Below are positions 1 through 64,000 of a stretch of DNA of 64,000 nucleotides, piece by piece. Source of the DNA: Limonium bicolor. Taxonomy: Eukaryota; Streptophyta; Magnoliopsida; Caryophyllales; Plumbaginaceae. The notes under the pieces are model-generated. The model made no database searches. It saw nothing but the letters and a program-made list of their open reading frames with translations, and was not told the DNA's origin. Where the stretch lies: positions 252,487,810-252,551,809 of the forward strand of contig CM041782.1 in the NCBI GenBank assembly GCA_023374045.1, read 5' to 3'. Each line of letters opens with the position of its first letter. Positions within the stretch are counted from its first letter, which is position 1. The position numbers and the translations under genes are program-made.

Positions 1-489
1 GATATGGTTTTGTTTCACTAACTTTACCCTTCCTATTATTTCATTATCCTTAACTTGTTATCTTTGCCTTGGTGATTTTAAAGTGCCTTGTTCCCTGTTT
101 TACTTTCAAGAGTTTAATTTCAAGTTACTGTTTATTTGAAGAGTTATGTTTTAAAGATTGCTTTGGAGAATTGTACCAGTTCCATTCCAGGGAACTGACT
201 CACCCCTCCCGGGGTGGGCTGCTTGGTTTCATCTTGCAGGTATAAATTGTTTATACAGGTGGCCACGAAGAGCATGAGTGATTGGGATGGGAATTAGGAA
301 TTGTGGAGAGTTATTCTATTTTACTAGTAGTTATGTTATGTTGTTTTTCTCGAGTTTAGACCGTAGCTTTTGTAATTTTATAAGTTGTAATTTGTGAGGT
401 TTGATGTCGGGTGTTTGGAACCCGATGGTCTATAAACACCAGTAGAGATTTTATATTCCGCTGTATTTATTGTAAATAGGGGCGTTACA
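1..489 (+). mobile_element. E0: 3' end of a long LTR, truncated by the window start
   Basis: The segment ends in GGGGCGTTACA and is followed five bases later by the plant initiator tRNA-Met primer-binding site, which fixes the LTR end at 489. It carries a hairpin with arms CACCCC and GGGGTG (201-216), then a pyrimidine-rich stretch and a CAG (237-239) followed by GT. The same layout recurs near the end of every other LTR in the window. Near 402-441 GGTGTTT can pair with AAACACC, in the place where other families carry the GTTAGCCAC hairpin. No coding content is seen. The 5' part lies outside the window. Confidence 0.8.
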
Positions 490-717
490 GAATGTGGTAT
501 CAGAGCGTAGTTACGCTCTAAACCCGAGAAAACAGGCCGAGTGAAATACTTAGAATATAGGTGCACTTAAAACTGGGGAACTGGGGTAGAATTGGGAAGT
601 GAGGATTCAGTAAGGCACAACTTCTAACCCTTCTTAGATTAGTGAATGATTTCTTTATACACTTTTCTTCTTATGAATGTCTGTAGAGAATGGTGTGCTG
701 TTGTTCTGTTCGAACAA
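490..717 (+). mobile_element. E0: 5' stub of internal region
   Basis: About 230 bp of internal region follow the primer-binding site before M0 interrupts it at 718. The bases just left of the junction are AACAA; the matching target-site copy is not in the window. No open frame of note and no recognisable gag are present. Confidence 0.7.
495..519 (+). promoter_or_regulatory. E0 primer-binding site inside a hairpin
   Basis: TGGTATCAGAGC at 495-506 is the 12-nt complement of the 3' end of plant initiator tRNA-Met, the usual primer for minus-strand DNA synthesis. Its 3' half also pairs with the bases just downstream: arms AGAGCGTA (502-509) and TACGCTCT (512-519) with a 2-nt loop. The base of the stem differs from those of E1 and A but pairing is kept. 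Confidence 0.85.
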
Positions 718-1344
718 TGTAACACCCCAACCGTTAATCTTGTCATTACCTCATAAACTGACACTAAATGCTCTTGCTCACGCAGCGGAACTCTAATTAC
801 AACGAGGGGTGAAACAATGCTGTTAGCCACCCATGTGGCTAACCAGGCCTTTCTTACATACCGTAACGGTCTGATGAACTGGAACAACCGAATATGCAAT
901 AAAAATACTTTCCTTAAATCATTTCTTTACTATACCGAGTATACAATATATGGAAGCCGACAACATATTCTGTCTTACACCTCTTTCAATACATAAGTAA
1001 TTAAATCTAACTACCCATGCGAACCACCGACCCCGTCCTACTCTCGAACGGTAACATCTTCTTGTACCTGAGAAATAAAAACGACGCCCCTAGGGGCTCA
1101 GCTTTACACTGCATATGAAATTCGCATACCCCTAGCGCTATCCGGGGTACGCCGACCACTTTTGTCGAGAGCATGGAGTTCAGTTTAATGCAACCATCAT
1201 GCATATAGTAATACATTATATATGTACACTACACAAGGATTCGACAATCAATCATGGGATACAATCCCTAACTAACATAACAAGGTTGTTAGTTGTATCA
1301 TTATACCTTAGGCCTTGAGGGTTATACCTCATTATGCCTTGTTT

Positions 1345-1520
1345 GCTCATTCAATCTCACCCGCTCTCTCGGGTTACTTATTCATATACACACCCATTCT
1401 CTTGGGCTATTCCTTTTATACTCACTCATTCTCTCGGGTTACTTATACTCATTATCTCACCCACACTCTTGGGTTATTCATACTCGTTATCTCACCCACA
1501 CTCTTGGGTTATTTATACTC
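1345..1520 (+). repeat. Minisatellite in the M0 LTR, period about 35 bp
   Basis: Roughly five units share the theme CTCACCCACACTCTTGGGTT followed by an AT-rich tail. The two best-kept units start at 1456 and 1491. Each contains ACCCA and TGGGT, able to form a short hairpin. The open frames through this stretch are a result of the repeat and are not called. Confidence 0.75.
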
Positions 1521-2760
1521 AAGCTATTGTAGATTCGAGACACTACAGGTCTCCTATGTCACGCATGTTACTCTTAATACACTCTCAGGCCAAAACTCAT
1601 GGCTCTCGAGCATAGTCTTACTTCCCCGGTTTCGACCCTAATCTGGGTCTAGCGTGGTGGGAAGGTTCAACTAGCTCACGGAACTCTCTCTTAGATCCTA
1701 ACTCTTTTACATAGGTCCGACTACTCTCAGACTACTCTCGTTCCCATACACTCCTCTCTCGGAGTTATAATAACATTGTGTATTTTAGTCTAGAAGCATC
1801 ACTCTCGATGTTTCGAATGACTTTGGGAACATTACTCAAGTTCGGTTAATCTTAGGTTTTAAGAGTTACCCATACATTTCTTTTACTCATACTTTCGGTT
1901 ATTTTCTTATACCGGGTAAAATCCTCATATAGGAGGTCGACCATGTCTCAAGGGAGCTACTAATCCCTTAGGTCTCTTTTACCTTCTTTACTAGTTCATA
2001 TCTTCGAACTATCTTTAATCCTCTTGAAAGAGGTTCACTTATCTTTCCACTCTCATTTGTTTCGTGGATTGTGTCATTATGGTTTACTAACCGTTATCGG
2101 GTAATTACTCAACCCCACATCTCCTCACATTCTAGGGAGTTCATATGTTTGCGTTTTCGTTATACTTTAACGGATAGTTTGTGTGTTTGCACGTTTTCGT
2201 TATCATAAGCATCGACCGATCTATGGGTCTCTAGCCAAACGTTACTCACTATGAGTCGGTCTTTACTCTATGTTAGACCACACCGGCATACAAGTATGTT
2301 AGCTCATTCAACATACAACAAGGCATACATAATCAAACAGTGGATATTTTCATGCTTTAGTCTTGATTAATCCGGCACACAAACACACAAATCAACGTAA
2401 CTCGGTTAGCACGCGGAGTATGAAAAATCATACCTTTCTCCGGGGTTTTCACTTTTACCGTGTCATATCACCATGCTCGGTTCACACATGATCCTCTGAT
2501 AATGTCCCAAATTATTATTAATACTAAGCTCATACAGTACATAATTAAATGCTACTCCCGTATTTACCCCGTTATCCCGTTAACTCGGTTTTACTCTTGT
2601 TAATTTGAGTTCTCACTTCTCAATCACTTCTAACACTTTCTTACACTTCCTAGGGCCTTTACACGTCACCAAACAAGGCCTTAACATCATATAATGTCAT
2701 TAACATTTAAATCCCCATCATTAGCAACCTTTAAAACACTCACGGGGCATTTCTGGGGGT

Positions 2761-2942
2761 GGTCCGGGACTTGGTCCTTACCCTAAGTCCCGGACCAATT
2801 CATTCGGTAACTCTCGGCAGGATTTCAGCAGTGGTCCGGGACCTTGTCCATATCTTAAGTCCCGGACCGGGTATGCAGATTCACTCTCGGCGCAATTTAA
2901 AGGGGTGGTCCGGGACTTTGTCCAAGGACTAGGTCCCGGACC
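2761..2942 (-). repeat. GC-rich hairpin array in M0, three units, period 72-74 bp
   Basis: Three inverted repeats stand out from AT-rich surroundings. The first has arms GGTCCGGGACTT (2761-2772) and AAGTCCCGGACC (2785-2796). The second (2833-2868) and third (2907-2942) have 10-bp arms GGTCCGGGAC and GTCCCGGACC. Unit starts are 72 and 74 bp apart. Arms are better kept than spacers, which points to structure. The position in the LTR matches GC hairpin repeats of unrelated sequence in E1, E3 and E4. Confidence 0.85.
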
Positions 2943-5067
2943 CTGCTAAAACCTGCAACATACATTATTTTTCAACCCCAATTCAATCCTTAATCCACCC
3001 TTAATCTTTCCCTAATCTTTCCATAAGTTTTCCACATGTTTAATCACCTTTGAACATGCTCTAAACCTCTTCAAATCATGGGTTAAACCCTTACTCAAAT
3101 TCTTGCCCAAAATCACAAATTTTGTATTCTCATTTGCACTAATGCACACTTGTGCATTTTCTAACTCCTCTTGGCACTTTGCATTTTCTCCCACTTAATT
3201 TGACCATTCCAAAACTTTCAAGATAGTGCACACCTCATACCTAGTTCCAAGACTCACTCTTAAAGCCTTAAATCTTCTTTGTTTTCTAAAAACTCCTAAG
3301 GCACTAAACCACTCTTTTGCTACAGATTTTAGCATCAACTTCCTCCCCTTGAACAAGCCTTCCTAAAGTGGTTAACTAACTCAAATAAGTCTCCATCCAC
3401 ACCTAGTTTCTCTAGGTCATTCCTCACACACAACAATGCTCAAACCACTCGAATTTCTACACCAATTTTGCCATAACTTGGCTACTTTTCTAACTTTGCC
3501 CAAAACTCATTTCTTCACATAAATCACCCTATAACTAGCCAAACCTCAAGGGTTCTACCAGCACACACATAAAACTTAAAACTCATCAATTCTCCAAATG
3601 CAACACAATTCATAAACCATAAAATGCATAGCTCATAAATCAAACACTTTATTTCACAAATGTTTTCTCACTTGTATTATTACTATACAAGCACATTACT
3701 TTCCCATCTCAAGTGGGGTTCATTCATTTAACTAACCCTTCCCAAATGCTAAAACACATAGGATATACATTAGGGTTGGTTTCTTACCTTAATTTCTCTT
3801 AAGTTTCTTTTTGATATTCTTCTCCTCTTCTCTTCATCCAAAATCGGTCATGGCTAATCACTAGCCCAATTCTCTAGACCAATATACCAATGGATATAAG
3901 GAGTACTAATTATTTCTCCTAACTATGAAAATAACTCATAAATTCAAGAGGAGGGCTTAAGGTATACAATTTGAACATTACCTTTGGAAACCCTAGAATT
4001 GTTTTGCCAAGAATCAAAGGAGGAGCTCCAATCCACCATTGGAGACTTGGAGAATAGCTCACAACAAGGAAAGGAAAGGCATTACAATGTGCCCAAAATC
4101 GGCCAACAAAGAGAGGTGAAGAAAAATGCAATTTCCTTTAGATATTTTTACCTTGGATGAAAGAGGAAGCTTCAAGCTACCATATGGTGTGTTTTTCTCT
4201 TCAAATCGCCAACACCCATCAAAATGAAACTCATCCTTTTCAAATTTTGAAAAGAGGGAAGTGTGGAGATTGATGAGAGGATCACAGATATGTACTTATT
4301 TTTGAATTCGGAGCAAGGATGAAGCTTGGGCATGGAGGAGAAGGTGGAGGAGCCATGTTTGGAGCTTCCATGTCGTTCAACACTGAAATACCCCAAACCT
4401 TGATATGCGGTTTAAATATTAAACTATGGTATGTAAAGGCTAAAAGTGCCTTAGGAACATCAGTGTACAATTTAAACCATAGTAAAATGCAGTAAAGCAT
4501 TAAGACACAGTTTGAGCAAAAACATGCTCTAAGCTATGAGTGAACTTGGTTAGGACCCAAAGAGCCTACCAAGACTAAATAATATTCAATTGTGATTTAA
4601 TAAGGCTAATTAAGTCCTTAGGAAACCTTGGTAGACAATGAAACCAAACAAAACATAAATAAATACCTTAAGGTCAATATGGGCTAAAATGTGCTCTAAG
4701 CTTGGGATAAATGTGTATAAGACCTAATGGTCATAACTATACCTTATTTATATGTTAATGAACATATTAAATCAATTACTAAAGAAAACCAAGCTTGAAA
4801 ACAAGTTAAAACACAAAAAGTGCTTTAAGGAGTCTTAAAGCACGTTTTTGAAAAAATTGTCTTGTAAATGAGTTTTGAATGGCTAAATGTCCATCATTAC
4901 TCTTTAATTAACATGTGTACTATATAGTATCACAATTGGGTGGCTATATCAATGGGAAATCAAAAATTTCACAAATATGTGCCTTAGTTTGTGAATAGTG
5001 CCCAAATAGTGCTAGTTTTGACTTAAGTCAACTTTAATTAGTTAAATGGTCAACAAAGACCATAAGT

Positions 5068-5270
5068 ATCTTATATATTGAAGGGGGCACGGTTTTTAGT
5101 GTGTGAGTCATCACACTTGGCTAGCAAATGAAGAAAAGAAGAAAGAATAAAGTGAAAAGTTACTTTATGCCTTATAACATAAATATCTCCAAACTAAACC
5201 TCTCCTCACCTCTTCTTTTCTTCTTGGTTCCCACCGTCTCCAACCTCATCCTCCCTTCTCCATCTCGTTT
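5068..5270 (+). promoter_or_regulatory. Candidate promoter of the E1 LTR (TATA plus CT-rich leader)
   Basis: TATATA at 5072-5077 lies in an otherwise ordinary stretch. It is followed within about 130 bp by a strongly pyrimidine-rich tract (CTCTCC, CTTCTTTTC and similar), a combination typical of plant RNA polymerase II promoters with a CT-rich 5' leader. The same arrangement occurs at 14341 in the second LTR; CT-rich leaders without a good TATA occur near 55560 in E3 and 61605 in E4. The start site is inferred only. Confidence 0.45.
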
Positions 5271-6777
5271 TGCTACAGCCATATACCATTCTCCATCTTT
5301 GAATGCTTGTAACTTCTAGCTCCATGCACCAAATCAAATTCCAAGACCATATTTGTCTTAGTTAGGTCAAGCTCTACACTTCTCTCTTTTCAAATCTTCA
5401 AGAACTCCATTTTGGTGCCATGAAGATTCTCCATTGAAGGAGCTTGAGCTCACCTTTTCATGCCTTGACATTCTCCTTTGCTTCAAGGTAAGGAAAATCA
5501 AAGAAAAACAACATTTCCTTTTGTTTTAGTGTGTGGCCGAAAATTCACCTTACAATGGTGCATTACCTTGCTATCTTTTTAGCTTAATCCAAACTTCAAA
5601 GGGCTAGGGGAGTCCTATCTTGCCACTTGTTCAAGTTCTCTTTCAAATTCCAAAGGTAAACATCAATTTTAGTGTTTTAAGACACTTATGTAAACCTAGG
5701 GTTTAATTATGAGTTTGAGTATTAAACTTAATGCTCATTACCCTTATATGTATTTGGTTAGAAGGTTGACAAGTGATAAAGCTCCTTGCCGATTTTCAAT
5801 CAAGAAAACAAGAGAAAACAAGTGAGAAAACTTGGAAAAACAAAGAGGTAAATAACCTCTCTTAATGTGGTTTATTGTACTAGGGAATTGAGCTATATTT
5901 GCTTAATAAATAACCTAAAGAGCCAATGGGAAAATGAGCTAGGAAACTATCCACAAGGTGGACTAAAAGGACATGGGAGCATTGTTGTGTGTATTCGCAG
6001 GTTGAAGGCATTTAAATGTGGAAATTCAGTGTTTATGGTTTATTCTATTTAAGGGCCTAAGTGCCAAGCAATTTAAGTTTATGCACTATATTGTGATGTA
6101 GTGTAAATTTGGTGAAGTTTTGTGTGTGAGGAAGTTCTTGATGGATTTTAGGTGTTCTTGAATGAAATAAGGTAAAACCTAAGTGTTTGGATGTGAGGAT
6201 ATACAAGAGAAGCTATGGCAAAATTTGGAAAATGTGTAAGAAGTTCTAAGTGTTTTAAGTAAGTTTTGGTGAACTAGGAAGTGTAAAAGGTGAACAAATG
6301 TTTTACTTGGGAGGAAAACATGTATTAAGGTGATTTAGAGTGATGCAAGGATTAGGTGTTATCTTGGAAGTTCTAGGAATTCAATGTGTGTTTTGAGAAT
6401 GTATTCAAGTCTTGGAGAAGTTTGTTTAAGGTTTAGGAATGTTGATGTACAAGGAAGAAGTGATGTTTAGGCAAGATGTGAAAAGGAGATTTAGTTAGTA
6501 AGAAAAAGAAGTTTGAGAGATGATGTTAAGGTGTAGAGGAAACACCTTGGTATAGTGGTCAATATTGGTGAAGTACCACTTAGAAATCCTAAGGAGGAAA
6601 CATTACAAGTGCTAAGAACTTTGTAAGGAATTTGTGAATGATAAGATGGTTTTGGTGTGTGATTTAAAGAGTTTAGTACATGGCTAAAGGTGTGTTTGAG
6701 GTGTCATATGGTGTTGCAACACATTGGGAGACTTAAGGAAAAGTTTGGAACAATTTGGACAATTCTTAGGAAGTTTC

Positions 6778-6886
6778 TGCAGCCGACCTACCCAGGGGAC
6801 CGACCCCAGTCTGTCGGTCGGTCGGCTGAACTGTGAACTTAGATGATCTCTGCAGCCGACCTACCCAGGGGGTGGGTCGGTCGGAC
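6778..6886 (+). repeat. GC hairpin repeat in the E1 5' LTR, two units, period 72 bp
   Basis: CTGCAGCCGACCTACCCAGG occurs at 6778 and again at 6850. Unit one forms a stem with AGCCGACC (6781-6788) and GGTCGGCT (6820-6827). Unit two pairs CCGACC with GGTCGG around a short loop. The repeat is followed by an A-run and by an AT-rich stretch that is conserved in E4 after its own hairpins. Confidence 0.8.
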
Positions 6887-8485
6887 CTTAAAAAAAAAAA
6901 ATTAATTTTAAGAATGTTAAGTGGTATTAGTGGTATGCCATTAAGAGAGTATTGATGGTTAGAAAGATAAATATATATGGACTTGAGAGATTAAGTTAAG
7001 TAAGATGATTTAAATGTTAAGGTTATAAAATGATATGTAATGAGGGGATTGTTAAGTAATGATGTTATAAGATTGTTAAGGACATGTTAAGTAAGTTATA
7101 ATGATAATTTGGTGAGGGAAAGATTGTATTAAAATGTGAAAGTAAAACTGTTAAAAAGTGAAGTTATGTAACTAAGTTAACGGGGAAAAATTATAAGCAT
7201 TAGACATTAAATAATCAAGCAACCCCGATGTTAATAAAAATACATGTGATGTTAACAGTTGTTTGAGAATTGCTCGAGGAACATAAGTGGATGTGGTAAA
7301 GTGGACTCCGGTGACAGGTATGGTTTTCTTGCAACTTGTGTCCTACCGGATTACACCGGCTTGTATGCCAATGTGTTTTTCTATATGTTTGCCATGTTGT
7401 AAGATTAAACATGTAATGAGTTTACAGTAATCATTTATGTGGCGTGTACAACTCCGATACCATTTAACCTGGAAGTGTTAACCTTAGTTAACTGAGTTAG
7501 GATCACATGAGAGTTCGGTATTCGGAGTAAACGACCCGAACCATGGGACGTACTAACCACGGCTATGCGTGTGTTAATTGTGTGATTGTGTATGTGAATG
7601 TAGGGATCTCCCTTGTGTGTTTAACCCAGTTTGTAATATGTATGGTGTGTAGTTATGAAGACACCATCTAATAATATCTAAGTAGTATATACTACAGTGG
7701 TGAGGAATCCGGTTTTGGCGGTCGCGCGTTGTTTGGGAGAGGGTATCCTTCTTAGCCTTACCCTTCTCTTTGTTATGGTTGTTTCCCTCACGGGTTATGA
7801 TCTCCCACTAGCTTATTCCAAAGCTTAGCTATTCTGACTTATGATCGGTTTAGGGGGAACATGTGTTTGTGTGGTGTGTTCGGGCCTCCAAACCCGTACC
7901 ATCTTAACTTAAGTTACTCGTCCGACTATTAGGACGGTAATGAGTGTTGTTGTATAACGAGCTTACCATGAGGGTGACACCATTCTCTAGGCTCACCAGT
8001 GAATTAACTATGTTTGGGTCGGTTCCTAAGAGGACCGTTCCCATTATGTTATGTGATGTTGTTGTAATGCAATTCCTATTGCGATGTTATCATGTGCACG
8101 TCGATACGTGAAAGTGTTGTTATGTTTTGCTATGTGAGGAATGTTATATGTTGTAAGATATGGAGAGTGTGGATCATGGAAATGAATCCCAGTTTGAGAA
8201 AGAGGCGTTTAAGGATAACCCGATTTAAGGGTAAGTGTCGTCTATTAAGGAAGTAGCTCCATTAGAGGAGGAACACTCTAGGGATATTGAATACCATGAG
8301 TGACTTATTAAGTAAGGATATATTATCCGGTTGTAGAGCCCGTTGAGGCGAAATGATTATGTGTTGTGTGTTTACAGATGCATGCATGATTTAAAAATAA
8401 TCAACCGCATGCTAAGATGACAATTAGTTGTGTGTGGCCCGGTAGCATGTGGGCTGCGGGATTACCATACCAGCAAAGGTGCTGA

Positions 8486-8526
8486 GCCCCTTGGGGGCCA
8501 CCCTTTCTCTTCTTTTCCTATTTCAG
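8486..8526 (+). promoter_or_regulatory. E1 LTR hairpin, pyrimidine tract and acceptor-like CAG
   Basis: GCCCC (8486-8490) pairs with GGGGC (8494-8498). A pyrimidine-rich tract then leads to TTTCAG ending at 8526, followed by GTAC. This resembles a 3' splice site. The motif recurs in E0, M0, M1, E3 and, in another sequence, in A. Confidence 0.5.
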
Positions 8527-8765
8527 GTACAAGGAGCTGGAAGCCGTTCGAGAGTAGGACGGGGTAGTCATTGTACATGGGTAATCGTTTATGTTGTATA
8601 TATACAGTAGGTGTAGTAAGACCGAAATTGTTATCGGCATTAGTTATAAATACTCGGTATAGTTGGAAGGTGTATGTTGTGTTGTGTTAATGGAAAGGGA
8701 TAGTAAGGTGTAGTCGCTCGGGAATTTAGCCCATCAGACCGGTACAATGTGTATGTATTAGCCTT

Positions 8766-8787
8766 GTTAGCCACGTGGGTGGCTAAC
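8766..8787 (+). other. E1 LTR terminal hairpin
   Basis: GTTAGCCAC (8766-8774) and GTGGCTAAC (8779-8787) form a perfect 9-bp stem with a GTGG loop, about 90 nt before the LTR end. E3 and M1 carry changed but still pairing versions. Confidence 0.75.
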
Positions 8788-8883
8788 GGCGTGTAACACC
8801 AACGAGATAAGTAATGTGATGAGGTTGTTTTCCGCTGCAGTTTATTGTAAGTGTGTTATTGTTGGATGGGGTGTTACAAAAAG

Positions 8884-8911
8884 TGGTATCAGAGCGAAGT
8901 ATCGCTCTGAT
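8884..8911 (+). promoter_or_regulatory. E1 primer-binding site inside a hairpin
   Basis: TGGTATCAGAGC spans 8884-8895. A 10-bp stem is formed by ATCAGAGCGA (8888-8897) and TCGCTCTGAT (8902-8911) around loop AGTA. Family A has GCGG/CCGC where E1 has GCGA/TCGC, a compensated change. Confidence 0.9.
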
Positions 8912-9707
8912 GACTGAATTACCGAGCTTAGGAAGTACCGAGTTAGGATTTAAGTACTTTGGGTTAAGGGTTGAGTGATAGCGTGAGAGATACGCTAGTT
9001 AGGAACTACCAGTGACTACTGGAAACCTACAATATCCATCCCACCCTCCACAATCCCTGTTTGATAACTTGGGAAAGAACGCCAGAGAGATGGAAGTCCT
9101 CTCTTACTCGGGAATACCCGATCTGGCTGTTATTGAATACCTTTAAGGGTACGGAGAACCTGTCATACGGTAGATCCTGAAAATTGGGAATCCCGGAGAC
9201 GGTCTCCATCTGAACAACGTTAACCGCATTTAATAGCGAAGAATGAAGGAATTTGTGTATAGGAGAATAGAATTTACGGCAACCTGGGTCGACATGCCGA
9301 GCAGTCGAACAACCAGCTTGCAACGCACCGACCGTGCAACAGGCAAGAAGTGGATTAATGGAACCCGAGACAAGTGTCTACGGAACCGCAGTTGTTAAGT
9401 GATACACCAACGGTATACCAACCGCTAAAGGAACTACAACGTAGTGCCCAAACAAGAGACAAGTCTCAGTAACCACGACAAATACGTGGAATGGGCTACG
9501 AAGGAGATATAATACAAGTAAAAGGGGTCTCCCAGTATGGGAAACACCCTAGTTGATGATCGGCATGTGAAGACAATGAGAAGTCACCCAGAAGAGTTAT
9601 TATCAAGACAGTAAGATCAGTGAGGGCCAACAAGGCCACTGATGATGGTGCGAGTAAAAACAATACCACAACCGGTATGTGTTAAACCGATAGCCAGTTA
9701 GCATGGC

Positions 9708-9727
9708 GCACTTGCCATAGCAAGTGC
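9708..9727 (+). other. Conserved hairpin P1 in the E1 internal region
   Basis: Arms GCACTTGC (9708-9715) and GCAAGTGC (9720-9727) pair perfectly around a CATA loop. Family A has two versions of this hairpin, preceded in one case by the same GCATGGC context, with loop CACT and in one copy an A-to-G change matched in the other arm. Confidence 0.7.
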
Positions 9728-10102
9728 TAACAGGCTGTTCGGGAAATTTATAACCACTACAAGTACTTAGTAAAGTACTAGAAAGTTAAATGTGATCGTC
9801 ATAACAGTGGAAAGGCCTGTTAGCCTAACCCCTGTAGTCGTAAGTACACCAGTCAGCAAGAAGCTAGACTTGGCTAAGGTAAGAAGATGTTGTGAAACCA
9901 TGAAAAATTTTCTTTCAAACCCAGATTTATCCAAACTCTTTCTTTCAAAACCAGATTTTCTTTCAAACCAACACTTCTTTCCAACCTTCTTTTAAACCAA
10001 ACCAGTAAAACCAAGGACAGTTGACGAGGATACAACAATGGATAAACTTTCCCTCGATTAAGTTCGGGAAGCAAGGAATGAATATTGTCACGGGACAATA
10101 TA

Positions 10103-10255
10103 AGGGAGTTGACAACAGAATACTTCACCTAGGCGTGTGACGGACACTACGAGTGTACCAACTGAATTGTGGGATGACCGCACTCCAATAGGAGCTTGTG
10201 GGCCCAACAGACCTACTTATGGGTTAGTTGGGTAAGTAGCAATGTATCAGTATGG
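10103..10255 (+). other. Conserved internal block B1 in E1: nested hairpin over a donor-like site
   Basis: This block aligns by eye with 33108-33260 of family A while the flanks do not. It contains CTCC-AATA-GGAG, then a two-part hairpin: outer arms CCCAAC (10203-10208) and GTTGGG (10227-10232), inner arms ACCTA (10211-10215) and TGGGT (10220-10224). The 3' base of the outer stem runs into GTAAGT, a consensus intron donor. A short frame around WDDRTPIGACGP is also shared with A and ends at the same TAA, but in E1 a one-base indel breaks it upstream. RNA structure or a decayed coding exon are both possible. Confidence 0.6.
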
Positions 10256-11572
10256 TACCCCACATATGTATACGAGTGGAGTCCGAAACACGGGAAGTAG
10301 TCGACTCCGTCTACGGTCAGCAGTATGAGTCAAACAAGAGCTAAGGATTACAAGGAATAGTTGAAGTTAAGGAACTCAGTTAAGTTAACGAGACTAAAGG
10401 AATTAGTGAATTCCTTTCAATGAAATGCTTAAGAGTCAGGAGGTGCGAAGTGCACTAACTGTAATGTAAAGACATCGTATACGTCTTAAGGATCCTCAGG
10501 GATAAACATGTTAGCTGGAACGGTGACCCAGCCTGTACATGGCAAGCAGATGCCTAATGTGGACACATTAATGTGCAATGAACGGGGCGAAACTCCCAGA
10601 ATGAGTACCTACACTATCAGGAAATGTTGATCTTCACAGAAGAGGATAATGAGCCAGTTAAGAACGCAAACGGCGTGGCTAACTGAATATACCAATAAGT
10701 GTGAACTAGATGTAAGGCATAACTTAGCAACACCTAGGAGCGATCCTTGAAGGGTGTTTGCATCAACGATAATTGAACAAGATAACGTGATAGAAACACG
10801 AGGGTTGAAACTAACACCCAGTTTAGACATAAGTTGTCAGGAGACGGACTGACAAACCTGAGGGGCATCCCATGAAAGGAAACGGAACGCAACGACCTTG
10901 TCATGGAGCTCAATATGATATCTAAACCAGGTAATGTTGAACAAAGAAGTACATGTATGTGGACAGCCTACAATGAGCGCAGCTGAAGGCAATAAGACTT
11001 GTAAGCCACAAGCAACGTATGTTATGTAAATTCGATTAATTGCAAAAGTTTATATAATATAAGTGAATAGAGTGGTAAACGAACCACTGCATTAAGAGTG
11101 GGGATACCTCTCGATATTGTGAGACCGCAGGAGCGGTAGTTATGTGAATCAAGTTCAAGAAATATGTTAAGGATGGACGACGTTATTATTGAAAGAGAGC
11201 AGTTAGCTTAGTAGTATGTGTGTATAAAGTGAAACACCGAGCTGAATAATGCCGGCTTGTGACTCGAATGATCGATGCTCAAGGAGCATTCGGTAGTCAT
11301 CCAGATGAATGACGAACCATGATATAAGTATATGCGTGGAAGTTAATGTGACAGTAAATACGATGTAAGTTAGTGTTATACAACAAGCACGGTGCGCAGT
11401 AAGCGACCGTTGTATAAGTGTTGTGGCGGATAAGACCAGTTATGGGTTAAACTCAATGGACATGCAAGCAAGTGATGATACACAGACTGGGTAATAAGTC
11501 AATGGTCGGTACTATGTGATAAGGAAACTCAGTGTGAATTCCATGGCGAATCACATAAGGGATTTACTGTCA

Positions 11573-11630
11573 AGAGTTTACGCCTCTGCACTCTGTATGA
11601 CTGAGTGTTTTGGTATTGCACTTGTGCAGT
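11573..11630 (+). ncRNA. 58-nt near-invariant segment B2 in E1
   Basis: This segment differs at one base from 33688-33745 in family A, although the surrounding sequence is not alignable by eye. It allows two exclusive folds: CACTC (11589-11593) with GAGTG (11603-11607) plus TGCA-CTTG-TGCA (11617-11628), or CTGCAC (11586-11591) with GTGCAG (11624-11629). It is called as a structured RNA element of the genomic transcript, not as an independent gene. Confidence 0.6.
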
Positions 11631-12309
11631 AATGAACGAGTGGGATAGCTAAGAATTGGAAACATGTTAATTGTGAAGCAAATGTGGAGGCATGATTAAC
11701 AGTAAGTGACTACAGTAGCACTAACTGCCAAATAGCGGTATGGAATATACCACAAATGTTGTAAATAGCTGAGAGAGCACTACATACTAGGTAGTAGCTC
11801 AATCTCAACCGACAGTAAGTCGGAAGGGAACAAGTCAATCATTGTGAAATACATAGCTGTATACATAGTAAACTACTATGGAAGTGGATAGAAAGTTTAT
11901 AACTCACCAAATTCGCTAACGGTAAAAGATACCACGCGTCGGTTGAGAAACCATTGTTACCAAGATGAAGGTGACACGTGGGGATATACAATACAGTACG
12001 AATAACAAATGGAGCAATTAAGCTCTACAGTTATTAGAGTTTCGCAGCAGAAACTAGTGAGCCAGTGATTCAAGTGTTGAATGTACATGGTGAACACGAG
12101 TGAATGGCTAATTATTAACGCCTAGAAGCCTAACAGGCCAGAATCGAAACTAACTAAGAGTTTAAGCAAACTCCAATGAGAATTCTTGGTTTAGGAACTA
12201 AACCGCCAATATGGTTAAGATCCTCTAATCAGAATCCATTGTGTAATAGACCGTGTGGAAGTTAGAACACTTCACGACGGCAGAACATTTAAGCCAATGT
12301 TTAGTGATT

Positions 12310-12346
12310 GATTACGTGGGCGTAATCCCTTTTAAGGGGGGTGGAG
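12310..12346 (+). promoter_or_regulatory. E1 central polypurine tract with upstream hairpin
   Basis: GATTACG (12310-12316) and CGTAATC (12321-12327) form a 7-bp stem with loop TGGG. Six bases later comes AAGGGGGGTGGAG (12334-12346), nearly the same as the true 3' polypurine tract 1.3 kb downstream. The arrangement recurs in A, E3 and E4. Confidence 0.7.
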
Positions 12347-12630
12347 CGCAAAGCCACTTAGTGAGTATTACCGTACAAGTATACGTGACCTATGTTGTGC
12401 ATGGCACAAAATAATTTGTTTGGATGATTGGTGTGTGTGTTACGTAAACATACGCATTCATTCATGGTTTAATTGTGGTAATTGCGCACAGAAGATGCGA
12501 ATACCATTGTGATAAGTGTGTGTGTATTTGGTAACAATTGTGTGTGATAATACAAGTGTGGGGAGTAGAGAAACTCCCGGGGAACAAAACCCCGACGGTG
12601 TATAAATGTAAACCACGTATTGTATTTTGA

Positions 12631-12686
12631 TAATATATATATATATATATATAATATATATAATATATATATTATTATATATATAC
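12631..12686 (+). repeat. TA-rich microsatellite in the E1 internal region
   Basis: An interrupted (TA)n tract of about 55 bp lies between the central polypurine tract and the palindromic-loop hairpins. It is not present at this place in E3 or E4 and is presumably private to this copy or family. Confidence 0.85.
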
Positions 12687-12892
12687 AGTGTTTGTGATTC
12701 ATGAAAGGGGTGATACCGACATAGAACTAGTGAGATAAGATTCCCTAGGTAACAACATTAAAGTGTATGGGAATAACTAATAGACGAAGTTCTATCCTTG
12801 GAGATGTATGATCATGATTAGAATGATTAAAAAGATAGAAAATTGGAAATGAGTGATTTACTTGATGTTTGAAAATGAAGTGGGAAGTGGAA

Positions 12893-12972
12893 CTTGATTT
12901 GCATGTGATCAAGGGAAGCCGAACACAAATTGGAGTGGAAGGATAGTTCTACACTGATGCTGATCACATCAG
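12893..12972 (+). ncRNA. E1 palindromic-loop hairpins K1 and K2 (dimerisation-site-like)
   Basis: K1 (12893-12913) pairs CTTGAT with ATCAAG around a 9-nt loop that contains TGCA and CATG. K2 (12954-12972) pairs CTGATG with CATCAG around the 7-nt loop CTGATCA, whose last six bases are self-complementary. Between them is the conserved ACACAAATTGG stretch. A short stem with a 6-nt palindrome in its loop is the hallmark of kissing-loop RNA dimerisation signals in retroviruses. Function here is inferred from form and from conservation in A, E3 and E4. Confidence 0.6.
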
Positions 12973-13623
12973 GGTTGGATGATTCTTGAAGCTCCCTATA
13001 AGTGGTCACAAATAACCACGCTAAGAAAAGAAGCAAGAGCTTAAGTTGGACTTGGAGTTGTGTGTGCTTTCAAAAAGATTTTCAATTGGTATTTATAAAA
13101 CGTTGATAGATACTTTACATAATTAAAGTTCTCTTACTTAACCTCACAAGGAAAAAATTTCAAATTTAAGTGATTGTTTTAATCTCCCAAAGGCACGGGG
13201 ACGGAAGGTGTCCATCGCGACCGGGTTCTGCGGGATCACAGGTATATCAAAGATATTTTGATTGTTATACATGCTATGACATGTTGTGTGGTATGTGTAA
13301 TAATATTATTTTGACCTTGAGTTCCTAAAGTGTATGCTATTAAGACCTACGAGTCTAAATGTTGTGTTACATAGACCTATGTGTCTAAAGGTTGTTACGT
13401 TACCCAAGACCAGTGAGTCAAAGGGGTTGTTATGTATGTGTAAGTGTTGTTAGATACCCGGACCATTGAGTCCGAGGTTATCATGTGAATATGTTATGTT
13501 ATGTGTGGATGTGAATGTGTTGCCCGGACCATTAAGTGAGGTTGTGATGTAAAGTGTGTTTGGTTATGGAATTTTATGGCTGTAAGTAATCCCCGTATTC
13601 TAATCTATGATGTGTGGAAATGT

Positions 13624-13660
13624 GAACTTCGAGGACGAAGTTCTTTTAAGGGGGGTAGAT
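13624..13660 (+). promoter_or_regulatory. E1 3' polypurine tract with upstream hairpin
   Basis: GAACTTCG (13624-13631) and CGAAGTTC (13636-13643) form an 8-bp stem with loop AGGA. The polypurine tract AAGGGGGGTAGAT (13648-13660) follows and abuts the LTR, as expected for the primer of plus-strand synthesis. Confidence 0.9.
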
Positions 13661-16600
13661 TGAAATACCCCAAACCTTGATATGCGGTTTAAATATTAAC
13701 TATGGTATGTAAAGGCTAAAAGTGCCTAGAACATCAGTGTACAATTTAAACCATAGTAAAATGCATAAAGCATTAAGACAGTTTGAGCAAAACATGCTCT
13801 AAGCTATGAGTGAACTTGGTTAGGACCCAAAGAGCCTACCAAGACTAAATAATATTCAATTGTGATTTAATAAGGCTAATTAAGTCCTTAGGAAACCTTG
13901 TTAGACAATGAAACCAAACAAACATAAATAAATACCTTAAGGTCAATATGGGCTAAAATGTGCTCTAAGCTTGGGATAAATGTGTATAAGACCTAATGGT
14001 CATACCTATACCTTATTTATATGTTAATGAACATATTAAATCAATTACTAAAGAAAACCAAGCTTGAAAACAAGTTAAAACACAAAAAGTGCTTTAAGGA
14101 GTCTTAAAGCACGTTTTTGAAAAAATTGTCTTGTAAATGAGTTTTGAATGGCTAAATGTCCATCATTACTCTTTAATTAACATGTGTACTATATAGTATC
14201 ACAATTGGGTGGCTATATCAATGGGAAATCAAAAATTTCACAAATATGTGCCTTAGTTTGTGAATAGTGCCCAAATAGTGCTAGTTTTGACTTAAGTCAA
14301 CTTTAATAAGTTAAATGGTCAACAAAGACCATAAGTATCTTATATATTGAAGGGGGCACGGTTTTTAGTGTGTGAGTCATCACACTTGGCTAGCAAATGA
14401 ATAAAAGAAGAAAGAATAAAGTGAAAAGTTACTTTATGCCTTATAACATAAATATCTCCAAACTAAACCTCTCTCCTCACTTTCTCTTCTTTTCTTCTTG
14501 GTTCCCACCGTCTCCAACCTCATCCTCCCTTCTCCATCTCGTTTTGCTAAGCCATATACCATTCTCCATCTTTGAATGCTTGTAACTTCTAGCTCCATGC
14601 ACCAAATCAAATTCCAAGACCATATTTGTCTTAGTTAGGTCAAGCTCTACACTTCTCTCTTTTCAAATCTTCAAGAACTCCATTTTGGTGCCATGAAGAT
14701 TCTCCATTGAAGGAGCTTGAGCTCACCTTTTCATGCCTTGACATTCTCCTTTGCTTCAAGGTAAGGAAAATCAAAGAAAAACAACATTTCCTCTTGTTTT
14801 AGTGTGTGGCCGAAAATTCACCTTACAATGGTGCATTACCTTGCTATCTTTTTAGCTTAATCCAAACTTCAAAGGGCTAGGAGGAGTCCTATCTTGCCAC
14901 TTGTTCAAGTTCTCATTCAAATTCCAAAGGTAAACATCAATTTTAGTGTTTTAAGACACTTATGTAAACCTAGGGTTTAATTATGAGTTTGAGTATTAAA
15001 CTTAATGCTCATTACCCTTATATGTATATTGGTTAGAAGGTTGACAAGTGATAAAAGCTCCTTGCCGATTTTCAATCAAGAAAAACAAGAGAAAACAAGT
15101 GAGAAAACTTGGAAAAACAAAGAGGTAAATAACCTCTCTTAATGTGGTTTATTGTACTAGGGAATTGAGCTATATTTGCTTAATAAATAACCTAAAGAGC
15201 CAATGGGAAAATGAGCTAGGAAACTATCCACAAGGTGGACTAAAAGGACATGGGAGCATTGTTTTGTGTATTCGCAGGTTGAAGGCATTTAAATGTGGAA
15301 ATTCAGTGTTTATGGTTTATGCTATTTAAGGGCCTAAGTGCCAAGCAATTTAAGTTTATGCACTATATTGTGATGTAGTGTAAATTTGGTGAAGTTTTGT
15401 GTGTGAGGAAGTTCTTGATGGATTTTAGGTGTTCTTGAATGAAATAAGGTAAAAACCTAAGTGTTTGGATGTGAGGATATACAAGAGAAGCTATGGCAAA
15501 ATTTGGAAAATGTGTAAGAAGTTCTAAGTGTTTTAAGTAAGTTTTGGTGAACTAGGAAGTGTAAAAGGTGAACAAATGTTTTACTTGGGAGGAAAACATG
15601 TATTAAGGTGATTTAGAGTGATGCAAGGATTAGGTGTTATCTTGGAAGTTCTAGGAATTCAATGTGTGTTTTGAGAATGTATTCAAGTCTTGGAGAAGTT
15701 TGTTTAAGGTTTAGGAATGTTGATGTACAAGGAAGAAGTGATGTTTAGGCAAGATGTGAAAAGGAGATTTAGTTAGTAAGAAAGAAGTTTGAGAGATGAT
15801 GTTAAGGTGTAGAGGAAACACCTTGGTATAGTGGTCAATATTGGTGAAGTACCACTTAGAAATCCTAAGGAGGAAACATTCCAAGTGCTAAGAACTTTGT
15901 AAGGAATTTGTGAATGATAAGATGGTTTGGTGTGTGATTTAAAGAGTTTAGTACATGGCTAAAGGTGTGTTTGAGGTGTCATATGGTGTTGCAACACATT
16001 GGGAGACTTAAGGAAAAGTTTGGAACAATTTGGACAATTCTTAGGAAGTTTCTGCAACCGACCTACCCAGGGGACCGACCCCAGTCTGGGTCGGTCGGGC
16101 TGAAACTGTGAACTTAGATGATCTCTGCAGCCGACCTACCCAGGGGGTGGGTCGGGTGGGTCGGTCGGACCTTAAAAAAAAAATTAATTTTAAGAATGCT
16201 AAGTGGTATTAGTGGTATGCCATTAAGAGAGTATTGATGGTTAGAAAGATAAATATATATGGACTTGAGAGATTAAGTTAAGTAATATGATTTAAATGTT
16301 AAGGTTATAAAATGATATGTAATGAGGGGATTGTTAAGTAATGATGTTATAAGATTGTTAAGGACATGTTAAGTAAGTTATAATGATAATTTGGTGAGGG
16401 AAAGATTGTATTAAAATGTGAAAGTAAAACAAGTTAAAAAGTGAAGTTATGTAACTAAGTTAACGGGGAAAAATTAAAAGCATTAGACATTAAATAATCA
16501 AGCAACCCCGATGTTAATAAAATACATGTGATGTTACAGTTGTTCGAGAATTGCTCGAGGAACATAAGTGGACGTGGTAAAGTGGACTCCGGTGACAGGT

Positions 16601-17828
16601 ATGGTTTTCTTGCAACCTGTGTCCTACCGGATTACACCGGCTTGTATGCCAATGTGTTTTTCTATATGTTTGCCACGTTGTAAGATTAAACATGTAATGA
16701 GTTTACAGTAATTCATTTATGTGGCGTGTACAACTCCGATACCATTTAACCTCGGAAGTGTTAACCTTAGTTAACTGAGTCTAGGATCACATGAGAGTTC
16801 GGTATTCGGAGTAAACGACCCGAACTATGGGACGTACTAACCACGGCTATGCGTGTGTTAATTGTGTGATATGTGTATGTGAATGTAGGGATCTCCCTTG
16901 TGTGTTTAACCCAGTTGTAATACTGTATGGTGTGTAGTTATGATAGACACCATCTAACTAATATCTAAAGTAAGTATATACTAACAGTGGTGAGGAATCC
17001 GGTTTGGCCGGTCGCGCGTTGTTTGGGAGAGGGTATCCTTCTTAGCCTTACCCTTCTCTTTGTTATGGTTGTTTCCCTCACGGGTTATGATCTCCCATAG
17101 CTATTCCAAAGCTTAGCTATTCTGACTTATGATCGGTTTAGGGGGAACATGTGTTTGTGTGGTGTGTTCGGGCCTCCAAACCCGTACCATCTTAACTTAA
17201 GTTACTCGTCCGACTATTAGGACGGTAATGAGTGTTGTTGTATAACGAGCTTACCATGAGGGTGACACCATTCTCTAGGCTCACCAGTGAATAACTATGT
17301 TTGGGTCGGTTCCTAAGAGGACCGTTCCCGTTATGTTATGTGATGTTGTTGTAATGCAATTCCTATTGCGATGTTATCATGTGCACGTCGATACGTGAAA
17401 GTGTTGTTATGTTTTGTTATGTGAGGAATGTTATATGTTGTAAGATATGGAGTGTGTGGATCATGGAAATGAATCCCAGTTTGAGAAAAGAGGCGTTTAA
17501 GGATAACCCGATTTAAGGGTAAGTGTCGTCTATTAAGGAAGTAGCTCCATTAGAGGAGGAACACTCTAGGGATATTGAATACCATGAGTGACTTATAAGT
17601 AAGGATATATTATCCGGTTGTCGAGCCCGTTGAGGCGAAATGATTATGTGTTGTGTGTTACGATGCATGCATGATTTAAAATAATCAACCGCATGCTAAG
17701 ACGACAATTAGTTGTGCGTGGCCCGGTAGCATGTGGGCTGCGGGATTACCATACCAGCAAAGGTGCTGAGCCCCTTGGGGGCCACCCTTTCTCTTCTTTT
17801 CCTATTTCAGATACAAGGAGCTGGAAGC
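13661..17828 (+). mobile_element. E1: 3' LTR, truncated at its 3' end by M1
   Basis: It starts with TGAAATACCCC after the polypurine tract and matches 4384-8545 throughout. It stops at GGAAGC (17823-17828), exactly where M1 begins, so the last 330 bp or so are displaced. It repeats the promoter candidate (TATATA near 14341), the donor-like AAG|GTAAGG at 14760/14761, GC hairpins near 16052-16171 (two units, period 73 bp) and the CCCC/GGGG hairpin at 17770-17782. The first GC unit here forms a cleaner 9-bp stem (GACCGACCC / GGGTCGGTC) than in the 5' LTR. Confidence 0.9.
16052..16171 (+). repeat. GC hairpin repeat in the E1 3' LTR
   Basis: Units begin with CTGCAACCGACC at 16052 and CTGCAGCCGACC at 16125. 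Unit one contains GACCGACCC and GGGTCGGTC around a 6-nt loop. Unit two carries an extra GGGTGGGTCGG block compared with the 5' LTR, so the array is changing in length within one element. Confidence 0.8.
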
Positions 17829-17933
17829 TGTAATACCCCAACCCGAAATCCAATAAACTGAACGGCGATCACTCCCAAATAAAATACAACTGCAACGGAA
17901 ATAAATACAACAACCGGGCGGTATTACAATGCC

Positions 17934-17955
17934 GTTGGCCACCCTTGTGACCAAC
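17934..17955 (-). other. M1 LTR terminal hairpin
   Basis: On the plus strand GTTGGCCAC (17934-17942) faces GTGACCAAC (17947-17955) across a CCTT loop. Compared with E1, A-T pairs have become G-C pairs and one pair is a G-T wobble in the minus-strand RNA, so pairing survives sequence change. Confidence 0.7.
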
Positions 17956-19529
17956 AAGGCTAAGTCCAAATACAATCCTCAAATGTCACGGTCGGAATAG
18001 ACAACCCGAGATACTAGGAATCAAAACTCAAAGTAAAATACTGAAATAAAATAATTAACTAATAGTAGACTCCCAAAGCTTGGTCTACCCCACCTACACT
18101 CAGTGTGGTGATCTTCTTAAACTTCAGGTACCTGAAAAATGGGGGTGCCCCCAAAGGGGCTCAGCAAACAATGCTGGTATGGAAAACGTGCAGCCCATCG
18201 TCTACCGGGCCACACCAACTACTTTGTCGAACACATGCAGTCATTTTTATAAAGCTGTAAACAAGCATAATCTGATGATAACAAGTATCCAAACAAGGAC
18301 AATAATGTCACATAGAACAGACACAGAAGGTCGAGTTAGCTGAACTGAATTCTTTACTGATAGTCGGTCCACACAATGGACTGACAGTTATAATGAATAT
18401 TGAATAGTGGAGGTATAGTGACCTCGTTATAGAGAAAGGTTGGGTATAAAACCCCAGGAGATAACGTAGTTAAAACCTGAACTGAATGGCGGGAAATAAG
18501 AACCCACTAGAGGAATAAAGCTTCCTCGACTGAAGGGCATTTTGAAACCCGGAAGGAATAGAGTCTTCCTCCCAACTGAATGTTCCGTCGCGATGTAGTA
18601 GGAGACGACCTGAGACAGGTACAACTCCCGTAGCATGCATGGCCAGATCCAACTGGGCTCCTCATTCTCGAAGTATATATTTGTTAAGTGTCATATAAAG
18701 ACATTAAACAAAACACAATGTGTATTGTCAATTATCACGTTTAGGATAATGACGTTGTTATAAAGTGAAGTTAGTGAGAGACTTGAGTACAAGTCCTCGG
18801 TATACTGAAACGCAGGTATTTATCCACTGGTATAGTAGTGTTTGTAGCGTGGGACATACACGATGTAGTCAGCACATTCACGCACTAAATAATACCACAG
18901 TGTGCAAGAGTAAAACAAACAGTTTACATTAATTATCTTGGTCGTTATTTCAAACAACAGAGATAGCACACAGCCGGTGTAATCCGTTAGAAAAACAGGT
19001 TGCAAGAATCCCATACCGTTCACGTAGACTGTACTTGTAAATTCCCGGTCAACGTCTGGTCAAACAAAGTCCTAGGAATAGGATTAACTGAGAGGGTTAA
19101 TTTATGTACCCTTATATAATAATTCTATTGGATCTTTTAAAAATTTCATATTGTTATTTCATGTGAGGTTTATTTCTTTTAATCACCTCATGATTTAATG
19201 TATAACTTATTTGTTATCCCTTTTGATTTATTATTAAATCCTTTAATGCACATATATGTGTTTATTGGCATTGTTGTTTATTTTATTTGTCTAGGTGACA
19301 TAACAACTTATATCTTTAACTATATTTATATGTCATACATAGACCTAAATTCCTATAGTTTTATTATTCTCCTTTTAACCATAAATAATATTTATTGTTT
19401 ATCTTTTAATTCCTTATAACCATGTAGCCATAGTTCAATTCCATAATTCCTTTAATCAAAATTCTTTCTTCTAAATCCTCCAAATATCCATATAGGACCT
19501 ATATTATTTAAATCTAAATTCTTAAACTT

Positions 19530-20620
19530 GTATTCGGTTATTTACAAAACACCACATTATTCATAAACTTTACCTTAAATTCTAATCTCTTTATTATAGA
19601 GTTTAACTTCTATTTAGCTAAATTGCAAAGCCATCCCTAATATTTTGGTATATAGCTTTTAATATTATAAACTCTCAAAAATTACAAACTTAGCCCCTTA
19701 AATTCTCGGCTTTAATAATTTATTTCTTATAATTACAATCTAACCACAAAATCTATTAACTTTTTCACAATGTCATGTAAACTATAGTTTTAATTTTAAT
19801 TCTCATAAATGCCGAATATATATTTATAAATTCCTAAATTACCAACTAACCCCAAAGAATTCGGCTTTGGTCTTGAACTTTTCCATTAATTACATTTTCA
19901 CCCAAAACTTCTATTAGTTACTAATAACTTATAAACTATAGTCTAAATATTAATCCTTAAAATTTCGAAAGTGAACCTAATAATTCTCTTAATTATCAAT
20001 TCGCCCACTAATAATTTACAAACTTTCATATCAACTTTTATAAATTACATAATAGCCCAAAACTTTATAAAAGTTATCTTAAGGCTTTGTTAAATATCTA
20101 AAATTCATAAACTAATTCCTAACCTTAATTATATCATAATACACTAATTAAATACCCCTTTGAGCTCTCAGCTTTCACATATTTGCACTAAACTTTGTAA
20201 AAATTATATTTAAGCCACATAACTTAATTAATTAGTCATTTGACACTAATAGAATATTCTTAACTCACCAAACTTTTTGATATAAATTTATATACCTAAG
20301 TAGCTCATTAAAATCCATTTAAAACACTTAAACCATTCGGCCATATTTTATTTGGCGACCATATAGTATATAAAAGTGGATTTATATGTCTAGATAATTA
20401 TAAATAAATTCATAGGAGTTATAAACTCATGTATAAATTATTGTAATGTTTATATAAATTCTAATCAAAATAAAGAACTTTTGCCCTTGATAATTCGGCA
20501 TAAAATGTTATATAACATAACTAAAAATTTGTGACACAAAAATGTGTCTTAAGGTAAATATTTTCCTATATGTTATAGGTTATATTTTGGCATATAAAAC
20601 ATATAGCTTCGGTATTATTT
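19530..20620 (-). repeat. Degenerate AT-rich tandem repeat in the M1 LTR
   Basis: The phrase TTCGGC or a close variant recurs near 19531, 19694, 19852, 20005, 20157, 20332, 20489 and 20610, each flanked by AAACTT- and TAAATTA-type blocks. Spacing is mostly 152-175 bp. Units are strongly diverged, so the call is tentative. Confidence 0.4.
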
Positions 20621-22623
20621 AACCTAAGAGGTGTACATAATTTTGTACAATTTTTAGAAGCTTAACAAAGCTTATAATATAGGATTTACTTAGTAAACTT
20701 ACTTCTTAACAAGGTGGTTAAGTGCTTGAATCTTCTTCTTGAATCTCCAAGCTTTCTCAAGGTAATATAGATGCTCCACTTCGTTATATGCAAGTGGTGA
20801 CGGAGTTTTAGGAGTTAGATCTTGAATAAAGATCTTAAGTAGATTTGTAAGTATTTTTACAAGAGTTTACCTTATACTTTTCTCCATTATGAATTCGGCA
20901 CTCCTAAGGTAGATGAAGAACAAGTTTCCTTCATGAAAATGAAGAAGGAAAGAACCTTAGAGAAGAAGAGAACTTGGACACAAAAAATGTGCTTAAGGAT
21001 TTTCAAGCATTTTAAAAACTACTTAAGATAACCTTGAGATGCTCCTTGGTTTAATTGTTGGTTTGGACAATCTCTTGGAGAACTAAGTGAAGCCGAACAC
21101 ACCTTTTATGCTAGGAAGAGTTTTGCTTCAAGACTTGCCAAGAAATGCAAGGAATTTACCTAAAGATGAAGATAGAAGTTAAAACTCCATTAATGGCCTA
21201 AGAGCTTCAAAGGAAGAAGATGAAGCTAGAAGAGAGAGGAGGGAGCCTTACCAAACGTGGAGGAAAGTGCGGAGGGAAATGAACCTAGCTCACGTTAAAT
21301 GAAGAAGCAAATTGGAATTTGATTTTGTTTGTCAATTTTAATGTCAAAATGACTTTTACTTTTCTTTGTTATTACATGGTTGATTGGCTCAATAAATGAC
21401 CCTTTCCAGCTTGGAAAACCGGGCCATGAGGAGTGTGACAAGGCAAAAGCATGTGGAGGAATAATGTGAACTAGAGACAAGGAAATTTAGGTAAGGTATC
21501 TTCTTTTGATTTTTCTAAGTTTGTTGTGTCTTTCGTCCATGTAGAGTCACGAATTTAGGGACTGAATGGAGCTCAAAACCGGCCATGAAGAGCTAAGGAA
21601 CAAGCAAGGAAGGTTACTTGCTTAAGAAATCAAAAGGCAAAAAGAAAAGGAATCTACTTTTTGCTTTTAGCATTTGTTTTTGTCTAGTCAACTTTGCCAT
21701 GTTCTCTAGCATAATTTCGACAGCTCTCTGGTCAAATGAGTCACACATTTCTTTGCCAGTAAGTATTATAGCACATGGGATGATGAGTCATTATGTTTTA
21801 AAGCCTTTTATAAACTTTTAAGGCAAATTATATACTAGTTTTTGCCCTTAAAATCGGCCCCTATAGAGCACCTTGTTGACTAGTCACACCAACTTATTTA
21901 GAAGGTCATTTTAACCCTATTTAAGATTACCAATTCGTGGCATGTCAAAAACTACAAGGTAATTGCGTAAAACGCATTTTCGTGACACCCGAAGGTGTGT
22001 TTTTGTGCTCTAAGGAAATTTTGGGAAACCAATTGTTCTTATGAGTTCCAAGTGTTTGTAAACACTTATTATAGTAAATAAACATATACTAAGATGTTAC
22101 ATTGAGTTATATGGGGTTATATCAACCCATGACATAATTTACGGGCCATCGGGACACACCCGGGCAAAAGGGAGCGTTAAGAAATCCTCCTGTGGTTTTT
22201 GTTGAATTTTGATGAACCACTTCGTGGGTTATCTTTAGAATGGTAAATAGTGATATTAGGAACTCTAGGAATTAGTTTTATAGGAGTTCGTGCCACCTCG
22301 GCACTCCTCCGAGCTTTTCTTGCTTTAAGGGGCGCGCGTGAGCACTCCCGAGCGTTTTGCGTATTTGACTGAATATAGCTTAGGGAATATATTTATATAT
22401 TCATATAATGAGTGTATGACCATTTTGGTTTGAGTTTTAGAAGGTCATACAAGGTCATGCTTGATCACATGTTTCTAAGGCGTTTTAGCGTTTATGGTGA
22501 AACGACTATTTTTACGTAACGTTTTCATGCATGGGTTTGCATGCGTACGTGAAATGATTTATGTTTGGATTATATTCCAATAAATAATGATTTAATAGTA
22601 TTATTTAGATTTGGGGTATTTCA

Positions 22624-23072
22624 ATCTACCCCCCTTAAAAAAGGACTTCGCCCCGAAGTCTCATATTTAAAGTATAAGGTTGTGGGGGAATCAAGTTCCA
22701 CTAAGTATCCACAACTCAATCTAATTTTTAGGGATCAAGTCCCAAGTCTCTATATCCCTAAGTTCATAGTGTATATCAAGACAACAGAAATACTTGGAAT
22801 GTCATAACATATACTTGCAGTGTAAAGCAAGGTAGTGAACACAATCACTTTTCATTTCAAATGGTGCAACGTAGTGCATATAATATTTCCATTGTAGTGT
22901 AATGAAGTACACACAATCAAGTAGAAGTACAAGGTACATTCAAACACAGTGTTACACAAGAACACATACAAGACAAGGTGTCACTGAAATGCACAAAAGT
23001 GCAACAACTGAAATGCACAAAAGTGCAACAACTGAAATGCACAAAAGTGCAACAACTGAAATGCACAAAAGG
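22624..23072 (-). mobile_element. M1: 3' end of the internal region, interrupted by family A
   Basis: On the minus strand this stretch leads into the M1 LTR. It ends with a hairpin whose plus-strand arms are GACTTCG (22644-22650) and CGAAGTC (22654-22660), and a polypurine tract, seen as ATCTACCCCCCTT (22624-22636). The rest shows no coding sequence. It is broken at 23072 by the family A array inside a short hairpin repeat; the bases to the left are AAAGG. Confidence 0.75.
22984..23072 (-). repeat. 24-bp hairpin repeat in the M1 internal region
   Basis: Three full units starting at 22984, 23008 and 23032, plus a 17-bp partial unit at 23056, each contain TGCAC-AAAA-GTGCA. On the minus strand this reads TGCAC-TTTT-GTGCA, resembling the TGCA-CTTG-TGCA hairpin of the 58-nt segment in E1 and A. 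Confidence 0.85.
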
Positions 23073-23366
23073 TGAAATACCCCTAGATAATTAAACGCTA
23101 TTTTAATATATAAATAGCTATATTAAAGTATAAATAATCAAGCAAGTAATAACCTGCGAACAAACGAACAGTTATTATTACCGTACTTATATACATACGG
23201 ACATATATGTAAATGTACATAACGTTACAAGATTATAACGTTGTACACATAATCAAAACGCGACAAATAAAAATAGTCGTACATGTACATGTATACATAC
23301 AACTAATAACGCTACATATTAATAACAGTCACTTGTATACATTACATTGGCTTGATAGGCTGAAAC

Positions 23367-23458
23367 AAAAAAAAAAGAGCAAACCTGCTCCTCCAGTCGG
23401 GATTTGAACCCGAGACCTCTCGTACCTATCCCGAAACCTTAACCGCTTGAGCTGTGTT
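23367..23458 (-). other. tRNA-like unit with A and B boxes in LTR-a, antisense
   Basis: On the minus strand AGCTCAAGCGGTTAAGG (plus 23437-23453) resembles a tRNA A box, and GGTTCAAATCC (23400-23410) is a perfect B box inside a 5-bp T-arm (TCGGG / CCCGA, 23397-23413). Ten T residues (23367-23376) follow as a polymerase III terminator. The acceptor arms do not pair and the D stem is poor, so it is not a working tRNA. It looks like a SINE head or tRNA fossil with an intact internal promoter. Confidence 0.6.
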
Positions 23459-24083
23459 CGAATTCAGTATCAAATACCGACCAAATTAGATTAGTAGCTC
23501 GACTACTACTGTAACTACTTTAAAAAGAAAAGAGATTGAACAACGAACCAATCAGATTTCCCTTGTGCCACTTATTCCCTTGTTTCTTCCTCGTATTGCA
23601 CCTGTTCGAACAAAAAACGGTGCAGGACATGAATTTTTGCAAGTTATTCAAGGCCACTCTTTCACTCATTCATCGACCTCCTAATCTCCCTCCTGCCTCT
23701 GTAGTGCCATCTGACTCAAAGAAGCATAAAAGAGAGAGCAACAGACATGGGCATCATTCCCACACCATTGCCTCGTAACTCTCTTTACCTATTTTCTATA
23801 GTACCGTGAATCAGGGGAACAGCCACCACATGCTCTTTGTTATGTCTGACCACTTGAAACCCAAACCGAGAACCTCATACACACAAAATAATCGCTAGTG
23901 CCGGTTGTTGATTGCCACATAGGCAGTCAAGGGAGCATTCACCTGGGAGACCCCAAGCACCATCTGTTTCACTCTGATTTCAGTAAAAGTAGTACAAATG
24001 GTAGAAGGCGTGCAGCAGAGTTCGTTCCCTCTCAAGCCTCCATAAATTCCCTTGGGAATGCACAATCAGAAACAATTCATTAA

Positions 24084-24173
24084 GCTGCTGCGCCAAGCTC
24101 CTTGTGCTTCTGTCATTAGAGTAGTAACGCTGCTGCGTCAAGCTCTTTGTGCTTCTGTCATTAGAGTAATACC
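24084..24173 (+). repeat. 45-bp direct duplication in LTR-a
   Basis: Two adjacent copies, 24084-24128 and 24129-24173, share GCTGCTGCG, CTTTGTGCTTCTGTC-type and ATTAGAGTA blocks with a few substitutions. The same pair is present in LTR-b and LTR-c, so the duplication predates amplification of the array. Confidence 0.85.
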
Positions 24174-24769
24174 AGTGTCTCTGACGTTAATTAAAAACCT
24201 TGCTTCAGTCATCCTCCTTCACGTTCACCTGCCACGGTGATCTCCTGCTCAAAGTCTTACTCTTCCCCTCTGTTGTTTTGCTCATGCGTGAAGCTGGTGC
24301 ACAAGTCCCTGGGAACCCGGAACAATTAAACCCAAAGAACTAGCGAGGTAAAGACACTGCAACAAATCCTTTCCTTCTTCACTGTTTGATCTTGCCCGAG
24401 GTCTCATGCACTAGTCTCTCTAAGTCTAACCCTCTGTCCTCTCTATTCTAGTGTGTTAATCCCCTTGGTGGAACCAATCTGGAAGTGAGCCCAAAATCCC
24501 CAGCAAACTAGCCCCTGATCAAGGTAAGAAAAGCTGTTAAAATCTGTGCTTCTCTACACTTGCTAACAGCACTAAAACAAACAACGATTGAACATGACAT
24601 CTGGGTTTTTGTCCAGCTGTGAAAAGATATCAGGAAGTACCGAAGGCTAACCCAGGGAAGAACCATAGAGACACTCAAGAGGTGAGCTAGCTCTAAACCG
24701 AGTTGCATAACAAAAAAAAACACACAGCAAAACTGTCAAGCTTCAGTTATTAAGTGTTTCGAATTCAGT

Positions 24770-27290
24770 ATAACATGTTTTGCATAACAAAATCCTGAAG
24801 TGTTTTCCACATGGTTATGAACCTGTTTTGAGGTTAGGGCTACGTAGACACCTAACTAAGTAGTAGCTAACCTGAGAGTGTGAGGAAAACAGTCAACCTA
24901 TTGAAACAGGAATAAATAACCGCAGAAAATGCAAGGGATGATTTTCAGTTCTGAGTCTTTTGGGTTATGTATAGTTATGTTCAGTAGTGTAGTCATTGAT
25001 TGTTTTGGGTTGTCTTAAGACTAACACAGTAATAGAACATATGGCTAAGTAGTCAGACGAGTGGATAAGAAAGTTGGAAGTCAAACGGGTGAGCAAAACA
25101 GGAATGAAACAGGAGAAAGAAACATCAGTATCAGTTTCTGAAATTTAGTGCTTTTCTGTATATCACCCTCTCAGGGGTTTGGCCAATGTTTTGTGGTTTC
25201 CTTTGCGGGTAGAATCATAGTAAGAAACCTAACTAAACAACCAAATAACCTGGAAGAAAAAAAAACTGAAGGATAAGGTTAGTAAGTAACAGAAAGGAGT
25301 ATGTTCAGGTCCATGGTTTCCGTTTGTTTTAGTTCTGGGTATGGATTTTTCAGAAACGTTGTCCATGTGTTTCTGACCTGTTATGGGTTTAAAAATATCG
25401 ACTAAACACTAACTAAGTGGTTACAGCAATTGTGGGAGATAGGAAATCAAATTAGTGAAAAGAAAAAAAAGACAAGGTGGGAAGTAAACCATCAAGTGTA
25501 TCAGTTTTTTTTCCAGTTTCCCTTACAGTTTCACTAAGTTCTATATAGGTGAGTTCCAGTAGAGTTACCGGAACTGTTTAATTGGGGCTTATTCTGAACT
25601 TAACATCTTGGAAGTACACCGAATTAATTAGGTAGACAGTTTGGGGAAGTAGAAACCGAACTACAGAATGGAAATAGAAACAGAAGAGGGAAGATATAGT
25701 TTCAGATTTCGAAATTTCAGGTTTCTGATTCTGTGTACAGAGTGTTCAGAGAGATTTCATATGTGGATTTGGGTTGTCCAGGATTCGTAACCTCTGTTAA
25801 GCACTTAAGTCATGTGGGGGAACCAGTAGTTAGATTCCAAAAGAACTGAAAGGAGACAAAGGGAGTTATCAGATTTTGTTTAAGTTCAGTTTTATCAGTT
25901 CTGTCCAGTTTTTGTTTTGGATGCGCCTGTGTATTACCAAGGGTGTAAGGGATTGTATTGAGAGGATTATGAGCTTAAAGCCTTGCTAACTTATCTAACT
26001 AAGTGTAAACATCTTGGGGACACTGGAAGTCAAAATTCAAAAGTGAAGAGAAGGATTAAAAGCGAAGTTATCAGATGGGCATTTCAGTTTTCAGGTTTTG
26101 TATTAAACACTTCTCAGAGGGATTTGATGGAGTTGTATTGGGAGGTTAATGAACCCACACACATCTAACACAATTAAGTAAGTCATAAACATCTTGGGGA
26201 AAGATAAGAACCAGATTAACAAACAATAAGGAAACTGAAAGACAAATTCATGAACAGAAAGGAAAAAAATGGAGTATGTCAGTTCAGATTTCCACCAGTT
26301 TATGGGTTCTGTGTACTTAAGGATGAATTGGGTTGTCTTGAGGTTGAAGACCTGCTAACCCCTAGTTAACTGAGTAAGAGGATGGTGAGATGAAATGAAA
26401 ACAGATTCGTGAACTGACAGAAGGAATTAAGGAAGAAATAGCAGGATGCAATATTTCAGTTTATGCCTTGTTTTTGAAAGTTGTTCTCTGTATAACCCCT
26501 GTACAGAGGGCTTACAAGGGCAGTATTAAATGGTAAACAATCCTAGAACTTAACCAATACATTTAAGTAAGATATCAACACCTTGGGGATGATTTGGATA
26601 TCTGCTTGACAACTGACAGAGAAAGGGAGATGTTAATGCATCAGTGCAGTTTTCTTAGTTCTGTACGATGGGTTACAAAAAAATTTGCTAACAGTCTTAT
26701 CTTAAGTTTCTTAGGCTTGAGACTTCCTAGGGCACCTGACTAAGTGGGGAGCAGACCTTAGATGCAATGGAGACTGATTTATAACCAATAAGGGGGGTTA
26801 AAGGAGAGCTGTGCTGAATTAGAGTTTTCAGTCTTCTACAGTTTCGGTTTCTGTAAAATGAGTTTTCAGAGGTGTTAACATCATTGTTTTGAGGTTTCTT
26901 TAAGCTCAAATTCTTCCAAGTACAATTGTCTAGCGGTGTAAGAGTTTTGGGAAGTTTTGGAGACTGAACAGCAAGCTAAATAAAGACTTGAAGAGGGGAT
27001 ATATCAATAATGTTTTCAGTTTTTCCAGAAACTGTTGTCTCTGTATAAGAGTAGGACAGGTAACTTAAAGGTGTTAGAAAGAGTTAACAATGAACCCAAA
27101 ATCCTTCTAGGAGAGTGAACTAGGCTGGTACTTCCATTGGGAGTTTTAGGAATAAACTGAATAGCCTAAACAGGAACAATGAAGAAGAAACACACTGATG
27201 TTGTCTCTGAATTCTCAACAAATTGTTCCTTCTGTATAAGCAAGTTACGGAGGAGATTAAATTGTAATACAGCTCTAAGTTCTATAACCT
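24770..27290 (+). repeat. Degenerate satellite-like array in LTR-a, about 187-bp period
   Basis: A phrase like CTAACTAAGT recurs near 24850, 25045, 25222, 25410, 25622, 25803, 25992, 26168, 26358, 26560, 26738, 26922 and 27112. A TTCAGTTTCTG-type phrase follows at a regular offset (24946, 25131, 25310, 25500 and so on), and GGGTTGTCTTGAGG-type phrases lie between. Spacing averages about 187 bp over roughly 13 units. Units are highly diverged, so this is an old array trapped inside an LTR. It makes up more than a third of the LTR. Open frames here are incidental. Confidence 0.7.
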
Positions 27291-28835
27291 ATAATAATTA
27301 TGGTGGGATGGTGATGTTGCGAGGTAAAGGAAGTGCAATCTGATATATAAATGTTACCGGTAACAAGTGCAGCACGTTGTCAAACTTTGGATTGTATGTC
27401 ACTACAAGTTCTGATGTACAACACTAAATACTTACAACATGTTATAAGTTAGTAGGTGATATTAGAATTAAGGAGAACTAGATAATCAGGAGTCCTAATG
27501 CCACAAAGGCGTGTACCATTTCCGGTACACACTTAAAGCTACCGAAACCATAGATTATAAGTCTAGTGACACATAAAATATCGTACCATATAACATTATG
27601 GAAAAGATGTAACACAATAATATTATGTGACTAAGGGTATAGTTATTCAAGCTGTTATGCTAAATGCATACAGACATAAATAAAAACGTACCAAGAAATA
27701 AAGTTATACACTATGGTTACAACGACATAAAATACCAAGTTAGTATAAGACTTTGGTATGGTAAATAAACCCCGACTGAGATATCATAAGTGTACAACGT
27801 AAGGTTTCAAGCTCCGATGTAAACCGAGAATTAACTTCCACAACGAGTGAAGGGTTGTGGAATAATAATAATAATACTCTAACTAGCAACAAACGTTAAG
27901 TCTGGGGACATAGTACTGGGGTTTCAAATATTATTCGGGAATACCGAATTGTGCTGTCATGTGGATTGACGCTTAGTGTTCCTTGTATTACTAGATCGCA
28001 TTTCCGACGTACGCGCTCGAAAGCTCTAGTGGCCTGCACTGCACGAATCTAGACAACGGTGTACGGTATGTAAAGGGATTTGATCCGGGTTGTCCTGAGG
28101 AATTCCTCGGGCTCGGATTTGTTTGATAAATAACTTGTGTGAATGTATGTATGTGATGTATGTATGTGATGTATGTGTACGATGTGTAGTTATGTTCATG
28201 GCACTATTTATTTATGCACGAACGTCCTACGGGACTAATATTACGTCGACTATAGATCGACTTATATAAAACTACATATGCGAAATGTGTGCTGTGACCA
28301 CTGTTGTCAGACCTAATGCGCTAAGTATTACAAGTATGTAATTATAACTTAAGTAAAATACTTAGGAACGGGACACGACATTGTCGGTCTCTAGAGCTTT
28401 GACTCAAACGTGAATGTTACCTAGAATAATTCTAGGCATGCGTAAGACCCATAGGGCAGCCAACAAACTAAGTGATGTACTCCATAACAAAAACTGTAAC
28501 TGACTATCTAACTAACAAAGCTAACAGTGGAGTGTGAATGAATGTGATGATGTACCTTAATCCAGACAGTCACTGGCTGCTGGTCGCGCGTAGAGATCTC
28601 TTGGGATATCCCGTATCGGGGTTTCCCTAGTTAAATCCTGTTCGAGCCTAGATAGATCGTCAGGCGGAGTGTGCTACCGTTGGCACCAGGCCCTTGGCCA
28701 CCTAAATGGACGCCTCTACAAAGGCAAAGTGAATAGCCCAGAGTCTTCGGATGATCAGGGCAGTGAGCACCTTGTGTGTACGTGGGACTACAGTCCAAGT
28801 GAATATATTCGGGTTGTCCTAACTGACTCCCAACA

Positions 28836-28941
28836 GTGCTAACCAAAACTAATAATATGTGAGGGCCCGTGGGGCCGAATGTTGTACTGTGCTAACTAAA
28901 ACTAATGATATGTGAAGGCCCGGAGGGCCGAGTGATGTACT
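28836..28941 (+). repeat. 53-bp tandem duplication with GGCCC hairpins in LTR-a
   Basis: Units 28836-28888 and 28889-28941 each begin GTGCTAAC and contain GGCCC and GGGCC separated by a 3-nt loop, GTG in the first and GGA in the second. E1 has a GC-rich block with similar words near 8433. Confidence 0.8.
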
Positions 28942-29172
28942 ATGTGATGATGTTAACATACGATGAATGAGTTCTCAATGCCATTGTATTGTATGATGTA
29001 TGTCAGTAATGTGTATATCCATATATGACTGTTTGAATCGGATGAATGATTATATAATCATGCATGTTGTTACAGTAATTATTATATCTGTAAAATGACA
29101 AAGCATGAAATCAACCTAATATCAAGACGGATAAAAATGACAAGTGACCAATAGGGTCCAGATCCGGCATAC

Positions 29173-29208
29173 TCAGCGTCTATCGCTGATACTACACTTA
29201 TTGTGCAG
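29173..29208 (+). promoter_or_regulatory. LTR-a hairpin, pyrimidine-rich stretch and acceptor-like GCAG
   Basis: TCAGCG (29173-29178) pairs with CGCTGA (29184-29189). A short pyrimidine-containing stretch leads to TTGTGCAG at 29208, followed by GT. The sequence differs from the CCCC/GGGG hairpin of the other families but occupies the same place. Confidence 0.45.
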
Positions 29209-29591
29209 GTTGTTGAACACGTTGAAGCCGAAGTGCGGGATTGGGTAGTTAGGACATTGTTGATTTTGGATTTATCGTTCATACCTCGTTATGTATTAAA
29301 TGATTCCACTAAAAAGTGGTTGTAAGATTTGGATTATGTTTAGATGCTCACAGTAGTTGTGCTTTTGATACTTAGATAGAAATGTAGGTGGTATCTCGTC
29401 GTCACTGCGGATTGTATCTTTATGTTTAATTTTGTTAAAATGTTGTACTGCTACATCACTCGCATGGGCGAGTGGTGGCAAGTAACACCCATGTGAGTTC
29501 TATTACTGTAATTACTACCGCTGTGAGACGTCTTTATTTCCTGTTCACGTGAGCGACTATTACGTAATTATTATGAGGGGTGTTACAAAAG

Positions 29592-29619
29592 TGGTATCAG
29601 AGCGGAGTACCGCTCTGAT
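29592..29619 (+). promoter_or_regulatory. Family A primer-binding site inside a hairpin (internal-1)
   Basis: TGGTATCAGAGC is at 29592-29603. ATCAGAGCGG (29596-29605) pairs with CCGCTCTGAT (29610-29619) around loop AGTA, giving 10 perfect pairs. Confidence 0.9.
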
Positions 29620-30640
29620 GACGAGATACTAGGTAAAGACAGTGAGCTTAGGATTTGGGAAACTTGGGAAACGTTTGTGAGGTACGAAACGTCTGTGTTT
29701 TAATGAAATTATGTGTTGGCGGAGCCTTTGACCTGCAAGTGTAGCCCTTGGGGGCACACAAATGAGTTGATCGTATTACAGTGTGTTATTGAGGAGACGA
29801 ACGGTAATACCGACATCTAGTGGTGGTGTGAGCCAGGAAGCTGGCCAAGGGCATAAAGGCCCAGGAATATTACCCCTGTTAAGGTCCAGCTGAGAGCTCA
29901 GCCAGGAGGAGACACAAACGTCATGAGTACATTGGCGATAGTCCGCTTTTATGTGGGAGTCCAGTACGAACTACCGCCGACAGTACCCCTCCCGCCACAA
30001 CCCAATGAGTATAATACAACCAAGAAATATAATCCCCGAATATAGGGAAAAGGGCTACCAAGCCCAACAGACTGTCAAAACACTCTCGCAGTGAATGAAT
30101 AATTCCTGCTCCTGTAACATTTATACCACCTCAATGTCATACCTCCATTGACGACCAAGCGCCGTATCAATAGGCACTGCCGAGGCGAGCGTCACTACTA
30201 CTATAACGTCGTGGAAAGGATCACCCAAGAACATCAGGGCAAGCGAACCGGGAGCACCATGAACTCCGCGAGACCGTCGCCCGTAATAGGACCTTAACCA
30301 CCCAACTGTAAAAAGAAATTATCTGGAGAATGTGGAGGAACTTTGTGATAATACCGTCCTGTCATCCTCAAACTTCAATCCTAAACTTGTGTGCACACAA
30401 CACAATACAGTGACACTAGAACCCTATCGCGGCGGTACCTATAGGGAGACACTGTCCAAACGTTTGCGCAATTATAAATATAATGTGAGGAAGGACTTGA
30501 TTATCCTAATGACAATGTGGTCAGGAAAATTTCCCAAATCCAAATACCGTCTTATTCATGAACAATCACTCTAACAGTGCTTAAACAACCAATGCAGCAG
30601 TGAGACAAACAAGTCGGGAACCGACAACTCTACCTGCATG

Positions 30641-30718
30641 GCGCTTGCCACTGCAAGCGCTGATTTAAACAATGTACTAATGATTTCGTCTACCCCACGC
30701 ACTTGCCACTGCAAGTGC
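30641..30718 (+). other. Pair of P1 hairpins in internal-1
   Basis: The first hairpin has arms GCGCTTGC (30641-30648) and GCAAGCGC (30653-30660). The second has GCACTTGC (30699-30706) and GCAAGTGC (30711-30718). Both have loop CACT. The A-to-G change between copies is matched by T-to-C in the other arm. E1 has one copy at 9708. Confidence 0.75.
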
Positions 30719-31065
30719 TGCAAACAATTACAACTGCAGTTACCACTGCTATTATCGTTACAACGAATACTATAAACTGTGTAGACCTATGGTACGACAC
30801 CATGGCTACCAATAATCACCAAACAATTGTACACCTCTAGTATAAACTACATAACTACAATTGTTACCATAAACCTCTAAGATACGAGGCCTACAACCTC
30901 TGAAGGGACCGACGAGTCCGATTAACGCAATAAAAGGGGCACACCAGCCCATAACAAATTATAACTACTAAACGAGAACGAATGCAATGACACAGGCTGA
31001 AAGCCAAGATAACATAATGTAATTAACAAACCATTAAATGGCGGAATTGGAAGTGGGCGGTGAAA

Positions 31066-31145
31066 CCTGATTCCCGGGGATCAAGGGAAAACCAACCACA
31101 AATTGGGGTGAAAGGTTAGTGCAACACTGGTGCTGATCACACCAG
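31066..31145 (+). ncRNA. Palindromic-loop hairpins K1 and K2 in internal-1
   Basis: K1 (31066-31086) pairs CCTGAT with ATCAAGG, with one bulged base, around a loop containing CCCGGG. K2 (31127-31145) pairs CTGGTG with CACCAG around CTGATCA. Compared with E1 and E4, the A-T pair of K2 has become G-C by changes on both sides, while the loop is unchanged. Confidence 0.65.
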
Positions 31146-33107
31146 AGTCGTATGACTCCTGAAACTCTTCACAAGTTGCCAACATTAATTATAGTAAGGA
31201 TAAACAAAACTGCAGTATCCTAGTTACAAACAACTAGCAAAGGAAACTTGCGATTAACAGTTACGTTGTATATATATATTAAATCATACAAATAAAACTA
31301 TGAAGAGAATACGATCGTATAACGATCGCTGCCATACAGTTTCCAACTATACCGTATGCGCAGTATTTACTTATTCCCTTACATTTATATCTCATGAATT
31401 ATTCTCTCATATCTTATGTCACATTTCACCATCATCTTGAGGTAAGATGAATATTTGATTAGATGCATTATATTATGCGATATATATTAAGAACTTTATC
31501 TTAATATCTTGTCACATTTCAGGACAAAATTTAAAATTCCTAAGGTTTCATTTTATACTAACCTTAGGTTATAAATTCCATTTCTCATTATATATACTAT
31601 AACTCATACTTTTAATAAGAACTGTATTATTGCCAAAAGGCATGTACATCAAAATTCTTACTTCCACCAACTCCTAATACTTTTCCATTATTTCAGTATT
31701 GCCACATATTTAATAGATGTTATACACATCATACGTTATAACATTTTAACCTTATAATAAATGTAACTTATAGTTCACTAACTATAAGTACGTATACGCC
31801 AACCTGTGATGAACACAAGAGAGTTGGTAAAACGTATTAGTCCACAGATGGACCAAGAGTGAAAAGAACAATTCTACCGTAATACGGACATTACCAATAT
31901 CTTCGCAACAATGAACGCGAATCAACACTGAACACATGAATAATTACCACCTCTGAGCACTACCTTTACCAAGGAGTGCCATGTATGATTATGTACAATT
32001 AATAGTGATCAACGTCAAGATTAAGTTCTATATGTATTATCAATATCATACCGATTATGAAACAAGTCCGAGTAGAAGAATGGCTACCGCCATTGGCGTC
32101 CCGCCATGTAAAGAAAATGATAAATATCAATATATGTTAAAGACATGTTGTTTACTACTGTGACGACTGTCAGTGATGAATGAATGTGTAAGTTGAATCA
32201 ATGACAACCACCTAAATCGATATTACAAAACACACAAACCAAACGCTAAATAGCGTAAATAAGCAAGTACCTAATGTACAAATAAGGGGCATAAACTCAG
32301 GAGACCGGGAACACCGACTCCAGTTACCTTTCAAGGCATATTACTAACGTAACAATGTCTAAGTTAATAATGAAGCAATGGAGCTACGGTACATACCGTA
32401 AGCAATGTGAATAACAATGATGAATTACTAACAGGCGCCAAACCGCGCACTTGAAAAATAAATAACTGCAGTTACAAGTACTAGCACTAGACAATAAGTA
32501 ACAACAAAGACATTACTTACTAGCTGAATACCAGAAGTATATACCAGCATGTAATGCTAATCACTAATAGTGATAAATGTTTAGCCCTAATGGACAAACC
32601 TAATCTTATGAGGAAGAGCATACCCTTTGAGGATACAATACCATCAATGAGAATAGTTGGAAAGATGAAGAGCCAAGCTGCTCAAGCAATCATGCAATCT
32701 ACAATACACCCAATTAAACAAAAGAGGGAACGCACATAAATACCCAAGTATGAGAACTTACCCTACGCCGTATCGGGAAGCATAAGTAAGATATGATAAT
32801 GATTAAACCTGGAGGAAATAATTATGTATGTACTCATGGAGATCGAGATGGAAGAACTGACGTTGCTACCTGAGCACCGATATTACATAAACGATTGCAA
32901 CCATACGGACGAATCAACGTTCAACGTTCAACTGGTTAGTGACCAAGTGCTACCACTAATACGTTACCAAGGACATGAGTCCAGAGAACAAAAATACTGT
33001 TCCAACCACCTTACCACCATACTACTAGAACATTAGAACCTACGACAAGATAACCAATGTTGCGGACCAATCAACATCAAACTACAACAAGGACATCCAT
33101 CAAAAGG

Positions 33108-33260
33108 GAGATTGACAATAGAATACTTCACAATAGTCGTGTAACGGACGCTACCAGTTTACTAAACGAGACATGGGACGACCGCACTCCGATAGGAGCA
33201 TGTGGGCCTGACAGACTTATTTATAGGTTAGTCAGGTAAGTAGTAATGTATCAGTATGGT
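33108..33260 (+). other. Conserved block B1 in internal-1: nested hairpin over a perfect donor-like site
   Basis: Outer arms are CCTGAC (33207-33212) and GTCAGG (33231-33236); inner arms are ACTTA (33215-33219) and TAGGT (33224-33228) with loop TTTA. The outer stem differs from E1 at two base pairs, both compensated. The 3' arm overlaps CAG|GTAAGTA (33233-33242), a perfect match to the U1 snRNA consensus. Upstream is CTCC-GATA-GGAG. Confidence 0.65.
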
Positions 33261-33687
33261 ACCCCATGCTTGTAGACAAGTAGTGTTAGAAACACGAGAA
33301 GTAGTCACTATGCAGACCACCTCGAAGATGGACGAGAAGAGCCGCAGTTAACCAACGGGCTAGAGAAACCAAGAACCTACAACACAGAGTAGCGGTCAAC
33401 ACACAGTGAAGACAAGGAGACCCTTCGAAGATGACGAGGCAGATGACAGAAACAAGAAACCACTATATGGACGAATAATACGTAGAACCCTCATAAGGAT
33501 CATGCAAGTTCTTGCAATCCAGAGGAAATCTACCAGATGACGTAAACATAAACGCGTGACTACGCAATGATGAGAGACAAGCTAAATGCTAGCAGATACC
33601 TTAAGAAGGAATAATGGACTTGGAATGTACCACTCACATGATGATTCGCTCATCTTATCTGTTTAACTCTTTAGATATTAGCTGCTG

Positions 33688-33745
33688 AGAGTTTACGCCT
33701 CTGCACTCTGTAGGACTGAGTGTTTTGGTATTGCACTTGTGCAGT
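33688..33745 (+). ncRNA. 58-nt near-invariant segment B2 in internal-1
   Basis: This matches 11573-11630 of E1 with one difference, which falls in the loop between CACTC (33704-33708) and GAGTG (33718-33722). The alternative long-range pairing CTGCAC (33701-33706) with GTGCAG (33739-33744) and the hairpin TGCA-CTTG-TGCA (33732-33743) are both intact. Confidence 0.65.
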
Positions 33746-34287
33746 TATTAATCTAGTAGAAATACAGAAAGATGCAATGGATATCAACAAGAGTGTGTAA
33801 CAAAGATCTACAACAGCGTATTACCCTGGAACAAAACCACCAGGAAACACGGATGACAATCATCATCTACGTCGACATGTAGGCGGGTACGTCTTGGTAT
33901 TACAAAGACAAGTGCAAAGAGCACCAAGTACTAACAAGAGCCAATGTCATATTATACCTCAAACTGAATATCAATGGGAGAAGACACACGAATGTATGCT
34001 AGTGATCCAAATAAGAGGATACACAGTAATGAAAAGAGGAAATTGAGCCTATGTTCATGGGTCTGCACCTCATACAGAGCGAGTGGGCCCATTAGAACGA
34101 ACTTGGAAGAGAGCACAAATACGTGCCTCACCCTTTATATATTTAAGAGCCCGAAGGGGCTAGAGTCATACCCGTCTCTCTGATATGAGAATAATCTACT
34201 CCAAAGGTGAAAACACCACATAGAGTTAGAGAACTCTATGAGAGCCAAGTATCCAGCGCTCCTCGTAGAGCGGCTGTCGAATACTTG

Positions 34288-34326
34288 TGGGGTACGGGGG
34301 CGTAACCCTTTTTAAGGGGGGTAGAG
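34288..34326 (+). promoter_or_regulatory. Central polypurine tract with imperfect hairpin, internal-1
   Basis: GGGTACG and CGTAACCC face each other across GGGG with one bulged base. TTAAGGGGGGTAGAG follows with the tract at 34314-34326. It lies about 600 bp before the 3' LTR, nearer than in E1, E3 and E4. Confidence 0.65.
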
Positions 34327-34895
34327 CCTCTTGGCTGTGCACATGTTTGCACTAAATTCTGTTATTTCGTATGCGGGGCATACAATAGTTTGTGGGTATG
34401 CGGGGCATACGATGTTGATTGTTGGACGTTGTTTGTGATGTGTGTGTTTATTTTGCTGGTGTTGTTTGGTACGCGGGGCGTACGTGGTTGATTTGTTTGT
34501 GTGAGATGTGCATTTGTATGTATGAATTTTATGAAATACTTAATGGCGTGTTTACACCCAGGTGTAGCACTCTCTTTATGATACTGACATATATATTGTT
34601 GTACCTTGTAGATTGTTTACTTAGAGTATCGCTTAGATACGAAACGAATAATTAGATACGAAATGTGGAATGATGATATGATATGACTCCTCGGGGAGGT
34701 TGTCAGGATTGGTAGAACTGATAGGGAACGATGGCGCTGATGGATCGCCTATATCCATATATGTTTGAATTAACGCCACAATTGAGGGCTATGTGCGGTA
34801 TTAGCACAACACGATATGTGTAAATGAAATATCACATAGATATTCATAATGGGTTTATAAGGGTAGTCATTAATACACCTATTTAAGGAAAGCGA

Positions 34896-34928
34896 CTTCG
34901 GGACGAAGCCTCCTTAAGGGGGGTAGAC
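34896..34928 (+). promoter_or_regulatory. 3' polypurine tract with upstream hairpin, internal-1
   Basis: CTTCG (34896-34900) and CGAAG (34904-34908) form a short stem with loop GGA. AAGGGGGGTAGAC (34916-34928) abuts LTR-b. Confidence 0.85.
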
Positions 34929-35222
34929 TGAAATACCCCTAGATAATTAAACGCTATTTTAATATATAAATAGCTATATTAAAGTATAAATAATCAAGCA
35001 AGTAATAACCTGCGAACAAACGAACAGTTATTATTACCGTACTTATATACATACGGACATATATGTAAATGTACATAACGTTACAAGATTATAACGTTGT
35101 ACACATAATCAAAACGCGACAAATAAAAATAGTCGTACATGTACATGTATACATACAACTAATAACGCTACATATTAATAACAGTCACTTGTATACATTA
35201 CATTGGCTTGATAGGCTGAAAC

Positions 35223-35314
35223 AAAAAAAAAAGAGCAAACCTGCTCCTCCAGTCGGGATTTGAACCCGAGACCTCTCGTACCTATCCCGAAACCTTAACC
35301 GCTTGAGCTGTGTT
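35223..35314 (-). other. tRNA-like unit with A and B boxes in LTR-b
   Basis: Identical in its A box, B box and T-arm to the LTR-a copy, and with the same T10 terminator on the minus strand. Confidence 0.6.
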
Positions 35315-36619
35315 CGAATTCAGTATCAAATACCGACCAAATTAGATTAGTAGCTCGACTACTACTGTAACTACTTTAAAAAGAAAAGAGATTGAACAAC
35401 GAACCAATCAGATTTCCCTTGTGCCACTTATTCCCTTGTTTCTTCCTCGTATTGCACCTGTTCGAACAAAAAAACGGTGCAGGACATGAATTTTTGCAAG
35501 TTATTCAAGGCCACTCTTTCACTCATTCATCGACCTCCTAATCTCCCTCCTGCCTCTGTAGTGCCATCTGACTCAAAGAAGCATAAAAGAGAGAGCAACA
35601 GACATGGGCATCATTCCCACACCATTGCCTCGTAACTCTCTTTACCTATTTTCTATAGTACCGTGAATCAGGGGAACAGCCACCACATGCTCTTTGTTAT
35701 GTCTGACCACTTGAAACCCAAACCGAGAACCTCATACACACAAAATAATCGCTAGTGCCGGTTGTTGATTGCCACATAGGCAGTCAAGGGAGCATTCACC
35801 TGGGAGACCCCAAGCACCATCTGTTTCACTCTGATTTCAGTAAAAGTAGTACAAATGGTAGAAGGCGTGCAGCAGAGTTCGTTCCCTCTCAAGCCTCCAT
35901 AAATTCCCTTGGGAATGCACAATCAGAAACAATTCATTAAGCTGCTGCGCCAAGCTCCTTGTGCTTCTGTCATTAGAGTAGTAACGCTGCTGCGTCAAGC
36001 TCTTTGTGCTTCTGTCATTAGAGTAATACCAGTGTCTCTGACGTTAATTAAAAACCTTGCTTCAGTCATCCTCCTTCACGTTCACCTGCCACGGTGATCT
36101 CCTGCTCAAAGTCTTACTCTTCCCCTCTGTTGTTTTGCTCATGCGTGAAGCTGGTGCACAAGTCCCTGGGAACCCGGAACAATTAAACCCAAAGAACTAG
36201 CGAGGTAAAGACACTGCAACAAATCCTTTCCTTCTTCACTGTTTGATCTTGCCCGAGGTCTCATGCACTAGTCTCTCTAAGTCTAACCCTCTGTCCTCTC
36301 TATTCTAGTGTGTTAATCCCCTTGGTGGAACCAATCTGGAAGTGAGCCCAAAATCCCCAGCAAACTAGCCCCTGATCAAGGTAAGAAAAGCTGTTAAAAT
36401 CTGTGCTTCTCTACACTTGCTAACAGCACTAAAACAAACAACGATTGAACATGACATCTGGGTTTTTGTCCAGCTGTGAAAAGATATCAGGAAGTACCGA
36501 AGGCTAACCCAGGGAAGAACCATAGAGACACTCAAGAGGTGAGCTAGCTCTAAACCGAGTTGCATAACAAAAAAAAACACACACAGCAAAACTGTCAAGC
36601 TTCAGTTATTAAGTGTTTC

Positions 36620-39150
36620 GAATTCAGTATAACATGTTTTGCATAACAAAATCCTGAAGTGTTTTCCACATGGTTATGAACCTGTTTTGAGGTTAGGGCT
36701 ACGTAGACACCTAACTAAGTAGTAGCTAACCTGAGAGTGTGAGGAAAACAGTCAACCTATTGAAACAGGAATAAATAACCGCAGAAAATGCAAGGGATGA
36801 TTTTCAGTTCTGAGTCTTTTGGGTTATGTATAGTTATGTTCAGTAGTGTAGTCATTGATTGTTTTGGGTTGTCTTAAGACTAACACAGTAATAGAACATA
36901 TGGCTAAGTAGTCAGACGAGTGGATAAGAAAGTTGGAAGTCAAACGGGTGAGCAAAACAGGAATGAAACAGGAGAAAGAAACATCAGTATCAGTTTCTGA
37001 AATTTAGTGCTTTTCTGTATATCACCCTCTCAGGGGTTTGGCCAATGTTTTGTGGTTTCCTTTGCGGGTAGAATCATAGTAAGAAACCTAACTAAACAAC
37101 CAAATAACCTGGAAGAAAAAAAAAACTGAAGGATAAGGTTAGTAAGTAACAGAAAGGAGTATGTTCAGGTCCATGGTTTCCGTTTGTTTTAGTTCTGGGT
37201 ATGGATTTTTCAGAAACGTTGTCCATGTGTTTCTGACCTGTTATGGGTTTAAAAATATCGACTAAACACTAACTAAGTGGTTACAGCAATTGTGGGAGAT
37301 AGGAAATCAAATTAGTGAAAAGAAAAAAAAGACAAGGTGGGAAGTAAACCATCAAGTGTATCAGTTTTTTTTCCAGTTTCCCTTACAGTTTCACTAAGTT
37401 CTATATAGGTGAGTTCCAGTAGAGTTACCGGAACTGTTTAATTGGGGCTTATTCTGAACTTAACATCTTGGAAGTACACCGAATTAATTAGGTAGACAGT
37501 TTGGGGAAGTAGAAACCGAACTACAGAATGGAAATAGAAACAGAAGAGGGAAGATATAGTTTCAGATTTCGAAATTTCAGGTTTCTGATTCTGTGTACAG
37601 AGTGTTCAGAGAGATTTCATATGTGGATTTGGGTTGTCCAGGATTCGTAACCTCTGTTAAGCACTTAAGTCATGTGGGGGAACCAGTAGTTAGATTCCAA
37701 AAGAACTGAAAGGAGACAAAGGGAGTTATCAGATTTTGTTTAAGTTCAGTTTTATCAGTTCTGTCCAGTTTTTGTTTTGGATGCGCCTGTGATATTACCA
37801 AGGGTGTAAGGGATTGTATTGAGAGGATTATGAGCTTAAAGCCTTGCTAACTTATCTAACTAAGTGTGTAAACATCTTGGGGACACTGGAAGTCAAAATT
37901 CAAAAGTGAAGAGAAGGATTAAAAGCGAAGTTATCAGATGGGCATTTCAGTTTTCAGGTTTTGTATTAAACACTTCTCAGAGGGATTTGATGGAGTTGTA
38001 TTGGGAGGTTAATGAACCCACACACATCTAACACAATTAAGTAAGTCATAAACATCTTGGGGAAAGATAAGAACCAGATTAACAAACAATAAGGAAACTG
38101 AAAGACAAATTCATGAACAGAAAGGAAAAAAATGGAGTATGTCAGTTCAGATTTCCACCAGTTTATGGGTTCTGTGTACTTAAGGATGAATTGGGTTGTC
38201 TTGAGGTTGAAGACCTGCTAACCCCTAGTTAACTGAGTAAGAGGATGGTGAGATGAAATGAAAACAGATTCGTGAACTGACAGAAGGAATTAAGGAAGAA
38301 ATAGCAGGATGCAATATTTCAGTTTATGCCTTGTTTTTGAAAGTTGTTCTCTGTATAACCCCTGTACAGAGGGCTTACAAGGGCAGTATTAAATGGTAAA
38401 CAATCCTAGAACTTAACCAATACATTTAAGTAAGATATCAACACCTTGGGGATGATTTGGATATCTGCTTGACAACTGACAGAGAAAGGGAGATGTTAAT
38501 GCATCAGTGCAGTTTTCTTAGTTCTGTACGATGGGTTACAAAAAAATTGCTAACAGTCTTATCTTAGTTTCTTAGGCTGAGACTTCTCAGGGGACCTGAC
38601 TAAGTGGGAGCAGACCTTAGATGCAATGGAGACTGATTTATAACCAATAAGGGGGGTTAAAGGAGAGCTGTGCTGAATTAGAGTTTTCAGTCTTCTACAG
38701 TTTCGGTTTCTGTAAAATGAGTTTTCAGAGGTGTTAACATCATTGTTTTGAGGTTTCTTTAAGCTCAAATTCTTCCAAGTACAATTGTCTAGCGGTGTAA
38801 GAGTTTTGGGAAGTTTTGGAGACTGAACAGCAAGCTAAATAAAGACTTGAAGAGGGGATATATCAATAATGTTTTCAGTTTTTCCAGAAACTGTTGTCTC
38901 TGTATAAGAGTAGGACAGGTAACTTAAAGGTGTTAGAAAGAGTTAACAATGAACCCAAAATCCTTCTAGGAGAGTGAACTAGGCTGGTACTTCCATTGGG
39001 AGTTTTAGGAATAAACTGAATAGCCTAAACAGGAACAATGAAGAAGAAACACACTGATGTTGTCTCTGAATTCTCAACAAATTGTTCCTTCTGTATAAGC
39101 AAGTTACGGAGGAGATTAAATTGTAATACAGCTCTAAGTTCTATAACCTA
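36620..39150 (+). repeat. Degenerate 187-bp array in LTR-b
   Basis: Same array as in LTR-a, unit for unit, with a handful of indels. No unit gain or loss is visible between the LTRs, so the array is inherited as a block and is not expanding now. Confidence 0.7.
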
Positions 39151-41449
39151 TAATAATTATGGTGGGATGGTGATGTTGCGAGGTAAAGGAAGTGCAATCT
39201 GATATATAAATGTTACCGGTAACAAGTGCAGCACGTTGTCAAACTTTGGATTGTATGTCACTACAAGTTCTGATGTACAACACTAAATACTTACAACATG
39301 TTATAAGTTAGTAGGTGATATTAGAATTAAGGAGAACTAGATAATCAGGAGTCCTAATGCCACAAAGGCGTGTACCATTTCCGGTACACACTTAAAGCTA
39401 CCGAAACCATAGATTATAAGTCTAGTGACACATAAAATATCGTACCATATAACATTATGGAAAAGATGTAACACAATAATATTATGTGACTAAGGGTATA
39501 GTTATTCAAGCTGTTATGCTAAATGCATACAGACATAAATAAAAACGTACCAAGAAATAAAGTTATACACTATGGTTACAACGACATAAAATACCAAGTT
39601 AGTATAAGACTTTGGTATGGTAAATAAACCCCGACTGAGATATCATAAGTGTACAACGTAAGGTTTCAAGCTCCGATGTAAACCGAGAATTAACTTCCAC
39701 AACGAGTGAAGGGTTGTGGAATAATAATAATAATACTCTAACTAGCAACAAACGTTAAGTCTGGGGACATAGTACTGGGGTTTCAAATATTATTCGGGAA
39801 TACCGAATTGTGCTGTCATGTGGATTGACGCTTAGTGTTCCTTGTATTACTAGATCGCATTTCCGACGTACGCGCTCGAAAGCTCTAGTGGCCTGCACTG
39901 CACGAATCTAGACAACGGTGTACGGTATGTAAAGGGATTTGATCCGGGTTGTCCTGAGGAATTCCTCGGGCTCGGATTTGTTTGATAAATAACTTGTGTG
40001 AATGTATGTATGTGATGTATGTATGTGATGTATGTGTACGATGTGTAGTTATGTTCATGGCACTATTTATTTATGCACGAACGTCCTACGGGACTAATAT
40101 TACGTCGACTATAGATCGACTTATAAAAACTACATATGCGAAATGTGTGCTGTGACCACTGTTGTCAGACCTAATGCGCTAAGTATTACAAGTATGTAAT
40201 TATAACTTAAGTAAAATACTTAGGAACGGGACACGACATTGTCGGTCTCTAGAGCTTTGACTCAAACGTGAATGTTACCTAGAATAATTCTAGGCATGCG
40301 TAAGACCCATAGGGCAGCCAACAAACTAAGTGATGTACTCCATAACAAAAACTGTAACTGACTATCTAACTAACAAAGCTAACAGTGGAGTGTGAATGAA
40401 TGTGATGATGTACCTTAATCCAGACAGTCACTGGCTGCTGGTCGCGCGTAGAGATCTCTTGGGATATCCCGTATCGGGGTTTCCCTAGTTAAATCCTGTT
40501 CGAGCCTAGATAGATCGTCAGGCGGAGTGTGCTACCGTTGGCACCAGGCCCTTGGCCACCTAAATGGACGCCTCTACAAAGGCAAAGTGAATAGCCCAGA
40601 GTCTTCGGATGATCAGGGCAGTGAGCACCTTGTGTGTACGTGGGACTACAGTCCAAGTGAATATAATTCGGGTTGTCCTAACTGACTCCCAACAGTGCTA
40701 ACCAAAACTAATAATATGTGAGGGCCCGTGGGGCCGAATGTTGTACTGTGCTAACTAAAACTAATGATATGTGAAGGCCCGGAGGGCCGAGTGATGTACT
40801 ATGTGATGATGTTAACATACGATGAATGAGTTCTCAATGCCATTGTATTGTATGATGTATGTCAGTAATGTGTATATCCATATATGACTGTTTGAATCGG
40901 ATGAATGATTATATAATCATGCATGTTGTTACAGTAATTATTATATCTGTAAAATGACAAAGCATGAAATCAACCTAATATCAAGACGGATAAAAATGAC
41001 AAGTGACCAATAGGGTCCAGATCCGGCATACTCAGCGTCTATCGCTGATACTACACTTATTGTGCAGGTTGTTGAACACGTTGAAGCCGAAGTGCGGGAT
41101 TGGGTAGTTAGGACATTGTTGATTTTGGATTTATCGTTCATACCTCGTTATGTATTAAATGATTCCACTAAAAAGTGGTTGTAAGATTTGGATTATGTTT
41201 AGATGCTCACAGTAGTTGTGCTTTTGATACTTAGATAGAAATGTAGGTGGTATCTCGTCGTCACTGCGGATTGTATCTTTATGTTTAATTTTGTTAAAAT
41301 GTTGTACTGCTACATCACTCGCATGGGCGAGTGGTGGCAAGTAACACCCATGTGAGTTCTATTACTGTAATTACTCCGCTGTGAGACGTCTTTATTTCCT
41401 GTTCACGTGAGCGACTATTACGTAATTATTATGAGGGGTGTTACAAAAG

Positions 41450-41477
41450 TGGTATCAGAGCGGAGTACCGCTCTGAT
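41450..41477 (+). promoter_or_regulatory. Family A primer-binding site inside a hairpin (internal-2)
   Basis: TGGTATCAGAGC at 41450-41461, with the same 10-bp stem as in internal-1 (41454-41463 with 41468-41477). Confidence 0.9.
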
Positions 41478-42500
41478 GACGAGATACTAGGTAAAGACAG
41501 TGAGCTTAGGATTTGGGAAACTTGGGAAACGTTTGTGAGGTACGAAACGTCTGTGTTTTAATGAAATTATGTGTTGGCGGAGCCTTTGACCTGCAAGTGT
41601 AGCCCTTGGGGGCACACAAATGAGTTGATCGTATTACAGTGTGTTATTGAGGAGACGAACGGTAATACCGACATCTAGTGGTGGTGTGAGCCAGGAAGCT
41701 GGCCAAGGGCATAAAGGCCCAGGAATATTACCCCTGTTAAGGTCCAGCTGAGAGCTCAGCCAGGAGGAGACACAAACGTCATGAGTACATTGGCGATAGT
41801 CCGCTTTTATGTGGGAGTCCAGTACGAACTACCGCCGACAGTACCCCTCCCGCCACAACCCAATGAGTATAATACAACCAAGAAATATAATCCCCGAATA
41901 TAGGGAAAAGGGCTACCAAGCCCAACAGACTGTCAAAACACTCTCGCAGTGAATGAATAATTCCTGCTCCTGTAACATTTATACCACCTCAATGTCATAC
42001 CTCCATTGACGACCAAGCGCCGTATCAATAGGCACTGCCGAGGCGAGCGTCACTACTACTATAACGTCGTGGAAAGGATCACCCAAGAACATCAGGGCAA
42101 GCGAACCGGGAGCACCATGAACTCCGCGAGACCGTCGCCCGTAATGGGACCTTAACCACCCAACTGTAAAAAGAAATTATCTGGAGAATGTGGAGGAACT
42201 TTGTGATAATACCGTCCTGTCATCCTCAAACTTCAATCCTAAACTTGTGTGCACACAACACAATACAGTGACACTAGAACCCTATCGCGGCGGTACCTAT
42301 AGGGAGACACTGTCCAAACGTTTGCGCAATTATAAATATAATGTGAGGAAGGACTTGATTATCCTAATGACAATGTGGTCAGGAAAATTTCCCAAATCCA
42401 AATACCGTCTTATTCATGAACAATCACTCTAACAGTGCTTAAACAACCAATGCAGCAGTGAGACAAACAAGTCGGGAACCGACAACTCTACCTGCATGGT

Positions 42501-42578
42501 GCGCTTGCCACTGCAAGCGCTGATTTAAACAATGTACTAATGATTTCGTCTACCCCACGCACTTGCCACTGCAAGTGC
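42501..42578 (+). other. Pair of P1 hairpins in internal-2
   Basis: Stems at 42501-42520 and 42559-42578 are the same as in internal-1. Confidence 0.7.
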
Positions 42579-42925
42579 TGCAAACAATTACAACTGCAGT
42601 TACCACTGCTATTATCGTTACAACGAATACTATAAACTGTGTAGACCTATGGTACGACACCATGGCTACCAATAATCACCAAACAATTGTACACCTCTAG
42701 TATAAACTACATAACTACAATTGTTACCATAAACCTCTAAGATACGAGGCCTACAACCTCTGAAGGGACCGACGAGTCCGATTAACGCAATAAAAGGGGC
42801 ACACCAGCCCATAACAAATTATAACTACTAAACGAGAACGAATGCAATGACACAGGCTGAAAGCCAAGATAACATAATGTAATTAACAAACCATTAAATG
42901 GCGGAATTGGAAGTGGGCGGTGAAA

Positions 42926-43005
42926 CCTGATTCCCGGGGATCAAGGGAAAACCAACCACAAATTGGGGTGAAAGGTTAGTGCAACACTGGTGCTGATCAC
43001 ACCAG
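42926..43005 (+). ncRNA. Palindromic-loop hairpins K1 and K2 in internal-2
   Basis: Same sequence as in internal-1: the K1 loop contains CCCGGG, and K2 has arms CTGGTG / CACCAG around CTGATCA. Confidence 0.65.
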
Positions 43006-44971
43006 AGTCGTATGACTCCTGAAACTCTTCACAAGTTGCCAACATTAATTATAGTAAGGATAAACAAAACTGCAGTATCCTAGTTACAAACAACTAGCAA
43101 AGGAAACTTGCGATTAACAGTTACGTTGTATATATATATTAAATCATACAAATAAAACTATGAAGAGAATACGATCGTATAACGATCGCTGCCATACAGT
43201 TTCCAACTATACCGTATGCGCAGTATTTATACTTATTCCCTTACATTTATATCTCATGAATTATTCTCTCATATCTTATGTCACATTTCACCATCATCTT
43301 GAGGTAAGATGAATATTTGATTAGATGCATTATATTATGCGATATATATTAAGAACTTTATCTTAATATCTTGTCACATTTCAGGACAAAATTTAAAATT
43401 CCTAAGGTTTCATTTTATACTAACCTTAGGTTATAAATTCCATTTCTCATTATATATACTATAACTCATACTTTTAATAAGAACTGTATTATTGCCAAAA
43501 GGCATGTACATCAAAATTCTTACTTCCACCAACTCCTAATACTTTTCCATTATTTCAGTATTGCCACATATTTAATAGATGTTATACACATCATACGTTA
43601 TAACATTTTAACCTTATAATAAATGTAACTTATAGTTCACTAACTATAAGTACGTATACGCCAACCTGTGATGAACACAAGAGAGTTGGTAAAACGTATT
43701 AGTCCACAGATGGACCAAGAGTGAAAAGAACAATTCTACCGTAATACGGACATTACCAATATCTTCGCAACAATGAACGCGAATCAACACTGAACACATG
43801 AATAATTACCACCTCTGAGCACTACCTTTACCAAGGAGTGCCATGTATGATTATGTACAATTAATAGTGATCAACGTCAAGATTAAGTTCTATATGTATT
43901 ATCAATATCATACCGATTATGAAACAAGTCCGAGTAGAAGAATGGCTACCGCCATTGGCGTCCCGCCATGTAAAGAAAATGATAAATATCAATATATGTT
44001 AAAGACATGTTGTTTACTACTGTGACGACTGTCAGTGATGAATGAATGTGTAAGTTGAATCAATGACAACCACCTAAATCGATATTACAAAACACACAAA
44101 CCAAACGCTAAATAGCGTAAATAAGCAAGTACCTAATGTACAAATAAGGGGCATAAACTCAGGAGACCGGGAACACTGACTCCAGTTACCTTTCAAGGCA
44201 TATTACTAACGTAACAATGTCTAAGTTAATATAATGAAGCAATGGAGCTACGGTACATACCGTAAGCAATGTGAATAACAATGATGAATTACTAACAGGC
44301 GCCAAACCGCGCACTTGAAAAATAAATAACTGCAGTTACAAGTACTAGCACTAGACAATAAGTAACAACAAAGACATTACTTACTAGCTGAATACCAGAA
44401 GTATATACCAGCATGTAATGCTAATCACTAATAGTGATAAATGTTTAGCCCTAATGGACAAACCTAATCTTATGAGAAATAGCATACCCTTTGAGGATAC
44501 AATACCATCAATGAGAATAGTTGGAAAGATGAAGAGCCAAGCTGCTCAAGCAATCATGCAATCTACAATACACCCAATTAAACAAAAGAGGGAACGCACA
44601 TAAATACCCAAGTATGAGAACTTACCCTACGCCGTATCGGGAAGCATAAGTAAGATATGATAATGATTAAACCTGGAGGAAATAATTATGTATGTACTCA
44701 TGGAGATCGAGATGGAAGAACTGACGTTGCTACCTGAGCACCGATATTACATAAACGATTGCAACCATACGGACGAATCAACGTTCAACGTTCAACTGGT
44801 TAGTGACCAAGTGCTACCACTAATACGTTACCAAGGACATGAGTCCAGAGAACAAAAATACTGTTCCAACCACCTTACCACCATACTACTAGAACATTAG
44901 AACCTACGACAAGATAACCAATGTTGCGGACCAATCAACATCAAACTGCAACAAGGACATCCATCAAAAGG

Positions 44972-45127
44972 GAGATTGACAATAGAATACTTCACAATAG
45001 TCATGTAACGGACGCTACCAGTTTACTAAACGAGACATGGGATGACCGCACTCCGATAGGAGCATGTGGGCCTGACAGACTTATTTATAGGTTAGTCAGG
45101 TAAGTAGTAATGTATCAGTATGGTACC
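44972..45127 (+). other. Conserved block B1 in internal-2
   Basis: Same nested hairpin and donor-like site as in internal-1. A G-to-A change near 45003 and GGGATGACC in place of GGGACGACC fall outside the stems. Confidence 0.6.
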
Positions 45128-45551
45128 CCATGCTTGTAGACAAGTAGTGTTAGAAACACGAGAAGTAGTCAACATGCAGACCACCTCGAAGATGGACGAG
45201 AAGAGCCGCAGTTAACCAACGGGCTAGAGAAACCAAGAACCTACAACACAGAGTAGCGGTCAACACACAGTGAAGACAAGGAGACCCTTCGAAGATGACG
45301 AGGCAGATGACAGAAACAAGAAACCACTATATGGACGAATAATACGTAGAACCCTCATAAGGATCATGCAAGTTCTTGCAATCCAGAGGAGATCTACCAG
45401 ATGACGTAAACATAAACGCGTGACTACGCAATGATGAGAGACAAGCTAAATGCTAGCAGATACCTTAAGAAGGAATAATGGACTTGGAATGTACCACTCA
45501 CATGATGATTCGCTCATCTTATCTGTTTAACTCTTTAGATATTAGCTGCTG

Positions 45552-45609
45552 AGAGTTTACGCCTCTGCACTCTGTAGGACTGAGTGTTTTGGTATTGCAC
45601 TTGTGCAGT
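45552..45609 (+). ncRNA. 58-nt near-invariant segment B2 in internal-2
   Basis: Identical to the internal-1 copy. Confidence 0.65.
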
Positions 45610-46153
45610 TATTAATCTAGTAGAAATACAGAAAGATGCAATGGATATCAACAAGAGTGTGTAACAAAGATCTACAACAGCGTATTACCCTGGAACAAAA
45701 CCACCAGGAAACACGGATGACAATCATCATCTACGTCGACATGTAGGCGGGTACGTCTTGGTATTACAAAGACAAGTGCAAAGAGCACCAAGTACTAACA
45801 AGAGCCAATGTCATATTATACCTCAAACTGAATATCAATGGGAGAAGACACACGAATGTATGCTAGTGATCCAAATAAGAGGATACACAGTAATGAAAAG
45901 AGGAAATTGAGCCTATGTTCATGGGTCTGCACCTCATACAGAGCGAGTGGGCCCATTAGAACGAACTTGGAAGAGAGCACAAATACGTGCCTCACCCTTT
46001 ATATATATTTAAGAGCCCGAAGGGGCTAGAGTCATACCCGTCTCTCTGATATGAGAATAATCTACTCCAAAGGTGAAAACACCACATAGAGTTAGAGAAC
46101 TCTATGAGAGCCAAGTATCCAGCGCTCCTCGTAGAGCGGCTGTCGAATACTTG

Positions 46154-46192
46154 TGGGGTACGGGGGCGTAACCCTTTTTAAGGGGGGTAGAG
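46154..46192 (+). promoter_or_regulatory. Central polypurine tract with imperfect hairpin, internal-2
   Basis: Same GGGTACG / CGTAACCC arms and AAGGGGGGTAGAG tract (46180-46192) as in internal-1. Confidence 0.65.
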
Positions 46193-46760
46193 CCTCTTGG
46201 CTGTGCACATGTTTGCACTAAATTCTGTTATTTCGTATGCGGGGCATACAATAGTTTGTGGGTATGCGGGGCATACGATGTTGATTGTTGGACGTTGTTT
46301 GTGATGTGTGTGTTTATTTTGCTGGTGTTGTTTGGTACGCGGGGCGTACGTGGTTGATTTGTTTGTGTGAGATGTGCATTTGTATGTATGAATTTTATGA
46401 AATACTTAATGGCGTGTTTACACCCAGGTGTAGCACTCTCTTTATGATATGACATATATATTGTTGTACCTTGTAGATTGTTTACTTAGAGTATCGCTTA
46501 GATACGAAACGAATAATTAGATACGAAATGTGGAATGATGATATGATATGACTCCTCGGGGAGGTTGTCAGGATTGGTAGAACTGATAGGGAACGATGGC
46601 GCTGATGGATCGCCTATATCCATATATGTTTGAATTAACGCCACAATTGAGGGCTATGTGCGGTATTAGCACAACACGATATGTGTAAATGAAATATCAC
46701 ATAGATATTCATAATGGGTTTATAAGGGTAGTCATTAATACACCTATTTAAGGAAAGCGA

Positions 46761-46793
46761 CTTCGGGACGAAGCCTCCTTAAGGGGGGTAGAC
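46761..46793 (+). promoter_or_regulatory. 3' polypurine tract with upstream hairpin, internal-2
   Basis: CTTCG / CGAAG stem at 46761-46773 and AAGGGGGGTAGAC at 46781-46793, abutting LTR-c. Confidence 0.85.
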
Positions 46794-47083
46794 TGAAATA
46801 CCCCTAGATAATTAAACGCTATTTTAATATATAAATAGCTATATTAAAGTATAAATAATCAAGCAAGTAATAACCTGCGAACAAACGAACAGTTATTATT
46901 ACCGTACTTATATACATACGGACATATATGTAAATGTACATAACGTTACAAGATTATAACGTTGTACACATAATCAAAACGCGACAAATAAAAATAGTCG
47001 TACATGTACATGTATACATACAACTAATAACGCTACATATTAATAACAGTCACTTGTATACATTACATTGGCATGATAGGCTG

Positions 47084-47178
47084 AAAAAAAAAAAAGAGAG
47101 CAAACCTGCTCCTCCAGTCGGGATTTGAACCCGAGACCTCTCGTACCTATCCCGAAACCTTAACCGCTTGAGCTGTGT
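47084..47178 (-). other. tRNA-like unit with A and B boxes in LTR-c
   Basis: Same A box, B box and T-arm as LTR-a; the terminator on the minus strand is 12 T residues, and the adjoining few bases differ slightly. Confidence 0.6.
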
Positions 47179-48479
47179 TCGAATTCAGTATCAAATACCG
47201 ACCAAATTAGATTAGTAGCTCGACTACTACTGTAACTACTTTAAAAAGAAAAGAGATTGAACAACGAACCAATCAGATTTCCCTTGTGCCACTTATTCCC
47301 TTGTTTCTTCCTCGTATTGCACCTGTTCGAAAAAAAAACGGTGCAGGACATGAATTTTTGCAAGTTATTCAAGGCCACTCTTTCACTCATTCATCGACCT
47401 CCTAATCTCCCTCCTGCCTCTGTAGTGCCATCTGACTCAAAGAAGCATAAAAGAGAGAGCAACAGACATGGGCATCATTCCCACACCATTGCCTCGTAAC
47501 TCTCTTTACCTATTTTCTATAGTACCGTGAATCAGGGGAACAGCCACCACATGCTCTTTGTTATGTCTGACCACTTGAAACCCAAACCGAGAACCTCATA
47601 CACACAAATAATCGCTAGTGCCGGTTGTTGATTGCCACATAGGCAGTCAAGGGAGCATTCACCTGGGAGACCCCAAGCACCATCTGTTTCACTCTGATTT
47701 CAGTAAAAGTAGTACAAATGGTAGAAGGCGTGCAGCAGAGTTCGTTCCCTCTCAAGCCTCCATAAATTCCCTTGGGAATGCACAATCAGAAACAATTCAT
47801 TAAGCTGCTGCGCCAAGCTCCTTGTGCTTCTGTCATTAGAGTAGTAACGCTGCTGCGTCAAGCTCTTTGTGCTTCTGTCATTAGAGTAATACCAGTGTCT
47901 CTGACGTTAATTAAAAACCTTGCTTCAGTCATCCTCCTTCACGTTCACCTGCCACGGTGATCTCCTGCTCAAAGTCTTACTCTTCCCCTCTGTTGTTTTG
48001 CTCATGCGTGAAGCTGGTGCACAAGTCCCTGGGAACCCGGAACAATTAAACCCAAAGAACTAGCGAGGTAAAGACACTGCAACAAATCCTTTCCTTCTTC
48101 ACTGTTTGATCTTGCCCGAGGTCTCATGCACTAGTCTCTCTAAGTCTAACCCTCTGTCCTCTCTATTCTAGTGTGTTAATCCCCTTGGTGGAACCAATCT
48201 GGAAGTGAGCCCAAAATCCCCAGCAAACTAGCCCCTGATCAAGGTAAGAAAAGCTGTTAAAATCTGTGCTTCTCTACACTTGCTAACAGCACTAAAACAA
48301 ACAACGATTGAACATGACATCTGGGTTTTTGTCCAGCTGTGAAAAGATATCAGGAAGTACCGAAGGCTAACCCAGGGAAGAACCATAGAGACACTCAAGA
48401 GGTGAGCTAGCTCTAAACCGAGTTGCATAACAAAAAAAAACACACACAGCAAAACTGTCAAGCTTCAGTTATTAAGTGT

Positions 48480-51010
48480 TTCGAATTCAGTATAACATGT
48501 TTTGCATAACAAAATCCTGAAGTGTTTTCCACATGGTTATGAACCTGTTTTGAGGTTAGGGCTACGTAGACACCTAACTAAGTAGTAGCTAACCTGAGAG
48601 TGTGAGGAAAACAGTCAACCTATTGAAACAGGAATAAATAACCGCAGAAAATGCAAGGGATGATTTTCAGTTCTGAGTCTTTTGGGTTATGTATAGTTAT
48701 GTTCAGTAGTGTAGTCATTGATTGTTTTGGGTTGTCTTAAGACTAACACAGTAATAGAACATATGGCTAAGTAGTCAGACGAGTGGATAAGAAAGTTGGA
48801 AGTCAAACGGGTGAGCAAAACAGGAATGAAACAGGAGAAAGAAACATCAGTATCAGTTTCTGAAATTTAGTGCTTTTCTGTATATCACCCTCTCAGGGGT
48901 TTGGCCAATGTTTTGTGGTTTCCTTTGCGGGTAGAATCATAGTAAGAAACCTAACTAAACAACCAAATAACCTGGAAGAAAAAAAAACTGAAGGATAAGG
49001 TTAGTAAGTAACAGAAAGGAGTATGTTCAGGTCCATGGTTTCCGTTTGTTTTAGTTCTGGGTATGGATTTTTCAGAAACGTTGTCCATGTGTTTCTGACC
49101 TGTTATGGGTTTAAAAATATCGACTAAACACTAACTAAGTGGTTACAGCAATTGTGGGAGATAGGAAATCAAATTAGTGAAAAGAAAAAAAAGACAAGGT
49201 GGGAAGTAAACCATCAAGTGTATCAGTTTTTTTTCCAGTTTCCCTTACAGTTTCACTAAGTTCTATATAGGTGAGTTCCAGTAGAGTTACCGGAACTGTT
49301 TAATTGGGGCTTATTCTGAACTTAACATCTTGGAAGTACACCGAATTAATTAGGTAGACAGTTTGGGGAAGTAGAAACCGAACTACAGAATGGAAATAGA
49401 AACAGAAGAGGGAAGATATAGTTTCAGATTTCGAAATTTCAGGTTTCTGATTCTGTGTACAGAGTGTTCAGAGAGATTTCATATGTGGATTTGGGTTGTC
49501 CAGGATTCGTAACCTCTGTTAAGCACTTAAGTCATGTGGGGGAACCAGTAGTTAGATTCCAAAAGAACTGAAAGGAGACAAAGGGAGTTATCAGATTTTG
49601 TTTAAGTTCAGTTTTATCAGTTCTGTCCAGTTTTTGTTTTGGATGCGCCTGTGATATTACCAAGGGTGTAAGGGATTGTATTGAGAGGATTATGAGCTTA
49701 AAGCCTTGCTAACTTATCTAACTAAGTGTGTAAACATCTTGGGGACACTGGAAGTCAAAATTCAAAAGTGAAGAGAAGGATTAAAAGCGAAGTTATCAGA
49801 TGGGCATTTCAGTTTTCAGGTTTTGTATTAAACACTTCTCAGAGGGATTTGATGGAGTTGTATTGGGAGGTTAATGAACCCACACATCTAACACAATTAA
49901 GTAAGTCATAAACATCTTGGGGAAAGATAAGAACCAGATTAACAAACAATAAGGAAACTGAAAGACAAATTCATGAACAGAAAGGAAAAAAAATGGAGTA
50001 TGTCAGTTCAGATTTCCACCAGTTTATGGGTTCTGTGTACTTAAGGATGAATTGGGTTGTCTTGAGGTTGAAGACCTGCTAACCCCTAGTTAACTGAGTA
50101 AGAGGATGGTGAGATGAAATGAAAACAGATTCGTGAACTGACAGAAGGAATTAAGGAAGAAATAGCAGGATGCAATATTTCAGTTTATGCCTTGTTTTTG
50201 AAAGTTGTTCTCTGTATAACCCCTGTACAGAGGGCTTACAAGGGCAGTATTAAATGGTAAACAATCCTAGAACTTAACCAATACATTTAAGTAAGATATC
50301 AACACCTTGGGGATGATTTGGATATCTGCTTGACAACTGACAGAGAAAGGGAGATGTTAATGCATCAGTGCAGTTTTCTTAGTTCTGTACGATGGGTTAC
50401 AAAAAAATTTGCTAACAGTCTTATCTTAAGTTTCTTAGGCTTGAGACTTCCTAGGGCACCTGACTAAGTGGGGAGCAGACCTTAGATGCAATGGAGACTG
50501 ATTTATAACCAATAAGGGGGGTTAAAGGAGAGCTGTGCTGAATTAGAGTTTTCAGTCTTCTACAGTTTCGGTTTCTGTAAAATGAGTTTTCAGAGGTGTT
50601 AACATCATTGTTTTGAGGTTTCTTTAAGCTCAAATTCTTCCAAGTACAATTGTCTAGCGGTGTAAGAGTTTTGGGAAGTTTTGGAGACTGAACAGCAAGC
50701 TAAATAAAGACTTGAAGAGGGGATATATCAATAATGTTTTCAGTTTTTCCAGAAACTGTTGTCTCTGTATAAGAGTAGGACAGGTAACTTAAAGGTGTTA
50801 GAAAGAGTTAACAATGAACCCAAAATCCTTCTAGGAGAGTGAACTAGGCTGGTACTTCCATTGGGAGTTTTAGGAATAAACTGAATAGCCTAAACAGGAA
50901 CAATGAAGAAGAAACACACTGATGTTGTCTCTGAATTCTCAACAAATTGTTCCTTCTGTATAAGCAAGTTACGGAGGAGATTAAATTGTAATACAGCTCT
51001 AAGTTCTATA
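48480..51010 (+). repeat. Degenerate 187-bp array in LTR-c
   Basis: Same array as in LTR-a and LTR-b with the same unit count by eye. Confidence 0.7.
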
Positions 51011-53707
51011 ACCTATAATAATTATGGTGGGATGGTGATGTTGCGAGGTAAAGGAAGTGCAATCTGATATATAAATGTTACCGGTAACAAGTGCAGCACG
51101 TTGTCAAACTTTGGATTGTATGTCACTACAAGTTCTGATGTACAACACTAAATACTTACAACATGTTATAAGTTAGTAGGTGATATTAGAATTAAGGAGA
51201 ACTAGATAATCAGGAGTCCTAATGCCACAAAGGCGTGTACCATTTCCGGTACACACTTAAAGCTACCGAAACCATAGATTATAAGTCTAGTGACACATAA
51301 AATATCGTACCATATAACATTATGGAAAAGATGTAACACAATAATATTATGTGACTAAGGGTTATTATTCAAGCTGTTATGCTAAATGCATAAGACAGAA
51401 ATAAAAAACGTACCAGAAATAAAGTTATACACTATGGTTACAACGACAAAATACCAAGTTAGTATAAGACTTTGGTATGGTAAATAAACCCCGACTGAGA
51501 TATCATAAGTGTACAACGTAAGGTTTCAAGCTCCGATGTAAACCGAGAATTAACTTCCACAACGAGTGAAGGGTTGTGGAATAATAATAATAATACTCTA
51601 ACTAGCAACAAACGTTAAGTCTGGGGACATAGTACTGGGGTTTCAAATATTATTCGGGAATACCGAATTGTGCTGTCATGTGGATTGACGCTTAGTGTTC
51701 CTTGTATTACTAGATCGCATTTCCGACGTACGCGCTCGAAAGCTCTAGTGGCCTGCACTGCACGAATCTAGACAACGGTGTACGGTATGTAAAGGGATTT
51801 GATCCGGGTTGTCCTGAGGAATTCCTCGGGCTCGGATTTGTTTGATAAATAACTTGTGTGAATGTATGTATGTGATGTATGTATGTGATGTATGTGTACG
51901 ATGTGTAGTTATGTTCATGGCACTATTTATTTATGCACGAACGTCCTACGGGACTAATATTACGTCGACTATAGATCGACTTATATAAAACTACATATGC
52001 GAAATGTGTGCTGTGACCACTGTTGTCAGACCTAATGCGCTAAGTATTACAAGTATGTAATTATAACTTAAGTAAAATACTTAGGAACGGGACACGACAT
52101 TGTCGGTCTCTAGAGCTTTGACTCAAACGTGAATGTTACCTAGAATAATTCTAGGCATGCGTAAGACCCATAGGGCAGCCAACAAACTAAGTGATGTACT
52201 CCATAACAAAAACTGTAACTGACTATCTAACTAACAAAGCTAACAGTGGAGTGTGAATGAATGTGATGATGTACCTTAATCCAGACAGTCACTGGCTGCT
52301 GGTCGCGCGTAGAGATCTCTTGGGATATCCCGTATCGGGGTTTCCCTAGTTAAATCCTGTTCGAGCCTAGATAGATCGTCAGGCGGAGTGTGCTACCGTT
52401 GGCACCAGGCCCTTGGCCACCTAAATGGACGCCTCTACAAAGGCAAAGTGAATAGCCCAGAGTCTTCGGATGATCAGGGAAGTGAGCACCTTGTGTGTAC
52501 GTGGGACTACAGTCCAAGTGAATATAATTCGGGTTGTCCTAACTGACTCCCAACAGTGCTAACCAAAACTAATAATATGTGAGGGCCCGTGGGGCCGAAT
52601 GTTGTACTGTGCTAACTAAAACTAATGATATGTGAAGGCCCGGAGGGCCGAGTGATGTACTATGTGATGATGTTAACATACGATGAATGAGTTCTCAATG
52701 CCATTGTATTGAATCGGATGAATGATTATATAATCATGCATGTTGTTACAGTAATTATTATATCTGCAAAATGACAAAGCATGAAATCAACCTAATATCA
52801 AGACGGATAAAATGACAAGTGACCAATAGGGTCCAGATCCGGCATACTCAGCGTCTATCGCTGATACTACTTATTGTGCAGGTTGTTGAACACGTTGAAG
52901 CCGAAGTGCGGGATTGGGTAGTTAGGACATTGTTGATTATGGATTTATCGTTCATACCTCGTTATGTATTAAATGATTCCACTAAAAAGTGGTTGTAAGA
53001 TTTGGATTATGTTTAGATGCTCACAGTAGTTGTGCTTTTGATACTTAGATAGAAATGTAGGTGGTATCTCGTCGTCACTGCGGATTGTATCTTTATGTTT
53101 AATTTTGTTAAAATGTTGTACTGCTACATCACTCGCATGGGCGAGTGGTGGCAAGTAACACCCATGTGAGTTCTATTACTGTAATTACTACCGCTGTGAG
53201 ACGTCTTTATTTCCTGTTCACGTGAGCGACTATTACGTAATTATTATGAGGGGTGTTACAGCATGTGCAGCAGATTACCAGAGAGCTGGTTGTAAATCTT
53301 AAACTCATTGAGTTCAAACACGGTAAAAGAATACCGCATTTGTTTAGTAAACATTATTCCCATAATAGACGGATAAAAAGGTGATGTATGGCACATTAAG
53401 GATAACAAGAAGGGTGAATAACCCGAGTTATCAGGGTCGCGCAACAGAAGCTAGTGGGCCCTAGCTAGGAGATAATATACCTAGTAAGCATAGTAGAATG
53501 GCTATTAATGCCTTGAAGCCTAATAGGCTGGAACCGAATTAATTATGAGTTAAATAAACTCATATAGGAATCCTTGGTCCAAAGACTAAACCATTGGTAT
53601 GGTTAAGAACCTTTGACCAGAGCATTGTATAGTATACCATAGTGAAGCTAAACGCTTCAGATTGCCCAAATTGAGTAAACTAATGTTCAATAATAAAACA
53701 TATGGTA

Positions 53708-53743
53708 GATTACGTGGGCGTAATCCCTTTTAAGGGGGTAGAG
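53708..53743 (+). promoter_or_regulatory. E3 central polypurine tract with hairpin
   Basis: GATTACG (53708-53714) pairs with CGTAATC (53719-53725) around TGGG. AAGGGGGTAGAG follows at 53732-53743, 1.2 kb before the LTR. Confidence 0.7.
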
Positions 53744-54327
53744 CGAAATCTCACAATGTGAATTTTATGAATAAAAACACATACACTATAATGTGCGTAA
53801 CACAAATGAGAATTGATTGGATGATTGGTACTATGTTAAATAAACATAAGTATCCATTCATACTGAAATTATGCTAATTAGGAACGAGAGATGCAAATAC
53901 CTTAGGGCGATATACCCATCTTGTAACCCAGTGTAAGAGTATTGGTAAAGAAAAGTAACGAGTAGTGGACGGAGCTCCACAAGTATTGTAGCCCTTGAAG
54001 AAGTAGTACGAAATGAATGAGAGTAGTGTATACCTAGGTAAGTATTGGAAGTAAATTCAGGACAACTAAATTCTACAAGTACGGTAATCCCTAATTAGAA
54101 TATTTGAAACGATGGAGAGTAATGGATGGAAGTAGTGAAGGTTGATGAAATGAGCACTTAGGTATTGAATTTCGAAGAAAAGAATTTGGAAGTAGAATGA
54201 GGATGATTGATGGATTGATTCCATCCTTTGGAGATGTATGAATTCGTATCACGACTAGAAAGAGTAAAAAGATAGAAAATGAAAACAACTAATTAATTGC
54301 TTGTTTAAACTGATGTGGGAAGTCGAA

Positions 54328-54407
54328 CTTGATCCTGATCAGATCAAGGGAAACCGAACACAAATTGGAGTGGAAAGATAGTTCAACACTGGTGCTGATC
54401 ACATCAG
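54328..54407 (+). ncRNA. E3 palindromic-loop hairpins K1 and K2
   Basis: K1 (54328-54348) pairs CTTGATC with GATCAAG around CTGATCA. K2 (54389-54407) pairs CTGGTG with CATCAG, one G-T wobble, around the same loop CTGATCA. Here both loops carry the same 6-nt palindrome TGATCA. Confidence 0.65.
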
Positions 54408-54904
54408 GGTCGAACGATTCTTGAAGCTCCCCTTTAGTGGTCACAAGAATCACGCTTAGGATAGAAGTAATGAATATAAATTGGAATTTGGAGTTGTATG
54501 CTTTAGAAGGATTTTCATTAGCTGTTGGGAAGGATTTTCCTTAGACTAAGAATAAGAATTTGCGAGAAGCTTGTACAGGAGAAGATAGTAGTATAGCATA
54601 TTGTATGATTCCAAGGGCAGCGGGACATAGAGGAGTCCTGTGTCGAGATGACCTAAGTGCCTACGGGACTGTATGTGGTATTGCTGCTTTGGGGATAGCT
54701 TTGCACAGTATGTATGTATGAACCCTGTAGAGTAAAACCGGATGGTTGGATGTGATTCGGATTGGGGTAATTATGGTACGTTGGTATGGTATGGAATGTA
54801 GAAACCATAAGTAAGTAATTTAGGAATTTTAAGGAGGAGGAATGAATGGCTTTGGTATTAGGCAAGCATAAATAAGTAAGTATAGTAATTCAATAACTTT
54901 GAAC

Positions 54905-54937
54905 AACTTTGAGGACAAAGTTCTTAAGGGGGTAGAT
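54905..54937 (+). promoter_or_regulatory. E3 3' polypurine tract with upstream hairpin
   Basis: AACTTTG (54905-54911) pairs with CAAAGTT (54916-54922) around AGGA. E1 has CG where E3 has TG/CA, a compensated change. AAGGGGGTAGAT runs to 54937. Confidence 0.85.
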
Positions 54938-57099
54938 TGAAATACCCCGACCTTAAATGTAGTGATTAAAGTATCCTAATAGGTATTTAAGGGCTTAATG
55001 GTGCCTAAGTAATATTGGTAAGGAAAAATAAATCCAAAAGAAATAGAGAAACGCCTAAAAAGCGAAAACGCTAAATGAGTGTTAAATGACCATAGGAGGT
55101 ATGAGACCTCGGTTAGCATATTATATGGATTCTAAAGGCTTAACAGGGCCTAAAAATATATGGGAACAACTCCCGAAGAAAACGGATCCAAATAATGCAT
55201 TAAAACGCTGATAGAGCTTTAACACACGTTTTTCGAGGAAACCCGAAACGTAATTTTAAGTGGTCAAACGAACCCATAAAAATTATAAGTCATTAAAAAA
55301 TATTATTAAGCATTTATGGGAGCTTCATAACCAATAAAAATAAAGAAACTAGAAAATCTCGAAAACGGGCCCGGATAGAGTGAATAGTACCGAGACCGGG
55401 TAAAATAACGAGCGCTTTCTGTAAAAGACGAAAAACGCTCCAGCTAGTATACCATATGGTGGCCGGTTTTTACTAGTTAAATAACCCCTCACACACACAT
55501 GTAACTAGTTAACAAATAAAGGGAACCAAAAAGCAAAGTAATAAAGTAAAAAGCAACCCCCACCCTCTCTCACCTCACCTCTCTCTCTTCTCTTTTCTCT
55601 TTCTTCCCTCTTCCATCGATTTCTCCCTCCTCTTTCCTCTGGTATGGGCGATTTTTGGAGCTCCAAGAGAAGCTTCAATGGCTTCTCATCTTTCCATCCA
55701 TGCTCCACCCTCATTTGAACTCCAAAGGTAAAAATAACTACATATTTGAACTCCCCTCATCCTCCTCTACACTTCTCTCTTTTCAAAATCCAAAAATGAG
55801 GAAGTTCATCTCCATGGGTTTTCCCCATTCAAAGAGAAAATAACATCAATGGGTAGCTTGGAGTCTCCTCTCTCCATTAAGGTAAAATCTACATGAAAAA
55901 ACTCATGTTTTCTCCATCCTTCTTTACAACTGATTTCTACCCCTTGTAATGCCTTGTTTTCTCTCTCTCTTTTGAGCATCAATTCAAACTTGCAATGGTG
56001 GTGGATTCACCTTCTTGAACCAAGGGCTAAAACCCCTTCTAAAACACCCCAAAGGTAAACCCTAGAATTTGTGCTTTAAACATCTCAATGAATTAGTATA
56101 AATCTAAGGGTTAGTATTTTTATTATACTTGTTTTGTGTGCTTTGGGTGATGGGAATGGAGTTTGGCAACTCCATTCCCCATATAGTCGATTTGTGCAGA
56201 AAGAGAGAAGGAGAAGAATTGGAAAAGAAAGAAGGAAATAAGAGCTTAAGGTAAGAGCTCTTTCTTAATGCTATATTTTAATGCATTAGAATAATGGGAA
56301 TGTGTAAACTAATTTAAAGAACCCAAATCTTGTATTAGTATTGTAGGTTGTGGAAGTTTGAGTATTTGTGAGCTAGCATTTGAATTGTAGGCCTTAGAGC
56401 CAAGTAAATTGTGTATGAGTATTAGTATTGTTGTTTGATGGAGTATTGATGTAATGAGGTGGATTTGTATTGCCTTGAGTGCTGGTAGGACCCTTGTATG
56501 GGTATGGCTAGAATAGGAATGAATTTGGTGAGAAAGTATGTGTGGATAAGTGAGAATTGTAGGTGAACTATGGTAAAATTTTGGTAGGAAATATGTATTT
56601 AAGAATGACTTGGTGAATGGGAGAACCAAGGTATGTATTGGGATGAGTAAGGAGATTTAGTAACCATGGAATGGTAGTGTGGTCTGAGGATATAAGGATG
56701 TAAGAATCTGTAGCAAAGAGGCATCAAAATGCATTGTGCAACTAGGAAGAATTAGTGTGCAAGATTTGGTAAGAAGAGAGTTGGACTTGGGTATAGGTAG
56801 TGTAATGACTTGGAAATGTATTTGGATGCTAGAAGTGACATTAGTAGAGGATGTTAAGAATGGTAGAAGATGGTTTAAAAATCTATAGCATAAGACACAA
56901 AAACTATTACATATGTGGGAAAAGAAGTGAGGAAATTGTGTAATTTGATTGATGGATTTTAGTAATGGGATTGGTGGATGGATTGAAGTATATTAGGAAG
57001 CCTAAATGGCACAAAAACATGTGGGATTCCATGTAGGAAGATTGAGGAAGTAATGGTAAGAAGAGGGGCTGAAAACAGAAATAAAAATGCAAATACTGG

Positions 57100-57428
57100 A
57101 CCGGACCGACCTTGGGACCGGACTTGCAAGGTCGGTCGAGCCCAGATCTACAAAGAGCGGAAACCTTCTGGAATGGACCGACCTTGGGACCAGACATGCA
57201 AGGTCGGTCGGCCAGAAGAATTTCCCATCATGTAACTTACTGGAATGGACCGACCTTGCGACCGGACTTGCAAGGTCGGCTGGGCCAAAAATTTTCCGTT
57301 GTGTAACTTACTGGAATGGACCGACCTTGGGACCGGACTTGCCAGGTCGGTCGGCCCTGAATTTTCCCAGCGTATTGTCCTACTGACTTCGACCGACCTT
57401 GGGACCGGACTTGTAAGGTCGGTCGAGT
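57100..57428 (+). repeat. GC hairpin array in the E3 LTR, five units, period 72 bp
   Basis: CCGACCTTG begins at 57106, 57178, 57250, 57321 and 57393, giving periods of 72, 72, 71 and 72 bp. Each unit pairs ACCGACCTTG-type arms with CAAGGTCGGT-type arms around a GGACCGGACTT-like loop. Spacers diverge far more than arms. Overlapping open frames on both strands through this array follow from a period divisible by three and are not evidence of coding. Confidence 0.9.
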
Positions 57429-58711
57429 CATACAAAAAAAATGTTTTATTATATGATTTTAGTAATCATAGATATGTATATATATGCCTATACACATATA
57501 AGCATATGTAAGTTGTAATACACCATTAATGAAGTAGTAATGGTAAGAAAATGAGTAGACGAGTAAGGAAACAAATTAAGGGAATTGTAAGTATAAGAAC
57601 ATTAAGTGAAACCGAACCAACCGGACAACGGGGTAAGTACGGGAGTAGCAATTATGTATGTAATGTAATGCGTAGTATTGATTGAACCGTTTGGCATGTA
57701 GCCGGAGGTTCAAGAATAGGACTCGAGGAACAAATAAGGACTATTGAACAAGAAGGCACCGGTAAAGTAAATTGCAGAGGAAGGTATGATTTCTTCATGC
57801 CCTGTATCCTAATCTGGTTACCCCGATTTGTGTGCTTATTTGATCACCTAATAAGATAAATGCATGAATCGGACTATATTGCACTTACTTGTCCTTGTTT
57901 ACATTGTTCTTGATATTTGTCTTGAACAAAAAGTTTGTATAATTCATGAAATATATGAATGATGATGAACTGTATTCGAGTCTTGTATTGTACTTAAGTA
58001 TTGTATTGTATTTCGTATGAATGTGTATTGAGCAATGTATTTTGTGTATGTGGCCTGGATGTTGACTTCTACTAATTCCTAACTACCTAACTCCTAACTT
58101 AAGTGAGTAAATTGGAATGAGTAGAAGTCCGATATAGCTTCGGCCACATGTGAGGATGAGGAGACACAGAGGTTGGATCCGATTCCTGACTCTTAAACTG
58201 GTCCGCGGCCCAAACCCCTTAAATGGGTAGCATCCCGGATTGGTAAGTCAAGTAAATCCCGGTGGTGGGACGGAGTAGTCCCCGGGCGGAGGTCCCGACG
58301 ACTTAAGATGAGTAAGAGTAAGTAAGTAAGTATGGATCAGTAAGTATGTATGAGTATGAGTATGTATGTGTAAGTACTATGGAACGAGTAAACGAGTAAT
58401 CTCCACCCGATTAACCCGGGTGGACCAACATGAGCTAACAAGGATATGTATTGTGTATGTATTGCGTATGTATTGTATATGTATTGTGTAATGCGGATCC
58501 CGGAAAGGTAAGAATGTATCTGATTGCCTGTATGGGTTACCATGTATGTATTGAAGAGTGTGTAATGACGTGTATGTATGTCCTTGCGTAATGTATTGTG
58601 ATAGTATGTATAAGAGCATGTATGCATGTATGTTGAATGAAATCAATCGCATGTATTCGACCAAGTGGTCGGCGTACCCTCACTAGTACACGGGGTATGC
58701 GGTTATCATGC

Positions 58712-58755
58712 TCAGCGAAAGCTGACCCCCTTGGGGGAACGTTTTTAGTGTGCAG
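58712..58755 (+). promoter_or_regulatory. E3 LTR stacked hairpins and acceptor-like GCAG
   Basis: TCAGC-GAAA-GCTGA has a GNRA tetraloop. The adjoining CCCCC-TT-GGGGG stem is followed by a T-rich stretch and GCAG, then GT. Confidence 0.5.
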
Positions 58756-59108
58756 GTACCCGAAGAGGATACGGTCAAGGCACGAGACCGGTGACTACAT
58801 TAGGATAGTTAGTAGTAGAATGTAGAGGTGTACTAAGTAGCGCACCCCCCTACACCTAGGGAGCAAGTAGTTTGTGAGGAATGGGTAGTAGTTAGACTCT
58901 TAATGAGCATGTATGGAATTGAAAGAGGTATTCTACTTGTATAAGGATCTTAGTAAACTCGGTATATTAACATGTATTGAACTTATGGAGTATTGTATTG
59001 AATGGGAAGTTGTAATACCTAATTGGTAATTGTAGTGAAGCTTGTATTGTGTAGCACTCGGATATTCCGGTCCATCAGACCGATGGTATATGTAGAAGTA
59101 GTAGCCTT

Positions 59109-59130
59109 GTTAGTCACGTGGGTGACTAAC
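59109..59130 (+). other. E3 LTR terminal hairpin
   Basis: GTTAGTCAC (59109-59117) pairs with GTGACTAAC (59122-59130) around GTGG. E1 has GCCAC/GTGGC, so one base pair has changed on both sides. Confidence 0.75.
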
Positions 59131-59656
59131 GGCATTGTATCACCCACTGTATGTAAGCAAGTATCCGCTGCGTGACTCGGAAGCACGAGGGGATTGGACG
59201 GTAATGATTGTATTAATGGTAGGGGTGTTACATGTGTCCATTGAGGGACCTTTAGTACTAAATTATAAGCATGCAAGTGAAGGATATACAATACTATAAA
59301 AGGATAAGAAAGGCAAACTAAACCTAAGGTTATCAGAGTCGCGCAGCGGAAGCTAGCAGACCGGTACCTTAAAAGTTTCATATATCTAATGAATGGGAAA
59401 GGAAAGATGAACCACACATCTCGAGTTGGATAAATATATGGCTTACCAACTGAATACTTTAGAACCATTGAGGTTAAACCCAACACATTAGAGAGACTGG
59501 TATAAATACCAATAAGAATCCTAGATACAGAGACTAAGCCATTAACACGGTTAAGACCCTATGATCGGATCATAATGTGAGATAAATGACATGAAAGCTG
59601 GAATGCTTAGTGATAATTAGACATCTTGAACCTATGTTCAAGGATGATATAATGTT

Positions 59657-59694
59657 GATTACGTGGGCGTAATCCATTTTTAAGGGGGGTAGAG
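59657..59694 (+). promoter_or_regulatory. E4 central polypurine tract with hairpin
   Basis: GATTACG (59657-59663) pairs with CGTAATC (59668-59674) around TGGG; AAGGGGGGTAGAG follows at 59682-59694, 1.28 kb before the LTR. Confidence 0.7.
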
Positions 59695-60231
59695 CGAAAA
59701 ACCGCTTAGCGTATGTTTATGTACTAAGTATGTAAACTACGGTGTGCATAGCACAAAAGAATTTGAGAATTTGTTTTACATATACATATGTATATATTCT
59801 GAGATTAATTATGGTTATTGCGCATAGAAGATGCGAATACCATACGTATTAAGTACCCACCTTGTTAACAACGGTGTGAGTACAAGTTAAGAGAATTAGA
59901 GAAGAGAATTAAAGAGACTTAAGGAATATACGAGATATGAGTCGGAATGAAACTACATGTGAGATAAGAATAAGATAACACTATGAGATATTATTCGAGA
60001 TGAGTACGAGGTAGGAAATAGTAATGCTATGAGGTAAGAACTGGTATGAAACGAATATAGAACTTAGTAGGAATTAAATTCCTGAGGTAAGTACTAAGAG
60101 GCGAACTGGGAATGATTGATGGACTGAGTCCACACCTTGGAGATGTACTGATTACAACTAGAAAGACAAAAAGATAGAAAATTGGAAATGAGTGAATCAT
60201 TTGATGTTTGAAAATGACGTGGGAGGTGGAA

Positions 60232-60311
60232 CTTGATTTTCTAGGGATCAAGGGAAACCAAACACAAATTGGGGTGGAAGGATAGTTCAACACTGATGCT
60301 GATCACATCAG
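60232..60311 (+). ncRNA. E4 palindromic-loop hairpins K1 and K2
   Basis: K1 (60232-60252) pairs CTTGAT with ATCAAG around a 9-nt loop containing CTAG. K2 (60293-60311) is CTGATG / CATCAG around CTGATCA, as in E1. Confidence 0.65.
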
Positions 60312-60472
60312 GGTCGGATGATTCCTGAAACTCCCTACAAGTGGTCACAATTAAATCACACTAAGGATAGAGGTATTAGGATAAAATGAAATTGGAGTTG
60401 ATTGTATTTTCAGTTAGAGGAATTATCCCTAACTTGACCTCCTAAAAAGGACTACCTTTTTACTGAGTCTCC

Positions 60473-60760
60473 CATGAAGTCCAGGACGCATGTGCCTTTG
60501 TATTCGGACCGGTGACATGGGGAGAACAGAGTATTTGTATTCTTGCTCATGAAGTCGAGGACAAATGTGCCTTTGTCTTCGGACCGGTGACATGAGAGAG
60601 TACGACAAAAGTTATATGACTGTTTTAATCTTCCAAAGGACCGTGGACCAGAGAGCTTAAGTGTCCAATAGTCGGTACCTGCGGGTGATATATTGCATTA
60701 CTCGCCCATGAAGCCGAGGACCTGTGAGCCTTCGTCTTCTGACCGGTGACATGGGGAGGA
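60473..60760 (+). repeat. Dispersed phrase repeat in the E4 internal region
   Basis: A phrase like CATGAAGTCGAGGAC, then GTGCCTTTGT and TTCGGACCGGTGACATG, occurs three times, near 60473, 60548 and 60708. The first two are about 75 bp apart. The unit contains GGACCGGT-type words but no long stem. Confidence 0.65.
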
Positions 60761-60929
60761 TGTAACAAAGGGAATTTGAGTGCTATACATGCTTAAGCTT
60801 GTTGTGTGATGTTTGAGTATAAGTATATGACAGACCTAATGAGTCAATAAGTTCAAGTACATAGAAGAATGATCTATATGATCTATGGAATGAGATAAAC
60901 CGTGTAATCTAATAAAAGAAGATGCATGG

Positions 60930-60966
60930 GAACTTTGGGGGCAAAGTTCATTTAAGGGCGGTAGAT
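60930..60966 (+). promoter_or_regulatory. E4 3' polypurine tract with upstream hairpin
   Basis: GAACTTTG (60930-60937) pairs with CAAAGTTC (60942-60949) around GGGG. The tract (60954-60966) is AAGGGCGGTAGAT, with a C interrupting the G run, which may weaken it as a primer. Confidence 0.8.
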
Positions 60967-63900
60967 TGAAATACCCCAAACCTAAGTATGTTCATTAAAC
61001 ATCAATTTATGATGTAATAAGGTTAAAACATGCCTTAGCAAGATTGGTAGACAATCTAAACCAAAGAAAAATACAAGGAAACGCCATAAGAGCAATTTAA
61101 GCAAAAACATGCTCTAAGCTTGGAGTAACTTTGATTATCACCCAAATATCATTATAAGACCTTATTAACATGGTAATGGACATTTTAAATCATATTACCA
61201 AAGAAAACCATGCTCAAAAAAGCTTAAACACAAATTGTGCTTTAAGGACCCTTAAAGCACATTTTTGAAAAATTGTCTTAGAAATGGGTTTTGAGTGGAA
61301 AATGCCCATGATTACACCTTAATCAACATTTGTACTAATTAGTATCACATTAGGACGTCTAAATCAATGAGAAACCAAAAATTTCACAAATTTGTGCACT
61401 AATTATAAATAGTACCCAAATAGTGCCCAAAATAAGTCAAATGACTTTCTTAAGTGGTCAAGGGTCAAACAACACCTAAATATCTAAGAGAATGAGAGGG
61501 GGGATGGTTTTAAGGTGATGATTCACCATAGGCTTCAGCAAAATAAGAAAAGAAGAGAAAGTAAGTGGAAAAAGACTATACACCTTTATTAAGCAAATAT
61601 CTTCTTTAAGCCTCTTCTCTCTCCTCTCTTCTTCATTTCCTTCCTTCCCCACTGAATTCTTCTTCATTCTCCCAGTGGAAAACTGTTCTTTCTACAGCCA
61701 TTCTTCCTCCATCTTCATTTGCTCTCCAAATGTTCATTTTAGCTCCAAATCAAATACTAAGCATAGATTTCTCTTAGTTAGAGCTAGCCCTTACTTCCTA
61801 TCTTTTCAAAACTGGAAAAGCTCCATTTCGGTTCCAAGAGGAAACTCCATTGAAGGAGGAAAATCAAGTTTGAAGAGCTCATTTGATTCTCCATTCATTC
61901 AAGGTTAGGAAATTGGAAGAAAAATCAACTTTCCACCATTTTTCCTTAATGTCCGAAAATCATCTTCTCATGGAGCCTTGTTTATGCCTTGAACTAGCTT
62001 GTTTCCAATCTTTAAAGGACTAGGGGAGGTCCTCCTTGATTCATTACCAAGTTCATCTTGAAACTCCAAGGTAAACATCCATTTTTAATGCCTTAAAACA
62101 CATTTTGACCTAAGATTGAATTCTATGATTTAGGCATGTTGCTTAATACTCATTAGATTATTTGGATGTGTATTAGAACATTGGCAAGAGAATTAAATCC
62201 TTGGCCGATTTTCCATCAAGAAAACCAAAGGAGGAAATTGAGAGAAAAGCTTGAAAAACAAGGTAAATGTCTTACCTTAAGGTTGTTTAATGCTTTAAGG
62301 GATGAGATTGAGATAAATACTAAATGTAGCTTGGAGCTTACATTAGTTAATGGGTTATATAACCTAGGAAAAATAATTTAAACAAGCTTGTGAATTTGTG
62401 ACTAAGGAGCCAGTGGAAATGAGTTAGTAAGATAAGCATAAGGTGGATTATGAGAACACTTATGTTGCAATGGGAGCATTGTTGTGTGTATTTGCAGGTT
62501 GAAAGCTTTTAGATGTGGGAAATTCAGTGTTTAAGTTTAAGTCATTTAAGGGCCCAAGAGCCATGTCATTTAAGAGCCTTAGTGTTATGCAATTTAAGAT
62601 TATTACACTATATTGTGTTGGTTATGAATGGTTTGGATTTGGTGAGAAATATCATGAGGAAAGGATTTGATATGTGTGTGTGTTGATTAGAGGATAATAA
62701 CTATGCAAATGAGCATGATAATATACTAGAGGAGTTATGACGAAATTTAAGTAGAAAACAAAGTGTTTAAGTGGTTGTTGTGAATTAATATGACCTAGGA
62801 TTTAGTAGGAGTCCTTAAAGGAAATTTGAGTGAAAATGAGTTAACAAAGGTAATCTTAAGGATTAGAATGACCTAGAGTTGTCTAGGAGGAATTAGAGGT
62901 TAGGTGGGTGAATTAAACACACCAAAATCATGGTATGAGAAATGTTAAGACTTGTGCAAAAATCTGGAGGAAATGATGTATAATGTTTTAAGATGATATA
63001 GGTATGATCTTGGTTGCATAACCTTGATGGTAATGGGGTGAATTTGGAGTTCAAAATGAGAAGAAAAACACTTTGAAAAAGAGGTTCTGTTGTGGACCGC
63101 CCATGTGGGGAGGTCCAGTGAAATTTTGCAGCGTATGATGTTTCTGTTGTGGACCGTGCCTGGGACCTCCCCAGAGGGGCGGTCCAGTGCAGAGAAAGAA
63201 TTTTTTTTTGCAAATTTTAAGGTTGATAAGAGGTATTAGTGGTATGCCATTAAGAGGGTAATGATGATTAGAAAGACAAGGATATAAGGACTTAAGGAAT
63301 TAACTTATGTTAGGAATATAAGTGTTTAAGTAGGTTAGGTTGATTGGAAAAGTAATTAACAACATAAAACTGAATGAATGTTTTAGGACTTGAGTATGTG
63401 GACCCCGGAGGAGAGTAAGCAACCGAATAACTGACGGTGTAATTGATGGTTTTCTTGTAGCCTGCTTGCTAACGAGGTGTCCCTCGGCTTGTGTGCTATT
63501 TGTTTATGTGTGCCGACTAAACAAGATAAATCATGCAACCGGAATATTATGTTTGTTATGTGATTGTGATGCACTAACACAACTTACCTTGAGAACTTAC
63601 TAACAATGTTTAGTAAAGAATTGTGTGACAATAAGGAACACTCCCAAATATTGTTTTCTTAGTAACCGAAAGAGGTTAACTAATAAACATTGACTTTGAG
63701 ACTCTACTAATTAGAACTTGGGGGAGTGAGGAATCCGGAATGGTTCGGTCATGCATGTGTTAAGTAAGAGGTTGGTATCCTTATTAGGTTCCGACTTCCA
63801 AATATGACTTGTCTTCGGACTCGTCGCCTAGTCGACATATAGACTCGACCTCCTCGAACTTCTTGTTTTAGGACGGAGGCATACTGAGATGGTGTGGTGG

Positions 63901-64000
63901 GATCTACCTAAATCCCAACTAATTCTAACAAATATTGTTTATGTAAACTAATGGTGCTGATAACTCATTGGTTAGGGTTACTTGACCCGACAAGATAAAC
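60967..64000 (+). mobile_element. E4: LTR, truncated by the window end
   Basis: It begins with TGAAATACCCC after the polypurine tract. It is similar by eye to the E1 LTR in its first part (shared words such as AAAACATGCTCTAAGCTTGG), with a CT-rich leader at 61605-61660, donor-like AAG|GTAAAC near 62070, and two GC hairpin units (63093-63186). After these a conserved AT-rich passage (TATTAGTGGTATGCCATTAA, 63233) matches E1 at 6930. No coding sequence is seen. Confidence 0.88.
63093..63186 (+). repeat. GC hairpin repeat in the E4 LTR, two units, period 57 bp
   Basis: TGGACC (63093-63098) pairs with GGTCCA downstream, with inner CCC/GGG. The second unit starts at 63150 and pairs TGGACCG with CGGTCCA near 63180-63186. 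The sequence is unrelated to the E1, E3 and M0 units but the place in the LTR is the same. Confidence 0.75.

Follow-up and report, generated by a model that had tools for sequence, protein, structure and literature searches.

To our knowledge, the route by which the RNA of non-coding plant retrotransposons enters helper particles is poorly understood, and the locus analyzed here, a 64-kb window of the Limonium bicolor genome, raises the question of whether a pair of neighboring hairpins with palindromic loops, K1 and K2, could act on such RNAs as a dimerization signal. The elements that carry the pair had been labeled retrotransposons in a preliminary description, and this was borne out by LTRs (TGAAATACCCC...GGGGTGTTACA), a PBS (TGGTATCAGAGC) and a PPT (TTAAGGGGGGTAGA). 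Self-BLAST of the window revealed a tandem array, A, arranged as LTR-internal-LTR-internal-LTR over 30 kb (pos. 23073–53260), whose repeats are 98.9–99.4% identical. Its LTRs lie at 23073–29587 (ends read), 34929–41445 and 46794–53260, all on the plus strand, as are all features below. The PBS of A is located just inside the LTR end (29592–29603, with a second at 41450) and partly within a hairpin, and the PPTs (34914–34927, and another at 46779) each adjoin the next LTR. Element E1 has a 5′ LTR at 4384–8878 (self-BLAST, ends read), a PBS at 8884–8895 and a PPT at 13646 (both read from the sequence), and a 3′ LTR that starts at 13661 and whose self-BLAST match ends near 17829; there TGTAATACCCC begins, which resembles the start of another LTR. 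E3 and E4 are 3′ parts only, with the 3′ internal parts retained beside LTRs at 54938–59232 and from 60967, respectively, and one end is missing in each of E1, E3 and E4.

LTR length ranged from 4.3 to 6.5 kb, and A and E1, in both of which the TG...CA-type ends were read, contain the direct repeats, PBS and PPT of plant-type LTR retrotransposons. We take the PBS to match plant initiator tRNA-Met, and the LTR ends and PPT to be chromovirus-like (Tekay/Del-like lineage). Comparison of the flanks of array A (GCACAAAAGG and GCATGTGCAG) revealed no adjoining 5-bp target-site duplication, with which an origin by recombination could be consistent. The longest stop-to-stop reading frame in the whole window was 179 aa. 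A Pfam scan of ten stop-free pieces, two in or across LTRs and eight internal, gave no match; the internal pieces were 8 of the 39 listed of at least 60 aa from the internal domains of A and E1. Within the pieces scanned, the elements thus combine long LTRs with an internal domain without gag or pol, as LARDs do, and A, E1, E3 and E4 are apparently non-coding (LARD-like) plant-type LTR retrotransposons. A coding origin of the hairpin region was rejected as well: the blocks in A and E4 contain stops in all six frames, an 80-aa antisense frame of E1 is broken in E4 and A, and the variable columns among E4, E1 and E3 are spread evenly over codon positions (9, 9 and 9).

Self-comparison of the window located all five K1-K2 copies of the preliminary description: 31066–31145 and 42926–43005 in A, 12893–12972 in E1, 54328–54407 in E3 and 60232–60311 in E4. 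The two A copies are identical, leaving four distinct sequences (E1, E3, E4 and A), and all comparisons of the region rest on these four independent sequences from one 64-kb window. In the first A copy, K1 occupies 31066–31085, with the loop 6-mer CCCGGG at 31073–31078 and one C-A mismatch or bulge in the stem, and K2, found by folding and by a strict hairpin scan, occupies 31127–31145 with the loop CTGATCA. The corresponding K1 loops are GCATGT (12901–12906) in E1, TGATCA (54336–54341) in E3 and TCTAGG (60240–60245) in E4, followed by K2 at 12954–12972, 54389–54407 and 60293–60311, respectively. The described spacing of 40 nt between the hairpins holds in E1, E3 and E4, but is 41 nt in A, where K1 is one base shorter. 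The K1 and K2 hairpins were confirmed as real. Together with possible extensions of their stems they form a domain of about 115 nt (31053–31168 in A), hereafter K.

Analysis of the four K1 hairpins revealed a loop that has changed entirely between arms that have not: none of the seven loop columns was identical, in comparison with 5/7 and 7/7 in the arms. All eight of the alignment columns 22–29 vary among E1, E3 and E4 (hypergeometric 1e-6), so the loop sequence has been lost and its symmetry kept. Self-complementarity of the loops was even more extensive than had been claimed, since the whole 6-mer (UCUAGG in E4, GCAUGU in E1, UGAUCA in E3, CCCGGG in A) pairs with itself in 4/4 sequences and in one register when G-U wobble is allowed; the argument that it was kept while the loop changed proved true of K1, with 12/12 self-pairing cells. 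Pairing is Watson-Crick throughout in E3 and A and includes two G-U positions each in E1 and E4, and the inner 4-mer of every K1 loop is a strict Watson-Crick palindrome. UGAUCA of K2 stands at positions 2–7 of a 7-nt loop, and the K1 words of E1, E3 and E4 share this register; the K1 loop of A, one base short, was brought into it by a gap placed by hand just before the 6-mer. When gap-free windows of six columns were compared along the 136-column alignment, 12/12 self-pairing was confined to the K1 and K2 loops. The hairpin with a 6-nt self-complementary apical loop that characterizes a retroviral-type DIS is therefore present strictly in K2 and with wobble in K1.

The inner four loop bases have no possibility of pairing with one another within one strand, and pairing in trans between two RNA copies is therefore the best reading of their symmetry. 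Kissing of K1 with K2 inside one RNA was considered and rejected, as 6/6 pairing is available in E3 alone, whose K1 and K2 loops are both UGAUCA. Each K1 word forms 6/6 pairs with itself and 1–5/6 with the other K1 words, an orthogonality that is also expected of unrelated palindromes and is no evidence on its own. Folding indicated that part of the K1 loop can close within the strand in E4 and A.

The stem of K1 is weaker than the preliminary description had implied, with no two-sided change, a single one-sided change and the C-A mismatch or bulge in A; the RNA structure proposed there was upheld for K2, through the larger hairpin SL2. Folding and alignment identified K2 as the apical part of SL2, a 64-nt, 21-bp bulged hairpin located at 31105–31168 in the first A copy (20/21 consensus pairs), 12932–12995 in E1, 54367–54430 in E3 and 60271–60334 in E4. 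In the gap-free alignment of the four elements, 83 of the 84 base-pair cells pair, a proportion that fell to 40–49% when the partner was slid by 1–3 columns. Three pairs have changed on both sides (GC/AU/GU, UG/GU/UA and AU/GC/GU); the within-pair shuffle control for SL2 was weak, with 39/500 shuffles reaching the observed values. The K2 stem is CTGRTG/CAYCAG, and its variable pair is, as described, A-U in E1 and E4, G-U in E3 and G-C in A. The loop CTGATCA was found in 4/4 distinct sequences, and this invariance means that the K2 loop itself offers no test of covariation. G-U pairs account for 13/83 paired SL2 cells and favor the sense strand, and the four-element strand test of SL2 gave z = −4.8 for sense (0/300) versus −2.9 for antisense (3/300).

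Column shuffling gave an alignment-fold z of −5.6 for the whole K domain, with 0/300 shuffles as low, and of −4.9 for SL2, −4.3 for K1 alone and −2.7 for K2 alone. SL1, a possible extended stem around K1 with a GUG...CAC base (31053–31099 in the first A copy), reached −3.0 (3/300 shuffles as low); its base pairs are invariant and hence without covariation support, and one of two alignment folds paired the SL1 base elsewhere. Pieces of different length differed in what they folded into. SL2 with the loop CUGAUCA was the best fold of the isolated 65-nt piece in 4/4 sequences, with a few inner pairs added in E1, 1.7 kcal/mol below the consensus form, and with one pair fewer in A. A 91-nt K1-K2 piece without the 3′ half of SL2 formed K2 in E1 only, a 116-nt piece formed it in E1, E3 and E4 while A folded another hairpin instead, and a 240-nt piece formed it in 4/4 with K1 failing in E1. 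The strict scan, which required a stem of 6 bp and a Watson-Crick 6-palindrome within the loop, found K2 in 4/4 elements and K1 in E3 only; hairpins with such palindromes in the loop were also found outside K, most of them in an AT repeat of E1.

In these elements the strongest structure lies outside K, which three other islands outscore. At the threshold used, five stretches of the A and E1 internal domains align: the PBS leader, K, the islands B and C, and an internal PPT-like tract (iPPT). The two-sequence fold z of A versus E1 was −9.0 for B, −6.2 for the PBS hairpin, −4.8 for C, −3.5 for K and −1.8 for the internal PPT tract. Within K, this pair of sequences showed no excess of two-sided changes (4 versus a mean of 3.2; 82/200), and single-sequence folding around K gave unremarkable z values in A and E1 alike (−1.7 to +1.0). 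In a three-element scan, K reached −3.0 at best, with antisense values there to −3.4, and z was −6.4 at 12190–12307, within 12112–12365. This latter region, which leads up to and covers the internal PPT of E1, E3 and E4, comprises eight overlapping scan windows with z of −2.0 to −6.4 in sense and −2.7 to −5.9 in antisense. Hairpins exceeded shuffles in 6/7 regions of the window.

The order of the stretches is PBS-K-B-C-iPPT-PPT in A and PBS-B-C-iPPT-K-PPT in E1, so that K is still recognizable despite its changed place. K1 starts 1479 bases past the end of the 5′ LTR in A and 610–768 bases upstream of the 3′ LTR in E1, E3 and E4; in none of the four is it in the 5′ leader or near the PBS, the location expected of a retroviral-type DIS.

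The strongly structured island B of A (33104–33306) matches 10102–10302 of E1 with 81% identity; its two-sequence fold contains 64 pairs, none incompatible, of which 6 changed on both sides against a shuffle mean of 2.4 (6/200 as many). Island C of A (33677–33751) matches E1 11562–11636. In both A (29596–29619) and E1 (8888–8911), a hairpin, ATCAGAGC...GCTCTGAT, sequesters part of the PBS. The extra internal PPT-like tracts (E1 12332–12345; A 34312 and 46178; E3 53729, with two mismatches; E4 59680) lie 0.6–1.3 kb upstream of the LTR and are preceded in E1, E3 and E4 by a conserved GATTACG-TGGG-CGTAATC hairpin; such a tract is possibly a second plus-strand start or a relic. GCRCTTG...CAAGYGC hairpins, read by eye twice in A (30640–30725) and at about 9705–9730 in E1, may be another shared structured motif.

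Searches for relatives of these regions gave no convincing counterpart. Narrow exact patterns of K had no match in viral contigs and genome contigs, nor had that of island C in genome contigs or those of island B and the internal PPT hairpin in viral contigs. The bare K2 core occurred in four viral contigs with flanks that look unrelated, and these occurrences were accordingly taken as chance. All 13 Rfam matches scored below the gathering scores and were likewise taken as chance, among them SNORD90 over the K region of E4 (26.9 bits versus 41, E 3.6), and a plasmid search returned 21 records, the 20 listed ones at E = 1. No description of the K motif was found in the parts of the literature searched, where subscription journals were thinly covered.

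Three accounts of K other than RNA dimerization were weighed. The self-complementary K1 loops could be chance among many hairpins, with SL2 alone functional or inherited. This would fit the small number of loops (four, selected by the reader who described them, two needing wobble), the regional excess of hairpins over shuffles and the recovery of K1 in E3 alone by the strict scan. Because K1 had been picked for its palindromes, the chance figures are conditional on that choice: with a common register and the gap placement in A allowed for, self-complementarity arose in 6/150,000 sets of four simulated loops, in 131/150,000 sets of three when one loop was taken as ancestral, and in 14/200,000 draws of real 8-9-mers from the four internal domains, rising to 207/150,000 (four) and 956/150,000 (three) when each loop was allowed its own register. 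The common-register simulations (4e-5 to 9e-4), and the lack of any other variable gap-free alignment window at 12/12, make chance an improbable explanation. A cause at the DNA level, namely quasi-palindromes from template switching, cruciform repair or a dyad-symmetric DNA-binding protein, with the RNA reading accidental, gains from the fact that, as DNA, the stems and loops form inverted repeats, that the antisense strand folds too (z −2.9 in the strand test and to −3.4 in the scan), and that the loop and stem axes of K1 coincide in A. However, K2 and the K1 hairpins of E1, E3 and E4 have a loop dyad displaced from the stem axis by half a base, so that loop and stem there are not one DNA palindrome; the 13 G-U cells of SL2 are asymmetric in DNA, and four unrelated 6-mers would hardly be tolerable for a protein site. 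We regard this cause as very improbable.

A third account gives weight to shape rather than to loop pairing: K would be a psi-like Gag-binding or packaging structure, or an element for export or stability; the shape of SL2 would matter, the palindromes would be incidental and no loop-loop dimer would form. SL2 is indeed the better-supported structure, the K2 loop is invariant as expected of a protein site, and strong structure also marks B, C and the PBS hairpin, with no K-like palindromic loop seen there by eye. Such an account leaves a freely changing K1 loop that stays self-complementary in the register of K2 unexplained, and we consider it somewhat unlikely. The reading we prefer, with a probability of about 0.5, is that K is a cis-acting RNA signal of LARD-like elements, most likely joining genomic RNAs by kissing loops. 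K is accordingly presented as a candidate dimerization signal.

In the proposed mechanism, the K1 and K2 loops would kiss in trans and thereby join two genomic RNA copies, before or during their packaging into particles of an autonomous partner. Gag of this helper may recognize the K domain, and loop kissing would presumably serve packaging or reverse transcription. A more specific version, which we hold to be unlikely, is that K1 constitutes a fast-changing homotypic code, with a private self-complementary 6-mer for each family, while the invariant UGAUCA of K2 pairs with any member. If true, the K1/K2 duo would strike a balance between self-recognition on one side and mixed packaging and recombination among parasites sharing one helper on the other. 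A compact domain with such a loop code would make swaps of loops predictive of which RNAs dimerize together, and the other structured islands are further candidate cis-signals.

Among known systems, the barley elements BARE1 and BARE2 are Ty1/copia elements, and BARE2 lacks gag only. Gag-less BARE2 is described as retaining "conserved dimerization and packaging signals" and as being packaged in partner particles (PMC3735527); the K elements resemble it, by description, as plant elements without their own Gag. They also resemble LARD and TRIM elements in having no gag, pol or env, and array A resembles, by description, the tandem LTR-internal arrays reported for the TRIM Cassandra; the sections of that source available to us name no kissing-loop pair and no islands like K, B or C for LARD or TRIM (PMC7215508). 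Ty1 and Ty3 contain dimeric RNA in particles, and palindromic PAL sequences have been suggested to mediate Ty1 dimers; in the portion of the source covered, the Ty1 sites are associated with the 5′ end and the tRNA-annealing region, unlike K, and no comparable hairpin pair is described (PMC4974528).

The closest comparison is with retroviruses. K differs from a retroviral DIS in its loops of 7 nt (N plus a 6-mer, with 6 nt in K1 of A), in its place outside the 5′ leader, in belonging to an apparently non-coding element, and in combining a changing loop with an invariant one. K would work like a DIS and, given its location outside the 5′ leader and a dimer that is predicted only, is not classed as a member. 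MuLV SL-A and SL-B are palindromic stem-loops, the HIV-1 DIS loop is palindromic, and gammaretroviruses have several such palindromic hairpins next to one another (PMC5874298). Like HIV-1 SL1 and MuLV SL-A/SL-B as portrayed there, K is a stem-loop structure with a short palindrome that would permit kissing between RNAs.
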